64,000 nt of DNA. Origin: Bacillus gaemokensis. Its GTDB lineage: Bacteria > Bacillota > Bacilli > Bacillales > Bacillaceae_G. Of the stretch, positions 1 to 64,000 are shown piece by piece. The stretch lies in assembly GCF_001590835.1 (NCBI RefSeq), contig NZ_LTAQ01000009.1, positions 21,179 through 85,178 of the forward strand. The letters are read 5' to 3'. Each line of letters begins with the position of its first letter. Position 1 is the first letter of the stretch. The notes beneath the pieces were generated by a model. That model searched no databases. It had not been told where the DNA came from and saw only the letters and a list, made by a program, of their open reading frames with translations. The translations under genes and the position numbers were made by a program.

Positions 1-873
1 GTTGTAGCAGAGGAGTTACATTTTGGGCGAGCAGCTGCTCGTTTACAAATGACACAGCCACCTCTTAGTCAACAAATTCAGCAATTAGAAAAAGAAATGG
101 GAGTTACATTATTTTCAAGAACGAAAAGAAAGGTTGAGTTGACTGAAGCGGGAGAAATGTTTTTAATCGAAGTGAAAAAAGCTTTTAATCAAATTGACAA
201 AGCAGTAGAGGTTGCGCAAAGCGCACAAAGGGGAGAAGTTGGCTCGCTTTCGATTGGATTTGTAGGAGCGGCAATATACGATATTTTACCGTCTATTGTT
301 AGGGAATATCGCAAGAAATTCCCAAGGGTATCCGTTGTACTACATGAATTATCGACGCCTGATCAGGTCAATGCACTTCATGACAATCGAATCGATGTTG
401 GATTTTTACGTCCACCGATTACGACACAATTATTAGAATTAGAGCCTATTCAAAAGCTGTCTTGTACGCTATGTTTACCAAAGGCACATCCGCTTGCAGA
501 GAAGGAAGAGATTCATATTGAAGATTTGCAAGATGAGCCATTCGTATTTATAACGAGACCAGTCTGGCCTGCATTATACGACACAATTTTGTCGTTATGC
601 CGTAGTGCTGGATTCAGTCCACATATTGTACAAGAAGCGACAGAGTATCAAACTGTTATGGGGCTTGTTGCAGCAGGAATTGGTATAACTGTTATTCCTG
701 TATCTGCTAATAAGTTGTATAAAACAGAAGTTGTATATAAGGCCATATATGATTCTAATTTTGTGGCAGAGATGTCAGTTGCATACAGGAAAACGAATAG
801 TAGTCCTGAACTATTAGAGTTTTTAAAAATTGCTAGGGAGAAAAAGCGAATAGAAGTGGAAAATGACAAGTAG
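1..873 (+). CDS. LysR-family transcriptional regulator (5' end missing)
   Basis: The reading frame is already open at base 1 (VVAEELHFGRAAARLQ...), so the true start lies upstream. The visible N-terminus carries the second half of a LysR winged helix-turn-helix (AARLQMTQPPLSQQIQQLE). It is followed by the usual linker helix and a periplasmic-binding-like effector domain of about 200 residues, including the VAAGIGITVIPVS segment typical of the family. The product is a cytoplasmic DNA-binding regulator. Its targets are usually divergent neighbours, which lie outside the window. The effector is unknown. The family call is secure. Confidence 0.93.
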   Translation, partial: VVAEELHFGRAAARLQMTQPPLSQQIQQLEKEMGVTLFSRTKRKVELTEAGEMFLIEVKKAFNQIDKAVEVAQSAQRGEVGSLSIGFVGAAIYDILPSIVREYRKKFPRVSVVLHELSTPDQVNALHDNRIDVGFLRPPITTQLLELEPIQKLSCTLCLPKAHPLAEKEEIHIEDLQDEPFVFITRPVWPALYDTILSLCRSAGFSPHIVQEATEYQTVMGLVAAGIGITVIPVSANKLYKTEVVYKAIYDSNFVAEMSVAYRKTNSSPELLEFLKIAREKKRIEVENDK

Positions 874-923
874 TGAGGGATTACCGTCTATAAATGGCGA
901 AATGAAATAGTAACGTGTAAAGA

Positions 924-961
924 AAAAGGCGGTGATGCTATTGTAATGCATCAACGCCTTT
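924..961. terminator. Bidirectional hairpin terminator
   Basis: A GGCGGTGATGC / GCATCAACGCC stem is flanked by an A-run on the left and a T-run on the right. It sits between the convergent LysR gene and the lipoprotein gene, overlaps the 3' end of the latter, and could serve both. Confidence 0.75.
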
Positions 962-1549
962 TATTTCGACGCTATATAAATAGACATGCTCATTTTTTTG
1001 AATTAATTGCTCTAATATTTTTTTATTCTCTGGAAAAAAGACGGAAGTTGATTCCGGATTTAAATTATTCACCCAAACAGCAAGAGGAACTTTTGTATTA
1101 TATTTTATTTTTTTCGGCTCATTGATTTGTGCAAATGAAGAGTCAGTAATATTCAGAGATAGTTCTTCAAAACCCTTATATGAACTTCCTTCAATATTCA
1201 TAAACCACTCCCGTACTTTAGGTGTTTCATTGTTAAAATTAAAAGCGAAAGAAAGTTTGATGGTTTTCTCTTGGAAATGAGCAGAAGACAACCAAGCGAT
1301 ATCTTTTATTTTTTCCCCATGTTGGTAATATTCAAGCGTTGTATGTACTTCATCCTGTTTATTTAGAAGGGAAACTTCATAAAAATGGATATTCCCTTGG
1401 GGGACAGGAAATGTTTGTGAAATATCGAGTTCTTTTTCTGATATTTCATAAGGTTTAATAATCATCAACGAAGCATTGCTTTTCTGAGGACTACAACTAG
1501 TAGAAAGGATAAGAAATAAGACCAAAGATAAAAAGTGCTTTCTTTTCAT
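938..1549 (-). CDS. Putative lipoprotein of unknown function
   Basis: The 203-residue product begins with a basic, hydrophobic lipoprotein signal (MKRKHFLSLVLFLILSTSC). The lipobox cysteine is Cys19, so the mature protein should be lipid-anchored outside the membrane. The start is supported by an AGAGGTGAT ribosome binding site just upstream. The rest is soluble, beta-rich and contains no motif I recognise. It is monocistronic and convergent with the LysR gene. The lipoprotein call is good; the function is not known. Confidence 0.8.
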   Translation of the reverse strand: MKRKHFLSLVLFLILSTSCSPQKSNASLMIIKPYEISEKELDISQTFPVPQGNIHFYEVSLLNKQDEVHTTLEYYQHGEKIKDIAWLSSAHFQEKTIKLSFAFNFNNETPKVREWFMNIEGSSYKGFEELSLNITDSSFAQINEPKKIKYNTKVPLAVWVNNLNPESTSVFFPENKKILEQLIQKNEHVYLYSVEIKGVDALQ

Positions 1550-1735
1550 GTAATCACCTCTATATAAAATATATTCGATACATTTGAAAAATATCCTGAA
1601 CTAAAAAACGATTCCTATCTAAGACTAAAGACCTAGCAAAGATTCCGATTGTAGTTCGATGTAAGTAAAGTAATATTTTTATACACTAGTAGTATAGAAT
1701 GTTGGAGGTTAAGGAGTAAGGTAGGGGAATTAATT

Positions 1736-2311
1736 ATGTCTTTATTTCGGTTAGTAAGAAAGAATATACAAAACTATGCTGCCCAAAGATTAAAGCAATT
1801 CATATGGATTGCAACGAGTACAATGTTATCTTTTTTTATTATATCCGTTCAATCAGATGAAGTGGTGCGAGAGAAAATACAATATATGCCGTTTTTTGTG
1901 GAGTTTCTTTATTATGTCTTTATTTTGTTGTTTTTTGTGTGCGGCTTTGTTACATACCAGGTGACAAAAGTTTTCTTAAAAACAAGAAAAAAGGAATTTC
2001 AATCATATGAAACCGTTGGTATGGAGAAAAGACGGGTAGTATGTTTGTTATGCCAGGAACAAGTATTGCTTTTTGGGGGAGCATTGTTTTTGGGATTAAT
2101 TCATGGAATGTTATTTTTGAAACTATTTGCAGTCATTTTTATCAAAGTAACAGGAGTTCATGGAATAAGTAGTGTGTCTATTACAATATATGCACTATCA
2201 GTAACAGCACTACTTAGTATTGTTTTCATTTTAGTATCGATGTGGCAATGTTACCGATTTATATACGGTCTCAAAGGCGGAGAATTATATAAAACAGAGG
2301 AAAAGGCATGA
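1736..2311 (+). CDS. Truncated BceB/FtsX-type ABC permease (N-terminal part only)
   Basis: The product has 191 residues with about four membrane segments. The order (short basic N-terminus, TM1, TM2, a KTRKKEFQSYETVGMEKRR cytoplasmic loop, TM3, TM4) matches the first FtsX half of BceB-like bacitracin-type permeases. BceB proteins are usually about 650 residues with a large extracellular loop, and none of that follows here. No BceA-like ATPase adjoins it. It is either a degenerate remnant with a tidy stop codon or a small stand-alone membrane protein. A strong terminator follows directly. The family is fairly clear; activity is doubtful. Confidence 0.6.
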   Translation: MSLFRLVRKNIQNYAAQRLKQFIWIATSTMLSFFIISVQSDEVVREKIQYMPFFVEFLYYVFILLFFVCGFVTYQVTKVFLKTRKKEFQSYETVGMEKRRVVCLLCQEQVLLFGGALFLGLIHGMLFLKLFAVIFIKVTGVHGISSVSITIYALSVTALLSIVFILVSMWQCYRFIYGLKGGELYKTEEKA

Positions 2312-2337
2312 GCTATTATGCCTTTTTCTCTGTTTTA
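2290..2337 (+). terminator. Rho-independent terminator
   Basis: AAACAGAG..AAAAGGCAT pairs with ATGCCTTTTT..CTCTGTTTT. The stem overlaps the last codons of the truncated permease gene and ends in T-rich sequence. Confidence 0.8.
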
Positions 2338-2403
2338 CATAGGGAAATAATCATGATACAGTGAAAAGAACTTAAAAAGAGTTAAGAAGAAAGGTTGTAT
2401 AGA

Positions 2404-3315
2404 ATGACAAATGAGAAATCCATAGTAAAAGTTGATCGATTAACAAAGCGAATCGGCTCAAAGACGTTAGTAGAAAATATAAGCTTTGAAGTGAAAAAAG
2501 GTGAAGTTGTTGGTTTGTTAGGACCAAACGGTGCTGGTAAAACAACATTAATGCGAATGATGGTTGGCATGATTAGTATGACTGAAGGAGAAGTATGGAT
2601 AGACGGCCAATCTGTAAAACAGCAATTTGAAAGCACAGCTGCAAAAATTGGTGCTGTAATTGAAAATCCAGAATTTTATCCTTTTTTAAGTGGGTATGAA
2701 AACTTAACATACTTTGGACGTATGAATGGTAATGTTACAGAAGAACGCATTAATGAAGTTGTCCAACTACTAGGCATGGGGCAGGTTATTGACCGGAAAG
2801 TAAAAGCATATTCACTTGGTATGAGACAACGTTTAGGAATTGCACAAGCGCTCGTACATAATCCAGACGTACTCATTTTAGATGAACCAACAAATGGGCT
2901 AGACCCAAATGGTATTCATGAAATGCGAATGTACATAAAGAAAATTGCCCATGAACAAGGGAAAGCGGTTCTTGTTTCTAGTCACTTACTATCTGAAGTT
3001 GAATTAATGTGTGATCGGGTTATTATTATTCAGCACGGAGAATATGTGGCAACGCAAAATATTCAGCGAGATGAAAGTCTGGAGTTGGAGACGATTCATA
3101 TACGTGTGGACGATGCGGAGCAGGCAGCCGATCTTTTGACACAGGATGTCACAATTCAAGATAATGAATTGATTATGACCGTGAAAAATGAAGAAATTCC
3201 AAATGTTATTCAGACATTAACAGAAAAAAACATTCGTATTTATCGTGTTTATGAAGAAAGAAAAACATTAGAAGAGAAGTTTTTAGAATTAACAGGAGGA
3301 AAGGATATTGTTTAA
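2404..3315 (+). CDS. ABC transporter ATP-binding protein
   Basis: The 303-residue ATPase of the CcmA/NatA/bacitracin-export type shows Walker A GPNGAGKTT, signature LGMRQR, Walker B VLILDEPTNGLDPNG and the switch SSHLLSE. The C-terminal 80 residues are the usual regulatory tail. I chose ATG 2404 because AGAAAGG sits 9 nt upstream; an in-frame TTG at 2395 is the alternative. Its last codons overlap the downstream permease start, so the two are translationally coupled and should form one exporter or immunity-type ABC complex. The substrate is unknown. Confidence 0.93.
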   Translation: MTNEKSIVKVDRLTKRIGSKTLVENISFEVKKGEVVGLLGPNGAGKTTLMRMMVGMISMTEGEVWIDGQSVKQQFESTAAKIGAVIENPEFYPFLSGYENLTYFGRMNGNVTEERINEVVQLLGMGQVIDRKVKAYSLGMRQRLGIAQALVHNPDVLILDEPTNGLDPNGIHEMRMYIKKIAHEQGKAVLVSSHLLSEVELMCDRVIIIQHGEYVATQNIQRDESLELETIHIRVDDAEQAADLLTQDVTIQDNELIMTVKNEEIPNVIQTLTEKNIRIYRVYEERKTLEEKFLELTGGKDIV

Positions 3316-4252
3316 TTTAATTTATAATGAGTTGTATAAAATTTTTAAGCGAAAGAGAACAATTATCCCGTTCGCGGTCATTGCTATATTAGTTGCTGGT
3401 CTAGGATGGGTTTCATTTAAATATCTTTCATCCTCTCAAGAAAATTGGAAAGTAGAATACACAGAGAGAACAGCTGAAATTGAGAAAAAACTCGGTACAC
3501 CAAAACAAGACATTTTAACACAAAGGTCGGGAGACGAACTTGTTAAAGAGTACCAGCTGAAAATGAAACATTTAGATACGAATACGCCACCAGCAAGTGA
3601 ATCTCCTCTTGCTTTTATGCGAGATACAGGATTTATTGTCTTTCCGATTTTATTGCCATTTATTCTGGTATATGCAAGTACTATTTTCGCAAATGAATAT
3701 AGCTGGGGAACGTATAAATTTTTAATGATTCGCCCAGCGAGCCGATTTAAAATTTTAACAGCAAAATATATTGCAATTGTTATTTTTTCAGCACTACTCT
3801 TCATATTTAATATGCTCTTCTCAATTCTTTGTGGATTAATTATTTATAAATTTCAGCAGCCAGCATGGACGGAATTTATCGTTCAAAACGGAAGTATTAT
3901 AAAACAAAATATCTTCTTGGAAACAAGTAAATATTATCTTCTAGAATGGTTGCCAACTCTTGTGTATGCAGCATTTGCATTTATGATTTCAGTTTTAACG
4001 AGATCGAGCGGGGGAGCAATTGGTATTTCCTTATTCGTTGCATTATCGGGAGGACTAATTTTATTGCCAGCATCTAGATATGAATGGGCAAAATATTTAT
4101 TACCAGCTAACACAAACTTACATGGGATTTTAACAGGTGGGAGTTTTATTCAAGGTGTAACATTCCTATTTGCGTCTTGTATGCTTTTCGTTTATTTATT
4201 AGTATTCTTAGGTATTTCTTATACTGTATTTTTAAAGCGTGATTTAACTTAA
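3308..4252 (+). CDS. ABC-2 type permease, partner of the upstream ATPase
   Basis: The 314-residue membrane protein has about six predicted membrane segments and a large loop between TM1 and TM2 that is rich in charged residues. This is the ABC2-membrane layout of lantibiotic-immunity/NatB-like permeases. It starts at TTG 3308, preceded by AGGAGGAAAGG inside the end of the ATPase gene, and overlaps that gene by 8 nt. Both are followed by a strong terminator, so this is a two-gene operon. The substrate cannot be told from sequence. Confidence 0.88.
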   Translation: MFNLIYNELYKIFKRKRTIIPFAVIAILVAGLGWVSFKYLSSSQENWKVEYTERTAEIEKKLGTPKQDILTQRSGDELVKEYQLKMKHLDTNTPPASESPLAFMRDTGFIVFPILLPFILVYASTIFANEYSWGTYKFLMIRPASRFKILTAKYIAIVIFSALLFIFNMLFSILCGLIIYKFQQPAWTEFIVQNGSIIKQNIFLETSKYYLLEWLPTLVYAAFAFMISVLTRSSGGAIGISLFVALSGGLILLPASRYEWAKYLLPANTNLHGILTGGSFIQGVTFLFASCMLFVYLLVFLGISYTVFLKRDLT

Positions 4253-4261
4253 TGATAGGTG

Positions 4262-4302
4262 AAAAGAGCCGTTAAGAAGAATAATCTTAACGGCTCTTTT
4301 TT
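4262..4302. terminator. Bidirectional terminator
   Basis: AAAAGAGCCGTTAAGA pairs with TCTTAACGGCTCTTTTTT. It lies between the convergent permease and amidohydrolase genes. Confidence 0.88.
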
Positions 4303-5446
4303 ATCTCAATTTGTTAATAGCTTCCTCAGCTAACAAAGCGAAGTATTGTGCACTAATAGGTAATGCATCTTCATCTAATGTAAAAGCAGGGTGATGCCAT
4401 TCTTGTGTACCAGCCGTTCCCATAAAGACAAATGAACCAGGGATTTCTTGTTGATAGAATGAAAAATCTTCTCCTGCCATAGAAGGTTTTGGCGAAATAA
4501 TTTGAAGTCCCATTGTTTGAGCGATATGAGTAGATAATTCTGTAAGTGCGATATCATTATGAACAGCGGGAGGCCCTGGATACCAATGAAATTTCACTTC
4601 AACACCAAGTGCATCAGCAACACCTTTAATAACACGCTGCATTAATTCCGGAATTCTTTGCCGTGTTTCAGTCTGAAATGTACGGACGGTTCCTTCTAAA
4701 GTTGCTTTTTCAGGAATGACATTCCACGTATTTCCTGAATGGATGTTCGTTACACTTATGACAGCGTTATGAAAAGAACTAATATTTCGGCTTACAATTG
4801 TTTGCAAGGCCATGACGATTTGGGAAGAGGCAACGATAGGGTCAACTCCGGCATCAGGTACAGCTGCATGCGTTCCCACACCTTTAATTTCAATTTCAAA
4901 ACGATCCACTCCCGCCATAAATGGCCCTTCTTTAATACCAATTGTACCAACTGGTAAATCAGGTTTATTATGCATCCCAAAGATTGCTTGTACATTTTGT
5001 AAATGACCAGCTTCTATTATTTTACATGCTCCATTCCCACTTTCTTCAGCAGCTTGGAATATAAATCTAACAGTCCCATTAAGTAAAGATTCTTTTTCTT
5101 TTAATAGGTAAGCCGCACCAAGTATGGATGCTGTATGAAAATCATGTCCACATGCATGCATTTTACCAGGAATTTTAGAAGCGTAAGGCAAATCAGTTTC
5201 TTCATGAATAGGAAGGGCATCAATGTCGGCACGAAGCGCGATAAGTGGTCCGTTTTTATTCCCGGAAATTTCTGCAACTACTCCAGTTTTTAAAGGTGAA
5301 TTGATAATTTTGATATTGGCGTCGTTTAACCAGTTATGTATCGCTTTTGTTGTCTCAAATTCTTCGTAAGATAGTTCAGGATGTTGGTGTAAGTGGCGAC
5401 GGATAGAGATTAGTTTCGCTGTTAATTCATTTGTAATGGATTTCAT
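4301..5446 (-). CDS. M20 family metallo-amidohydrolase (N-acyl-amino-acid/hippurate hydrolase type)
   Basis: The 381-residue enzyme starts with SIRRHLHQHPELSYEEF. It carries the M20D metal-site motifs: ALRADIDALPI, HACGHDFHTA, QAAEESGNGA and a late MAGEDFSFY. Members remove an acyl or aryl group from amino acids or peptides in the cytoplasm, using two divalent metals. Length and motif order are full and normal. It stands alone, divergent from the solute-binding-protein region. The exact substrate (N-acetyl-cysteine derivative, hippurate or diaminopimelate type) is not resolvable here. Confidence 0.93.
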   Translation of the reverse strand: MKSITNELTAKLISIRRHLHQHPELSYEEFETTKAIHNWLNDANIKIINSPLKTGVVAEISGNKNGPLIALRADIDALPIHEETDLPYASKIPGKMHACGHDFHTASILGAAYLLKEKESLLNGTVRFIFQAAEESGNGACKIIEAGHLQNVQAIFGMHNKPDLPVGTIGIKEGPFMAGVDRFEIEIKGVGTHAAVPDAGVDPIVASSQIVMALQTIVSRNISSFHNAVISVTNIHSGNTWNVIPEKATLEGTVRTFQTETRQRIPELMQRVIKGVADALGVEVKFHWYPGPPAVHNDIALTELSTHIAQTMGLQIISPKPSMAGEDFSFYQQEIPGSFVFMGTAGTQEWHHPAFTLDEDALPISAQYFALLAEEAINKLR

Positions 5447-5707
5447 CTATTATGCCTTCTTTCTCAAGATAAACTTCAAATTAAGTATGTGAAGATAAAA
5501 AACATATTCATTAGTAATTATATAGGAATTTAGTACTTTTTAATAAATCTTTAAGAGAGGAAATACATCAAAAACTAATTTCACAATTTTTTACACATAA
5601 AAATTGTATTCTTTACATTTAATTAGAATTATTTACAATAAATTCATAAATTCAAGATATACTGAAAAATGTAAACACAACTACATACAAAATTCGTATG
5701 AAGACGA

Positions 5708-5770
5708 GAGACCATAGTATAACGCAGCGGAGAATGGATTGGAATCGCTATTGTTATCTATGGTCTTTTT
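5708..5770 (+). terminator. Long terminator-like hairpin overlapping the start of the next coding region
   Basis: GACCATAG (5710-5717) pairs with CTATGGTC (5758-5765). Inner helices ATAAC/GTTAT and AGCG/CGCT follow, and a T5 run (5766-5770) comes directly after. The 3' arm lies inside the open frame of the solute-binding protein. It could be the terminator of a leader or small RNA, or a junction left by a rearrangement that removed the gene's original 5' end. Confidence 0.6.
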
Positions 5771-7013
5771 GTATGAAAAGACAGAGGTTATATTTTGGCA
5801 TGCGATGGGTGGGAAAACAAAAGAAGTTTTAGAACAAATTGTTCAAAAATATAATCAATCCCAAGATAAGGTAGAAGTAAAAGCGTTATTTCAAGGTACA
5901 TATGATGAATCGTTTATTAAGTATAAAAATATTGCAGGTACAAAGGACGCCCCGGACGTTATTCAAGTATTTGATGGTGGAACGAAATATATGATTGATA
6001 GCGGAAAAATTGAACCGGTTCAAAAATTCATAGATCAAGATAAATATGATGTATCTCAGTGGGAACCAAATATTCGTAGTTATTATACGGTAGATAAAAA
6101 ACAATATTCAGTGCCGTTCAATTCTTCTACACCTGTTATGGTGTATAACAAAGATGCATTTAAAGAAGTAGGATTAGATCCAGAGAAAGCTCCAAAGACA
6201 TTTAAAGAAGTAGAAGAAGTCGCGAAAAAATTAACGAAAAAAGAAGGAAATCAAGTAAATCGTTATGGGTTTACTTATTTATTAGATACTTGGTTCTTTG
6301 AAGAAATGTTAGCAGTCCAAGGTGATACATATGTAAATAACGATAATGGACGTGCTAAAGCGGCAACAAAAGCAACTTTTAACGAGAAAGAGGGACAAAG
6401 AATTTTAGAGTTTGTTAACAGGCTCAATAAAGAAGGGATTAATGGTAATTACGGATCGGATTGGGACAATACACGTGCTGCTTTTTTAGTAGGGAAAACG
6501 GCAATGTATTTAGATTCTTCTGCTGGTGTTAAGGATATGATTAACAGTGCGCCATTTCAAGTTGGTGTAGCATATATTCCTTATCCTGATGAGGTACAAA
6601 GAGAAGGAGTTATTATTGGTGGCGCGTCATTATGGATGGCAAAAGATATAGGGAAAGAGAAACAAAAGGCGGTTTGGGAGTTCATGAAATATATAGAAAC
6701 CCCATCAGTACAAGCGGAGTGGCACGTAAATACAGGATATTTTGCAGTGAATCCTAAAGCATATGAAGAAGATATTGTGAAACAAGAATATGAGAAATAT
6801 CCACAATTGCAAGTAACAGTGAATCAACTTCATGATTCAAAAGCATCTGCAGCGACACAAGGAGCTTTAATTACAGTATTTCCAGAGTCTCGTCAAAAGC
6901 TGCAAAAAGCCATGGAAAGTGTAATAGAGGGAACGGATGTGAAGCCAGCGTTAGACCAAGCTGCTAAAGAGACTGACAGAGCTTTAGAGATTGCGAATCG
7001 TGCTAAGAGATAA
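5739..7013 (+). CDS. UgpB-like extracellular solute-binding protein lacking its signal peptide
   Basis: From about residue 14 the product is a full-length family-1 sugar/glycerol-3-phosphate binding protein (EVIFWHAMGGKTKEVLEQI, then VPFNSSTPVMVYNKDAF, and GGASLWM late). Such proteins need an N-terminal lipoprotein signal, which is absent: the frame opens at TTG 5739 or 5769 with no ribosome binding site, inside a terminator-like hairpin. No UgpA/E/C transporter genes adjoin it. The likely state is a 5'-truncated pseudogene whose mature domain is intact. An unrecognised frameshift upstream is the alternative. Confidence 0.8.
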   Translation: MESLLLSMVFLYEKTEVIFWHAMGGKTKEVLEQIVQKYNQSQDKVEVKALFQGTYDESFIKYKNIAGTKDAPDVIQVFDGGTKYMIDSGKIEPVQKFIDQDKYDVSQWEPNIRSYYTVDKKQYSVPFNSSTPVMVYNKDAFKEVGLDPEKAPKTFKEVEEVAKKLTKKEGNQVNRYGFTYLLDTWFFEEMLAVQGDTYVNNDNGRAKAATKATFNEKEGQRILEFVNRLNKEGINGNYGSDWDNTRAAFLVGKTAMYLDSSAGVKDMINSAPFQVGVAYIPYPDEVQREGVIIGGASLWMAKDIGKEKQKAVWEFMKYIETPSVQAEWHVNTGYFAVNPKAYEEDIVKQEYEKYPQLQVTVNQLHDSKASAATQGALITVFPESRQKLQKAMESVIEGTDVKPALDQAAKETDRALEIANRAKR

Positions 7014-7024
7014 TATAGGATGCT

Positions 7025-7060
7025 AAAAAAGAGGACTTTCAAGTGAGAGTCCTCTTTTTC
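7025..7060. terminator. Bidirectional terminator
   Basis: AAAAAGAGGACTTTC pairs with GAGAGTCCTCTTTTT between two convergent genes. Confidence 0.85.
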
Positions 7061-7969
7061 TTATGCAGCAACTTTTTTATGCGTATGATGTTTTCTGTAC
7101 CTTCCGCGCATCGTATACGCAATTTGCGGAATTGCAATCCCAATGAGAATAAGTGCTACACCTAGCCATTGTGAAGATAGTACAGCTTCTTTTAAAACGA
7201 ATACAGACATAATGGTTGTGACAGGTAACTCAGCCGCCCCAAGAATAGTCGCTAAGCCAGAACCAATTTTAGGGATTCCGATTGTAAAGGCGATTGATGG
7301 AATAACAATACTGAACGTTCCTAATCCTAAACCATATTTCCAAAGTCCTTGAGAAATGGCACCATTAAAAATAAATGTTGGAGGAAATACGATCATAACT
7401 AAAGTTAATGCACCAGCCATCAAAAGAACACCTCGTGGTAATGATGGAACTTCAACAGCAACTTTACCACTTACAAAGATGTACGTTGCAAATGTAATCG
7501 CAGATAGTAATCCTAATATGATTCCTGTCGTATTAAAGTCGCCTGCTGATTTTTCTAGTAATCCGCTCGATAAGAATGTGCCAGCAAGTAAAAAGATAAC
7601 AGAAATAACTTTTTCTCTTGATGGTAATGTTTTTGTTGCGATAGCTTCAATGATAATACCAATCCAAACGAACTGGAATAACAGTATAATGGCAATGGAA
7701 GCTGGTACAGTTTTTAATGAAGCGTAATAAAAAATCCCAGTAAAACTTGCAGATGTTCCAGCAACAAATAAAATAAACATTTGTTTAAGCGGAACGCGAT
7801 GTCTAGAAAATAGGAGTGTAATGCCAAGTAAAATAAACCAACCGAACAAATATTGACTACCAATTACTTCTCCAAGTGAAAAGCCTTCTGCGTAAGCAAG
7901 TTTAACAAAAATAGCTAAAATCCCATAGCTACATGCTCCTAATAAAACTAAAAGAGAATAACGAAGCAT
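7061..7969 (-). CDS. EamA/DMT-family transporter
   Basis: The 302-residue protein has ten predicted membrane segments and two internally similar EamA halves, each of five helices. This is the layout of drug/metabolite exporters such as RhaT and YdcZ relatives. The start at 7969 (MLRYSLLVL) is chosen because GGGAGGAAT precedes it at good distance; an upstream in-frame ATG overlaps that site. The histidine-rich basic tail (RKHHTHKKVAA) is cytoplasmic. The substrate is unknown. It is monocistronic. Confidence 0.9.
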   Translation of the reverse strand: MLRYSLLVLLGACSYGILAIFVKLAYAEGFSLGEVIGSQYLFGWFILLGITLLFSRHRVPLKQMFILFVAGTSASFTGIFYYASLKTVPASIAIILLFQFVWIGIIIEAIATKTLPSREKVISVIFLLAGTFLSSGLLEKSAGDFNTTGIILGLLSAITFATYIFVSGKVAVEVPSLPRGVLLMAGALTLVMIVFPPTFIFNGAISQGLWKYGLGLGTFSIVIPSIAFTIGIPKIGSGLATILGAAELPVTTIMSVFVLKEAVLSSQWLGVALILIGIAIPQIAYTMRGRYRKHHTHKKVAA

Positions 7970-7984
7970 GAAAATTCCTCCCAT

Positions 7985-8447
7985 CTATATTGAATTGTTC
8001 CAAAAACGGACATATATAACTAGATGGAAGTATACAAAATTAAAAATGAAGGGTCAAATGAAAGAAAAGTGCGACATTTTATAGAATAATAATAAAAGTA
8101 TGATATTTATGCATAATCTTGAAATTTATAATAATAGAAGTATTGTAAAATAAGGAGTGTCTTGTATAAGTCTATCATTTGAAAAAAATATTTTTTTACA
8201 GGAAATGTATCATAGTCTATATAACACTGTACGGGCAATTTGTGAAATCAAAAAAGCTTTGTTATGTTAATGAAGAATGGAATATATTTATAATAGAAGG
8301 AAAATGAAAACGTTTTAGAGAAAGACGATTGTATGAAGTGAGCACAAGATTTTTCTTATTAGCATGTTGTAAGTCGTTAATTCATTAATTGTTCATAGTA
8401 TTTTCTTTTGTTTTTGCTACAATATTGAAGAGGAGAGGAGTGAAACA
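7985..8447. other. 463-bp intergenic region between divergent genes
   Basis: No coding potential is seen. It must hold the promoters of the EamA gene (leftward) and ccdA (rightward). TGAAAACGTTTTAG at 8305-8318 resembles a catabolite-responsive element with one mismatch in the right half, but it is about 130 bp from ccdA. An AGGAGAGGAG ribosome binding site precedes ccdA. Confidence 0.5.
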
Positions 8448-9155
8448 ATGCAAGATATTAATATTTTTTTAGCATTTGGGGCCGGTTTTTTATCCTTTAT
8501 TTCCCCTTGTTGCTTACCGCTTTATCCAGCGTTCTTATCGTACATAACGGGAATGTCAGTTTCTGAATTAAAAGAAGAAAATGCAATGCTTCGTAAAAGA
8601 AGTATGATACATACAGCGTTTTTCTTACTAGGATTTTCTATCGTATTTATTGCGATTGGATTTGGTACAAGTTTTATTGGATCGTTTTTTCAGGACTATA
8701 AAGATTTAATTAGACAATTAGGAGCATTATTTATTATTGTGTTCGGGCTTGTAATTGTAGGGGTCTTTAAGCCAAAGTTTTTAATGCAAGATCGTAAGTT
8801 TACATTTAAAAATCGTCCAAGTGGTTACATTGGATCTACTTTGATTGGATTAGCATTTGCAGCCGGATGGACACCGTGCACAGGACCAATTTTAGTAGCT
8901 GTCATTGGACTTGCAACTACAAATCCAGAATCGGCAATGCTATATATGATTGCTTATATACTTGGTTTTGCGATTCCATTTTTTGTACTTTCATTCTTTA
9001 TTACGAAAATGTCTTGGATTAAGAGGCATAGTGGGGCGTTTGTCAAAGTAGGAGGATACATTATGATTGTTATGGGGATCTTACTATATTTTAACTGGAT
9101 GACAAAAATCATTGTATATTTCTCAAGTTTATTTGGTGGTTTCACTGGTTTTTAG
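8448..9155 (+). CDS. ccdA: Cytochrome c biogenesis protein CcdA
   Basis: The 235-residue integral membrane protein has six or seven helices. It carries the two conserved cysteine-bearing helices of the CcdA/DsbD core ([12 protein letters not shown] near residue 20 and [10 protein letters not shown] near residue 142). It relays reducing equivalents from cytoplasmic thioredoxin to extracytoplasmic thiol proteins for cytochrome c maturation and spore formation. A ccdC-like gene follows after 90 bp, as in B. subtilis, but the ccdB/yneI regulator that sits between them there is absent. Confidence 0.93.
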
Positions 9156-9245
9156 TATTATTCTGTGAAAATGTTGGAAATACTAACAGAAAAGCATATA
9201 ATGAAACTATATTTTTCATATTGCCACAAAAAAGGATGAGAAAGT

Positions 9246-9752
9246 ATGAACATAGTTCTTTTATCAAGTATTGTTGCCGTGTGTATGGCTGTTGGTGCAA
9301 TGTTTATTCGTTTAAAAGCAGCAAAGAAACCTGCAACATTGAAAAAAATTATTCTCCCACCGTTTTTTATGAGTACGGGGGCTCTGATGTACGTTTTTCC
9401 AGAATTTCGATTAACTCCAGCCGAAATGTTAGAAGCAATTGGCGTTGGTTTGTTTTTCTCGATTTTTCTTATTAAAACATCTAAATTTGAAGTGCGCGGA
9501 CAAGAAATTTACTTAAAGCGTTCAAAAGCATTCGTCTTTATTTTAATTGGTTTACTTGTAGTACGTATTGTATTTAAGACATATTTGAGTCAATCACTTG
9601 ATTTAGGACAACTAAGTGGTATGTTCTTCTTACTTGCTTTTGCAATGATTGTATCGTGGAGAATCGCGATGTATCGTTCATTTATGAAAGTACAAAAGGA
9701 AATGGAAAAAGAAGATGGGTTCTATAATGAGAAAGATATGAAGTTAACGTAA
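9246..9752 (+). CDS. CcdC-like membrane protein (DUF1453)
   Basis: The 168-residue product has about five membrane segments and the DUF1453 pattern (KKIILPPFFMSTGALMYVFP; KTSKFEVRGQEIYLKRSKAF). It matches YneJ/CcdC of B. subtilis, encoded beside ccdA. CcdC is dispensable for cytochrome c synthesis in B. subtilis, so its role is uncertain. Here it probably forms an operon with ccdA and ends at a strong terminator. Confidence 0.85.
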   Translation: MNIVLLSSIVAVCMAVGAMFIRLKAAKKPATLKKIILPPFFMSTGALMYVFPEFRLTPAEMLEAIGVGLFFSIFLIKTSKFEVRGQEIYLKRSKAFVFILIGLLVVRIVFKTYLSQSLDLGQLSGMFFLLAFAMIVSWRIAMYRSFMKVQKEMEKEDGFYNEKDMKLT

Positions 9753-9775
9753 AGAGTAGAAATTTTATATGTATG

Positions 9776-9812
9776 AAAAAACAGCGTCTAATATATAGAC
9801 GCTGTTTTTTTG
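9776..9812 (+). terminator. Terminator of the ccd operon
   Basis: AAAAAACAGCGTCTA pairs with TAGACGCTGTTTTTTT. Confidence 0.88.
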
Positions 9813-10030
9813 ACGATATTTCCAGTGCACTTGATCTAAAAACTGAAACATTACTTTGGAAAAGGTTGATTACTAACAATAAAGTAAACTGTGTAATTGT
9901 ATCTAACAGAAGAATAATTCTTGAAAAGGCAGATCATATCATTGTTTTAAATAATAGGGGTATAGAAGCTCAAGGGAATTTAGATGAGGTACTCAACAGT
10001 TCTAATGAAATAAAATGTATTATAGATTGA
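9813..10030 (+). pseudogene. Remnant of an ABC-transporter ATPase (C-terminal end)
   Basis: Directly after the terminator, an open frame encodes DDISSALDLKTETLLW..., VIVSNRRIILEKADHIIVL and GNLDEVL. These are the D-loop, H-loop region and C-terminal part of an exporter-type ABC ATPase (MdlA/MdlB-like). Walker A, Q-loop and signature are missing, and the switch histidine position reads N (SNR instead of SHR). No start codon with a ribosome binding site belongs to it; the in-frame ATG at 9773 precedes the terminator. It is a decayed fragment. Confidence 0.8.
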
Positions 10031-10085
10031 ACAGTTATTAAATGAATGTTTTTAATGATATTCCCTATATAAAATGAAAATGAAT

Positions 10086-10122
10086 CAAAAAAGATTGCCT
10101 GTAGAGTTGGCAATCTTTTTTC
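10086..10122. terminator. Bidirectional terminator
   Basis: AAAAAAGATTGCC pairs with GGCAATCTTTTTT between the ABC remnant and the DUF2621 gene. Confidence 0.85.
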
Positions 10123-10142
10123 GATAAACATAGAAGATGGGG

Positions 10143-10574
10143 TTATTTCGCAAGTAAAGATTGATAATTCGAGTAATCGATTTGCTTTTCTTGTAGCTTC
10201 TTAATTAAAAATTTATGATCTCGCTTTGGAGTAGCTATAATATACCCTTTAATGATTAAATCTTCAGTTATTTTAGGTGCTTTTTCTTCTAAAGCTAATT
10301 CTCCAATTTTACCAGCAATTTTGGACCGTGCAACATCGCGGAAAAGTTCAGGGACTGGGCTTACAAGTTCCTCTAATAATTGTTTTTGCTCGTCATCCCA
10401 TAAATGCCGTGTTTGATCAATATATCGTTGCTCCCAATCTAAAATAGACATGCCGTCTTCTTTTGGTAGACGTTTCAAGAATTTTCGGAACATAAAATAT
10501 CCACCAATAGACATAAGGCCCAGTAAAATAACAGTCCAAGTAACAATAAACCAACTAAACCATCCTTCGAGCAA
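10143..10574 (-). CDS. YneK-like DUF2621 membrane-anchored protein
   Basis: The 143-residue product has one N-terminal membrane helix (WFSWFIVTWTVILLGLMSIG), then FMFRKFLKRLPKEDGMSILDWE and a soluble C-terminal domain. This is the DUF2621/YneK pattern. I place the start at TTG 10574 because AAAGGGGGGATAGA precedes it; longer frames begin inside non-coding sequence. In B. subtilis yneK follows ccdC, so its place beside ccdA/ccdC here is conserved, though inverted. The function is unknown. Confidence 0.82.
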   Translation of the reverse strand: MLEGWFSWFIVTWTVILLGLMSIGGYFMFRKFLKRLPKEDGMSILDWEQRYIDQTRHLWDDEQKQLLEELVSPVPELFRDVARSKIAGKIGELALEEKAPKITEDLIIKGYIIATPKRDHKFLIKKLQEKQIDYSNYQSLLAK

Positions 10575-10677
10575 GTCTATCCCCCCTTTACGATAGCAGT
10601 TTTCCTTTACTAGTATTATAAGCATTGAGATTGGTAGAAAGCAAGAACGCTTGGCCATTTTGACCAAGCGTTGTGAA

Positions 10678-10974
10678 TTAAACGAAGTATAGTTGTTCGA
10701 CACGTAATATATCATTATCATCTTCTACATATTCAATGATAAGTGTACCAACTTTACGATCTTTATCTTCAGTTGTGAAAATAGAGTAAGAAGTAAAACG
10801 TTTTGTTGATAGGCCGCTAATATGTGTAGGAAGAGAAATGTAGTCGTTATCGCGGAAAAACTCCATGAGCTCAACATCTTCAAATTGTTTTCGATCCACT
10901 GGTTGATTTGTGTAGCGACGTTGTAGTTGTTTTAAAGATTCGTTCCAAGAAATTACTTTTGTATCGTATACCAT
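10678..10974 (-). CDS. Small conserved-looking protein, function unknown
   Basis: The 98-residue soluble product (MVYDTKVISWNESL...) starts at ATG 10974, preceded by AAGGAGATAG. The upstream in-frame extension has no ribosome binding site. It is rich in charged and aromatic residues, has no membrane segment and ends in VEQLYFV. I do not recognise the family. It lies about 100 bp upstream of, and co-directional with, the DUF2621 gene. Confidence 0.75.
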   Translation of the reverse strand: MVYDTKVISWNESLKQLQRRYTNQPVDRKQFEDVELMEFFRDNDYISLPTHISGLSTKRFTSYSIFTTEDKDRKVGTLIIEYVEDDNDILRVEQLYFV

Positions 10975-11235
10975 TTGTTCTATCTCCTTACTATATGTAA
11001 TCATTAAGAACATATGTTCCATGTTAGTATACCTTGTTTTTAGTGAAAGGGAAAGCAAAAAATAATGTAAGCTTGGAAATCCAAGCTTACATAAAAAGGC
11101 GTCCATAATCATTTCTATTTTTTATTATAAGCTAGATAGAAATAGGAAACAAGGTACGAAGTGTTTTGTTGATAGTTTGTAAAATTCCGTTTATTGTAAA
11201 AAAGAGGGTTATATTAGTGAAAAGGGATGGGGAAA

Positions 11236-11841
11236 ATGACGTATATAATTTCACTTCAAGGACCAATGGCAAGCGGGAAAACAACGTTAGCGAGAAGGTT
11301 AGAAAAGCATGGATTTCCAATATTCTATGAAAATCCTTACGAAATTGTAGAAGAAAGAAAAAACTTAAACTTGGATATTTACACAAAAGAGGGATTTATT
11401 ACAAATCAAAAAATGTTTATTGAAGCAAAAATAAAAGAATTTCAGAATGTAGAGGGACGTATAGTCGTATTTGATCGTGGGCCGGAAGATATTGAGTTTT
11501 ATACAATACATTTTCCAAAACTTATAGGAATGGATTGGGATATTGAAAACGAACTAAAAGATGAATTGTATCAATTAAGAAAATGTCGTTCAGATGCGAT
11601 TTTTTATTTGGATATTTCTAAGAAGATATTGCAAGAGAGAAAGGAGAATGATAATACGAGAAGACGCAGTACGTTTGAAGAGCAGTTAGAGTTAGTAGAA
11701 ACTGAAAAACAGTGGTATAAACAATTTCCAGTTACATATGTGAGTACTGATGAAGTGACGGTAGAGGAAACAGAGTTATATTTCATGAAATGGTTAAATG
11801 AGAAAAAATATGAAGAAAATGTTCTTAAACAAGGGTTTTAA
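11236..11841 (+). CDS. P-loop nucleotide kinase-like protein (deoxynucleoside-kinase style)
   Basis: The roughly 201-residue protein has a Walker A loop GPMASGKTTLARRL near the N-terminus, VVFDRGPEDIEFY as a DRS/DRG-type catalytic segment, and a basic lid helix (QERKENDNTRRRSTFEEQ). These are the hallmarks of small AAA_33/dNK-like kinases. The start is ambiguous: ATG 11227 lies directly on the purine-rich site, ATG 11236 has GGATGGGG upstream and is preferred. The substrate is unknown. It is monocistronic. Confidence 0.78.
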   Translation: MTYIISLQGPMASGKTTLARRLEKHGFPIFYENPYEIVEERKNLNLDIYTKEGFITNQKMFIEAKIKEFQNVEGRIVVFDRGPEDIEFYTIHFPKLIGMDWDIENELKDELYQLRKCRSDAIFYLDISKKILQERKENDNTRRRSTFEEQLELVETEKQWYKQFPVTYVSTDEVTVEETELYFMKWLNEKKYEENVLKQGF

Positions 11842-11919
11842 TATAAAGAAAAAGATCATATTAATTCGACAATTTTAATCGTATTCTAGTCAATTAATGC
11901 GAGGAGAAGGGGATCATTA

Positions 11920-12115
11920 TGATTAAGATATTAGAAAACGTACAGGATGCTTCTATGTTACTATTAGTCTTATGTTCATTTTTTATTATAGACATCTGCG
12001 AAAAGTGAAATGGGAAAGAAAACTTTCTTTTTTTGAATCTACAATGTACATCTTAACTCAACTTGCATATTTACTTTGGGCAGGCAGTAGCCTTCTTAAA
12101 ATTTTGTCAAAATAG
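11920..12115 (+). pseudogene. Small membrane-protein gene split by a one-base shift in a T run
   Basis: ATG 11920 follows GAGGAGAAGGGG and encodes MIKILENVQDASMLLLVLCS, then stops at 12009. In the +1 frame the sequence continues without interruption from the T6 run (about 11979-11984) through YYRHLRKVKWERKLSFFE and a second hydrophobic stretch (LTQLAYLLWAGSSLLKIL) to a TAG at 12115. With one T fewer this would be one two-helix protein of about 64 residues. It is a recent frameshift, a base-call error or a slippery site. Confidence 0.55.
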
Positions 12116-12191
12116 AATAATAGCATGTATATGAAAATCACTTAGTCTGTAGGTGGTTTTTATATACATTTATATTTAGGTTTCATAAAAT

Positions 12192-12239
12192 AGTTGGGAG
12201 CTTTTTATCCCGCTATTTGCAGGCAATAAGCTCCCAACT
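12192..12239. repeat. Short palindromic element, copy 1
   Basis: AGTTGGGAGCTT and AAGCTCCCAACT form a perfect 12-bp outer stem enclosing an inner palindrome around CCCGCTATTTGCAGGC. The interior (TATCCxxCTATTTGC.GGC..TAA..CTCCCA) recurs at 31147-31180. Its size and spread suit the short interspersed repeats known from the B. cereus group; I cannot assign a family. Confidence 0.6.
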
Positions 12240-12254
12240 GATGGAAGTTTCACT

Positions 12255-12737
12255 TTATATGGAAGAGGAAGAATAGGCTTGTTTCATTAATGTAAGTAAG
12301 TTTTCAGTTATTTTTTGACGTAGCAACCCATGTTCTTTATCGTTATATTGATATTGTACATCAAACCATTTTTCATTTGGATAACGCCAAACAGGATAAG
12401 GTTTTCGTTCTTCTGGTTCCCACTCGTAACGCGGGAATATATGGGCGTGTAAAAATGGATCTGTATTACCTAATATGGAGTAATTAACTCTTCTTGGATT
12501 ACAGGATTTTTCAATAGCATCTCCAATTAAGCTCATATCTAACAGATAATCATTACGTTCTTTACAATTTAAATCATTTAAAGTGTTTACTTTAGGCGAA
12601 GCGAGGAGGACACAATATCCGGGAAGAAATTGCGTATCACCGATAACGGCAAATCCACTCTTCATTTTCGTTATTACCATGGGATTTTCATTCCGCTCAG
12701 TTGAAGCGATTCGATCTTGTTTCCAATCTGTATTCAT
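12255..12737 (-). CDS. HIT-family hydrolase-like protein
   Basis: The 160-residue protein has a HAHIFPRYEW segment fitting the HIT histidine triad region and an N-terminal half (GFAVIGDTQFLPGYCVLL) typical of HIT nucleotide-binding folds. HIT proteins hydrolyse or transfer nucleoside phosphoramidates or dinucleoside polyphosphates. The start at 12737 follows GGAGGAGT. The third histidine of the canonical HxHxHxx motif is replaced (HAHIFPR), so activity may differ from that of Ap4A hydrolases. Confidence 0.8.
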   Translation of the reverse strand: MNTDWKQDRIASTERNENPMVITKMKSGFAVIGDTQFLPGYCVLLASPKVNTLNDLNCKERNDYLLDMSLIGDAIEKSCNPRRVNYSILGNTDPFLHAHIFPRYEWEPEERKPYPVWRYPNEKWFDVQYQYNDKEHGLLRQKITENLLTLMKQAYSSSSI

Positions 12738-12845
12738 ATGAAACTCCTCCAATTTTGTTAAGTAGATTTTATTTAATTTATATATGATTTCTTTATATAG
12801 ATTTTAAGAAGTAAAGGATGTGTAATAACGTACTACAAGGTAAGC

Positions 12846-13802
12846 TTATACTGATTTTGTGCAACGATAAATAGCAAGTGTTTTTGGATCCTTCCATATC
12901 CCATTATGAAGGGATAACTCATTGTCTATTTCATTTGTAAGCCATTCTTTCATTTCTGAATGGAGTTGGATATCACCTGGTATGTTTAATGATGGGAACA
13001 TACTAGTAATATAATTAACGATAGGTGTAGCGTTATGAAATATAAGTGAATTATGAATAACCGTCTCTTCTACGGCCTGAAAAACAGATTGTAACAATTG
13101 TTTTCCATTTTCTAAACAAAATGGAGCAGCTGTTGGTGCTTTTTCAGGTAAATCAAATGTGACTAACATTTTGTTACACATCTCATCCATATAAGGTAAT
13201 GAGATGTGAGAATTTGTTGTGGCTAGAAACTTACCTCCAGGGCAAATTACTTTATGAAATCCTTGAATTGTTTTTTCTACATCCGTCATGTGATACAACA
13301 TATGCCTTGCAATAATCCAATCGTAAGAATCGACTGGGAAAGGAAGTTTATTAGCATCTCCAAGTTTCCATTCAATATTTACATGTTGCAGTGCCGCGTT
13401 CAGGGCAGCCTCTCGCAGCATAGTTGTAGATTGGTCAAGACCAGTGAGATGCCCCTTATGGCCGTTTGCTTGTAGTGACACAAGGAATTTTCCGTTAGCG
13501 CATCCAACCTCTAATACCTTTTCTGCTCCTTGTAATTGCAAATGATTAATTACAACTGTATCTAAGTCTACTTGTTTTTCTTCATATTTTTTATGAGTAT
13601 TGATCCTTGTTTGCAGATGATTACTTACAGCATATTGCCTTTTTACATCATTCATTTTTTCTGACTCCACCTTTGTGCAAAATTGATGAATAGCATGTGT
13701 TAAAACATCTGTTTTATTTAAACCTTCATAATGAAGTGCAGCCTCAAATTTTTCTAGTAATCTCTCGTCGATTCGAAAGTGAATATCTTTTCTCTTAACC
13801 AA
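12846..13802 (-). CDS. SAM-dependent methyltransferase with an RHH-like N-terminal segment
   Basis: The product has 318 residues. Residues about 1-48 (KRKDIHFRIDERLLEKFEAAL..GLNKTDVLTHAIHQF) read as a ribbon-helix-helix/MetJ-Arc fold: a short strand, then two helices. Residues about 70-230 are a class I methyltransferase with motif I EVGCANGKFLVSL, LTGLDQS, and IIARHMLYHM, followed by a C-terminal substrate region. It starts at TTG 13802 after AAGGGGGACC. The gene is divergent from hutP with 197 bp between them. A DNA-binding N-terminus on a small-molecule-type methyltransferase is uncommon; the substrate is unknown. Confidence 0.82.
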   Translation of the reverse strand: MVKRKDIHFRIDERLLEKFEAALHYEGLNKTDVLTHAIHQFCTKVESEKMNDVKRQYAVSNHLQTRINTHKKYEEKQVDLDTVVINHLQLQGAEKVLEVGCANGKFLVSLQANGHKGHLTGLDQSTTMLREAALNAALQHVNIEWKLGDANKLPFPVDSYDWIIARHMLYHMTDVEKTIQGFHKVICPGGKFLATTNSHISLPYMDEMCNKMLVTFDLPEKAPTAAPFCLENGKQLLQSVFQAVEETVIHNSLIFHNATPIVNYITSMFPSLNIPGDIQLHSEMKEWLTNEIDNELSLHNGIWKDPKTLAIYRCTKSV

Positions 13803-13924
13803 TTTTGGTCCCCCTTACAGCTGTTAGTGAGACTATAGCATGCTTTGAAATTTTCTGTAAATAAATTGTGTACACAGTGGAGACAGAGTATTGGAAAAAT
13901 TCATTCGAATAATTGTTTAAACTA

Positions 13925-13953
13925 TTGACGATTTAAACGTTTTCATATATTCT
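13925..13953 (+). promoter_or_regulatory. hut operon promoter with overlapping cre-like site
   Basis: TTGACG (13925-13930), a 17-nt spacer and TATTCT (13948-13953) form a sigma-A-type promoter about 45 bp upstream of hutP. Between them, TTTAAACGTTTTCAT (13932-13946) matches a catabolite-responsive element with one mismatch. This would place CcpA repression on the promoter, in keeping with the known catabolite repression of hut operons. Confidence 0.6.
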
Positions 13954-13999
13954 TAAATTAAGTAATATTCAAATAATTTATAAGAAATGAGAGAGTCAC

Positions 14000-14440
14000 A
14001 TGCTTCTTCAAGGAACACATCGAATTGGTCGTATGGCCATGTTGTTGGCGCTTGCGGAGGAAAATGAAAGCCCTGTACTATCAATCCCAAAAGGTTGGAA
14101 GTATTGTACTGGGAAAGTTGGTTCTATGAATTCGCAAAAGGTTGTCGCAGCAATGGAAACAGCGGCTAAGAGCAACCAAGTTATTGAAACAGACGTTTAC
14201 AGAGAAACGCATGCACTTTATCATGCAATCATGGAAGCGTTGTACGGAGTAACGAGAGGACAAATTCAGTTAGCAGACGTTCTTCGTACAGTAGGTCTTC
14301 GGTTTGCAATTGTGCGCGGTACACCATACGACGGAAAAAAAGAAGGCGAATGGGTTGCTGTTGCACTTTATGGAACGATAGGTGCACCTGTAAAAGGATC
14401 TGAGCATGAGGCGATTGGTTTAGGAATTAATCACATATGA
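14000..14440 (+). CDS. hutP: HutP, anti-terminator of the histidine-utilisation operon
   Basis: The 146-residue product matches the HutP family throughout ([15 protein letters not shown].., [42 protein letters not shown]), including the histidine-rich Mg2+/L-histidine site. HutP hexamers bind UAG repeats in the leader RNA between hutP and hutH when histidine is present and prevent transcription termination. It is the first gene of the operon, and that leader element is visible immediately downstream. Confidence 0.97.
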
Positions 14441-14448
14441 TTTGCCCA

Positions 14449-14520
14449 TAGTCTATTAGTTAGAAGGGGGCCTTGCTTTTTGGGACAGAAGTCTGTCTTA
14501 AAAAGGTAAGGTCCTCTTTT
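14449..14520 (+). promoter_or_regulatory. HutP-responsive attenuator (UAG repeats plus terminator)
   Basis: TAG triplets at 14449, 14457 and 14461 precede a long hairpin. GGGGGCCTTGC..GACAGA pairs with TCTGTC..GTAAGGTCCTC, followed by TTTT at 14517. This is the arrangement of the B. subtilis hut attenuator: HutP-histidine-Mg2+ binds the UAGs and opens the stem. It separates hutP from hutHUIG. Confidence 0.85.
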
Positions 14521-14540
14521 GCTCTTTTTAAGGAGGAAAA

Positions 14541-16061
14541 ATGATGATTACGTTAACAGGACATTCATTGACAGTAGAAGAAATGAAACAATTGTTGTTT
14601 GAAGGAGAGGGAGTAACAGCTTGCCCAAATAGCATGCAAAAAGTGGCTGAGTGCCGTGAGGTTGTAGAAAAGATCGTAGATGACGGAAAAGTTGTTTACG
14701 GTATTACAACAGGTTTTGGGAAATTTAGTGATGTACTCATTCAGAAAGATGATGTAAAGGCGCTTCAGCATAATTTAATCCAATCACACGCATGCGGAAT
14801 TGGTGATCCATTCCCAGAAGAAGTTTCACGTGGAATGTTGATTTTACGTGCTAATACGATGTTAAAAGGTGTATCTGGTGTTCGACCGCTTGTTGTAAAT
14901 AGGCTGTTAGAGTTTGTAAATCGTAAAATTCATCCGGTTATCCCGCAGCAAGGTTCATTAGGTGCGAGCGGTGATTTAGCTCCATTATCCCATCTTGCTC
15001 TTGTTCTATTAGGAGAAGGGGAAGTGTTTTATAAGGGGAAACGTGTTCATGCAGTGGTAGCTCTGACAGAAGAAGGATTAGAGCCAATTGAATTAGAAGC
15101 GAAAGAAGGGCTTGCATTAATCAATGGTACGCAAGCGATGACAGCGCAAGGAATTCTTTCTTATATAGAAGCTGAAGCGATTGCGTATCAATCAGAATTA
15201 ATTGCATCGATGACAATGGAAGGATTGCGCGGTATTATCGATGCATTTGATGAAAATGTTCATAAAGCTCGTGGCTATCAAGAACAAGTAGAAGTTGCTA
15301 AGCGCATTCGTGACGTACTTCATGATAGTAAGCTTGTAACAAAGCAAGGGGAACTTCGAGTGCAAGATGCATACTCACTTCGCTGTATTCCGCAGGTGCA
15401 CGGTGCTTCTTGGCAAGTTTTAAATTATGTAAAAGAAAAATTAGAAATTGAAATGAATGCAGCAACAGATAACCCACTTATTTTTGATGGTGGAGAAAAA
15501 GTAATTTCTGGTGGGAACTTCCACGGACAACCAATTGCATTTGCAATGGACTTTTTAAAGGTTGGAATGGCGGAACTTGCGAATATTTCTGAGCGTCGGA
15601 TTGAACGTCTTGTGAATCCGCAATTAAACGATTTACCACCATTCTTAAGCCCAGAGCCAGGACTTCAGTCTGGTGCAATGATTATGCAATATGCAGCAGC
15701 TTCACTCGTTTCAGAAAATAAAACGTTAGCACATCCAGCAAGTGTGGACTCTATTCCATCATCAGCTAACCAGGAAGATCATGTAAGTATGGGAACAATT
15801 GCTTCACGTCATGCGCATCAAATTATTCAAAACGTAAGACGCGTTCTTGCAATTGAAATGATCTGTGCAATGCAAGCTGCAGAATATCGAGGTATTGAAG
15901 AGATGAGTACAGCGACGAAAGCCTTTTATCACCAAGGTCGTCAGCAAGCACCTTCAATTACAAACGACCGTATTTTCTCAACAGATATTGAAAATATTGC
16001 ACATTGGTTAAAAACAAGCCATTGGACGAAAGAACGAATGAATGTAAATGCAGCACTATAA
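14541..16061 (+). CDS. hutH: Histidine ammonia-lyase
   Basis: This 505- or 506-residue cytoplasmic enzyme deaminates L-histidine to urocanate and ammonia. The Ala142-Ser143-Gly144 triad in [14 protein letters not shown] forms the MIO cofactor. Other conserved segments are [10 protein letters not shown] and [25 protein letters not shown] precedes tandem ATGs at 14541 and 14544; either may be used. It is the first enzyme gene after the HutP attenuator. Its length is normal. Confidence 0.98.
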
Positions 16062-16066
16062 AGTGA

Positions 16067-20020
<3,954 letters not shown>

Positions 20021-20022
<2 letters not shown>

Positions 20023-20057
20023 AAAGAGGTCTCTCCTTATTGGGGAGGCTTCTTTTT
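20021..20057 (+). terminator. hut operon terminator
   Basis: AAAAAGAGGTCTCTCC pairs imperfectly with GGGGAGGCTTCTTTTT. Confidence 0.8.
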
Positions 20058-20202
20058 ATTGTTCCATATACGAATACTGTGTGATAAGAGCTTATAAATT
20101 GACGTATTAGTTTGTAAGGGATTATGATTCATATATGAAATATATTTAAAGTTATAGTGAAAAATATAGAGTTTAATTATAAAAGGTATAGGGGGAATTA
20201 AG

Positions 20203-21330
20203 ATGACAAATTTAAAGAGCAAAGCAGCAAGTATATATGAAGGCACGAATATAAACAGTTGGGGATCCTTTCAAAATGTGGAAGAAACAAAGTTATTTAA
20301 TCCGATTCAAATTGGTGCTTGGTCTCTTTGTAACCGTGTGGCAATGGCACCGATGACGCGTTGTTTTGCCAATGATGAAACAGGAGTAGTTGGAGCTGAT
20401 GTAGTTGAATATTACCGAAAACGTGCAGCTGATGGCGTAGGTCTAATCATTACAGAAGGGATTGTAATTAGCCCAAGAGCAAAAGGAAATCCAGGTGTTC
20501 CGGGCATTTATACAGGGGAACAAATTGATTCTTGGAAACCGGTAACAGATGCAGTACATAAAGAAGGTGGAACGATTATTGCTCAAATATGGCATGTAGG
20601 ACGTATGAGTCATCATGAACTAACGGGTGGACTCTTGCCGCAAGCACCGTCAGCGATTGCAGCACAAGGAAATGTACCGCGTTTTCGTAAGCCTTTTGAT
20701 ACGCCAGAAGCAATGACAATAGAAGATATTCAAGAGGTTATCAAGCAATATGCACAAGCTGCTAGGAATGCGATAGAAGCTGGATTTGATGGGGTGGAAA
20801 TTCACGGAGCACATGGATACTTAATTGATCAATTTGCTTATGAATTTGCTAATGATCGAAAGGATCATTATGGGGGAGACCTAAAACAAAGGTTAACGTT
20901 TATGAAAGAAGTATTACAAGCTGTAATAAGTGCGATTGGTGCAGATAAAACACTCATTCGTTTTTCTGCATTCAAAGGTGATAATCCGAGCTATATGTGG
21001 GAAAATCCTGAAGAGGCAATTAAGACCTTCGTAGAGATGTTCCATGAAGTTGGTTTAACGATGATTCACCCTTCGACCATGAATTATACACAAGTGATAG
21101 CTGACGGGAAAAACTTGCATCAATTGGTTCGCAAATATTGGAATGGTGTAGTTGTTGGAGTAGGGGGGTTAAATCCGAAAGAAGCAGAACAGGCACTTCA
21201 AGAAGGAACAATTGATGTAGCGGCATTTGGTAGACCATTGATTTCTAATCCAGATTTTGTTCATCGAATTAAACACGGGGAAAGTTTAGAGGAATACGAT
21301 GCAAAACAGCATCTTGCCACATTAATATGA
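20203..21330 (+). CDS. Old-yellow-enzyme family NADH:flavin oxidoreductase
   Basis: The 375-residue TIM barrel has the OYE signature elements MAPMTRCFAND, IAQIWHVGRMSH, EIHGAHGYLIDQF and VGVGGLNPKEAE, plus FGRPLISNPDFV near the end. It binds FMN and reduces activated alkenes or nitro compounds using NAD(P)H. The ribosome binding site AGGGGG lies upstream of ATG 20203. It is monocistronic with its own terminator. The physiological substrate is unknown. Confidence 0.93.
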   Translation: MTNLKSKAASIYEGTNINSWGSFQNVEETKLFNPIQIGAWSLCNRVAMAPMTRCFANDETGVVGADVVEYYRKRAADGVGLIITEGIVISPRAKGNPGVPGIYTGEQIDSWKPVTDAVHKEGGTIIAQIWHVGRMSHHELTGGLLPQAPSAIAAQGNVPRFRKPFDTPEAMTIEDIQEVIKQYAQAARNAIEAGFDGVEIHGAHGYLIDQFAYEFANDRKDHYGGDLKQRLTFMKEVLQAVISAIGADKTLIRFSAFKGDNPSYMWENPEEAIKTFVEMFHEVGLTMIHPSTMNYTQVIADGKNLHQLVRKYWNGVVVGVGGLNPKEAEQALQEGTIDVAAFGRPLISNPDFVHRIKHGESLEEYDAKQHLATLI

Positions 21331-21338
21331 ATAAGGAT

Positions 21339-21372
21339 AAAAGGAGAGCACATAAGTGTTCTCCTTTTATTA
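21339..21372 (+). terminator. Rho-independent terminator
   Basis: AAAAGGAGAGCAC pairs with GTGTTCTCCTTTT, followed by T-rich sequence. Confidence 0.85.
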
Positions 21373-21422
21373 TTTTGTTAGGCAAAGAATATAAGAGAAT
21401 GACATGATAGGGGGAAGCGAAA

Positions 21423-23006
21423 ATGAATGAAACGCTACTCGTTATTATTAGTATACTACTATTGTTAATAATGCTTTTCATTTTCTTTTTTATGGTTACA
21501 TTTTTCATTAAGAAACGAACACATCACTCCATATTAAAACTTCATCCTTATTTAGGTAGAATGCGTTTTTTACTTGAGAAAATAGGTCCTGAATTTCGGC
21601 AGTATTGGTTTGATAACGATACAGATGGAAAACCTTTTTCACGCTATGATTTTCAGAGTGTAATGTTCTTAGCAAAGTATCGATCTGAAGTACTCGGCTT
21701 TGGTTCGAAACGCGATTTTGATGCATCTGGATATTATATTGTAAACACTCTTTTTCCAATTCTTACAGAAGAACTGAACGTAAATCTTTCTGAGGAACGG
21801 GCAGCAAAGAAATATCTCATTCATAAAGAAGGGGTGTTTTCTAGAAGAGAAAAATTGACTGCAGATCAAACGAATCTTTGGTTGTATGAGGAAGATGATG
21901 TAATTGTAGTAGGAGAAGAACGGAAATATCCATGGAAAGTATACGGCATGTTTGGGGCTTCTGCTACTTCTTATGGTGCGATTGGAGAAAATTATATTTT
22001 ATCAACAGGGTATGGAGCAAAAATGGCAGAGGGTTCATGGATTAATACAGGAGAGGGTGGTGTTATTCCAGAGCATTTGCAAACAGGTGTAAATATCATT
22101 GCCCAAATTGGTCCTGGTTTATTTGGCTATCGTGATGAAGAAGGTAATTTTTCAATGGAGGCGTTTATTGAAAAGGCTAAAGAGAAGCATATTAAAGCGT
22201 TTGAGCTGAAATTTGGGCAAGGTGCAAAAATACGTGGTGGTCATTTAGAAGGACAAAAAGTGAATCAGAAAATAGCTGCTGTTCGAAAAGTAAAAAAAGG
22301 GGAAACAATCAATTCGCCAAATCGTTTCGCTTTTTTACATCATGCGAAAGATGCATTACGTTTTATTCATGATTTACAAGAAACGGGCGGGAAACCAGTT
22401 GGAATGAAAATAGTTATTGGACAACAAGGACCGCTAGAAGATTTACTACAAACGATGAAAGAATTAAATATTTACCCGGATTTTATTACAATCGATGGTT
22501 CAGAAGGTGGTTCTGGTGCAACTTATAAGTCTATGGCAGATAGCATGGGGATACCTCTTATACCAGCATTAATTACGTTTGTTGATACAGCTTGTCATTT
22601 TGGTGTTCGAGATAAATTAAAGGTCTTTGCATCAGGAAAATTAGTAACACCCGATAAAGTAGCTATAGCTTTAGCACTTGGTGCTGATGCAGTAAATTCT
22701 GCACGTGGATTTATGATGGCAAGTGGCTGTATTATGGCACTTCAATGTAACTCAGGACAATGTCCATCTGGCGTCGCAACAACGAATTCGCATTATCAAA
22801 AAGCATTGGACCCAGATGAAAAAAAGTGGCGTGTGATGAATTACATTATTAGCATGAGATATAGTTTATTCGCTTTATCAGCAGCGGCAGGAGTGAATAG
22901 TCCTCGGCATCTAACAAGGGATCATATTGTATTTAAAGATGAAACAGGAAGGATTATTCCATTATCAAAATTATTTCCAACAGTGACCGCGAGAGAAGGG
23001 GAATAA
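21423..23006 (+). CDS. Membrane-anchored glutamate-synthase-like FMN protein (YerD-like)
   Basis: The 527-residue product has an N-terminal membrane helix (about residues 6-28) followed by the FMN-binding glutamate synthase barrel (GltB domain 2). Motifs include KFGQGAKIRGGHL, ITIDGSEGGSGATY and the cysteine-bearing NSGQCPSGVAT. It lacks the glutaminase domain and the small GltD subunit. It matches B. subtilis YerD in layout. It may pass electrons in a membrane-bound redox reaction; the true reaction is unknown. Confidence 0.9.
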   Translation: MNETLLVIISILLLLIMLFIFFFMVTFFIKKRTHHSILKLHPYLGRMRFLLEKIGPEFRQYWFDNDTDGKPFSRYDFQSVMFLAKYRSEVLGFGSKRDFDASGYYIVNTLFPILTEELNVNLSEERAAKKYLIHKEGVFSRREKLTADQTNLWLYEEDDVIVVGEERKYPWKVYGMFGASATSYGAIGENYILSTGYGAKMAEGSWINTGEGGVIPEHLQTGVNIIAQIGPGLFGYRDEEGNFSMEAFIEKAKEKHIKAFELKFGQGAKIRGGHLEGQKVNQKIAAVRKVKKGETINSPNRFAFLHHAKDALRFIHDLQETGGKPVGMKIVIGQQGPLEDLLQTMKELNIYPDFITIDGSEGGSGATYKSMADSMGIPLIPALITFVDTACHFGVRDKLKVFASGKLVTPDKVAIALALGADAVNSARGFMMASGCIMALQCNSGQCPSGVATTNSHYQKALDPDEKKWRVMNYIISMRYSLFALSAAAGVNSPRHLTRDHIVFKDETGRIIPLSKLFPTVTAREGE

Positions 23007-23068
23007 TGAGTCATGAATGGTGGGAAAAGTCCCTTGCATTTTGTTGTGAGGGATACGTTGAAAAATAG
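23006..23068 (+). pseudogene. Possible remnant of a coupled downstream gene
   Basis: ATG 23006 overlaps the TAA stop of the preceding gene (TAATG) and reads MSHEWWEKSLAFCCEGYVEK before a TAG at 23068. The coupling suggests a former second cistron, but the roughly 140 bp that follow contain stops in this frame and I recognise no family. A different 68-codon frame from 23013 is equally unconvincing. Confidence 0.25.
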
Positions 23069-23420
23069 GTATTTTCTGAATATTTTTACTTTAAGTTTTT
23101 GGGAAAGCTGGGTAATCCACTGGGATAAAGGCGTTTATCAAGTTGTTTTCGTTGGAGGAAAAGGGCTCGTTCACTTGAATGAACAAAAAAATAGAGAAAG
23201 TTATTTTTCGGAATTTTAACGTTATTTCAATAGAAGTCCCCTTCTTCAATCACATGCAGAGTTAGGGAGGGGATGAATGTTGGTCGTGCATGACACAAAA
23301 TTTCTATTTTCTTTTTATGTACAACCATGTATGATAGTATTAGGTATAAAAACGAACGTATATTCTTTTTGTGTTTTAGGGTCTGAAATACGATAACGAA
23401 TAAAGAGGAAGGTGATGACA

Positions 23421-23939
23421 ATGTTGCTGAGTCAAAAATATGAAATATTTCCAACAAAAGAACAAAAAGAAACATTAGACCGTTGGCCACAATATTGTCG
23501 TCAAACCTATAATTCAGCTCTTTTAGATAAACAGAGAAAATATAAAGAAAATAAACAATTGTATACACGTTTTGATATGCAAAAACAACAAACAATAGAT
23601 AAGAAACTTTATCCGTTTCTAAAAGAAATGCCATCACAGCCCTTACAAGAAGTATTTTTACGACTGAAAAAGGCATATGATGGCTTTTTTTGTGGGGATG
23701 CTAACTATCCAAAACTAAAAAAATACAGAGAATATAATAGTCTCACTTTCACTCAATTTGGATGCAAAGCAAATGGAAAGCATCGTTTAGCGGTGTCTTT
23801 TTCTAAAAATGGAAAGTTATATAACAAGAAGTTAGGAGAAATCGATATCCTTCTTCATCGTTCGATAGAAGGAACCATCAAGCAGTTGATTATCAAACGT
23901 CAATCTATATGGCAGGTATGCTTGTTGGTGCAACAGTAG
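23421..23939 (+). pseudogene. Truncated IS200/IS605-type TnpB (OrfB) fused at its 3' end to foreign sequence
   Basis: MLLSQKYEIFPTKEQKETL, then the CRQTYNSALLDKQRKYKE and MPSQPLQEVFLRLKKAYDGFF segments, are the N-terminal helix-turn-helix/REC-like portion of TnpB, the RNA-guided transposon nuclease. After IIKRQSIWQ (about base 23908) homology stops. The RuvC catalytic residues, the zinc finger and the 3' transposon end carrying the guide RNA are all missing. The junction leads into a putP remnant in another frame. The ribosome binding site GAGGAAGG precedes ATG 23421. The fragment must be inactive as a nuclease. Confidence 0.82.
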
Positions 23940-24115
23940 TCATTACATGGGTACAGATTCCAAATTTAAAAGAAATAATGTACGAAATGGTACCAGGATT
24001 TTCGTTAAGTTTACTAGCTGTGATAATAGTCAGCTTGCTAACGAAAGAACCTACAAAATCTATACATCGTGAGTTTAATGAGATGGAAACGGTGCTTGAA
24101 CAAGCAACAGAATAA
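23909..24115 (+). pseudogene. C-terminal remnant of a PutP-type sodium/proline symporter
   Basis: The open frame encodes MAGMLVGATVVITWVQ, IMYEMVPGFSLSLLAVIIVSLLT and KSIHREFNEME. This is the last membrane helix and cytoplasmic tail of PutP-like SSS-family transporters (about 490 residues when whole). Everything upstream was replaced by the TnpB fragment. It ends at a terminator that probably served the original gene. Confidence 0.75.
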
Positions 24116-24134
24116 GATATGAATAGATTACCAT

Positions 24135-24170
24135 AAAAAAGAGTAAATGGTGTTTCCATTTACTCTTTTT
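24135..24170. terminator. Bidirectional terminator
   Basis: AAAAAAGAGTAAATGG, loop TGTTT, then CCATTTACTCTTTTT, between the putP remnant and the convergent kinase gene. Confidence 0.88.
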
Positions 24171-25701
24171 CTATTTCGTCGTTATTTTGAGGTGGGGAAA
24201 TAGGTAATCGAATATCTACAGTTGTTCCTTTATTTATTTCACTTGAGATTTGAAGCTTACCGTAATGTTCTTCGATTATTTTGTAGCACATCATTAAACC
24301 AAGACCAGTTCCTTTTTCTTTCAAACTATAAAAAGGTTCTCCTAAACGAGAAATACGATCTTCTGGAATGCCGCATCCTTCATCTATAATGCGGATTAAT
24401 ATGAAGTTTTCATCTAATTGTTTTGCTTGAATGAAAATATTTCCTCCGCGGGGCATGGCTTCAATCGCATTTTTTAGCACGTTAATAAAGACCTGCTTTA
24501 ATTGGTTACCATCACATTGAATTTCTGGCATAGGAGAAAAATGATCCATAATAATATGTGTACTATGCATAATAGCGGTAGGTAAAATAAAGGTTACAAC
24601 TTCTTCGATTAATGATTGAATTTGGCAAGAATGAATAGACAGCACTTGTGGTTTAGACATTGCCATAAATTGACTTGTTATCGACTCCATTTGTGAAATT
24701 TCACTTAACATAACATCTATATACCATTTGTTTTGTTCGGTAATATCGGGTTTTAATAATGTTAAAAATCCTTTTAAGGCTGTTAAAGGATTTCGTATTT
24801 CATGAGCGATCCCTGCTGTTAGTTGCCCGACTACTGCTAGTTTTTCCGATTTTCGTAATAACTTTTCTGTTTTCTTTAGTTCAGTCACATCCCTGCCCAT
24901 AACAATAAGTCCTTTTCGTGAACCATCGGGGTGGAAGAGTGGGACTTTTGAAATATCTAAAATAATGTTGGCTGTGCTCTTATGAATAATAAATTCTTCG
25001 CCATGAATGATTTGTTTTTGTTGCCATGCAAGTTCATCAATTTCTTCACAATGCAAAAATGCTTCGCGATACGCTTCGTTATATTGAACCAGTTCACTAT
25101 CTTTTTTTCCGTGATAAGGAACATCATGAAAATCAAAGCAAGAAAGTGCATAATCGTTTGCTTCTAGCCAGCGTCCTTCATGATCTTTAAAAATGACAAA
25201 GGCAGGCATTGAGTCCATTAGTGTGCGTAACCGTTTTTCGCTTTCTTTTAACATTTTTTCGATTCTTTCAGATTTCTCGAGCGGTTTTAAAATTGCATAT
25301 ACACCTGTGAGATGATTTTGAATGAAAATAGGGACTAATTTTGTAACTACATCTATTTGATATCCCTTTTTATGGTGGATAGAAAGTATGTATTCTTCTT
25401 GGTTATCAGCTGTAGTATTTTGGATATATTGCAGTACTTGATCAGAAATATGTGCTTCTATAATGGAAGTAATTGTTTTTCTTTCTAATTCCTGTGAAGT
25501 ATAGCCCAATATTTTTTCCGCAGAGGGATTAATATGTAATATGATTCCTTGTAAGTTCAATGAAATAATACTATCAGGATTATGTTCAAAAAGAGATGCG
25601 TACATTTCTGTTAAAGAACAATTTTGGACATGATTTCGCAAACGGCGAGGTGTAGCCGAATGGCGACTTTTTTGAATAGATGAGAACTTTTTCCGACTCA
25701 T
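24160..25701 (-). CDS. PAS-domain sensor histidine kinase (sporulation-kinase style)
   Basis: The 513-residue protein has no membrane segment. It has two PAS domains (about residues 35-145, SIISLNLQGIILHINPSAEKILGYT; and 160-285, PAFVIFKDHEGRWLEAN). A HisKA/HATPase core follows: H-box AGIAHEIRNPLTALKGF, N-box NAIEAMPRGG, G1 DEGCGIPE and G2 GTGLGLMM. ATG 25701 has ACGGAGGAAAAG upstream. There is no partner response regulator nearby, as is usual for orphan kinases feeding Spo0F. Its role in sporulation is an inference from architecture. Confidence 0.9.
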   Translation of the reverse strand: MSRKKFSSIQKSRHSATPRRLRNHVQNCSLTEMYASLFEHNPDSIISLNLQGIILHINPSAEKILGYTSQELERKTITSIIEAHISDQVLQYIQNTTADNQEEYILSIHHKKGYQIDVVTKLVPIFIQNHLTGVYAILKPLEKSERIEKMLKESEKRLRTLMDSMPAFVIFKDHEGRWLEANDYALSCFDFHDVPYHGKKDSELVQYNEAYREAFLHCEEIDELAWQQKQIIHGEEFIIHKSTANIILDISKVPLFHPDGSRKGLIVMGRDVTELKKTEKLLRKSEKLAVVGQLTAGIAHEIRNPLTALKGFLTLLKPDITEQNKWYIDVMLSEISQMESITSQFMAMSKPQVLSIHSCQIQSLIEEVVTFILPTAIMHSTHIIMDHFSPMPEIQCDGNQLKQVFINVLKNAIEAMPRGGNIFIQAKQLDENFILIRIIDEGCGIPEDRISRLGEPFYSLKEKGTGLGLMMCYKIIEEHYGKLQISSEINKGTTVDIRLPISPPQNNDEIEKE

Positions 25702-25978
25702 AACTTTTCCTCCGTACAACTAGCATCTAAAACAGATTCAATAACTTATTATAAATATAATATATGAAAAACGTTATATATTTCTATAAAAAACAAAGTT
25801 ACAGAATAGAATGTGTTTTCATTCTTTTTAATAGATCTTTATTAAAGCACCTTCTTCATTATAAAACAAACAATATGCATATGGCTGTTAAGTAAATCTT
25901 ATAGCGTTTTATAAAACATATATAAGTTATTTTTTTAGCAGTATACTATAAAATAAAAATATAAAGGGGGAGAGGGAT

Positions 25979-26347
25979 ATGGTAGGTTACATTCAAGGAA
26001 TTGACCATGTACAAGTAGCTGCGCCTGTAGGGTGTGAAGAAGGGGCAAGAGAATTTTACGGAAATAAAATTGGTCTGGAAGAGATCCCGAAACCAGAAGA
26101 ATTAAGAAAACGTGGCGGTTGTTGGTTCCGTTGTGGAAATCAAGAAATCCATATAGGTGTTGAACAAAATTTTTCTCCAGCAAAAAAAGCGCATCCTGCT
26201 TTTTACGTTCAGAGAATTGATGAATTTAAGCAGAAGTTAATAAAACAAGGAGTTCAAGTAATAAATGATCATGCACGTCCAGATGTTATTAGATTTTATG
26301 TTTCGGATCCGTTTGGGAATCGATTAGAGTTCATGGAGAATAAATAA
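25979..26347 (+). CDS. VOC-family (glyoxalase/bleomycin-resistance-like) protein
   Basis: The 122-residue single VOC module begins IQGIDHVQVAAP. It has AREFYGNKIGLEEI, HPAFYVQRIDEFKQKL and the terminal FYVSDPFGNRLEFMEN, with potential metal ligands His10 and the late Glu. VOC proteins form metal-dependent dimers acting in detoxification or dioxygenation. AAAGGGGGAGAGG is the ribosome binding site. It is monocistronic. The specific substrate is unknown. Confidence 0.9.
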   Translation: MVGYIQGIDHVQVAAPVGCEEGAREFYGNKIGLEEIPKPEELRKRGGCWFRCGNQEIHIGVEQNFSPAKKAHPAFYVQRIDEFKQKLIKQGVQVINDHARPDVIRFYVSDPFGNRLEFMENK

Positions 26348-26376
26348 AAACTAGGTGGAGTTCCACCTAGTTTTTT
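26346..26376. terminator. Bidirectional terminator
   Basis: AAAAACTAGGTGGA and TCCACCTAGTTTTTT form a near-perfect stem between convergent genes. Confidence 0.9.
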
Positions 26377-27184
26377 AAGCTTTTCTAAATAACCCTAGTA
26401 CTTCAACGGTCTCCGTAATATTAACGAATGCTTGCGGATCGATTTCAGAAATAGTTAGTTTCATATTTGCAAGCTCTTCACGTGAAACAACCGTCATAAG
26501 TACACGCTTTTTTTCACTTGAATAAGCACCTTCACCATCAAGAAGTGTAATTCCACGTACAACAGTTGAAAGAAGTTTCTTTTTCATTTCTTCTGCTTGA
26601 TTTGTTACAATCATAAGTGTAACTTTACGATGTTTTGTATGAACGGCATCAATTACTTTACCTGTTACATAGATTGAAAGTAAACTTGTTAATGCGACAT
26701 CCCAGTCGAAGAAAAATCCAGCAATGACAACAACGACTGTATTTAAAATAATAAGAAAACCACCAAGTTTAATATCTCTTTTACGAGATAATAGCATACC
26801 GATAATATCAAATCCACCAGTTGAGCCATGGCAATTAAAGACAAGGCCGATTCCAGCACCTGCAATTACGCCTCCAAATACGGAAGAAAGAAGTGGATCT
26901 TTTGCGACGATTTGTACCGGAATCCAGTATAGTGCAACAGATAATACTACAACAGAGACAACTGTATTAAAAATTACTTTTTTTCCAAGACCTATGTACC
27001 CTAAAATAAGAATAGGTAAGTTTAATGCAAAGTTAATAATTCCTGTGTTTACAGGGGTTACAATTCCTAAGATAATAGCAATTCCGCCAATTCCACTACT
27101 TAAAATCTTGTGGGGGATAAGGAAAAGATTAAAGGCAACTGCAATAATGATAGAACCAATAATAACTCCAAGAAATCTGACCAT
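26375..27184 (-). CDS. YitT-family membrane protein (DUF161 plus DUF2179)
   Basis: The 269-residue product has five or six N-terminal membrane segments in the YitT/DUF161 arrangement (GIGGIAIILGI; GAGIGLVFNCHGSTGGFDIIG). A cytoplasmic DUF2179 domain follows from about residue 200 (STVVRGITLLDGEGAY.., VNITETVEVLG). Bacillus has several paralogues of unclear transport role. ATG 27184 is preferred over GTG 27202 because a GGACGGGAAC site falls between them. Confidence 0.9.
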   Translation of the reverse strand: MVRFLGVIIGSIIIAVAFNLFLIPHKILSSGIGGIAIILGIVTPVNTGIINFALNLPILILGYIGLGKKVIFNTVVSVVVLSVALYWIPVQIVAKDPLLSSVFGGVIAGAGIGLVFNCHGSTGGFDIIGMLLSRKRDIKLGGFLIILNTVVVVIAGFFFDWDVALTSLLSIYVTGKVIDAVHTKHRKVTLMIVTNQAEEMKKKLLSTVVRGITLLDGEGAYSSEKKRVLMTVVSREELANMKLTISEIDPQAFVNITETVEVLGLFRKA

Positions 27185-27333
27185 CTTGTTCCCGTCCTTC
27201 ACTAAAAAATCATATTATTTCAAGATTATATATGAAATTGAAAGTCTTAGGGAAAAACAGTTTATTTCGGAAAATTAGATTAATCAAAAGATTTCGTCTG
27301 TTCATTTTGTCTTAGTTAAAAGGAGGGAAAGAG

Positions 27334-28137
27334 ATGGAAATGAAAACATATCAACAGAAAAGTCCTGTGAAACAGGAGTGTGAGGATACATTTTTTTGTA
27401 ATAAAGAATTAATGGTTTACGGTGTGTGCGATGGTGCAACGCCGCTTAGCTCATTTCAAGATGAAGAGGGGCACAACGGAGCGTATCTTGCCTCAAATTT
27501 ATTTGCAAATTATTTTACAACCATAAAAGAGATCGTTAGTTTGCAAACTGAAATTGCAACTGCGAATCAAGTGTTACAAGAAAAAATGATAGAGTATAAG
27601 ATTGATACGACAAAAAAAGATCATTTATGGTGCACCTGTATTGCTGTAGTTCTTATAAAGGATGAAAGTATTCAATACGCACAACTCGGTGACTGTATGA
27701 TTGTCGCTACATTTCATGATGGGACAATGAAAGTGCTAACAAAGGATACAGTAAAAGGAATTAGTACACGAGCGAAAAGAAAACGTGAAGAGGATAGAAA
27801 ACAGGGGCTTCCTGTTCCAGAAGAACATATATTTCATGACATTTGGCAGCAGCTCAAATATAATCGCTATCTTGCGAATATGCCAAATGGATATTCAGTA
27901 GCGAATGGGATGCCAGAAGCGATTACATGGATTCAACAAGGAAGATTATCACTTGCTGAAGTGAAAGAAATATTTATTTGTTCGGATGGATTATTTCACC
28001 CAGACTGGTCACTTGAGCAAACAGTACAATATATAAGAAGAAACGGTATAAAGGAATACGTGTCTATAATAGAAGAATTAGAAGAACAAAAGCGGATTCG
28101 ACCAGATGATAAAACGATAATTATAATTGATTTATGA
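27334..28137 (+). CDS. PP2C-like protein phosphatase
   Basis: The 267-residue protein carries PP2C metal-site motifs in order: CEDTFFCNKELMVYGVCDGATPL, AQLGDCMIVATF, IFICSDGLFHPD and RPDDKTIIIIDL. It should remove phosphate from Ser/Thr (or act as an SpoIIE/RsbU-like phosphatase) with two Mn2+/Mg2+. A charged insert (RAKRKREEDRKQG) lies near residue 150. It is the first gene of a tight trio with a peptidoglycan amidase (13 nt gap) and a DUF2164 protein. Its target is unknown. Confidence 0.82.
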   Translation: MEMKTYQQKSPVKQECEDTFFCNKELMVYGVCDGATPLSSFQDEEGHNGAYLASNLFANYFTTIKEIVSLQTEIATANQVLQEKMIEYKIDTTKKDHLWCTCIAVVLIKDESIQYAQLGDCMIVATFHDGTMKVLTKDTVKGISTRAKRKREEDRKQGLPVPEEHIFHDIWQQLKYNRYLANMPNGYSVANGMPEAITWIQQGRLSLAEVKEIFICSDGLFHPDWSLEQTVQYIRRNGIKEYVSIIEELEEQKRIRPDDKTIIIIDL

Positions 28138-28150
28138 AGGAGAATCCTAA

Positions 28151-28603
28151 ATGGAAATCAAAAAAGCAAAGTTAACGTTTCAAGATGAATTACAGCCTTT
28201 AGAAAGTGTAAAAAAACTTATCATTCATCACACTGCTGAAGATGGATGGGATGTGTATAAAACACATGAGTTCCATCAACAGGTACGGGGATGGAGTGGT
28301 ATCGGATATAATTATTTTATTGAAGAAGATGGGACGGTATTTGAAGGTAGAGGGTTACACATTGGGGCCCATGCAAAAGGATACAACAGTGAAACGATAG
28401 GGATTTGTATGACAGGGAATTTTGATAAGTATGATCCAACCTTTGCACAAATAAATTCTTTGCATTCGTTATGTAGGGAATTTATGAAGCAGTTCTCTAT
28501 ATGTGAAGACAATATACTTGGTCATCGGGAATTAGAAGGTGTTACAAAAACTTGCCCAGGGACACGTTTTTCTATGGTAGAGTTAAGGGAAATATTATCT
28601 TAA
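28151..28603 (+). CDS. N-acetylmuramoyl-L-alanine amidase (Amidase_2/PGRP fold), no signal peptide
   Basis: The 150-residue zinc amidase has KLIIHHTAEDG at the first metal ligand, YNYFIEEDGTVFEGRG, IGICMTGNF, GHRELEG and KTCPGTRF (metal-ligand Cys). These match T7-lysozyme/PGRP-type amidases that cut between MurNAc and the stem peptide. No signal peptide or cell-wall-binding repeats are present, so export would need lysis, a holin or mother-cell release. It follows the PP2C-like gene by 13 nt. Confidence 0.9.
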   Translation: MEIKKAKLTFQDELQPLESVKKLIIHHTAEDGWDVYKTHEFHQQVRGWSGIGYNYFIEEDGTVFEGRGLHIGAHAKGYNSETIGICMTGNFDKYDPTFAQINSLHSLCREFMKQFSICEDNILGHRELEGVTKTCPGTRFSMVELREILS

Positions 28604-28627
28604 AAATAGAGGAGCAGATGATTCATG

Positions 28628-28873
28628 ATGAATGTAAAAATACCAAATGAAAAGAAAGAGGAGCTTGTAGAACAAATTCAGCAGTTTTTTGAAGAAGAAG
28701 ACTTAGAAGCAATCGGACGTTTTCAAGCAGAACGTTTAATAGAAGAAATGGTAAAATTACTTGGACCGTATGCATATAACCAAGCGATTGATGATGCAAG
28801 AAAGTTAATTGCAGATAAATTGTCGAACATAGAAGAAGATTTATATGTGCTAGAAAAACAAGTAGAAAAATAA
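28628..28873 (+). CDS. DUF2164 family small protein
   Basis: The 81-residue acidic helical protein has the DUF2164 pattern (IPNEKKEELVEQIQQFFEEE.. IGRFQAERLIEEMVKLLGPYAYNQAIDDA). It has no membrane segment. It is the third gene of the PP2C/amidase cluster, 24 nt after the amidase. ATG 28625 is an equally possible start. The function is unknown. Confidence 0.85.
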   Translation: MNVKIPNEKKEELVEQIQQFFEEEDLEAIGRFQAERLIEEMVKLLGPYAYNQAIDDARKLIADKLSNIEEDLYVLEKQVEK

Positions 28874-29045
28874 AAAGAGACTAGAAAATGATATGATCCC
28901 CATTATTATAACTAATTGTGTATAGAGCTTATAAAATATATGCAAGATTCTCTTTTATAGTTGATATTTTCCAAATAATAAGTTACATTTTTACAGTTCA
29001 AGCAACTTTACGATATTACATAAAAAGGGGAGAAACATTTTTATT

Positions 29046-31016
29046 ATGTCAAAAATGAAGTGGAAAAACTATGTATGTTTTCTTGTTATTCTTATGCTGC
29101 TTGGAACAGCAGTAACAGCAAAACCAGGTTCTGCTAAGGCTGAGGAATCGGACATTAATATTACTTTATTAGGTACTGCAGATGTTCATGGGCGATTTAT
29201 GCCTTGGGACTATGCACTTGATGGTGCAAATATGAATGGGAGTTTAACGCAGCTTTATACGGTTATTAAGAAGGTGCGTCAAGAAAATCCCAATACTATT
29301 TTGTTAGATGCTGGGGATACAATTCAAGGAAACTCGGTAGAATTGTTTAATGATCAGCCGCAGTCTCCAATGATGGTAGCAATGAATACAATGGGGTATG
29401 ATGCTTGGGCGTTTGGAAATCATGAATTTAACTTTGGGCTAGATATATTGAAAAAAGTTAGTGGTCAATATGAAGGGAAAACGTTAGCGGGTAATATTTA
29501 CAAAGAAAATGGAGATCGTTTTCTTCCAGCTTATACGATTGTTGAAAAGGGTGGAATTAAAGTTGGGATTATCGGAATGAATACACCGATGATTCATGAT
29601 TTTGAAAAAGGGACAGATCATTTGGCTGGTTTAGTAGTGAAGAATCCAGTTGAAGAGACAAAAAAGGCAATTAAAGAATTAGAAGGAAAAGTAGATGTTA
29701 TGGTAGGTCTTATGCATATGGGACTCGAAAATGAGAATGGGATACCTGGCACTGGAGTGGAAGATATTGCGACTGCTTGCCCAGAGTTAAGTGCAATTTT
29801 TGCGGCTCATATGCATAAACTTGTCAAAAAAGAAATTGTAAATGGTGTTATTATTACGGAACCAGATAAATATGGAACACATATCTCACGCGTTGATTTT
29901 ACTTTTACAAAACAAGGTGGAAAGGTAGTAGTAAAGGATAAAACAGCTACCGCTATACCTATTAAAAATGCTGATGGAACAACGGTATTATCTGATCCTG
30001 CACTTGAAGCAACACTAACACCTTTCCATGAATATGCGAGAGGGGATGCAAATGTTGTAGTCGCTCAATTAAAGCGTAGGAATCTTGTACCAGAAAATGA
30101 AATAAAGAATATTCCGAGTGTGCAAATTCAAGAGACACCTTTATCAGATTTCTTTCATGAAGTCATGCTCCATTACAGTAAAGCGGATGTAGTCGCTCAT
30201 CAAATTGATAATGATCATGCCCGTTTAGATGTAGGTCCTATTAAAAAGAAAGATATTGCATATAATTACCAATATGCTTTAGGAGAAATTACAGTATATA
30301 AGGTAACTGGTAAAGATTTAAAAGATTACATGGAGTGGGCAGCAGGATATTTCAACTCATCCCGTGAAGGAGATGTAACTGTTAGCTTTGATAAAACACG
30401 CCGTGCTTCTAAATATAGTACGAACGACTTCTTTGGAGGCGTGAAATATGAAATTGATTTAACAAAACCATATGGAAGTAGAATTACCAATTTACGATCT
30501 ATTCGTACGAATAAACCAATCAAAATGAACGATGTTATGACGTTGGGAATGAATGCATATAGAATGGAGGCTCTTCAAGCAAAAGGAGGAGCTTTAGAGG
30601 GACGTAAGTTTGAACAAATTTGGTCATCTAAACAAGAGAGTGCGTTCGGAGAAACAGGTGGAACTATTCGTAATCTAGCTATTACATATTTAAAAGATGT
30701 AAAGAGCGGTGTATACACGCCGAAAGTCATGCATAACTGGAAAATTATTGGAGTAGATACACATTCTTCAGAGCATAAGGCTGTAGTGGATCTTGTAAAT
30801 AAAGGGATTTTAGAAATTCCAAAAACAGAAGATGGAAAATATACAAATATAGCATCTATAAATAGTAAGGATCCAATTTCAAGAGAAGAAATTGTAGCAC
30901 TTTCTCAAAAAGCTAATGTTAATCCAGATCAGTTTAAACATGTAAAAACAAAAGGTGAATTTTATAAAAAACTCAATAAGATTATTAAAAAAGCATCGAA
31001 AAAATCTAATGATTAA
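29046..31016 (+). CDS. Secreted 5'-nucleotidase / 2',3'-cyclic-nucleotide phosphodiesterase family protein
   Basis: The 656-residue protein has a signal peptide of about 35 residues (cleavage near SAKA-EES). A metallophosphatase domain follows (LLGTADVHGRF, LLDAGDTIQGNSVE, AFGNHEFNFG, MVGLMHMG, IFAAHMHK), then the 5'-nucleotidase C-terminal domain (TPLSDFFHEVML, NYQYALGEITVYKVTGKDL). The tail from about residue 580 is helical and SLH-like at best, with no LPXTG anchor. It likely recycles extracellular nucleotides for phosphate or nucleosides. AAAAGGGGAG is upstream. Confidence 0.92.
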   Translation: MSKMKWKNYVCFLVILMLLGTAVTAKPGSAKAEESDINITLLGTADVHGRFMPWDYALDGANMNGSLTQLYTVIKKVRQENPNTILLDAGDTIQGNSVELFNDQPQSPMMVAMNTMGYDAWAFGNHEFNFGLDILKKVSGQYEGKTLAGNIYKENGDRFLPAYTIVEKGGIKVGIIGMNTPMIHDFEKGTDHLAGLVVKNPVEETKKAIKELEGKVDVMVGLMHMGLENENGIPGTGVEDIATACPELSAIFAAHMHKLVKKEIVNGVIITEPDKYGTHISRVDFTFTKQGGKVVVKDKTATAIPIKNADGTTVLSDPALEATLTPFHEYARGDANVVVAQLKRRNLVPENEIKNIPSVQIQETPLSDFFHEVMLHYSKADVVAHQIDNDHARLDVGPIKKKDIAYNYQYALGEITVYKVTGKDLKDYMEWAAGYFNSSREGDVTVSFDKTRRASKYSTNDFFGGVKYEIDLTKPYGSRITNLRSIRTNKPIKMNDVMTLGMNAYRMEALQAKGGALEGRKFEQIWSSKQESAFGETGGTIRNLAITYLKDVKSGVYTPKVMHNWKIIGVDTHSSEHKAVVDLVNKGILEIPKTEDGKYTNIASINSKDPISREEIVALSQKANVNPDQFKHVKTKGEFYKKLNKIIKKASKKSND

Positions 31017-31115
31017 ATGGTAATAGAAGGGGAAATTAAAGAAGTAAGCACGGAAAATGAGAGTGTATTTCTATTATCCCACTCAGTAGTGAAAAAGTGC
31101 TTTTTTTACAAGTGG

Positions 31116-31145
31116 AAAAAAGAGTCGTTCTAAGGCTCTTTTTTT
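31116..31145 (+). terminator. Rho-independent terminator
   Basis: AAAAAAGAGTC and GGCTCTTTTTTT downstream of the nucleotidase gene. Confidence 0.7.
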
Positions 31146-31146
31146 A

Positions 31147-31182
31147 TTTATCCTACTATTTGCGGGCGGTAATACTCCCACC
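31147..31182. repeat. Short palindromic element, copy 2 (partial)
   Basis: Shares the core of the element at 12192-12239 (TATCC..CTATTTGC.GGC..TAA..CTCCCA) but lacks the left outer arm that closes copy 1. It abuts the terminator of the nucleotidase gene. Confidence 0.5.
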
Positions 31183-31246
31183 TTCAAATTGGTAAGGGGA
31201 ATAATCAGTGAGGATAAAGAGAACTCTCACTGATTCAAGTTTTAAT

Positions 31247-32065
31247 TTACTTCTTATCGTTTTCATGAGTCCAAATAGATTTTGTATAAGCAATATTCAT
31301 ACCGCAGCGCACCATATTGTTTTGACTCACACTTCCAAAACGAGCTTGCCCAACGAGTAATGTACAATGTGATTCAAATGCTGTGTGTATACGTTTTTGG
31401 ATTAATAAAGTATGGCAACCTCTTCGCTGAAAATCTGGTAAAGTAGCAGAGGCAGTGAGGGAAGCTATGCCTTGATTCATATAAAGTACACCTATGCCCG
31501 CAGGAATATTTGCAATCGTCGCTATGTAAAAGTGCCATCCCGGTTTGTCGAAAAGGACTTGGTTATTTTGACATACGCCCTCTCTTGTAAACTCGGGCAT
31601 ACCAAATCCACGTATATAGATGTCAGCAAAAATATCAAACTCATCTTCTTCGAGTTTTCGAATTGAAAATTCTTGAGAATGAAGAGTTGGATAAGATTTT
31701 GGTAAGCCATATAATGCAGTATGAAAATCAGATTGATAAAATCCTTTTTCATGTAGATAGTGGAATAATTCAGGACTTGCATGAGCTGGGGGAATCTCAA
31801 ATCGGCAAGGAATTCCTAATGTTTTATAATAAGAAATGATTTCATCTATTTCCATTGTACTAGTAAATGTAATTCCTTTGACGGTATTAAAAGCAGGTCC
31901 AGAGATGATTTTTGATGAAAAAGCCATTGCGGCTCCAAAGTGCCTAATCTCTATTTGCATGGGATTCCCTTTCATTGTTTGTACAGCTAGTAATCTAGCG
32001 GATAACATGTCGATTTCTGCTTGCTCGATTTGTTTCGCTGAATGAAGTGTAATAGTAGGATTCAA
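31247..32065 (-). CDS. GNAT-family N-acetyltransferase
   Basis: The 272-residue protein has its GNAT acetyl-CoA-binding core near the C-terminus (IAGIGVLYMNQGIASLTASATLPDFQRRGCHTLLIQKRI; the QRRGCHTLL loop replaces the usual QxxGxG/A). The N-terminal half is an extra GNAT-like domain. The start is TTG 32065, preceded by CTGGAGGT; the longer in-frame N-terminus lacks a ribosome binding site. The substrate is unknown. It is monocistronic. Confidence 0.82.
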   Translation of the reverse strand: MNPTITLHSAKQIEQAEIDMLSARLLAVQTMKGNPMQIEIRHFGAAMAFSSKIISGPAFNTVKGITFTSTMEIDEIISYYKTLGIPCRFEIPPAHASPELFHYLHEKGFYQSDFHTALYGLPKSYPTLHSQEFSIRKLEEDEFDIFADIYIRGFGMPEFTREGVCQNNQVLFDKPGWHFYIATIANIPAGIGVLYMNQGIASLTASATLPDFQRRGCHTLLIQKRIHTAFESHCTLLVGQARFGSVSQNNMVRCGMNIAYTKSIWTHENDKK

Positions 32066-32234
32066 TGTGTTACCTCCAGTATAATGCTTTAGTTTATATA
32101 TATTTACAATGTATGAATACGACTCTAATACCATTTTTCCTTTTGGAATTTAGGGGAAGTAGGAAGTTTTTTATGGAAGGAAAATGGAAGATTACTGTCG
32201 AAGGGAGTAGAAACAGAATAAAGGTGGTGCTCTC

Positions 32235-32438
32235 ATGCGAAAAAAAGAGGTACATACATGCTCTTATTGTGGCTCTAACAATATTGGAGAAGGTGAGTTT
32301 GTTGGATATGCACAATTAAGAAAAAAAGAGACGATGTTTACATCTTCTCCAGTGGATGCCTATATTTGTACAGATTGTGGAAGTGTACTTCTGTTAAAAG
32401 TGCGAAACTATCAAAAATTTAAGGAAAAGCCATTATGA
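32235..32438 (+). CDS. Small zinc-ribbon protein
   Basis: The 67-residue product has two CxxC knuckles (HTCSYCGSNN and YICTDCGSV) 31 residues apart, the pattern of a stand-alone zinc ribbon. It ends with a basic tail. A moderate GGTGG site precedes ATG 32235. The stop overlaps the ATG of the next reading frame (ATGA), implying a former operon with an acetyltransferase gene. The function is unknown. Confidence 0.72.
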   Translation: MRKKEVHTCSYCGSNNIGEGEFVGYAQLRKKETMFTSSPVDAYICTDCGSVLLLKVRNYQKFKEKPL

Positions 32439-32542
32439 GAAATGGAAAAGAGAAGTATCCAATATTACATACAAATCGTCTTATGTTAAGAAGAATTGAT
32501 GTAAGAGATATTTCATTACATATGGTATACATAATGAAATAA
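32435..32542 (+). pseudogene. N-terminal fragment of a RimJ-like acetyltransferase
   Basis: A 35-codon frame coupled by ATGA to the zinc-ribbon gene reads KYPILHTNRLMLRRIDVRDI. This is the classic start of RimJ/RimL-type GNAT proteins (about 180 residues when whole). It then runs into LHMVYIMK and a stop, directly followed by a terminator. The rest of the gene is deleted. Confidence 0.65.
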
Positions 32543-32583
32543 ATAGAGGAGGGTAACCATATAAGGTGACTCTCCTCTATTTA
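32541..32583 (+). terminator. Rho-independent terminator
   Basis: AAATAGAGGAG pairs with CTCCTCTATTT, directly after the truncated acetyltransferase frame. Confidence 0.82.
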
Positions 32584-32633
32584 TTTCTTATACTGTTCTA
32601 AATTTATACAAAATAATAGAAACGAGGAAGTAT

Positions 32634-32696
32634 ATGAAGAAAAGAGAGGAAGAGTTTCAAAGTATTATGGAAATAAAACAAATGAAAGTAGTATAG
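32634..32696 (+). other. Possible 20-residue reading frame in the 32.58-32.87 kb gap
   Basis: ATG 32634 follows GAGGAAG and encodes a charged helix MKKREEEFQSIMEIKQMKVV before a TAG. It could be a small peptide or the start of a lost gene. Apart from the promoter and cre-like site near its right end I see nothing else in this gap. Confidence 0.2.
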
Positions 32697-32824
32697 TCAT
32701 AGAAAAAGATACGAGATCGAGAGACAGGGAATAGGAGGGTTACTATAAATCAATTAGAAAATTATTTCTGCGGAAATAATTCAGAAAATACAGAAATATT
32801 ACACTTTTAATTATAGAAGTTTGG

Positions 32825-32853
32825 TATAATATATAAAAATGAAAACGCTTTAA
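32825..32853 (+). promoter_or_regulatory. -10 element and cre-like operator upstream of the acyl-CoA ligase
   Basis: TATAAT at 32825-32830 is followed by ATGAAAACGCTTTAA (32839-32853), whose TGAAAACGCTTT core fits a CcpA catabolite-responsive element. The site lies at or just after the expected transcription start, where CcpA binding represses. No good -35 box is visible. Confidence 0.6.
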
Positions 32854-32871
32854 CAGGAGGTTGGGACAAAG

Positions 32872-34491
32872 ATGATGATGGATGTGCCATTAACAATTAG
32901 TTCTATGATAGAAAGGGCAGAAAAGTTGTTTCCAAAGAAAGAAATTGTTTCGCGTACACATGATACGATTACAATTCTAACGTATAAGCAATTGGGAGAA
33001 CGGACACGAAGACTCTCTAGTGCGTTAAAGAAATTAGGAATAAAAGAAGGGGAGCGTGTTGGAACTTTGGCATGGAATCATCATCGCCACGTGGAAGCGT
33101 ATTTCGCGATTCCAAGCATTGGATCTGTACTGCATACAATTAATATTCGCTTATCCCCCGGGCATATTTCCTATATCATTAGACACGCAGAAGACCGTAT
33201 TTTACTCGTTGATGAAGATCTTGTGCCTCTTGTTGAAAAAATTCAAGATGAATTATCGAATGTACAAGCTTATATTATTATGACTGACAAAGAAGAGCTT
33301 CCAGAAACATCACTTCAACCCATTTTTCATTATGAACAAATTCTTGCAGAAGGAGATTCTGATTTCCCATTCTTAAAAGATATTGATGAAAATACACCAG
33401 CAGGTATGTGTTATACGTCAGCAACGACAGGAAATCCAAAAGGTGTTGTATATACACATCGCAGTACGGTACTTCATTGTATGGCTCTAGGACTCGCAGA
33501 TACATCAGCATTATCTGAAAGTGATGCTGCAATGGCAATTGTTCCAATGTTCCATGTAAATGCTTGGGGATTACCTTTTGCAGCAACATGGTTTGGCTCA
33601 AAACAAGTTTTACCGGGTCCGATGTTTACACCGAAAATTTTACTGGAAATGATTCAGAATGAAAAAGTGACGTTAGCTGCTGGGGTACCAACGATTTGGC
33701 TTGGTGTTTTGCAGGAATTAGAAAATAATAATTATGATTTATCAAGTATGAAGCGAATTTTATGTGGGGGTGCAGCAGCACCTAAAAGCGTGATAGCAGC
33801 GTTTGAACAGAAATATAACGTTCCTTTTGTACATGCATATGGTATGACGGAAACAAGTCCACTTGTGACACTTGCAAGGTTAAAAAGCTATGAAACAGAT
33901 TTATCTTATGAAGAACAACTTGAGATTCGATCAAAGCAAGGATATCTTGTACCAGGCGTTGAGATGAAAGTAGTTGGCGCAGGTGGAGAGGTAAAATGGG
34001 GTGGAGCTGAGATGGGGGAACTATGCTTACGAGCACCATGGATTGCAGCGAGCTATTATAACGATGAACGTACTGTAGAAGGGTTCCGTGATGGATGGTT
34101 ATACACAGGAGATGTCGTTACAGTTGACGAAGAAGGCTGTATTAAAATTGTTGATCGCACAAAAGATGTCATTAAAAGTGGTGGTGAATGGATTTCATCC
34201 GTTGATTTAGAGAATGCCTTAATGGCACATGAAGCAATATTTGAAGCAGCAGTTGTTGCAGTTCCGCACCCGCAGTGGCAAGAACGTCCAGTTGCATGTG
34301 TTGTGCAAAAACAAAATAGTTCTGTAACGAAAGAAGAGTTATATGAGTTTTTGCGACCACAGTTTGCGAAGTGGTGGTTGCCTGATGATATTGTATTTAT
34401 GGAGGAGATTCCAAAAACATCGGTTGGGAAATTTTTGAAGCAAGAGTTACGAAAAGAACTAGAGCATTTGCATAGAGGCAGTGAAAAGTAA
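32872..34491 (+). CDS. Fatty-acyl-CoA synthetase (AMP-dependent ligase)
   Basis: The 539-residue enzyme of the ANL superfamily has P-loop YTSATTGNPKGVVYTHRS (Ala for the usual Gly), AYGMTETSPLVTL, WLYTGDVVTVDEEG, the hinge IVDRTKDVIKSGGEWISSVDLE, and the C-terminal lysine in PKTSVGKFLKQ. It activates a medium- or long-chain acid to its CoA thioester in the cytoplasm. AACAGGAGG precedes ATG 32872. A cre-like site upstream suggests glucose repression, as expected for a fatty acid degradation enzyme. Confidence 0.93.
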   Translation: MMMDVPLTISSMIERAEKLFPKKEIVSRTHDTITILTYKQLGERTRRLSSALKKLGIKEGERVGTLAWNHHRHVEAYFAIPSIGSVLHTINIRLSPGHISYIIRHAEDRILLVDEDLVPLVEKIQDELSNVQAYIIMTDKEELPETSLQPIFHYEQILAEGDSDFPFLKDIDENTPAGMCYTSATTGNPKGVVYTHRSTVLHCMALGLADTSALSESDAAMAIVPMFHVNAWGLPFAATWFGSKQVLPGPMFTPKILLEMIQNEKVTLAAGVPTIWLGVLQELENNNYDLSSMKRILCGGAAAPKSVIAAFEQKYNVPFVHAYGMTETSPLVTLARLKSYETDLSYEEQLEIRSKQGYLVPGVEMKVVGAGGEVKWGGAEMGELCLRAPWIAASYYNDERTVEGFRDGWLYTGDVVTVDEEGCIKIVDRTKDVIKSGGEWISSVDLENALMAHEAIFEAAVVAVPHPQWQERPVACVVQKQNSSVTKEELYEFLRPQFAKWWLPDDIVFMEEIPKTSVGKFLKQELRKELEHLHRGSEK

Positions 34492-34494
34492 TAT

Positions 34495-34530
34495 AAAAAG
34501 GCGGTTCATACCGGTATGAATCGCCTTTTT
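34495..34530 (+). terminator. Rho-independent terminator
   Basis: AAAAAGGCGGTTCATACC pairs with GGTATGAATCGCCTTTTT. Confidence 0.9.
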
Positions 34531-34590
34531 ATATTGAATCATGTTAATTTATAGTGTTTTCAATTGTTAGCTTGAAATAATACTCATTTA

Positions 34591-34642
34591 TGTTAACTAA
34601 AAAATAATTAATGTTGACAGTAAGGGTGAGGGAAGTTAAAAT
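34591..34642 (+). promoter_or_regulatory. BirA-type biotin operator 1 overlapping a promoter
   Basis: TGTTAAC (34591-34597), exactly 15 nt, then GTTGACA (34613-34619) is the inverted-repeat layout of Bacillus BirA operators. TTGACA at 34614, a 17-nt spacer and TAAAAT at 34637 make a sigma-A promoter whose -35 box is the right half-site, so BirA-biotinoyl-AMP would block it. Confidence 0.8.
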
Positions 34643-34654
34643 GTTTTTGAGAAA

Positions 34655-34683
34655 TGTTATCTTGAAATTATATATAGTTTACA
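34655..34683 (+). promoter_or_regulatory. BirA-type biotin operator 2
   Basis: TGTTATC (34655-34661), 15 nt, GTTTACA (34677-34683). It repeats the spacing of operator 1 with two half-site mismatches and lies just downstream of the expected transcription start and 20 bp before bioY. Confidence 0.6.
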
Positions 34684-34702
34684 AATAGGAGAAGTAAAAA
34701 AC

Positions 34703-35278
34703 ATGAATACAAAGAATTTAGTTTTTGTTGCTTTATTTAGTGCGATTATGGGGGTATTAGGATTGGTACCACCGATTGCGCTTTCTGTTACGCCTGTTCC
34801 AATTACTTTACAAACTCTTGGCGTAATGCTTGCAGGTGGATTGCTTGGATCTCGGCTTGGTGCGTTAAGTCAAATGGTTTTCTTACTTGTTGTAGGAGTA
34901 GGGGCACCATTATTAGCCGGTGGCCGTGGTGGACCAGGTGTATTTGTTAGTCCGAGTGCAGGGTATTTAATTGGCTATATTGTTGGAGCGTTTGTGATAG
35001 GTTATCTTGTAGAACGTTTACGTCAAGTATCTGTTATAAAAGTATTTTTGATTAATATAATTGGCGGTATTCTAGTTGTTTATATATTTGGTGTGACTGT
35101 CCAATCATTTATAATGGACATCTCTATATGGCATGCTATGAAAGTAAGTGTCGTATTTTTACCAGGAGATTTCATTAAAGCTGTGATAGCAGCAATTCTT
35201 GTACCTAGATTACATCGTTCATTGAAACACATAATTAAGCCTGCTTTAAAGAACAATAAAATCTCAAATGCGGGATGA
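34703..35278 (+). CDS. bioY: BioY family biotin transporter
   Basis: The 191-residue S-component of an ECF transporter has six membrane helices. BioY motifs are TPVPITLQTLGVMLAGGLLG and the glycine-rich RGGPGVFVSPSAGYLIGYI. It captures biotin at the membrane and works with a shared EcfAT module encoded elsewhere. It heads an operon with an acyl-CoA synthetase and a thiolase, the same order as B. subtilis yhfU-yhfT-yhfS, a BirA regulon member. Two BirA-type operators precede it. Confidence 0.95.
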   Translation: MNTKNLVFVALFSAIMGVLGLVPPIALSVTPVPITLQTLGVMLAGGLLGSRLGALSQMVFLLVVGVGAPLLAGGRGGPGVFVSPSAGYLIGYIVGAFVIGYLVERLRQVSVIKVFLINIIGGILVVYIFGVTVQSFIMDISIWHAMKVSVVFLPGDFIKAVIAAILVPRLHRSLKHIIKPALKNNKISNAG

Positions 35279-35330
35279 AATGTAGGAAACACGTATTAAC
35301 GTGTTTCTTTTTGTTATCTGAAAGGAAAGG

Positions 35331-36803
35331 ATGAAAGTAGTGGGAATCACGTCGTCTTATAGGAAGCATGCTTGTTTCCATCCTAATAAAATAGCGATAA
35401 AAGAAAATAGTAGGTTACTAACATATAAAGAATGGAACGAATCGGTTTGCCAAGTTGCTAATTGGCTTAACGAAGAAAAAACAACGAATAAAACGATTGC
35501 GATTTTATTAGAGAATCGCATGGAATTTTTACAGCTTTTTGCAGGTGCTGCAATGGCAGGATGGGTTTGCGTACCGCTTGATTTAAAGTGGAAACAAGAT
35601 GAGCTTAAGGAGAGGATAAATCTTGCTAATCCATCCATTGTAATTGCTGAACAATATAAGATGAGTGAAATATCTCTAATATCTGGAAAGATATTTCCTA
35701 TTCATGAATGGAATCAAATAATAGGTGACCAGTTAAATACATATCATTCTTCAGAAAACGTGAAAAGTCATCCATTTTATATGGGATTTACATCGGGATC
35801 AACTGGGAAAGCAAAGGCATTTCTTCGTGCGCAGGAGTCTTGGGTACATAGTTTTGATTGCAATGTTTATGATTTTCATATGAAGAATGATGATTCTATC
35901 TTGTTGGCGGGCACATTTGTTCATTCTCTTTTTCTATATGGTGCAATGAGTGCTTTATATTTAGGACAAACGCTGTATCTTGTAGAAAAATTCATCCCAA
36001 ATCATATTTTATCTATATTGGAACAAGAAAATATTTCAGTGATGTATGTAGTTCCGACAATGCTAGAGGCATTATATAAAGAAGAAAGAATGATTGAACA
36101 AGAAATAAAGATTATTTCCTCAGGTGCAAAATGGGAAGCTGAAGCAAAAAAGAAAATAAAAAATGTGTTCCCATATGCCAAAAGATATGAATTTTATGGT
36201 GCTTCTGAATTAAGTTTTGTTACAGCACTAACAGATGTAGAAAGTAAAAGAAAAGCAGCTTCGGTTGGAAAGCCATGTCATAATGTACAAGTTCGGATAT
36301 GTAATGAAAAGGGTAAAGAATTACAGCAAGGTGAAATTGGAATTGTTTATGTAAAAAGTGATCAGTTTTTTATGGGATATTTACTGAACGGAGACTTATC
36401 TTGTCAAGTTACAGAAGACGGTTGGATGACTGTACATGATATAGGTTTTGTGGATGAGGAAGGATTTATTTATATAGTAGGAAGAGAAAAAAATATGATT
36501 TTATTTGGAGGCATTAACATTTTCCCAGAAGAGATAGAGAGTGTATTATGCAATCATCCAAAGGTCGAGGAAATCGTAATTATTGGTATGAAGGATAGAT
36601 ATTGGGGTGAAAAGCCTGTTGCAATGGTAAAAGGAAGGGTGACGAAGCAAGAACTAAAAAGTTTTTGTTTACAGCGACTATCATCCTTTAAAATCCCGAA
36701 AGAGTGGTATTTTGTTGAGGGGATTCCGCATACGAGTAGCGGGAAAATTGCCCGTGAAGTAGCAAAAAGTATAATCGAAAACCAGGAGAAAGCTTATGAA
36801 TAG
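35331..36803 (+). CDS. yhfT: YhfT-like acyl-CoA synthetase
   Basis: The 490-residue ANL-superfamily ligase has MGFTSGSTGKAKAFLRAQ (P-loop with Ala replacing the usual Pro), YEFYGASELSFVTAL, VHDIGFVDEEGFIYIVGREKNMILFGG and the C-terminal PHTSSGKIAREV lysine. It lies 53 nt after bioY and overlaps the thiolase gene by 8 nt. Its place in a biotin-controlled operon suggests that it activates an acyl precursor linked to biotin or fatty acid synthesis. The substrate is unknown. Confidence 0.88.
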   Translation: MKVVGITSSYRKHACFHPNKIAIKENSRLLTYKEWNESVCQVANWLNEEKTTNKTIAILLENRMEFLQLFAGAAMAGWVCVPLDLKWKQDELKERINLANPSIVIAEQYKMSEISLISGKIFPIHEWNQIIGDQLNTYHSSENVKSHPFYMGFTSGSTGKAKAFLRAQESWVHSFDCNVYDFHMKNDDSILLAGTFVHSLFLYGAMSALYLGQTLYLVEKFIPNHILSILEQENISVMYVVPTMLEALYKEERMIEQEIKIISSGAKWEAEAKKKIKNVFPYAKRYEFYGASELSFVTALTDVESKRKAASVGKPCHNVQVRICNEKGKELQQGEIGIVYVKSDQFFMGYLLNGDLSCQVTEDGWMTVHDIGFVDEEGFIYIVGREKNMILFGGINIFPEEIESVLCNHPKVEEIVIIGMKDRYWGEKPVAMVKGRVTKQELKSFCLQRLSSFKIPKEWYFVEGIPHTSSGKIAREVAKSIIENQEKAYE

Positions 36804-37893
36804 AGCGGTTATTGTAGAGGCAAAGCGAACGCCGATTGGTAAGAAGAGCAGTATATTTAAAGAGTATGAGGTTCAGCAGTTGGTAGCGCCTTTACTGAAG
36901 CGCTTGAGTGAAGGAATCGAGCATGAAATAGACGATGTAATATTAGGAAATATTGTTGGACCAGGCGGCAATGTTGCGCGGCTATCGGTACTTGAAGCTG
37001 GGCTACCTTATAGAGTACCAGGTGTCACAATTGATCGTCAGTGTGGCGCAGGATTAGAAGCGATTCGAATGGCTTGCCACCTTATTCAAGGAGGGGCAGG
37101 GGCTTGCTACATTGCTGGTGGTGTCGAAAGTACAAGTACATCTCCTTTTCAGAAGAGGGCTCGCTTTTCACCAGATTTTATCGGAGATCCAGATATGGGG
37201 ATGGCTGCTGAATATGTAGCGGAGTACTACAGAATTACAAGGGATATGCAAGATGAGTATGCTTGTTTAAGTTATAAAAGAACATTAGAAGCACTAGAAA
37301 AAGGGAGGTTACAAGAAGAAATTATTCCGATTTCTTCAAATATAACAGAGGATGAAACAATCAAGTTTGGAATGAATTATGAACGAATAATAAAAAAAAC
37401 AAGACCGGCTTTTTTACAAGAAGGAACAGTAACAGCAGGTAATTCCTGTGGTGTAAATGATGGAGCCTGCGCTGTGCTTGTAATGGAGGAAGAAAGAGCT
37501 CATGAACTTGGTTATACGCCAATTCTTCGCTTTATTCATAGTGCTATTGTTGGCGTAGATCCGCATTTACCAGGGAGTGGTCCTATATTTGCTGTGCAAA
37601 AGTTATTACAGCAGCAGAACTTATCAATAGAAGATGTTGATTATATTGAAATGAATGAAGCCTTTGCTGCTAAGATTGTGGCCTGTGCCCAAGAATTGCA
37701 AATCCCGTATGAAAAGCTAAATGTGAACGGTGGAGCGATTGCTCTTGGTCATCCATATGGTGCATCCGGGGCTATGCTTGTAACTCGGTTATTCTATCAA
37801 GTACAAAGAGGAAAGGCGAAATATGTAATAGCAACATTAGGCATCGGTGGAGGAATTGGACTTGCTTTATTATTTGAAAAAGTAGAGAACTAG
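36796..37893 (+). CDS. yhfS: YhfS-like thiolase (second catalytic cysteine missing)
   Basis: The 365-residue thiolase-fold protein is shorter than the usual 390 or so. The nucleophile Cys is present in [12 protein letters not shown], Asn-Glu in [10 protein letters not shown] and the His in [11 protein letters not shown]. The C-terminal cysteine loop, normally C-x-G in CIGGG, reads ATLGIGGG here, so the general acid/base Cys is a Gly. Coupled to yhfT. It may condense or load acyl groups rather than act as a classical thiolase. Confidence 0.88.
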
Positions 37894-37916
37894 AAAGAAA
37901 TCTAGTTCTCTACTTT
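37881..37916. terminator. Bidirectional terminator overlapping two gene ends
   Basis: GTAGAGAACTAG pairs with CTAGTTCTCTAC, flanked by A and T runs. It spans the stop codons of the thiolase and of the convergent DUF6434 gene. Confidence 0.9.
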
Positions 37917-38477
37917 TTTTGGTTCATAGGCATTGCTACCAGGTTTTGCTTTTATTTCTTTCCAGGCAGCGATAGCGTCGGATTTTGATTTCCCTTGATT
38001 ATTGGAGTCTTGAAAAAAGGCACGTGTAAAGCGATTGTATTCAAATTGTGTACCGATGTCTGTTTTATACGAAGGATCCTTTTTTCTTTCTTGTTCTTCA
38101 TACCAAAACTTCACAGCATCCTCATATGTTCTTCCGATATTTTCTTTAAAAAAATTTTGAAGTGCTACTGTAAAGCGAAATTTTAATCCAATTATGTCTT
38201 TGAAAAAAGCACGAACATCTTCACTACAGCGGTGATTTTCAGTAATAATTGTTTGTAGAGAAAATGGTTCATGAGACGGAAGTGTAATTTTCTTTTTGGA
38301 TGTTTTTTGTTTTTCAGGTACTTTACCTGTAGTCAAAAAAGCTATAATACATTCAGTAATTTCTATTTTAGAGGTTGGTAAACCATATTCACGGCAAAAT
38401 TCCTGTAACTCTGTTTTTAGCCAGTAATAATTTTTAAAGTCTTTAATTTGTATGTTTCGTGTTAAAGGTGGACGCAT
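37902..38477 (-). CDS. SAP-like / DUF6434 domain protein
   Basis: The 191-residue basic protein has an N-terminal SAP-like helical part (MRPPLTRNIQIKDFKNYYWLKTELQEFCREYGL). The C-terminal DUF6434 region contains VRAFFKDIIGLKFRF, GRTYEDAVKFWYEEQ and QFEYNRFTRAFF. SAP modules bind nucleic acid, so a DNA-related role is plausible but unproven. ATG 38477 is preferred; the GTG nine bases upstream is the alternative. It is monocistronic. Confidence 0.8.
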   Translation of the reverse strand: MRPPLTRNIQIKDFKNYYWLKTELQEFCREYGLPTSKIEITECIIAFLTTGKVPEKQKTSKKKITLPSHEPFSLQTIITENHRCSEDVRAFFKDIIGLKFRFTVALQNFFKENIGRTYEDAVKFWYEEQERKKDPSYKTDIGTQFEYNRFTRAFFQDSNNQGKSKSDAIAAWKEIKAKPGSNAYEPKKVEN

Positions 38478-38609
38478 AGAAATCACTTATTTCTTCCATA
38501 ATTTTCTTTTATTACAAAACGTATGTTCTTTTTGTGAAAGGATTTTAGCTAATAATCTAGAATGATATAACTTAGAAGTCATATGTATGGAATGAAAAGG
38601 AGAGACGAC

Positions 38610-39053
38610 ATGAATCATTTACTACAAGTTCGAGCAACTGGAATTTTAATTGAAGAAGGAAAACTGTTAATCGTGAAACAAAAAGTTTCTGATCGAAATT
38701 GGTCTTTGCCAGGAGGGAGGGTAGAAAATGGAGAAACATTAGAAGAGGCGATCATTCGAGAAATGAAAGAGGAAACGGGATTAGAAACTAGAATTAAGAA
38801 ATTGCTATATATTTGTGATAAAACGGATGCTGTACCATCGCTATTACATATTACGTTTTTACTTGAAAAAGTGTCGGGAGAAATAAAATTACCATCTAAT
38901 GAATTTGACCATAACCCAATTCATGATGTGAAAATGGTACCAATAAAGGAATTAGGTGCGTATCATTTTTCTGAGACATTTATTCAGCTTATTGAAAAAG
39001 GATTTCCTAATGCGGGCACTTATCAAGGGCTGAAACAAAATATTGGCTTGTAA
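38610..39053 (+). CDS. NUDIX hydrolase
   Basis: The 147-residue enzyme has an intact Nudix box (GGRVENGETLEEAIIREMKEETGLE; pattern GX5EX7REUXEEXGU) near residues 35-60. It hydrolyses a nucleoside diphosphate linked to another moiety, with Mg2+. AAAAGGAGAG lies just before ATG 38610; a longer frame from 38583 reads through this site and is rejected. The substrate is unknown. Confidence 0.92.
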   Translation: MNHLLQVRATGILIEEGKLLIVKQKVSDRNWSLPGGRVENGETLEEAIIREMKEETGLETRIKKLLYICDKTDAVPSLLHITFLLEKVSGEIKLPSNEFDHNPIHDVKMVPIKELGAYHFSETFIQLIEKGFPNAGTYQGLKQNIGL

Positions 39054-39055
39054 AA

Positions 39056-39092
39056 TAAAACATAAAGGATAGCGTGATGCTATCCTTTATGG
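39056..39092. terminator. Hairpin terminator
   Basis: CATAAAGGATAGC pairs with GCTATCCTTTATG between convergent genes. Confidence 0.75.
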
Positions 39093-39107
39093 AATAAACT
39101 AAATTTT

Positions 39108-40298
39108 TTATAGTGAATGAATAAGCTGAGCTAGAAACTCTTCACCTGTAATAATCGCCTTGCCACCACCACGAGCACTTTTTTGATTGCCGCCGCCTTT
39201 TCCTTCAATAACAGGGAGGACATTTTTCAAAATCGTATTCATGTTTGCTGTTACAGCATTACCACATGTAAGAACACATTGTAGTTTTTCTTCATTTTCA
39301 GTAACAAAGCATGTAATTGCGTTTTCACTTTGTTCAGTAATAATAGTGGATAGTTTTGCAATTTCCTGCATGGAACGATTGGTAAAGACTTTAGAAATGA
39401 GTGTGCCAGTATGTATTTCCTTGGATTGTTGCAACAATTCATTTGCTTCCACAAATAATAGTTTTTCATTTATAGTTTGTAATACTTTTTCGTTTTCTTT
39501 CTGAGATATAAGAAGTTGTTTTACTTTAGTTGAAATATCACTTTCCTTACTATTTAATTGTTTGGAAACGTCGTTCATAATTTGTTGATGCTGTCCCATT
39601 ACCTTGAGGGCGCGCCATCCTGCAACGAACGTTAAACGGATGCCACCTTTATTTCGATCCCATCCTATTATATGGAGGGGACCCACTTCTCCTGTATATT
39701 TTGGATGTGTTCCACCACAACCGTTATAATCGTAGTTGTCAATGATTACAACGCGAATATTTTCTGTAATTGTGGGTTCTTTTCTTAAAGGTAACTGCTT
39801 TGCTTCCTCTAAGTTCATCCATTGGATATGGATAGGGTGGTTTTCAAAGACAATCTGGTTTGCGATCTGTAGTGCCCGAGTAGCTGTTTCTATGGAAATA
39901 TCAGGTGTATCTAAATCAATTGTTACCGTTTCTTTTCCAAGATGAAAACCGATTGTTGGTATGTTAAAATGATCCCAAAATGCAGCAGAGAGAATGTGCT
40001 GAGCTGTATGCTGCTGCATATGATCAAAACGGCGCTGCCAATCAATTTGACCTGTTATTTCTTTTGTATGTAATTCTTTTGATAGGAAGTGACGAATTTC
40101 TCCATTAACTTCTTCAACGTTGATGACGTGAGCATCATTTAGTGTTCCAGTGTCATGTGGTTGCCCGCCGCCAGTTGGATAAAAAGCTGTTTCTGTTAAA
40201 GTAACATATAGTTTTCCTTCGTTATCATGGTCTTGTTTTATAACTTGAGCTGTAAAGATTTGCTGATAGACATCGGTGTAATATAATTTTTTGTTCAC
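39108..40298 (-). CDS. AlaX-like alanyl-tRNA editing protein with DHHA1 domain
   Basis: The 396-residue stand-alone relative of the alanyl-tRNA synthetase editing half has YPTGGGQPHDTG, zinc motifs HTAQHILSA and NGCGGTHPKYTGE, a coiled-coil middle, and a C-terminal DHHA1 segment (VLPVIEGKGGGNQKSARGGG). It should deacylate Ser- or Gly-tRNA(Ala) in trans. It starts at GTG 40298 with AAAGGAGT upstream; the longer frame lacks a ribosome binding site. It is monocistronic. Confidence 0.9.
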   Translation of the reverse strand: MNKKLYYTDVYQQIFTAQVIKQDHDNEGKLYVTLTETAFYPTGGGQPHDTGTLNDAHVINVEEVNGEIRHFLSKELHTKEITGQIDWQRRFDHMQQHTAQHILSAAFWDHFNIPTIGFHLGKETVTIDLDTPDISIETATRALQIANQIVFENHPIHIQWMNLEEAKQLPLRKEPTITENIRVVIIDNYDYNGCGGTHPKYTGEVGPLHIIGWDRNKGGIRLTFVAGWRALKVMGQHQQIMNDVSKQLNSKESDISTKVKQLLISQKENEKVLQTINEKLLFVEANELLQQSKEIHTGTLISKVFTNRSMQEIAKLSTIITEQSENAITCFVTENEEKLQCVLTCGNAVTANMNTILKNVLPVIEGKGGGNQKSARGGGKAIITGEEFLAQLIHSL

Positions 40299-40434
40299 TT
40301 GTATACTCCTTTCGAACTTACTAGTTTCATTGTAAAGCAATCTAAATAAGTTTCCTAATATTTCAGAAGAAAAAATCTCTTTTTTGGAATTTTCTTGCTA
40401 TAATAAGAAAAAGGAATATACGGGGGTGGATGAA

Positions 40435-40827
40435 ATGCTATATGAAAACGGCGTAGATAAACTGATTCGTCTCAATACAAATATTTCTGAACTATATCGA
40501 GAATTACATGAAATGACCCGGACTTTAACAGAATGTAACCGAGAAAGTGTGACATTCGATCGGTTATATGTGAAAGAAGTATTATGGAAAAAAGAAGATG
40601 TAGCGGCTATGTATGATCAACTGCTCGTGCAACTTTGTATTAACGAATGTTTTGACTTGAAAAGTGTTATTACTGGTGAATATAAGTATACGTATGAGGA
40701 AGTAGAAAACGCTGTTATGGAATTTAATGAAAAATATAGCGTGAATATCCTAATTAAAGAGGTTTGTAAAGAGTTACAGTTTACATATGGTATTGATATG
40801 GAGATAACTAGAACGGCTCGGGTATAA
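40435..40827 (+). CDS. Small acidic protein, function unknown
   Basis: The 130-residue soluble protein starts at ATG 40435 behind CGGGGGTGG. A TATAAT box (40399-40404) lies just upstream. It is predicted mostly helical and rich in Glu and Tyr, with no membrane segment or motif I recognise. It is monocistronic, followed by a purine-rich hairpin before the MFS gene. Confidence 0.65.
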   Translation: MLYENGVDKLIRLNTNISELYRELHEMTRTLTECNRESVTFDRLYVKEVLWKKEDVAAMYDQLLVQLCINECFDLKSVITGEYKYTYEEVENAVMEFNEKYSVNILIKEVCKELQFTYGIDMEITRTARV

Positions 40828-40911
40828 ACATATTTACTATAGAAAAAGGGAAAGGAAAGCGGCTGTATTGCTTTCTTTTTCTATGCATGAAATAGGAGAG
40901 TAGGTTTTGAG

Positions 40912-42150
40912 ATGAGAGGCAAGTTACAACACATTCATCCACTAGGGATGAGTATTATTTTAGGGACATTATTTGCTCGATTTGCAACATCAATGAGCAT
41001 TCCTTTTTTAGCAATCTATTTGACAACTGTAAAAGGTATATCAGCTGGGATGACAGGGGCTATTATTGGGACGAGCGCATTGGTTGGAGTGTTTGCTAGT
41101 TTTATTGGTGGGAATTTATCAGATCGATTTGGTCGTAAAACAATTATGATATGGTCAATTATTGTTTGGATTTTTGTATTTATCGGGTTTTCGGTTGCAG
41201 ACCATGTTATAACTTTCTTTTTATTAAACGCATTAAATGGTCTATGTCGTTCTTTTTTTGAACCGACATCGAGAGCGTTATTATCTGATTTAACAAAGCC
41301 GGAGTATCGTTTACTCGCATATAATTTACGCTATGGTGCGATAAATGTGGGTGTTGCGATTGGACCACTTGTTGGATTGCAACTTGGGAGTGCAAGGTCA
41401 ACAATGCCGTTTTTAGTAGCTGCTGGAGTGTACGGTTTATATACGGTGGTATTAGCGCTGCAATTTAAAAAGTATCAATCGAACGAAAAAACAATTGATA
41501 CAGTAGAGCCTGTGACGATGGTGAATGCGATTCGTATTTTGAGAAAAGATATTGTTTTTTTGGTTGCGCTAGTTGGAATTATCTTAAGCAATAGTGGGTT
41601 TTCGCACTTTACAACAACAGCCTCTCAATATTTTGCGAACTCGCATATATTTCAAGATGGCGTGACATTGTTCTCATATATGCTGACATTAAATGCAATT
41701 ATAGTAGTGATTATACAATATCCCATGATTAAGGTTTGCAAGAAGTATACACCACTTGCATCAATTATTACTGGCACACTATTTGTTAGTGGTGGGTTAT
41801 TAGGGTTTGGAATAGCTGAATCACTCGGAAGTATTGTTCTTTATACGATTATTTTTACAGTAGGAGAAGTATTGATGTTTTCGATGACAGATGTGTTTAT
41901 TGATGACATAGCAGTTCCACATTTAAAAGGAACGTATTTTGGGGCAATGGGATTTTCGGGAATTGGTGGAGTAATTGGGCCATGGTTTGGTGGTGTACTT
42001 TTAGATCATTATGGCTATCAAAATGGTTTTGTTGTATTTTTCATATTGGCTATTTTTTCAATAGCTGCGTTTCCGATTCTTTTAGTAACAAGAAGTTTAT
42101 TGAATAGAAGGCATATCGAAGCTTCTAAGATAGAGGTAAGTGCGAAGTAA
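40912..42150 (+). CDS. MFS-family transporter
   Basis: The 412-residue protein has 12 predicted membrane helices. The MFS loop 2-3 signature is present (GGNLSDRFGRKTIMI), and the second half has PWFGGVLLDHYGYQ. The layout suits a drug/H+ antiporter of the YttB/YqjV kind. The start ATG 40912 has AGGAGAG about 13 nt upstream. The substrate is unknown. Confidence 0.9.
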   Translation: MRGKLQHIHPLGMSIILGTLFARFATSMSIPFLAIYLTTVKGISAGMTGAIIGTSALVGVFASFIGGNLSDRFGRKTIMIWSIIVWIFVFIGFSVADHVITFFLLNALNGLCRSFFEPTSRALLSDLTKPEYRLLAYNLRYGAINVGVAIGPLVGLQLGSARSTMPFLVAAGVYGLYTVVLALQFKKYQSNEKTIDTVEPVTMVNAIRILRKDIVFLVALVGIILSNSGFSHFTTTASQYFANSHIFQDGVTLFSYMLTLNAIIVVIIQYPMIKVCKKYTPLASIITGTLFVSGGLLGFGIAESLGSIVLYTIIFTVGEVLMFSMTDVFIDDIAVPHLKGTYFGAMGFSGIGGVIGPWFGGVLLDHYGYQNGFVVFFILAIFSIAAFPILLVTRSLLNRRHIEASKIEVSAK

Positions 42151-42206
42151 TGGTGAAAGAGAATTCTTATAATGTTCCCATCTCGCTTTATATAATATAA
42201 AAATAA

Positions 42207-42246
42207 ACCGGATACAAAAAGTTGGAAAACTTTTGTATCCGGTTTT
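42207..42246. terminator. Bidirectional terminator
   Basis: AACCGGATACAAAAAGTT pairs with AACTTTTGTATCCGGTTTT between convergent genes. Confidence 0.9.
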
Positions 42247-42262
42247 GTATTTATATCAACCT

Positions 42263-42643
42263 TTAATTTGAAAAGAGAACATTTTTTTCATACTTATTTG
42301 CAGATTCGGTTTTTGAAATATGGATGGCAAGGAAGCCGTTTTCTAAGCAGGCTAACATTTTTTTGTAAATGATGCTAGTAGGTAAAGAGATGGTTCGATG
42401 TAAGGAAGAATTTTTTTGGAATATGCAAATGTTTAGGCCTGTCTCCATCTTTTTTATAAGAACATTTTGTTCGGTAACATTTGGAACATCGGTTTCTAAA
42501 ATGTATTCCTGTTCTGTTTCACAAAGATCGATGTGAATGTGACTAGGAAAACTGAAGTTGTTGTATGAATCAGAACAAAACTGATCCATCCATTCTTCAA
42601 AACCATCAACATGAAAAAGGCAATCCTTTTTTTTCTTGCCCAT
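42263..42643 (-). CDS. cotM: CotM-like alpha-crystallin-type spore coat protein
   Basis: The 126-residue protein has a degenerate Hsp20 core: HIDLCETEQEYILETDVPNV, then VLIKKMETGLNICI and ISLPTSIIYKKMLACLENGFLAIHI. It starts at ATG 42643 after GGAGGG. In B. subtilis cotM (an Hsp20-like coat protein) lies beside sspP, sspO and citB, exactly as here, which supports the name. Expression in the mother cell late in sporulation is expected. Confidence 0.72.
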   Translation of the reverse strand: MGKKKKDCLFHVDGFEEWMDQFCSDSYNNFSFPSHIHIDLCETEQEYILETDVPNVTEQNVLIKKMETGLNICIFQKNSSLHRTISLPTSIIYKKMLACLENGFLAIHISKTESANKYEKNVLFSN

Positions 42644-42788
42644 GTAAGACACCCTCCGTAAAATCTCAATTCATACTATGATATGCATGAAAAAAATAGA
42701 GGTGAGAGTAAAGGGAGAAAATAAGTTGAGAGATTTGCTATAAATATTTTATGAAAGAAGGACAATGCGCGTGCATTGTCCCTTTTTT

Positions 42789-42932
42789 TTACATATCGTG
42801 ATGCGCATGATTTTTTTGTCTAGAATGATTGCGGTTTTTTACTTTATGTGACCCGCTTAAAGGCTCAGGTTGCCCAGAAGGCTGTCCTTTTTTCGTGTTT
42901 TGGCGAATGGATTTACTATTGTTTTTTTCCAT
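42789..42932 (-). CDS. sspP: Small acid-soluble spore protein P
   Basis: The 47-residue basic protein was read from the minus strand ([16 protein letters not shown].., [19 protein letters not shown], ending HHDM). The QPEPLxGSxKVKNRNH core is that of SspP (CotL). GGGAGGTG precedes the start at 42932. Minor SASPs of this type are made in the forespore. The neighbouring cotM, sspO and aconitase genes match the B. subtilis order. Confidence 0.9.
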
Positions 42933-43052
42933 GGTGTGCTGCACCTCCCTTTCATATTTAGAATGAGAGAACTTTGTAAATTTATACGAGAATGTTTTTA
43001 TGAAAAAAGGTAAAGATAAGTGAGATTAACTATAAAAGAAAGGGGAAAGCGT

Positions 43053-43316
43053 ATGCCATATCATAAGGATAAACAGCAAGCTTTTCAAGCCGCACAACAA
43101 GGAGTTGTACAAGCGGAAAATTTATACAACAATATTGTGAAAAATGACCCGAATTACGGTCATGATTTAAAGCTTTTGCGAGAGGAAGTTCAAGAGGCAT
43201 ATGAACAAATCCAAAATGCGCTTGAGGTAGCATCTGATACACAACGTCCACAACTTGAGCAGTATGAAAATAATTTACAGAACATTATGCGAGATGTCGA
43301 CCAGTTAGGAGATTAA
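43053..43316 (+). CDS. Small helical protein, function unknown
   Basis: The 87-residue, Gln/Glu-rich, wholly helical product (MPYHKDKQQAFQAAQQGV.., ENLQNIMRDVDQLGD pattern) probably forms a coiled coil. AAAGGGGAAAG lies before ATG 43053. Its stop codon lies inside a perfect 17-bp inverted repeat that separates it from the deacetylase gene, suggesting one transcript. I recognise no characterised family. Confidence 0.78.
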   Translation: MPYHKDKQQAFQAAQQGVVQAENLYNNIVKNDPNYGHDLKLLREEVQEAYEQIQNALEVASDTQRPQLEQYENNLQNIMRDVDQLGD

Positions 43317-43351
43317 ATAGATTGTTGTGAAATTCAACAATCTATTTAATC
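43311..43351. repeat. Perfect 17-bp inverted repeat between two genes
   Basis: GATTAAATAGATTGTTG (43311-43327), loop TGAAATT, then CAACAATCTATTTAATC (43335-43351). It covers the upstream stop codon and ends 2 nt before the CGGAG ribosome binding site of the deacetylase. There is no T-run, so it is not a normal terminator; it may control translation or mRNA processing. Confidence 0.8.
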
Positions 43352-43362
43352 TCGGAGCAAAT

Positions 43363-44088
43363 ATGGTAAGAAGAAAAGTCTCTGCAATAATGATTTGTTT
43401 AATATGTGTAGTACATATATTTCAAGTGGACAAAGTAGAAGCAAAAATGTTGTTGAGAAAAGAATTAGAACCTACAGGGCATGTAACGTGGGAAGTGCCG
43501 AACAATGAAAAGATTATTGCAATTACTTTTGATGATGGTCCAGATCCTACTTATACACCGCAAGTATTAAAGTTATTGCGCCAATATAAAGCTGAGGCAA
43601 CCTTTTTTATGATTGGTTTTCGGATTCAGCGAAATCCGTATTTAATTGAGCAGGTGATAAAGGAAGGTCATGAAATTGGAAATCATACGATGGATCATTT
43701 ATATGCAAACAATGCATCTGATGAAAAATTAAAAAATGATATTTTAGAGGGAAAAAAATATTTGCAAAAATGGGTAAAAGAGCCGTTACTTTTCCGTCCA
43801 CCAGGTGGTTATATCAATGACATGGTATTTACAACAGCAAAAGAAGCTGGCTATCAAATTGTATTATGGTCTTGGCATCAAGATCCGAAAGACTGGGCAA
43901 ATCCAGGTACGGAATCTATTGTGAAACATGTTGTAACAAATGCAAAAAACGGAGATATTGTATTATTGCATGATGGGGGAAGTGATCGTAGTCAAACCGT
44001 AGCTGCATTAGAAAAAATTCTGCCGGCTCTTCAAAAAGAAGGCTATCGATTTGTGAAAGTTTCTGAATTGTTACGTTATAAGCATTAA
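43363..44088 (+). CDS. Polysaccharide deacetylase (NodB domain)
   Basis: The 241-residue carbohydrate esterase family 4 protein has all five motifs: TFDDGPDPTYTP, GNHTMDH (metal His pair), RPPGGY, WHQDPKDWANPG and LLHDGG. A signal peptide or membrane anchor occupies about residues 1-27. It should de-N-acetylate peptidoglycan or another glycan at the cell surface. ATG 43363 with CGGAG upstream is preferred; GTG 43327 would lie inside the inverted repeat. Confidence 0.93.
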   Translation: MVRRKVSAIMICLICVVHIFQVDKVEAKMLLRKELEPTGHVTWEVPNNEKIIAITFDDGPDPTYTPQVLKLLRQYKAEATFFMIGFRIQRNPYLIEQVIKEGHEIGNHTMDHLYANNASDEKLKNDILEGKKYLQKWVKEPLLFRPPGGYINDMVFTTAKEAGYQIVLWSWHQDPKDWANPGTESIVKHVVTNAKNGDIVLLHDGGSDRSQTVAALEKILPALQKEGYRFVKVSELLRYKH

Positions 44089-44120
44089 AAATCCCAAAAG
44101 GTGTACCTTTTGGGATTTTT
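44086..44120. terminator. Bidirectional terminator
   Basis: AAAAATCCCAAAAGGT pairs with ACCTTTTGGGATTTTT between the deacetylase and sspO. Confidence 0.92.
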
Positions 44121-44122
44121 CA

Positions 44123-44272
44123 TTACTGATTCTTTTTTCGTTTTTTATTATTTTGACGCTGAGCAGGTGTTAGTGGCTCATTTGCAAATTCCTCATTATA
44201 ACCAGTTCCTTGTCCTTGTGCTGATGCAGCGTTCATTCCTGAAATCACATGATTCGCTTTTCGTTTACCCAT
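44123..44272 (-). CDS. sspO: Small acid-soluble spore protein O
   Basis: The 49-residue product was read from the minus strand: [20 protein letters not shown], then [19 protein letters not shown] and a lysine-rich end. This is the SspO (CotK) sequence pattern. It starts at 44272 after AGAGGTG. It is divergent from the aconitase gene, as in B. subtilis. A forespore-specific (sigma-G) promoter is expected in the 295-bp gap. Confidence 0.92.
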
Positions 44273-44567
44273 TTCATTTCACCTCTATAATATTTTCTTT
44301 ACAAAACAAATAATGAGTTGTTCATTACATGTATGAACAGAAAAGAAAAGCCGCAAAAAGAAAGCTTTTCTTTATGGTAATAGTATTCATAAGGAGAACG
44401 AGGACTATTCAAATTTCTAGAGATAAAGAAAACTTATGATAAACTATAAGTTTCTTATTATTTACTTATTTAGAAAGTTGTAATAAGATATTATCGTAAG
44501 GTATTGAAAAGTTTGTCTACATTTTATATTCAGACAACTCAGTCACGTTTAACAGGGGGGAAACATA

Positions 44568-47291
44568 ATGGTCAAACATAATCCATTTCAATCTCGTGAA
44601 ACATTTGAAGTAGATGGAAAAACGTATCATTATTATCAATTGAAAGCGCTTGAAAACGCAGGGGTTGGCAACGTATCGCAATTGCCGTATTCAATTAAAG
44701 TTTTGCTTGAATCTGTACTTCGTCAAGTTGACGGACGTGTAATTACAGAAGAGCATGTAACGAATTTAGCGAAATGGGGAACGAAGGATGTTCAAGATAT
44801 TGATGTTCCTTTTAAACCATCTCGTGTAATCTTACAAGACTTCACAGGTGTTCCAGCTGTTGTTGATTTGGCTTCACTTCGTAAAGCAATGGCAGATATG
44901 GGCGGGGATCCTGATAAGATTAATCCTGAAATTACTGTAGACCTTGTAATTGATCACTCTGTACAGGTTGATAGAGCGGGTACAGCAGACGCGCTTGAAT
45001 TCAACATGGACTTAGAGTTTAAACGTAATGAAGAACGTTATAAATTTTTAAGCTGGGCACAAAAATCATTCGATAACTATCGTGCAGTTCCGCCAGCAAC
45101 AGGTATTGTTCACCAAGTAAATCTTGAGTATTTAGCACCAGTCGTTCATGCGGTGAAAAATGCTGAAGGTGAATTGGTTGCATATCCAGATTCATTAGTT
45201 GGAACAGACTCTCATACAACAATGATTAATGGTATTGGTGTTCTTGGATGGGGCGTTGGTGGTATTGAAGCTGAAGCAGGGATGCTTGGACAACCTTCAT
45301 ACTTCCCAGTACCAGAAGTAATTGGTGTTAAATTAACTGGTACACTTCCAAGTGGTACAACAGCAACAGACGTTGCATTAAAAGTAACACAAGTGTTACG
45401 TCAAAAAGGTGTAGTTGGTAAATTTGTTGAATTCTTCGGTAACGGCTTGAAAAGTATGCCATTAGCTGATCGTGCAACAATTTCAAATATGGCACCAGAA
45501 TATGGTGCAACTTGTGGATTCTTCCCAATCGACGAGATTTCATTAGACTACTTACGCTTAACAGGAAGAGACGAAGAACAAATTCGTATTGTTGAAGAAT
45601 ACTGTAAAGCAAATGGTTTATTCTATACAGCAGACAGCAAAGATCCAATTTATACAGATCTTGTTGAAATTGATTTAAATACAATTGAATCTAATCTTTC
45701 AGGACCAAAACGTCCACAAGATTTAATTCCACTTTCAAATATGAAAGACGAGTTCCACAAAGCAGTTGTGGCACCAGTTGGAACGCAAGGACTTGGGTTC
45801 AACGAACAAGAATTTGATAAAGAAGTGAAAGTTGCATTAAAAGATCAAGAAGTAACGATGAAGACAGGTGCAATTGCAATTGCAGCGATTACAAGCTGTA
45901 CAAATACATCTAACCCATATGTATTAATTGGTGCGGGTTTAGTTGCGAAAAAAGCAATTGAAAAAGGACTTAAAGTACCTGGCTATGTAAAAACATCATT
46001 AGCACCAGGATCTAAAGTTGTTACAGAGTACTTAGATAAATCAGGTTTAACAACATATCTAGATCAATTAGGATTCCAAACAGTTGGTTACGGCTGCACA
46101 ACGTGTATTGGTAATTCTGGTCCATTAGCACCAGAATTAGAGGAAGCAATCGCAGCGAACGATTTATTAGTAACATCTGTTTTATCAGGTAACCGTAACT
46201 TTGAAGGGCGTATCCATCCACTTGTAAAAGCAAACTATTTAGCATCTCCACCACTTGTTGTGGCATATGCACTTGCTGGTACAGTTGATATCGATTTGAA
46301 AAATGATGCAATTGGTAAAGATGCAAACGGTAACCCAATTTACTTTAATGACATTTGGCCATCAGCGAAAGAAATCGAAGAAGTGGTGCAAAGTGTCGTA
46401 ACATCTGAGTTGTTCAAAAAAGAATATGCACAAGTATTTAACAGTAACGAACGTTGGAATGAAATCCAAACTTCAAATGAAGCGTTATATACTTGGGATA
46501 ATGACTCAACATATATTCAAAACCCACCGTTCTTTGAAGGGTTATCAAAAGAACCAGGTGAAGTGGAAACACTTTCAGGTTTACGTGTAGTTGGTAAATT
46601 TGGAGACTCTGTAACAACAGACCACATTTCACCAGCAGGTTCAATCGGTAAACATACACCAGCAGGTCGCTATTTATTAGAAAATGGCGTACAGCCAGTT
46701 GACTTTAACTCTTATGGTTCTCGTCGTGGTAACCATGAAGTTATGATGCGTGGTACATTTGCAAACATTCGTATTAAAAACCAAATTGCACCAGGAACAG
46801 AAGGCGGATATACAACTTACTGGCCAACTGGTGAAGTAACATCTATCTATGATGCTGCAATGAAATATAAAGAAGACGGCACAGGACTTCTTGTAGTTGC
46901 TGGTAAAGATTACGGTATGGGAAGCTCACGTGACTGGGCTGCGAAAGGTACAAACCTGCTAGGCATTAAAGCAGTTATCGCAGAAAGTTTCGAGCGTATT
47001 CACCGCAGTAACCTTGTATTAATGGGCGTATTACCATTGCAATTTAAAGATGGTGAAAGTGTCGAAACATTAGGTCTTGTTGGTAACGAATCATTTGAAA
47101 TTCAAATTGATAAAACAGTTAGACCTCGTGATCTTGTAAAAGTAGTTGCAATTGACCCAGAAGGAAATGAAAAACAATTTGAAGTTGTAGCGCGTTTCGA
47201 TAGTGAAGTTGAAATCGACTACTATCGTCATGGTGGTATCCTGCAAATGGTTCTTCGTGAGAAAATTGAAGAGTCTAAGGTGTCAAACTAA
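44568..47291 (+). CDS. citB: Aconitate hydratase
   Basis: This 907-residue TCA-cycle enzyme (AcnA/IRP1 type) interconverts citrate and isocitrate. The three 4Fe-4S cysteines are in [10 protein letters not shown] and [12 protein letters not shown]. The C-terminal swivel domain has [26 protein letters not shown] precedes ATG 44568. In B. subtilis yneN follows directly; here 12.7 kb of other DNA intervenes. The apo-form is an RNA-binding regulator in Bacillus. Confidence 0.98.
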
Positions 47292-48008
47292 GGTTATAGG
47301 TGAATCATCTTTTGAGCTATGTGTTTATAACAGTTATGAATGATAACACAACATATATGTATATGTTTGCTCTTTATTGTGGTGATATGTAAGCAATAAT
47401 AATTTAGAGTGGGAAATCAGAAAACTTCTAATTGTGATAGTTCCTATATTCCGTCAGCGCCCTTTTGATCTATACTATATATCTTTTCTGATCCACTCAT
47501 CTCATTTATGATTGGAATTTTGGGGAAATATAGTTAAACGAATTGGGTCAAAATTAAAATATTTCTATAGCAAAGATACTCAAGACATGATTGCTATATT
47601 TTATCTGTAGTACTTAAATCACTTATCTTGAAAGAGGATGTTTACTATGAAAACTGATAATGAACATTGAATTAATATTGTAAATAACTGTAGAAGATAA
47701 AAGACAGGGTGACTCCAAAAAATCCTTTTTTAACGATTTTTTAGATCACCCTTTTGTGTAATTAAACCTCGAGAAGAAAATAGGTTCCATTTGAATCAGA
47801 CTCCATTGTTTGGCCTTATCCTTAGGTTGGTTGAGAAAACTTCAAAATATATCCACTACTTATACTGGGTTAATTGTACTAATTATTTCAATATTCAACA
47901 TGAATAAATATATATAGAATCGAATTGTATAGAATTTTTTATTTATTACCATATAAAGTTTTTTTGTGATTTATTCTTAAAAACACTAAAACAAAGAGGT
48001 GAAAAATA
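47292..48008. other. 717-bp gap between aconitase and the NRPS/PKS genes
   Basis: No gene is seen. A short frame with an AAAGAGG site (ATG 47638 or 47647, ending MKTDNEH at 47670) precedes a terminator at 47706-47755. From there to 48008 the sequence is A+T-rich and must carry the promoter of the assembly-line genes. The ribosome binding site AAAGAGGTG lies just before ATG 48009. The left boundary of the presumed island falls in this gap. Confidence 0.5.
47706..47755 (+). terminator. Terminator upstream of the NRPS/PKS genes
   Basis: AGGGTGA..AAAAAATC pairs with GATTTTTT..TCACCCT, followed by TTTTG. It isolates the cluster from aconitase transcription, or terminates a short leader. Confidence 0.75.
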
Positions 48009-51000
48009 ATGAATCAAGTAACGCGGAAGCTATACCCTCTTACCAATGCTCAAAAAAGGGTCTGGTTTATAGAAAGAATGTATCAGGAGTCGGGTCTCAT
48101 GAATTTGGCGGGGTCTGTGAGATTTTCCACAAATATATGCCCGAATCTACTCAGAAAAGCAATTCACCAATTTATTCAGGAAAATGAATCCATTGAACTT
48201 CAGGTCATACAAGAGTCACAAAACGATGAGGGATTCTCTCAACAATTAAAAGCGGACAAACAACCGTATGATATTCTTTTATTGGATTTCAGCACTTTTT
48301 CAGATCCGGAAAATATGGCGGAAGCTTGGATTGAAACGACCACGAAAGCACCTTTTAAGATGGATCGGAGTCCATTGTTTTTATTCGCTCTCTTACAGAT
48401 TTCCGAAAGTGAGACTTGGCTATATTTAAAAACGCATCATATCATTTCTGACGGAGTAAGTCTCTATAATGCATGTAATGAAATTGCAGATATCTATTTA
48501 CATTTTCAAAGAGGAAGGCCACGAGAAATTAGTAAAAAACCCTCTTATTTGAACACGATAGAAAAAGAAAACAAGTATTTTCAATCCAAACGATATTTAA
48601 AAGATAAACAATTTTGGCAGGCAAACTTTGAAACTTTACCTGATTTGCTCTATGTGAAAAAAGGTGGGATGCCACAAGACAGTCTAGCCAGTTCGCGTTA
48701 TGAAATCAGTCTCGATAAGGACCTCAGGGAACGCATTGATCAGTTTTGCAATGAGTTAGAAATTAGTCCGAGTACCTTTTTCACTACATGTTTATATACA
48801 TACCTTTATCGGATAACAGGAAAGAAGGATATCACCCTTGGCCAAATCACTCGGAACCGGACAGGTATTCAAGAAAAAAGCACATTCGGTATGTTTGTTA
48901 ATATGCTTCCATTTCGGTATAAAATAAACCCGTTACACTCATTTGAAAACGTATGCCGGAACATTTCAAAAAAACAACATCAGTTGCTTCGACATCAAAA
49001 ATATCCCTATAATCATATTTTAAAGGGATTAAGAGAACAACATCAAAATATCTCAAAATTATTTAATATCTCCGTTGAATTTCAGGTATTGGATTTTCAA
49101 AAACATGAGGATCTTCCTTATGTTATAAAGACCCACCCCTGCGGTTCATTAGATCATGAAATGGTGGTACACATCAAAGACCGCAGTGATTTGGGAACCT
49201 ACCGGCTTGAATTCGAATACCAGTCGTTGCTTTTTAAGGAAGAAGAAATAAAGTCCTGGAGCAATCGATACATGGAACTATTAAAAGATGCTTTGCTAAA
49301 TCCGGTGAAAAAAGTTACTGATCTGAACATATTGTCCGAATCTGAAGCTAAACAAATACTATTCGATTGGAATCAAACGGAACGAGAATACCGACTCGAT
49401 CAGACTTTTATTGACCTATTTAATAAACAAGTGAAAATTACACCTGACTCGATCGCTCTCGAATTTAATGGAGAGAACTTAACATACTTAGAGTTAGATG
49501 AACGGACGAGTAGATTGGCGAAAATATTGAGAAACAAAAAGGTTAAATCAGAAGACGTTGTCGCGATTATGTTGCCAAGAGGAATTGATTTAATTGTCAG
49601 CATGATAGGGATACAAAAAGCAGGAGGAGCTTATTTAGCGATAGATCCAGATTATCCAATTAATCGAATTTCTTATATGTTGATAGACTCACAATCTTGC
49701 TCCCTCTTGACCACAGATGAATTCAAAGAAAAACTGTCTGATTTCAACGAGAATATTATAGACATCAAACAACTCCATTTGGAGGATATACCATCTTATC
49801 CATGTGAAACAACTGATTGGCCCACCCCTGACTGCGCTGACCTTGCTTATCTGATTTACACATCAGGCTCAACTGGGAACCCTAAAGGAGTCATGGTTGA
49901 ACATCGTGGCTTAAGCAATCTAATCTATAATACTCTCGAAGAAATAGGTTTAACTGAAAGCTCAAGGGTGTTGCAGTTCGCATCATGCAGTTTTGATACT
50001 TCGGTGTTTGAGATTTTCCCTCTCCTTTGCAGTGGCGGTACACTTATTCTAGAGAACCGGGAATCCTTGCTACCTGGAAAGCCTTTAGCTGATGTTTTGA
50101 GGAAAAAGAAAATTAACATGGTAACCCTCACTCCTTCTGTTCTTATGAAGTTATCTTCATATGGGGAAGGTGAACTAAACAAGAAAATGCCTCATTTGAA
50201 GATAATAAAATCGGCGGGAGAAGCATGTCCATTCGAAGTTGCTGATTATTGGAGTAAATATTGTCGATTTATTAATGGTTATGGTCCCGCTGAATCAACC
50301 GTTTGGGCAACGACAGGGGATTATGCTGGAGCGATCCATCCTGATATCGGGCGTCCATTAAAAAATATTACCATTTACATTTTGGATGAAAACCAAAATG
50401 TGGTTCCTCCTGGTGTTGTAGGTGAAATCTACATTGGAGGTACCAGTCTAGCTAGAGGATATTTGAACCGTCCTGAATTAACTGCAGAAAAATATATCCA
50501 AGTTGATTTTCAGAGGGCTGATTTAGAAAAGCGACGTCTTTATAAAACGGGTGATCTGGCTCGCTTTCTTCCAGATGGAAAAATCGAATATCTTGGCCGA
50601 AATGATAGTCAAATTAAAATTCGTGGACAACGGGTGGAGCTAAGTGAAATAGAAAATGTATTAGAACAGCATTCACTAATAAAGCAGGCTGTCGCTGTAG
50701 TAAAAGATGATGCGAAAAGCATCCAAAAGATTGTGGTCTTTATTCTTCTCAGATCTTCCGCAAAAGAAACCAGTATATTGGAATTACGAACCTATCTACA
50801 GGACCGACTACCTTTATTCATGATCCCTAGTCAATTTAAGATTATGAAAGAACTACCCTTATCGCCTAATGGAAAAGTCGATCGATTAAAGTTGAAAGAT
50901 GAAATGATTTATATGGAAGATACCAATGTCGAGTACAAGATGCCTATTAGTCAACTCGAGAAAACTCTGTCTAAGATCTGGGCAGAAGCTCTGGGATTGA

Positions 51001-51278
51001 AACAAGTGGGAGTTGAAGAAAACTTCTTTGACTTAGGTGGCGACTCGTTTAGCCTTCTATGGGTCTGCCAAAAAGCTGAAGAAGAACTGGATAATGCTTT
51101 CACCGTAATTGATATGTTCCGCTATCCTACCATTCGTAGTTTTGTGAATTATATAAGGATGGATAAAGTCAAAGAAGAAAAAAGAATAATGTTAGTTCAC
51201 CAGGAAGAGGCATATCTTCGCCAAAAACAGAGAAACCGGCAAAAAAGTTTAAGAAGGCAATGGAGGGATGGGAAGTGA
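48009..51278 (+). CDS. Nonribosomal peptide synthetase, C-A-PCP module
   Basis: The product has 1089 residues. The condensation domain (about 8-440) has the intact catalytic HHIISDG at His143-His144. The adenylation domain (about 460-960) has LIYTSGSTGNPKGVM, NGYGPAEST, YKTGDLARFLPDG and the invariant lysine in SPNGKVDR. The carrier domain has its phosphopantetheine serine at 1013 (DLGGDSFSL). It has no loading module, so its C domain may acylate the first amino acid with an acyl group. Specificity residues read tentatively D-T-F-T-K-A-G-V-W-K and match no code I know. The very basic tail (KQRNRQKSLRRQW) could dock to the next protein. Overlaps the PKS gene by 4 nt (GTGA). Confidence 0.95.
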   Translation: MNQVTRKLYPLTNAQKRVWFIERMYQESGLMNLAGSVRFSTNICPNLLRKAIHQFIQENESIELQVIQESQNDEGFSQQLKADKQPYDILLLDFSTFSDPENMAEAWIETTTKAPFKMDRSPLFLFALLQISESETWLYLKTHHIISDGVSLYNACNEIADIYLHFQRGRPREISKKPSYLNTIEKENKYFQSKRYLKDKQFWQANFETLPDLLYVKKGGMPQDSLASSRYEISLDKDLRERIDQFCNELEISPSTFFTTCLYTYLYRITGKKDITLGQITRNRTGIQEKSTFGMFVNMLPFRYKINPLHSFENVCRNISKKQHQLLRHQKYPYNHILKGLREQHQNISKLFNISVEFQVLDFQKHEDLPYVIKTHPCGSLDHEMVVHIKDRSDLGTYRLEFEYQSLLFKEEEIKSWSNRYMELLKDALLNPVKKVTDLNILSESEAKQILFDWNQTEREYRLDQTFIDLFNKQVKITPDSIALEFNGENLTYLELDERTSRLAKILRNKKVKSEDVVAIMLPRGIDLIVSMIGIQKAGGAYLAIDPDYPINRISYMLIDSQSCSLLTTDEFKEKLSDFNENIIDIKQLHLEDIPSYPCETTDWPTPDCADLAYLIYTSGSTGNPKGVMVEHRGLSNLIYNTLEEIGLTESSRVLQFASCSFDTSVFEIFPLLCSGGTLILENRESLLPGKPLADVLRKKKINMVTLTPSVLMKLSSYGEGELNKKMPHLKIIKSAGEACPFEVADYWSKYCRFINGYGPAESTVWATTGDYAGAIHPDIGRPLKNITIYILDENQNVVPPGVVGEIYIGGTSLARGYLNRPELTAEKYIQVDFQRADLEKRRLYKTGDLARFLPDGKIEYLGRNDSQIKIRGQRVELSEIENVLEQHSLIKQAVAVVKDDAKSIQKIVVFILLRSSAKETSILELRTYLQDRLPLFMIPSQFKIMKELPLSPNGKVDRLKLKDEMIYMEDTNVEYKMPISQLEKTLSKIWAEALGLKQVGVEENFFDLGGDSFSLLWVCQKAEEELDNAFTVIDMFRYPTIRSFVNYIRMDKVKEEKRIMLVHQEEAYLRQKQRNRQKSLRRQWRDGK

Positions 51279-54145
51279 AAACAGGTAGGGAAGAACAAAA
51301 TAGTGAAGAGATACAGGGGATAGCAATTATAAGTATGGCAGGGCGTTTTCCAGGAGCAAATAATATCCAAAAATTTTGGGATAACCTTCAAAAAGGAGAG
51401 GAATCTATTACTTTTTTTGAAGAGTCTAGTAGCCACAGAAACGCTGCTGGAGTTATAGAAGGAGCAGATGCTTTTGATGCAAACTTTTTTGATATGTCCC
51501 CACGGGAAGCAGAATATACGGATCCGCAACATCGTTTGTTTTTAGAATGTGCGTATGAGGCGCTGGAAATAGCAGGTTACATCAAGCCTGATCCTGATTA
51601 CCGAATTGGCGTATACGCAGGTAGCGGTCAATCAGGTTACCTTTTAAACGTCTTAAGCCAAAAAGAGCTGGTTGACAGTATTGGAGATTATCAATTATCA
51701 ATTGGAAATCTACCAGATTTTCTGACCACACGTGTTTCTTATAAATGCAATTTAAACGGTCCAAGCATGGCTATACAGACGGCTTGTTCTAGCTCCCTTG
51801 TAGCAGTGCATGCGGCGGTTCAAGCTTTGCTTACTTATGAATGTGACATGGCATTAGCAGGTGGTGTTTCAGTCAAAGCTGATCAGACTGCAGGGCTTAC
51901 GTATCAGGAGGGGGGGGTTTTATCTGAAGATGGTCATTGTAAGGCTTTTGATGCCGATGCCAAGGGAACGGTTCTTGGAAATGGTGTGGGTGTAGTTTTC
52001 CTTAAACGGGTGGAAGATGCCATAGAAGACGGTGATCAGATTCTTGCTGTAATACGAGGAACGGCTATTAACAATGACGGCTCACAAAAAATAGGCTACA
52101 CGGCTCCCAGTGTTATCCGGCAGGCAGAAGTAATTAAAGAGGCTCTTTCTATAGCAAATATTGATCCAGAAACGATCACCTACGTAGAAGCTCACGGTAC
52201 AGGTACAGCTTTGGGAGATCCTGTTGAGGTAGCGGCATTAACAGAGGCGTACGGTCATTATACCTCCAAAAAATCCTATTGTGCTTTAGGGAGTGTAAAG
52301 ACTAATATAGGTCACCTCGACAGTGCAGCTGGAATAGTGGGGTTAATCAAGGTCGTCCTTTCTATGCAGAATAAAAAAATCCCAGCTACGTTGCATTTTA
52401 GAAAGCCAAATCCCAAAATTGATTTTGATAACAGTCCTTTTTACGTGAATACACAAAGTCAGAGTTGGGATACGGATGGTCACCCTAGACGAGCAGGAAT
52501 AAGTTCTTTTGGAATGGGAGGAACCAACGCGCACATTATCTTAGAAGAATATATTGACAGAGATGAAGCATCTAACACGTCCGAAACAGAGAGAAAATTG
52601 CTTTTTTTATCTGCCAAAACACCGACAGCCCTTCAAAATATGGTGAATAGTTTTATTCATTATCTACAACAAGATCCACAAACAAAATTATCTGATATAG
52701 CTTATACGCTTTCGGTTGGACGAGAGGAATTTGAATATCGTCTGGCAGCTTTGGCTTATGACCGTGAGAGTGCGATAAAGACCTTAAAGGAAAACGCAGA
52801 AAAATGGTCAGGATCGCAAGTTATCTTGAAAGATACTCATCAGAGCTATTCGCGCTCAGTCGTCTTTATGTTTCCCGCACATCAATCAGTTCAAGTGAAC
52901 ATGGGGGAGGAATTGTATAGGAATCATCATGTTTTCCGAGAACGGATGGATCAATGTTCAGAACTATTAAAACCCCTTCTTTTGGTAGATATACGAGATA
53001 TTCTTTATCCTTCTAAAGAAAAAAGGGAAAAAGCTGCTATTAAATTGACACAAATGGTGTACGTAGCATCGATTCTATTCGCAGTTGAATATGCGCTTGC
53101 CCACCAATGGAGAGAATGGGGCGTTAGGCAGGAGGTCATGGTTGGTCACGGCGTCGGCGAATATGTTGCAGCTTGTTTGGCGGGAGTGATGACCGTAGAA
53201 GAGGCACTGAAAGTGATAACGGTGTGGGCTAGTTTGATTCAGGAAGAATCTACAGAGCTTTGCGTTGATTCTCCAGCGATAGAGGTGATGGTCGAACGAT
53301 TAAAAAACGTTATAGATAGTATTCAGCTGAAAGAACCGAAAATTTCTTATATCTCTGGGCTTACAGGGAGATGGATTACGAATGAACAGGCCACAGATCC
53401 TTCTTATTGGCTGGAGTGCCTTATTGGGCAATCACGTGTAGGGGATGGTACGTTGGAACTATTAAAAGCGGATTATACCGCTTTTCTAGAAATGGGAAAC
53501 GGTGATTCGCTAATTCCTCTTATTCAACAACAAAGCAAAGAGAATAGTAAGGGAATAATGGCTTTAAGTGCTCTGCCCAAAGAGGGAGATGACAGTTCTT
53601 CTTTTGAACAGTCTCTTCATATCTTAGGTGAATTATGGTGTTTAGGGATTCATGTCGATCGAACAGCATTATATAAAGTGGGAACATTTCGTAGAGTACC
53701 TTTACCGACTTATCCTTTTGAGAGAAAAAAATACTTTATTGAAAGGAACCAAAGCATCGGCCGATTTTTAGAGATACAAAAGAGAAGTGAGAGGAAGAAT
53801 CCTCATGAGGATTCCTTAGAAAGAGAACTGACGCATATGGAAGATCCGAAAAATGAAGTCGAGGAAAAAATCCAGATGATTTGGGAAAACTTATTAGGTG
53901 TTCAAGTGCTCGGTAAAAATGAAAACTTTTTTGATTTGGGTGGAGATTCGTTGCTCGCGATTCAGCTTGTGACACGTTTAAGAGAGAATTTTGATCCTGA
54001 TATTTCAATGGATATTATTTTTAATTTTCCAACTATAGGTGAGTTAACTATTGAAATCGAGGGTAATCATATCGATCAGGAAGATCTCAACGAGATTGAG
54101 CTATTGCTAAAAGAAATCGAAAATTTAACAGAGAAAAGTCAATAA
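51275..54145 (+). CDS. Type I polyketide synthase, KS-AT-ACP, with catalytically dead AT
   Basis: The product has 956 residues from GTG 51275 (GGAGGG upstream; ATG 51260 is the alternative). The ketosynthase (about 15-430) is complete: TACSSS Cys171, EAHGTGT and KTNIGHLDSAAG. The acyltransferase region (about 520-780) is short and degenerate: the entry motif reads FMFPAHQSVQ instead of FPGQGSQ, and the nucleophile motif GHSxGE reads GHGVGE, with Gly626 for Ser. The ACP serine is at 892 (DLGGDSLLAI). There is no KR, DH or ER. The acidic helical tail resembles a docking segment. It would add one unreduced ketide, loaded in trans. Confidence 0.93.
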   Translation: MKTGREEQNSEEIQGIAIISMAGRFPGANNIQKFWDNLQKGEESITFFEESSSHRNAAGVIEGADAFDANFFDMSPREAEYTDPQHRLFLECAYEALEIAGYIKPDPDYRIGVYAGSGQSGYLLNVLSQKELVDSIGDYQLSIGNLPDFLTTRVSYKCNLNGPSMAIQTACSSSLVAVHAAVQALLTYECDMALAGGVSVKADQTAGLTYQEGGVLSEDGHCKAFDADAKGTVLGNGVGVVFLKRVEDAIEDGDQILAVIRGTAINNDGSQKIGYTAPSVIRQAEVIKEALSIANIDPETITYVEAHGTGTALGDPVEVAALTEAYGHYTSKKSYCALGSVKTNIGHLDSAAGIVGLIKVVLSMQNKKIPATLHFRKPNPKIDFDNSPFYVNTQSQSWDTDGHPRRAGISSFGMGGTNAHIILEEYIDRDEASNTSETERKLLFLSAKTPTALQNMVNSFIHYLQQDPQTKLSDIAYTLSVGREEFEYRLAALAYDRESAIKTLKENAEKWSGSQVILKDTHQSYSRSVVFMFPAHQSVQVNMGEELYRNHHVFRERMDQCSELLKPLLLVDIRDILYPSKEKREKAAIKLTQMVYVASILFAVEYALAHQWREWGVRQEVMVGHGVGEYVAACLAGVMTVEEALKVITVWASLIQEESTELCVDSPAIEVMVERLKNVIDSIQLKEPKISYISGLTGRWITNEQATDPSYWLECLIGQSRVGDGTLELLKADYTAFLEMGNGDSLIPLIQQQSKENSKGIMALSALPKEGDDSSSFEQSLHILGELWCLGIHVDRTALYKVGTFRRVPLPTYPFERKKYFIERNQSIGRFLEIQKRSERKNPHEDSLERELTHMEDPKNEVEEKIQMIWENLLGVQVLGKNENFFDLGGDSLLAIQLVTRLRENFDPDISMDIIFNFPTIGELTIEIEGNHIDQEDLNEIELLLKEIENLTEKSQ

Positions 54146-54170
54146 ACATAAAAATGAGGGGGAGAACAAA

Positions 54171-55424
54171 TTGAACAAAATAGTTGAACGTATAGCTGCA
54201 CTCTCTCCTAAACAACGTGAGTTGTTAGAGAAACAGTTGAAAGAGAAAGGGTTAGATAATCCTTTTTCTTTCGACTCTGCAAGAAAAAATGAAAAAAAAT
54301 CATTTGGGGAAAATCAGATTACACCTAAGCGTAATCTTGTAAAAGGAGCTGAATTCAGTCTTTTCTTTTTTTCGGGAGACGGCTCTACGACCAAAGAAAA
54401 CAAATATGAATTTCTCCTTAAGAGTGCCTCCTTTGCGGATAAAAACGGTTTTGCGGCAGTCTGGACCCCAGAACGGCACTTTGAAGAATTTGGTGGATTG
54501 TATCCTAATCCCTCGGTATTAAGTGCTGCTTTGGCAACCGTCACGGAGAAAATCGAGTTGCGTGCAGGGAGTGTCGTTTTGCCGCTGCATCACCCTATCC
54601 GTTTCACGGAAGAATGGTCTGTAGTCGATAACCTTTCAAATGGGCGTGTATCCGTCGCGTTTGCTTCTGGGTGGCACCCAATAGACTTTTTAGTGGCTCC
54701 AGTTCAGTCCTCTTGTTACTACTTAGAACGAAAAGATGAAATGTTCAAATCTATTGAACAGGTACAAAAGCTCTGGCAAGGGGAGAAGGTACCATACTTA
54801 GATGCGACAGGGAAGACTTATAGCATTCAAACATTGCCACGTCCCCTACAAAAGCAGCTTAACGTTTGGATAGCTACCAATGGAAGTCCAGAAACTTTTC
54901 AGAATGCTGCAAAAATAGGGGCGAATATTCTTACTGGTGTAACTCCAGGGGGAATAGAGGAGTTAGAGGAGAAAATTGAGATGTACCGGAAGGCATTGAC
55001 CGACTACGGTTATGAAGCTGAATCGAGAAAAGTTGCAGTTATGCTTCATACCTGTTTAGGAACGGATAATATAGTCATTAAAGAGAAGGTAAAGAAGCCA
55101 TTAAAAGAATATCTTAAGACGTTTATGAAACAACATAAAAATATTCATACAGATTACGAGAAATTATCACCAGAGGATTTTGAAGTGATTGTTTCTAGAG
55201 CTTTCGAAGTGTATTTTCAAGAATCGGCTCTACTTGGGACGCAGGATAAATGTGCCGCACTAGTTGAGAAGCTTATTGGAATCGGGGTCGACGAGATTGC
55301 TTGTTTAATAGATTTCGGGGTCGACTTTGATACGGTAATGGATAGTTTACACATGTTAACAGAGTTGAAAAATCAATTTACTGAAAGGATTGAGACGAAT
55401 GAAAAATCTGACAGAGAGAATTAA
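54171..55424 (+). CDS. Luciferase-like flavin monooxygenase of PKS/NRPS type
   Basis: The 417-residue (beta/alpha)8 LLM protein has SLFFFSGDG, WTPERHFEEFGGLYPNPSVL, LPLHHPIRFTEEW and SGWHPIDFL, the pattern of the MupA/Atu3671-type LLM subfamily found in natural-product gene clusters. These use FMNH2 and O2. It starts at TTG 54171 behind GAGGGGGAG and overlaps the next NRPS by 26 nt. Residues 1-29 (VERIAALSPKQRELLEKQLK) mirror the N-terminus of that NRPS, suggesting a common docking element and oxidation of a carrier-bound intermediate. The exact oxidation is unknown. Confidence 0.9.
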   Translation: MNKIVERIAALSPKQRELLEKQLKEKGLDNPFSFDSARKNEKKSFGENQITPKRNLVKGAEFSLFFFSGDGSTTKENKYEFLLKSASFADKNGFAAVWTPERHFEEFGGLYPNPSVLSAALATVTEKIELRAGSVVLPLHHPIRFTEEWSVVDNLSNGRVSVAFASGWHPIDFLVAPVQSSCYYLERKDEMFKSIEQVQKLWQGEKVPYLDATGKTYSIQTLPRPLQKQLNVWIATNGSPETFQNAAKIGANILTGVTPGGIEELEEKIEMYRKALTDYGYEAESRKVAVMLHTCLGTDNIVIKEKVKKPLKEYLKTFMKQHKNIHTDYEKLSPEDFEVIVSRAFEVYFQESALLGTQDKCAALVEKLIGIGVDEIACLIDFGVDFDTVMDSLHMLTELKNQFTERIETNEKSDREN

Positions 55425-58400
55425 AGCATTGACTCCCGAACAGAGAGCTTTGTTCGAGAGTCAGTTGAAAGAGAAAAATCTAAGCTCAAAATTAAAAACA
55501 ACTTTAAATCGCAGGGCCATCCAAAGTCGTAATCATACTAATCCAAGCCCGCTTTCTTTTGACCAAGAACGATTGTGGTTTTTTAACAGGATGCATCCTG
55601 AAGTATTCGCTTATAATGTGTATGGTGTCGCAAGGTTTAAAGGTAGACTGGATCATCGTGCTTTGGAACAGAGTATCAACCTGATTATCAGTCGTCATGA
55701 GGCGTGGAGAACTGTTTTTGATCCAAGGGAACCTTTGCAATATGTGCTTCCTAAACTACATATTGAAGTGCCTTCTGTTGACTTAAGTCATATAGCAAGG
55801 TCCTCACAAGAATCAGAAATTCAAAGACTTGTGCAAGAAGAAGTTCAATGCTTATTTGATTTAGAAAAAGGACCGCTGGTACGTTTTAAACTTTTTTATA
55901 CGAGTGATACAGAAGCAATGCTGGTAATGACCGTCCATCATATAGTTATGGACCACATTTCATTTTCCATCTTTTTTGAAGAATTGGTCACTTCGTATAA
56001 GGCTGCTTTGGACGGCGTTCCCACTCAATTGCCCGATCTTCAAGTGCAGTATGCAGATTATACGGAATGGCAGAGAGATTATTTACAAGGTGAAACTAAA
56101 GAGAATTTGCTTAATTTTTGGAAAAATCAGCTAGAAGGTTCCGAATATGTGTTGGATATTACAACCGATTTTCCTCGAAAACCTGCGGTGACTTATAGGG
56201 GAGCACGTTGTTTTACTTATACTTCAAGGAAAGTCTTGGATGATTTAAAGGAAATAGCCAATACGGAAAAAGCTACAACATTCATGATCTTTCTGGCGGC
56301 TTTTAAAGTCCTTCTTTATCGTTATACAGGACAATCCGACATTCTTGTAGGTTCTCCGTTGGCTAACCGCAATAGAATGGAATTGGAAAAAGTAATGGGA
56401 TATTTCTTAACGATGGGTACGTTCCGTTCCAAAATTTCTGGTGATATGACATTTAAGGAGTTGTTAAAAAGTGTCCGTGAAACATCGATAGGAGTTTACA
56501 AAAATCAGGATTTACCAATAGGTCTTCTTCTGGATGAAATCAAGGTACCTGTAGATCCGAGTCGAAACCCTTTATTTCAATCGGTTTTTGTATATGTAGA
56601 CAAACAAGAGGAAAAATTGAAATTGCCAGAACTGGAAATTGATTTCGAATTGATTGATGGGATGACCGCCAAATATGACATAACGATTGGATTTACAGAG
56701 AGTGATAGTGGATTAGAAGGTTTTTTCGAATACTCTCCTGATTTATTTCGTGCAGAGACTATTCAGAACATGAAAGACCATTGGAATAGATTGTTAGAAA
56801 GTATCATCAAGAATCCAAATCAAAAAATATCTGAATTAAAGATGCTATCCGATTTCGAACAGAATCAAATTGTAGTTGAGTGGAATCAAACGGAAAAAAA
56901 ATTGTCACATGATCAGTTGCTCCATCAGTTAGTGGAAAAACAAGCAGAGAGAACCCCTGAGGCGACGGCTGTAAAATTTGGTCAACATTCAATAACTTAC
57001 CGCGAAGTTAATGAACGGGCTAACCAAGTCGCACATTTGATTAATAATGCAGGAGTAAAAAAACAAACTCATATTGGATTAGTGATGGATACTTCCCTTG
57101 AAATGGTTGTTAGTATACTAGGAATTCTTAAAGCCGGATGTGTTTATGTGCCGATTTCTTCTTCATTCCCGGAAGAACGAATTCAATATATCCTGAAAGA
57201 TGCAGGAATTGAGGTAATAATCACCCAGCCAAACTCCCAGGCAGGAAAAGCTGTAACTATCAATCGGAAAATATTTCTTGATCATACTTGGAATTCCATT
57301 TTGAATGAAAGTAAAGCGAACATCCCCGCGGTCTCTTCAGGCAATGATTTGGCTTATATCATGTATACTTCAGGGTCGACCGGTAAACCGAAGGGGGTGG
57401 CCATCGAACATTTGGGTGTTTGTAATGTAATTAATCATTCAATTTCTCTTTTTAATCTTTCAAGGGGAAGTAGAATGCTGCAGTTTGCTTCAATTAATTT
57501 CGATACTTCCATAGTAGAGATATTTTCTGCATTGTCTTCAGGAGCAACTTTATATCTTACGCCTTTTGAAGTACGGGCTGGAGGAATAGATCTTGTCAAT
57601 TTTTTATCTGAAGAGAAAATAACAGCAATGACGCTTACACCAACAGTATTATCGAGCATTCCGGTCGACTTATTACCAAGCTCTATAGTGACAGTGGGAT
57701 CCGGGGGAGAGCCCTGTACTTTGGATCTCAATCAATGGAAAACGGCTAATAGACGGATTATAAATTTTTATGGGCCTACAGAAACTTCTATTCAGGTTCT
57801 GGCAAATGAATTTGAGAGCGATGACAAACCATCATGTATAGGACGTCCAATTGACAATACACAAGTCTATATTCTAGATAATGAGCAGCAAGTGGTTCCT
57901 GTAGGGGTTTGTGGGGAACTTTATATAAGTGGTATAGGTCTAGCCCGTGGGTATTTAAATAACATTCAACAAACAAAGGAAAAGTTTGTGAATAACCCTT
58001 TTAAGCTTGGAGAGTACATGTATAGAACAGGTGATTTTGCCAAATGGTTGCCGAACGGGAAGGTTGAAATTATTGGCAGGAAAGATGATCAGATAAAGAT
58101 AAAGGGAATAAGAATTGAGACAGGTGAAATTGAAGCAGTATTTAACCAATATCCTGATATTCAAGAGACAGTGGTAATGGCTAGAAGTAATACAATGAAT
58201 AATCAATTCCTTTGTGCTTATTATATATCTGATAAGGAACTGGACGATGAAAAACTACGCGCCTTTTCAACAAAAAAACTTCCTGCTTACATGATTCCTG
58301 CATACTTTATTAGGGTTGAGAATTTTCCAACAAATGCAAACGGGAAGTTAGACAAAAACGCATTGCCTGAGCCTGTTATTCAATTCAATCAAAGAAAAGA

Positions 58401-59352
58401 CTTCACCCCTCCGGTTAGTGAAGGCGAAAAAATTATGGTTTCAGTTTGGGAAGAAGTTTTCGGTATAGAAAATATAGGGTTGGAGGATGGATTTTTTGAC
58501 TTAGGAGGCGATTCCATGAAAGCTATTCAAGTAGCCTCTTCTTTATACAAAAAGGGATGGGAATTTGAAATGAAACAGATTTTTTTAAATCCCGTGTTGA
58601 AAGATTTGTGCTTTTATCTTAGACCGGTTCAGGAGGAGAGCGATAATCTAAAGTTAGGGACATTTTTAACTCAAAAAGGAAAAAAGAATGTTTTTTGTTT
58701 TCCTCCTGTGACGGGTTTCGGGGTCGCATACTATCAACTAGCACGTGGACTGGGGGATTATTCCATCTACTCGTTTGATTATATTGAAAATCCTGACAAG
58801 GTAAAGTTAATGGCACAGCAAATACTTAAGTTGCAGCCGGAAGGGCCCTATGTACTCTTGGGATATTCAGCAGGAGGGAAATTATTATTTGAAGTGGCAA
58901 AAGAGCTGGAGCAATCCTTGGGAAGAAAGGTATCTGATCTTATCATGCTGGATGCTTATCGTGTCAAGAAAACTGAGTCAATGACTGAACAAACCCTTGA
59001 AGACAATGTAAATATAGTCGTGGAGAGCCCGACACGGAAATATTTGAAAGGATATATTTTTAGTGATAGGGACAAAGAGAGAATTAGAGATTATATGAAA
59101 TATGTTTTTACATTAGAAAGCAACGGAAAGATTCAGGCCAATATTCATTTAATTCATTCGGCAGAATATCAAAGGAATGAGCATTATGAGTATGAAGAGT
59201 GGGCTTTGTCAACAACCAGTGAAATTAATCATTACCAAGGTTATGGGTCGCATTACACGATATTAAATCCAGAGAATGCCGATGCCAATGCGAAAGTGGT
59301 TAATGAGATTCTAGTCTCTAAAATATTTCCATGCACAAAAGAACTTTCTTAG
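55399..59352 (+). CDS. Nonribosomal peptide synthetase, C-A-PCP-TE termination module
   Basis: The product has 1317 residues. An N-terminal helix (TERIKALTPEQRALFESQLK) precedes the condensation domain (about 50-480), whose motif reads HHIVMDH at His180-His181: the Asp is kept, the usual Gly is His. The adenylation domain (about 510-990) has MYTSGSTGKPKGVA, NFYGPTETS and NANGKLDK. Its specificity residues read tentatively D-T-V-T-G-G-F-I-Q-K. The carrier serine is 1039. A type I thioesterase follows, with GYSAGG (Ser1157), LDAYR and a late GSHYTIL. It releases the product by hydrolysis or cyclisation. ATG 55399 is chosen over TTG 55390. Confidence 0.95.
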   Translation: MKNLTERIKALTPEQRALFESQLKEKNLSSKLKTTLNRRAIQSRNHTNPSPLSFDQERLWFFNRMHPEVFAYNVYGVARFKGRLDHRALEQSINLIISRHEAWRTVFDPREPLQYVLPKLHIEVPSVDLSHIARSSQESEIQRLVQEEVQCLFDLEKGPLVRFKLFYTSDTEAMLVMTVHHIVMDHISFSIFFEELVTSYKAALDGVPTQLPDLQVQYADYTEWQRDYLQGETKENLLNFWKNQLEGSEYVLDITTDFPRKPAVTYRGARCFTYTSRKVLDDLKEIANTEKATTFMIFLAAFKVLLYRYTGQSDILVGSPLANRNRMELEKVMGYFLTMGTFRSKISGDMTFKELLKSVRETSIGVYKNQDLPIGLLLDEIKVPVDPSRNPLFQSVFVYVDKQEEKLKLPELEIDFELIDGMTAKYDITIGFTESDSGLEGFFEYSPDLFRAETIQNMKDHWNRLLESIIKNPNQKISELKMLSDFEQNQIVVEWNQTEKKLSHDQLLHQLVEKQAERTPEATAVKFGQHSITYREVNERANQVAHLINNAGVKKQTHIGLVMDTSLEMVVSILGILKAGCVYVPISSSFPEERIQYILKDAGIEVIITQPNSQAGKAVTINRKIFLDHTWNSILNESKANIPAVSSGNDLAYIMYTSGSTGKPKGVAIEHLGVCNVINHSISLFNLSRGSRMLQFASINFDTSIVEIFSALSSGATLYLTPFEVRAGGIDLVNFLSEEKITAMTLTPTVLSSIPVDLLPSSIVTVGSGGEPCTLDLNQWKTANRRIINFYGPTETSIQVLANEFESDDKPSCIGRPIDNTQVYILDNEQQVVPVGVCGELYISGIGLARGYLNNIQQTKEKFVNNPFKLGEYMYRTGDFAKWLPNGKVEIIGRKDDQIKIKGIRIETGEIEAVFNQYPDIQETVVMARSNTMNNQFLCAYYISDKELDDEKLRAFSTKKLPAYMIPAYFIRVENFPTNANGKLDKNALPEPVIQFNQRKDFTPPVSEGEKIMVSVWEEVFGIENIGLEDGFFDLGGDSMKAIQVASSLYKKGWEFEMKQIFLNPVLKDLCFYLRPVQEESDNLKLGTFLTQKGKKNVFCFPPVTGFGVAYYQLARGLGDYSIYSFDYIENPDKVKLMAQQILKLQPEGPYVLLGYSAGGKLLFEVAKELEQSLGRKVSDLIMLDAYRVKKTESMTEQTLEDNVNIVVESPTRKYLKGYIFSDRDKERIRDYMKYVFTLESNGKIQANIHLIHSAEYQRNEHYEYEEWALSTTSEINHYQGYGSHYTILNPENADANAKVVNEILVSKIFPCTKELS

Positions 59353-59505
59353 GATTACTGTCCAGCATTAATAGAGGTGAACAAGAAAAGGGACAAACGT
59401 AAATTCAATTCACTAATGAAATTAAAGAACATTATACAACGGATAAAAAGGATCGACGGAAAAATTGAGTTGCTGATTTTAAGCTAAAAACGTTCCTAAA
59501 GTCCA

Positions 59506-59541
59506 AAATACCAGAGAGTAAAATGCTTTCTGGTATTTTTT
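59506..59541 (+). terminator. Terminator of the NRPS/PKS cluster
   Basis: AAATACCAGA and TCTGGTATTTTTT form a stem 155 bp after the last gene. The interval 59353-59505 holds no recognisable gene. Confidence 0.85.
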
Positions 59542-59552
59542 ATGGATAACAA

Positions 59553-59828
59553 TTAAGCAATAAGTATTTGAATACGGGCATGCATTACAGGAAAAGGAAA
59601 TTTTCCTACTTTTAAATATAAAGTGGATAGGATAAATATCGTGACTGCAATTGGTTCAATTTTAAAAGCATAAAGAAACTTATCTATTTCATAAATATGC
59701 TCTGTATTTGTAGTTACTTGCTGGGTAAATACAAGATGATCTTTCCAATCTTCTGAAATCATTAAGTAACTGGCAATAATGCTTGTAACAAAAAACGAGA
59801 TTAATAAAAATGGGAAGGTTAATTGCAT
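59553..59828 (-). CDS. Small two-helix membrane protein
   Basis: The 91-residue product has hydrophobic segments at about residues 4-22 and 58-74 and a polar extracytoplasmic loop (ISEDWKDHLVF..., HIYEIDKFL). The layout is reminiscent of DUF4306/YjdJ-like proteins, a weak impression only. It is convergent with the NRPS cluster and divergent from the thioredoxin-like gene. It probably belongs to the flanking chromosome. The function is unknown. Confidence 0.6.
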   Translation of the reverse strand: MQLTFPFLLISFFVTSIIASYLMISEDWKDHLVFTQQVTTNTEHIYEIDKFLYAFKIEPIAVTIFILSTLYLKVGKFPFPVMHARIQILIA

Positions 59829-60055
59829 ATTGCAGACAATGTATAGAGCTTTTTTTCAAAGTATTCATGTCTCCTTTTCACCGTAATATAGTCTCATTAT
59901 ATGATGAAAAGGAAAAAAATTTATATTAGTAACGGACATTCTGTCTATTTGCGAGAAGAATATTTCCAAGCTTGTCTGTATAAGCTAAAATAAGTATAAA
60001 TACTATCGTTATTTTTTAGGGATATATAATGAGATATGTGATAAGGGTGATGTAT

Positions 60056-60634
60056 ATGTGGCGGAAGCTTACCATTGTTGTAGTGTTACTTTGTTTAGCG
60101 GGGTATGCAGTATATGAACAGTTCGGAAAGGATGAAAAACAAGTAGTAAGAGAAGAGTCCGTACAAAGTGAAGCGGCGATGAAAGAAGTCATCGCAAAGA
60201 ATGGAATTGAAGTAGGGAAGGTTGCACCAGATTTCGAGTTATCAAAATTAGATGGTACAAAGGTGAAATTATCAGATTTGAAGGGGAAGAAAGTAATTTT
60301 AAATTTTTGGGCGACGTGGTGCGGTCCTTGTCAGCAGGAAATGCCGGATATGGAAGCTTTTTATAAAAAACATAAAGATGATGTTGAAATCCTTGCTGTA
60401 AATTATACAGTTTCTGAACGAGCGAATGGAGAAGAAAAAGTGAAGAAGTTCGCTGAAGAGAAAGGAATCACTTTCCCCGTTTTACTTGATAAGGATATAA
60501 GTGTTACAACGACATATAAAGTAATTACCATTCCAACTTCTTATTTTGTGGATACAAAAGGTGTGATTCAAGATAAATTTATCGGACCAATGACACAAAA
60601 AGAGATGGAGAAGCGAAGTGCAAAACTAAAATAG
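60056..60634 (+). CDS. yneN: ResA/YneN-type thiol-disulfide oxidoreductase
   Basis: The 192-residue membrane-anchored thioredoxin-fold protein has a signal anchor (WRKLTIVVVLLCLAGYAVY), an AhpC/TSA-type start (KVAPDFELSKLDG), the active site WATWCGPCQQE and the cis-Pro region ITTIPTSYF-like (VITIPTSYF). It acts outside the membrane and could receive electrons from CcdA. ATG 60056 follows AAGGGTG. In B. subtilis yneN follows citB, so this gene marks the right edge of the inserted NRPS/PKS segment. Confidence 0.85.
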   Translation: MWRKLTIVVVLLCLAGYAVYEQFGKDEKQVVREESVQSEAAMKEVIAKNGIEVGKVAPDFELSKLDGTKVKLSDLKGKKVILNFWATWCGPCQQEMPDMEAFYKKHKDDVEILAVNYTVSERANGEEKVKKFAEEKGITFPVLLDKDISVTTTYKVITIPTSYFVDTKGVIQDKFIGPMTQKEMEKRSAKLK

Positions 60635-60641
60635 TACAGAA

Positions 60642-60680
60642 AAGACAGAATTGGTAAAAGACCATTTCTGTTTTTTCTTT
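60642..60680 (+). terminator. Rho-independent terminator
   Basis: GACAGAATTGGT pairs with ACCATTTCTGTTTTTT after yneN. Confidence 0.85.
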
Positions 60681-60883
60681 TTTATCCAATAGCTTGTTCA
60701 TGATATGACGAAAGAAATGTATATGATAGTGAGAGAAGTGAATTATCATTGGATGTATTAAGTGTTTAAAATTTGTTTTTGACAAATATCGACAGCAACG
60801 AAAGCCATCTGAGATTGCAAGGCTATTCTTACAAGTAGTTTGAATAGCCTTAAGGAGTAAAGTACACAGAATAGGGAAAATTC

Positions 60884-61595
60884 TTATTTCCATGATTCTA
60901 TTTTTGGAAACATTCCATTTCTATTTTCATTTAACGTAACTATTTCACCTGCGGCATTATAATAATTAAATGATAAGTTATCAAATTTTTGACTGCAAAT
61001 ACTCATGCTATAATCTTCCAAAAAAAATAATTGAATTTCTGGATTTTTACGAGAATCTCTTGAAGAATTCAGAACAAGATTATCATTTTTCTTTAGGGGT
61101 ACGACGAAAGAGTTTAAAGGAACCGATAATCCTTTTCCTAAGAATTTTACATAGCTTTCGTTAGCTGTCCAAATTCTATAAAATTCATCCTTGAGACAAG
61201 TGTGATCTAAATTTTTAAGGTAGGCTTGTTCAGGTTCTGAAAAAAATGTAGAAAGATTAATAAAATCGAGAGTTTCTAACTTTTCAATATCAACACCTAT
61301 TTCACAGTCACTAATGCCTATCAAAATCCAGTCGCCAGAATGTGAAATGTTAAAAAAATATTCATTGCTTGTTAAATATTTTTTTCCGTATTGATTTTTT
61401 AAAATTTCAATTTTTTTTTAGTATATGAGGTTAATAGTTCCATTAACAAATGATTTGAAAGCAAGGCTCTTTGCTTATCTTCTTTTTTTCTAAAAGCACC
61501 TATTTCTTTTTTTTTAAACTATCAGCGGTTGTATAAAATGTTAGGAAATTTTTGTTAGGAAAATCAGTAATATTCGCTAAGAATAATTCTAACAT
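60884..61595 (-). pseudogene. Sfp-type 4'-phosphopantetheinyl transferase, broken by two A9-tract frameshifts
   Basis: Three minus-strand frames join into one protein of about 235 residues. Bases 61595-61507 give MLELFLANITDFPN..., the middle frame gives EIGAFRKKEDKQRALLSNH..LLTSYTKKK, and the last gives KNQYGKKYLTSNEYFFNISH, GVDIEKLE and RIWTANESYVKFLGKGL. The PPTase motifs (substrate-binding ISHSGDW, metal-binding GVDIE, W-x-x-KES-like) are all there. The frames switch at A9 runs 61507-61515 and 61410-61418; each would be in frame as A10. Enzymes of this family activate carrier domains of NRPS/PKS. It is real decay, slippage or homopolymer miscalls. Confidence 0.85.
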
Positions 61596-62041
61596 TGTAC
61601 ATCTCAACTCCTTTCTAAAACAAAAGATTTACATTAATTTATATAGCTTTACAAATTTTAAGGCTGGATTAATAAAAATAACGTTCTGATCCTAATATGA
61701 TGAGTTTGGGAAATATCGATAAAAAGGAGTTACTTACAATATCTTCATTATAACAAAAAAAGAAAAACAATTTAGAAGTTTAAGAACATATTTCCTTTTA
61801 TATATTCATTATTTAACTAAATCCACACGTGAGAAAACCTTTTTGTTATTTATACTTTTTTTATTTTGAACTTATAATTCGCTCGTTATTTATATGGTGA
61901 TAAGATGTTACCTATGTAAAGTGAATTAATAAATTTAATATAGGGATCTTGTTTACTATTATTTGTTAATTAGTGTGTCCATTAAAATGAAAACAAACTA
62001 ATAAACCTTGGTAATCTCTAACGACATTCATTATTATGTAA

Positions 62042-62080
62042 TATGTTTTATGTTATTGAATACTAGTAACATAAAACATA
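62042..62080. repeat. Perfect 14-bp inverted repeat
   Basis: TATGTTTTATGTTA (62042-62055), 11-nt loop, TAACATAAAACATA (62067-62080). There is no T-run on either side. It is a candidate operator or RNA hairpin. Confidence 0.75.
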
Positions 62081-62369
62081 AATAACGGCAATGGTATTAT
62101 GTGATTTTTCTATGAGTTAATTTCACAATTCGATTGTTTGCATAACGGAATCCACTAATTTTTATAACGGTTGTTTTTTAGAATATTTTTTATGTTTGTC
62201 GATGCTTTTGAGGTGAAACACCATAACTATCAATTAATTTAAAATATATTGAAAATAATTATGTAGAAAAATGTAAAATAGTGTAAGATAATTATAAGAA
62301 GTACTCTTTTAATAGATGGTGTCTATCAAGGAATTAAAATGTGTGGGGATTTCATAAAATTTACAATAT

Positions 62370-62406
62370 ATGAAACTTCAGTGTAGTTAACGAGCTGAAG
62401 TTTCAT
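62370..62406. repeat. Perfect 12-bp inverted repeat upstream of the second NRPS
   Basis: ATGAAACTTCAG (62370-62381), 13-nt loop, CTGAAGTTTCAT (62395-62406), about 120 bp before the NRPS start. It lacks a terminal T-run, so it reads as a regulatory hairpin or operator rather than a terminator. Confidence 0.75.
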
Positions 62407-62526
62407 GTACTTATTAATGCTTGTTTTGAATATAAGTATAGATAAGTAATTTAGATCTGCCGTATAGAAAATAGAGGGTTATAGGTCAACTTGTTCAACC
62501 TAAACAAATTATATAAGGAGGCTATT

Positions 62527-64000
62527 ATGCAAACAATTGATGTATTATCAGAAGATATTAAAGAATGGTATGAGACTTCTGCGGTGCAAAAAAGGATATT
62601 TGCTATTAATGCAATGAATCCATGTAGTTTGAATTATAATATAACTTTCATGATGACTTTTAATGGGAATTTTCATAAGGAAAGATTTAAGAATGCTTTA
62701 AATAAATCTGTAAATAATAATCCTATGTTAAACGCAAGATTTAAGGAAATAAATGGTGGGATAAAGTATTCTGTTTTTTGTGAAAATCAAGAAAATTACG
62801 AATTTATAGAAGGGTTACCTTGTAATAATATAACTTTTAATGAGTTCAAAAATTTTCATTTAGATAGTTTTGTACAACCTTTTGATTTATTACATGATGT
62901 ACTGTATAGAATTAGAATAGTAAAATATCGGGATGATATTACGGTTGCTTTTATGGACTTTCACCATATTATTTTTGATGGTAGTAGCGTGAGAACATTT
63001 ATTTCTGATCTAGTAGATGTATATAATGAAAATTTTGTTAAAATCAATAAAAATAAATATAGTGATTTTGTTGATTGGCATAATAAAACGCTTCAAAGTT
63101 CGGAATACGATGAAAAAAAAGTGTTTTGGGAAGAGATGTTCAGTGAACCATCAAATTTATGTGATAGATTGGTGGATTATCCTAACAAGCGTAGTAAAAA
63201 TTATGAGGCTGATGAATTAAAGACACAAGTATATAACAAAAAAGACATAGAAGATTATTGCAAGGAGCTTCGCTGTACAAAATTTGCATTTTTTGTTGCC
63301 GCCCTTAATATCACGCTTTCTAGACTTACATACCAGAGTGATATAACAATAGGAACAGTGTCCTCAGGGCGAAAAGCAGAAGAGTTTCAATCCCTTACAG
63401 GTATGTTTGTTAACATATTGCCATTAAGAAACTATGTTAATGAAAATCAAAGCATTAAAGATTTTATACAGCAAGTACATAAAAATAATAGAGCTGCTTT
63501 GAAGAATTCAGATGTTCAATATGAAACTATAATTGAACTATCTAAAACAAAAAGACAAGATAATCCTTTATTTGATATTTTCCTAAGATATCAAGAAACT
63601 TATAGAGAGTTATTGACACTACAGGGATTAGAGTGCTGTGTTGAAGAAATTTTACCTTCGAATTGTATTTTTGATTTTCAAATTTTAATTGATGAATGTA
63701 GAAATGATTTTGAAATAACAATAAGTTATGCGCATGAATTGTATAAGAGAAGTACGATAGAGCTCTTCCAAAAAACTTTTATCAAAGTTATTAATACGAT
63801 TATATCTGAATCAAGTTTGCTTTTGGGGGATATTGATTTAGTAGATATGGAAGAAAAAGCTCTTATCATAGGAGAATTTAACAATACCTATAGTGAGTAT
63901 CCAAAAGAAAAGACGGTAGCTAAACTGTTTGAAGAACAAGTGAAGAAGACACCGAATCATATCGCAGTGACCTTTGAAGATGAGGAAATCACGTACAGAG
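62527..64000 (+). CDS. Nonribosomal peptide synthetase, start of a C-A... protein (runs off the window)
   Basis: The frame is open from ATG 62527 (AAGGAGG upstream) to the last base, 491 codons. A complete condensation domain (about residues 15-440) has MDFHHIIFDGSSVRTF, GMFVNILPLR and DNPLFDIFLRYQ. The first residues of an adenylation domain follow (KTVAKLFEEQVKKTPNHIAVTF). Codon choice is strikingly A+T-rich compared with the NRPS/PKS genes at 48-59 kb, so it probably has a separate origin. It begins with a C domain, again without a loading module. The rest of the cluster lies beyond the window. Confidence 0.93.
   Translation, partial: MQTIDVLSEDIKEWYETSAVQKRIFAINAMNPCSLNYNITFMMTFNGNFHKERFKNALNKSVNNNPMLNARFKEINGGIKYSVFCENQENYEFIEGLPCNNITFNEFKNFHLDSFVQPFDLLHDVLYRIRIVKYRDDITVAFMDFHHIIFDGSSVRTFISDLVDVYNENFVKINKNKYSDFVDWHNKTLQSSEYDEKKVFWEEMFSEPSNLCDRLVDYPNKRSKNYEADELKTQVYNKKDIEDYCKELRCTKFAFFVAALNITLSRLTYQSDITIGTVSSGRKAEEFQSLTGMFVNILPLRNYVNENQSIKDFIQQVHKNNRAALKNSDVQYETIIELSKTKRQDNPLFDIFLRYQETYRELLTLQGLECCVEEILPSNCIFDFQILIDECRNDFEITISYAHELYKRSTIELFQKTFIKVINTIISESSLLLGDIDLVDMEEKALIIGEFNNTYSEYPKEKTVAKLFEEQVKKTPNHIAVTFEDEEITYR

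What the first reader, a model, noticed from the sequence alone, without database searches (positions are those of the whole stretch)
48009..59352. Compact four-gene NRPS-PKS-LLM-NRPS assembly line of unknown product
Seen: C-A-PCP, KS-(AT)-ACP, a free-standing luciferase-like monooxygenase and C-A-PCP-TE on one strand, with 4-nt and 26-nt overlaps at the two protein junctions that must talk to each other. Established: such modules build acyl-peptide/ketide hybrids. Inference: acyl-aa1-ketide-aa2 with one oxidation, released by the TE. The layout does not match bacillibactin, petrobactin, kurstakin, zwittermicin or cereulide as I know them. There is no loading module, ketoreductase, exporter or regulator in the set.
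Basis: partly seen in the sequence, partly recalled or inferred. Interest (0 to 1): 0.85.

Follow-up and report, generated by a model that had tools for sequence, protein, structure and literature searches.

The report
Compact assembly line with dead acyltransferase
Four bacterial genes form a small assembly line that probably makes a fatty-acid-capped, oxidised peptide-like molecule; its own loading enzyme is dead and it seems to borrow the cell's fatty-acid loader instead, and the oxidising enzyme carries the same kind of docking handle as the next machine in the line.

Summary
The four genes are real and laid out as described: C-A-PCP, KS-AT-ACP, a MupA/PuwE-type flavin monooxygenase (LLM), and C-A-PCP-TE. 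They sit between acnA and a tlpA-like gene that are neighbours in 7 of 9 genomes examined, so they look like an acquired island. New points: (1) The first C domain is a starter type, grouping with the first C domain of a fengycin-like synthetase (100/99), so no loading module is needed. (2) The AT is dead: active-site Ser lost, His motif and about 60 residues deleted; the ketoreductase region is gone too. Cytobacillus purgationiresistens has the same four genes with the same losses. (3) In that draft genome the only other acyltransferase match is FabD; FabD is reported to feed the AT-less barnesin and pseudotetraivprolide lines. (4) Related PKSs beside a free-standing LLM mostly carry a KR without its catalytic Tyr (10 of 12), fitting an LLM that needs a beta-keto substrate, as MupA does. 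(5) LLM and downstream C protein share an N-terminal segment (14 of 14 pairs). Best reading: acyl-aa1-(alpha-hydroxy-beta-keto-C2)-aa2, malonyl from FabD. New variant of a known kind; product unknown.

The parts
48009..51278 (+). NRPS 1: starter C - A - PCP (1089 aa)
   Evidence: starter-C grouping
48027..49361 (+). Starter-type condensation domain, HHIISDG intact
   Evidence: 35.8% to the first C domain of a fengycin-like synthetase, ranked first of 511 plasmid records; tree 100/99; motif
49419..50888 (+). Adenylation domain 1, specificity positions DTFTKAGVW, identical in Cytobacillus; substrate not predicted
   Evidence: positions placed by recalled GrsA numbering; several other domains in the same table gave codes that I recall as standard
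51275..54145 (+). PKS: KS - dead AT remnant - ACP (GTG start gives the 4-nt overlap; in-frame ATG at 51260)
51311..52549 (+). Ketosynthase with TACSSSL, EAHGTGT, NIGHLD intact
52850..53749 (+). AT remnant (AT0): GHSxGE reads GHGVGE, FSGQGSQ reads FPAHQSV, SHA(Y/F)HS motif gone with a 61-residue block
   Evidence: dN/dS about 0.22 against Cytobacillus with dS near saturation
53846..54064 (+). ACP with LGGDSL, followed by an acidic C-terminal segment
54171..55424 (+). Free-standing FMN-dependent LLM, MupA/Atu3671 family (TIGR04020), closest solved structure PuwE (6ket)
54171..54260 (+). N-terminal segment of the LLM (IAALSPKQRELLEKQLKEKGL), same type as at the start of the downstream NRPS
55399..59352 (+). 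NRPS 2: C - A - PCP - TE; ATG 55399 gives the 26-nt overlap
55399..55485 (+). N-terminal segment of NRPS 2 (IKALTPEQRALFESQLKEKNL), like that of the LLM
55540..56874 (+). Condensation domain 2 with HHIVMDH instead of HHxxxDG; belongs to a clade of C domains that follow an LLM
56932..58359 (+). Adenylation domain 2, specificity positions DTVTGGFIQ (Cytobacillus DTAMGGIIY): different residue likely
58675..59319 (+). Thioesterase domain (GYSAGG, GYGSHY)
47292..60028 (.). Island between acnA (44568-47291) and a tlpA-like gene (60029-60634)
   Evidence: a tlpA-like gene (35-47% identical) lies directly behind acnA in 7 of 9 genomes examined

Best explanation
A probably horizontally acquired, lipo-initiating NRPS-PKS line whose PKS module is fed in trans by the housekeeping malonyltransferase FabD. 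Proposed order: (a) the starter C domain puts a fatty acyl group on amino acid 1 (inferred from phylogeny); (b) the KS moves acyl-aa1 onto itself and condenses it with malonyl-ACP (KS residues shown intact; reaction inferred); (c) malonyl is loaded by FabD because the module's AT is catalytically dead (AT loss shown; FabD inferred); (d) the beta-keto group stays because the KR is gone (shown), and the LLM, docked on the ACP by the same kind of N-terminal segment as the next NRPS, hydroxylates the alpha carbon with FMNH2 from a housekeeping reductase (inferred from MupA and PuwE); (e) NRPS 2 takes the LLM's place at the ACP tail, accepts the alpha-hydroxy-beta-keto acyl chain, adds amino acid 2, and the TE releases acyl-aa1-CO-CHOH-CO-aa2 or a ring-closed form of it (inferred).
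For: Domain calls. AT: Ser and His motif absent in the window and in Cytobacillus, present in the other 13 of the 15 PKSs compared; 61 residues missing in the window, 54-61 in Cytobacillus depending on the alignment, and 517-519 residues of KR region missing in both. KS and LLM trees place window+Cytobacillus together (100/100 and 100/99) beside those three, so the AT and KR losses look derived and single. AT0 stays in frame over about 300 residues in both, dN/dS about 0.22. Cytobacillus draft genome: only FabD and AT0 match PF00698, FabD lying in a fapR-plsX-fabD-fabG-acpP-rnc cluster (77, named by eye). FabD as trans-AT is reported for barnesin and pseudotetraivprolide (passages). KR Tyr is Asn in 10 of 12 KR-bearing relatives, fitting the report that MupA hydroxylated only the beta-keto ACP substrate (passages). 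Shared N-terminal segment: 14 of 14 LLM/C pairs score above all 1000 shuffles. Starter C.
Against: The window's own genome is not held, so a dedicated trans-AT elsewhere in it cannot be excluded. The Cytobacillus genome is a draft of untold completeness. AT0 evolves faster than KS (48% and 54% in its halves against 80%; a pair with intact ATs, G319-G341b, has 62% and 56% at KS 73%), and dS is near saturation (74), so the evidence for constraint is soft. G484 and G323 keep the KR Tyr (68). G642 has a KR-less PKS with intact AT and a different gene order (67, 68). Relatives are not independent events. No substrate prediction for either A domain. In the barnesin work, leaving out the added FabD lowered production only slightly, which its authors put down to the E. 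coli homologue (passage, 85). The docking role of the shared segment is inferred from sequence only; the structure model failed (pLDDT 29.8).
Confidence: 0.5

Rival explanations
1. The LLM does not stop at alpha-hydroxylation but performs a Baeyer-Villiger or chain-shortening oxidation of the beta-keto thioester, giving an aminoacyl glycolate ester or a shortened chain.
For: [quoted passage not shown] The beta-keto group is retained.
Against: The closest solved relative is PuwE, assigned to a 2-hydroxy acyl product (passage). MupA gave hydroxylation of the ACP-bound beta-keto thioester (passage).
Confidence: 0.2
2. A dedicated or foreign acyltransferase from another PKS pathway of the same cell, not FabD, loads the ACP, perhaps with an unusual extender unit.
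For: The window genome is not held. Another NRPS begins at 62527 and the rest of its cluster is outside the window.
Against: In Cytobacillus only FabD and AT0 match PF00698. Reading the ORF translations of the window (120 aa and more, up to 48000) and of L001 I saw no FabD-like protein; this was by eye.
Confidence: 0.15
3. The PKS module is decaying and the line makes nothing or skips the ketide step.
For: AT lacks catalytic residues, KR is lost, AT0 diverges fast, and a PPTase gene close by is broken.
Against: All four frames are open in two genera. KS, ACP, LLM, C, A and TE domains are recognisable with their motifs. dN/dS is 0.06 for KS and 0.22 for AT0.
Confidence: 0.1
4. The TE catalyses Dieckmann ring closure, so the product is a 3-hydroxy tetramate-like ring rather than a linear acid.
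For: A beta-ketoacyl-aminoacyl thioester is the classical precursor (recalled; no call).
Against: No test here; TE phylogeny was not done.
Confidence: 0.15

Closest known systems
Cytobacillus purgationiresistens four-gene cluster (L001), uncharacterised as far as I found
   Same: Same four genes in the same order, dead AT, no KR, same first A-domain positions; PKS 64% and LLM 72% identical
   Different: Second A-domain positions differ; a PPTase, a stand-alone thioesterase and an arginine-deiminase-like gene lie upstream
Mupirocin alpha-hydroxylation bimodule (MupA)
   Same: Free-standing LLM of the family after which TIGR04020 is named, acting in trans on a beta-keto ACP substrate (passages)
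   Different: In mupirocin a KR acts afterwards and the next protein brings a KS0 (passages); here no KR, and the next protein is an NRPS C domain
Puwainaphycin PuwE (6ket)
   Same: Closest solved LLM, E 2.1e-99; assigned to 2-hydroxylation of a PKS chain (passage)
   Different: PuwE is fused with PKS, aminotransferase and NRPS (passage); here neither FAAL nor aminotransferase among the four proteins
Barnesin A (brn) and pseudotetraivprolide/detoxin-rimosamide lines
   Same: Small NRPS-PKS hybrids without a working cis-AT, FabD as trans-AT (passages); barnesin also has a starter C
   Different: They have a KR (and a DH in barnesin); no LLM in the passages I saw; PipC is said to have only an AT docking domain, not a near full-length dead AT
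Three unnamed Bacilli genomes G301, G334, G266
   Same: Starter C-A-PCP, PKS, LLM, C-A-PCP-TE in the same order
   Different: Full AT with Ser and His, and a KR region with Tyr to Asn (for G301, for the three)

Membership tests
MupA/Atu3671 LLM family (TIGR04020) | Score above the curated cut-off over the whole domain | tested here: met
   451.9 bits against 244.45, profile 1-341 of 341
Lipo-initiating (starter) C domain | Clusters with first C domains of lipopeptide synthetases; HHxxxDG | tested here: met
   100/99 with the fengycin-like and a P. polymyxa first C domain, 7 of 43 rows; HHIISDG. The fengycin identity rests on the neighbouring genes and is recalled; the synthetase itself is not annotated there
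trans-AT PKS | No working AT in the module | tested here: met
   Ser and His motif lost
trans-AT PKS | Dedicated free-standing AT in or near the cluster | tested here: inconclusive
   Not met in Cytobacillus, where only FabD and AT0 match PF00698; the window's own genome is not held
trans-AT PKS | KS descended from trans-AT KS lineages | tested here: inconclusive
   KS groups with KSs of modules with intact cis-AT (100/99), but no trans-AT KS was in the tree
MupA-type alpha-hydroxylation bimodule | Downstream non-elongating KS0-ACP | tested here: not met
   Next protein is C-A-PCP-TE
Puwainaphycin/minutissamide type | FAAL starter and aminotransferase with LLM | tested here: not met
   Neither among the four proteins
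alpha-Hydroxylation activity of the LLM | Hydroxylates a beta-ketoacyl-ACP | not testable with these tools
   Needs an enzyme assay

The most novel reading that the evidence does not exclude
This is a cis-AT module caught on its way to FabD dependence: the AT has lost its chemistry and lid but is kept as a scaffold. In addition the tailoring LLM has acquired the acceptor NRPS's own docking segment, so that LLM and C domain take turns on one ACP tail and thereby set the order oxidation first, transfer second.
Probability: 0.4. Interest if true: 0.72.

Novelty: new variant of a known kind. Interest (0 to 1): 0.57.

Why it matters
How modular PKSs move from built-in to borrowed acyltransferases is usually seen only as finished states (my general knowledge); a dead, still partly conserved AT in a genome whose only other acyltransferase match is FabD is an intermediate that can be tested. 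The mupirocin bimodule authors write that it remains unclear how correct processing at such junctions is achieved and ask how the components are coordinated (passage); a docking segment shared by LLM and acceptor gives a concrete answer to test. The predicted product, an acylated alpha-hydroxy-beta-keto peptide, did not appear in the listing of one search made for it, which is weak evidence.

Tried and rejected
Plasmid origin: no near match of 48009-59352 or 59353-64000 in PLSDB; 13000-37900 matched 8 plasmid records only, over stretches of 2-6% at under 80% identity. Target-site repeats of the island: the longest direct match between the flanks is 10 bases, no better than shuffles. Structure of the PKS by AlphaFold: pLDDT 29.8 from two sequences, not used. 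Naming the window's species: of 380 scored genomes of the class (18 more not scored) the best acnA was 77% identical, and none of 34 in that genome's family did better; the Bacillus cereus group is my recall, not a test. Substrate prediction from A-domain codes: no code that I recall fits. Puwainaphycin-like clusters reported in B. cereus group strains (passages) could be neither linked to this locus nor excluded. Tupuseleiamide as product of the three long-PKS genomes: considered because it is an acyldipeptide of Bacillus laterosporus (reference line); no evidence.
Full report
What is there. Four open frames on the + strand, 48009-59352, encode C-A-PCP (1089 aa), KS-AT-ACP (961 aa from ATG 51260, 956 from GTG 51275), a 417-aa luciferase-like monooxygenase (LLM) and C-A-PCP-TE. 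The 4-nt and 26-nt overlaps hold if translation starts at GTG 51275 and ATG 55399. The LLM passes the cut-off of TIGR04020, MupA/Atu3671 family, and its closest solved relative is PuwE, 6ket, E 2.1e-99.

Where it sits. acnA (44568-47291) lies before the cluster and a tlpA-like gene (60029-60634) after it. In 7 of 9 genomes examined, a tlpA-like gene (35-47% identical) lies directly behind acnA; in the other 2 none was found in the stretch fetched. Cytobacillus, one of the 7, has its copy of the cluster on another contig. The cluster is therefore best read as an island in a conserved chromosomal neighbourhood. No direct repeats beyond chance mark its ends, and neither the cluster nor its right flank matched any of 72,556 plasmid records at near identity.

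Relatives. A scan of genome contigs from 84,980 species with the AT-ACP part, a search that finds close relatives only, gave 2 loci: Cytobacillus purgationiresistens (L001, 50%), with all four genes in order, and a Bacteroidales PKS-NRPS at 25%. Window and Cytobacillus are 64% identical in the PKS and 72% in the LLM. With the LLM as query, 1 of 193 genomes of the Cytobacillus family (the same one, limit 1e-90), 16 of 398 drawn from its class, 0 of 34 of another family and 1 of 397 drawn from another order (limit 1e-80) had a match (the sets overlap, and the 0 of 34 has no positive control). Of the 16, ten hold free-standing LLMs directly beside a PKS, five hold LLMs only inside NRPS proteins, split into an A domain, and one (G377) has a 361-aa free-standing LLM without the N-terminal segment, which falls on the side of the tree with the A-domain type.

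The AT is dead and shortened. I compared 15 PKSs that belong with a free-standing LLM. The window reads GHGVGE and Cytobacillus GEGTGE where the other 13 read GHS(I/V)GE, and both lack the SHA(Y/F)HS motif that the 13 have. Against G301 the window lacks 61 residues at this place and Cytobacillus 54-61 depending on the alignment; both lack the same 517-519 residues that hold the KR region (also against 8xju for the AT). A KR region is present in 12 of the 15; G642 also lacks it but has an intact AT. The KS and LLM trees put the window and Cytobacillus together (100/100 and 100/99) beside G301/G334/G266, so both losses are best read as one ancestral change. The remnant is still in frame in both genera, at 48% and 54% identity in its two halves against 80% for the KS; a pair with intact ATs (G319-G341b) has 62% and 56% at KS 73%. 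Counted by Nei-Gojobori, dN/dS is 0.06 for the KS and 0.22 for AT0, with dS 1.75-2.2, that is near saturation. So something still constrains the remnant, but less than a working AT.

Who loads the ACP. In the Cytobacillus genome PF00698 matches twice: AT0 itself and one 323-codon frame, which lies in a cluster that reads fapR-plsX-fabD-fabG-acpP-rnc by eye. FabD is the only candidate there, as far as this draft goes. There is precedent: in barnesin (PMC13096860, passages) and pseudotetraivprolide (PMC12828459, passages) FabD is reported as the trans-AT of AT-less NRPS-PKS hybrids. For the window's own genome the same test was not possible.

Start of the chain. Among plasmid records the first C domain ranks a C domain of a fengycin-like synthetase first (35.8%; a Bacillus velezensis record in the same gene context has 37.0% over 71% of the query, two Paenibacillus polymyxa records 30.0%, the other 36 of the 40 listed of 511 records 23-26%). 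It groups with the first of these and with the P. polymyxa first C domain at 100/99 among 43 C domains. That the records hold fengycin genes is recalled from the neighbouring genes, not annotated. This makes acylation of amino acid 1 by the C domain itself likely, so the missing loading module is not a puzzle.

The oxidation. Ten of the 12 KR-bearing relatives have Asn for the KR Tyr and an altered Ser motif; G484 and G323, near-identical to each other, keep both. These counts are not independent events. MupA is reported to hydroxylate only the ACP-bound beta-keto thioester and not the beta-hydroxy one (PMC10953402, passages), so a dead or missing KR is what an LLM of this type would tolerate or favour. 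The C domains after the LLM read HHxxxD(H/R) in 12 of 14, and HHxxxDG in G484 and G323; the eight of them in the tree form one clade.

Docking. By eye each of the 15 free-standing LLMs in the comparison has an N-terminal segment of the form L(S/T)PxQR..LE..LK (LNQEQR in G642), and the downstream protein in the 14 clusters where a C protein follows has one too, L(S/T)(P/D)xQR (G319's ORF as called begins further upstream). For those 14 pairs the local score of LLM against C segment, 45 residues each, exceeded all 1000 shuffles. Gloeocapsa has a free-standing LLM between PKS and NRPS whose match starts at its second codon, without room for such a segment. The simplest reading is that LLM and NRPS 2 dock in turn on the same acidic tail of the ACP. 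This is an inference from sequence; a two-row AlphaFold model of the PKS was useless (pLDDT 29.8).

Product. With A-domain positions DTFTKAGVW and DTVTGGFIQ I cannot name the residues. The first is identical and the second different in Cytobacillus, so the two strains may make congeners that differ in the last residue. Predicted core: fatty acyl-aa1-CO-CH(OH)-CO-aa2, released by the TE as acid or ring.

Known or new. Every single part is known. The combination of a starter-C NRPS, a PKS with a dead near full-length AT and no KR, an LLM with an acceptor-like N-terminal segment, and a C-A-PCP-TE did not turn up in the listings of searches of an open-access library, nor in the passages that I read; no paper was read whole, and MIBiG was not available. 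Puwainaphycin-like clusters reported for B. cereus group strains (PMC9947482 and PMC7643830, passages) may or may not be this one. PuwE's role (PMC4219810, passages) and the alternatives CalD and MndB (PMC8739492, passages) frame the chemistry. I rate it a new variant of a known kind.

Noticed in passing
window 60884-61414, - strand: 4'-Phosphopantetheinyl transferase gene whose N-terminal part is interrupted; C-terminal part 35% like the Cytobacillus PPTase that lies upstream of the homologous cluster.
   Followed up: partly
window 62527-64000, + strand: Start of another NRPS (C domain, HHIIFDG) that runs off the window; long branch, in no well-supported small group of the C-domain tree.
   Followed up: partly
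L041-L043 (G341), L059-L061 (G373), L062-L064 (G352): Large clusters with two KS-AT-KR0-ACP plus LLM cassettes each, and a protein with a weak, split A-like N-terminal match before a C-A-PCP (FAAL-like by eye).
   Followed up: partly
L065-L069, L071, L072: LLM domains inserted inside A domains of NRPSs in seven stretches of unnamed Bacilli genomes; they form one group against the 15 free-standing ones, with free-standing G377 on their side of the tree.
   Followed up: partly
window 55540-56874 and relatives: C domains after LLMs carry HHxxxD(H/R) instead of HHxxxDG in 12 of 14 clusters.
   Followed up: yes
L033:4453-6589 (G301): Methyltransferase and UbiA-family prenyltransferase genes directly behind the four-gene cluster.
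   Followed up: no
window 23412-23939, + strand: ORF that looks like part of a transposon-associated (TnpB-like) protein by eye; not tested.
   Followed up: no
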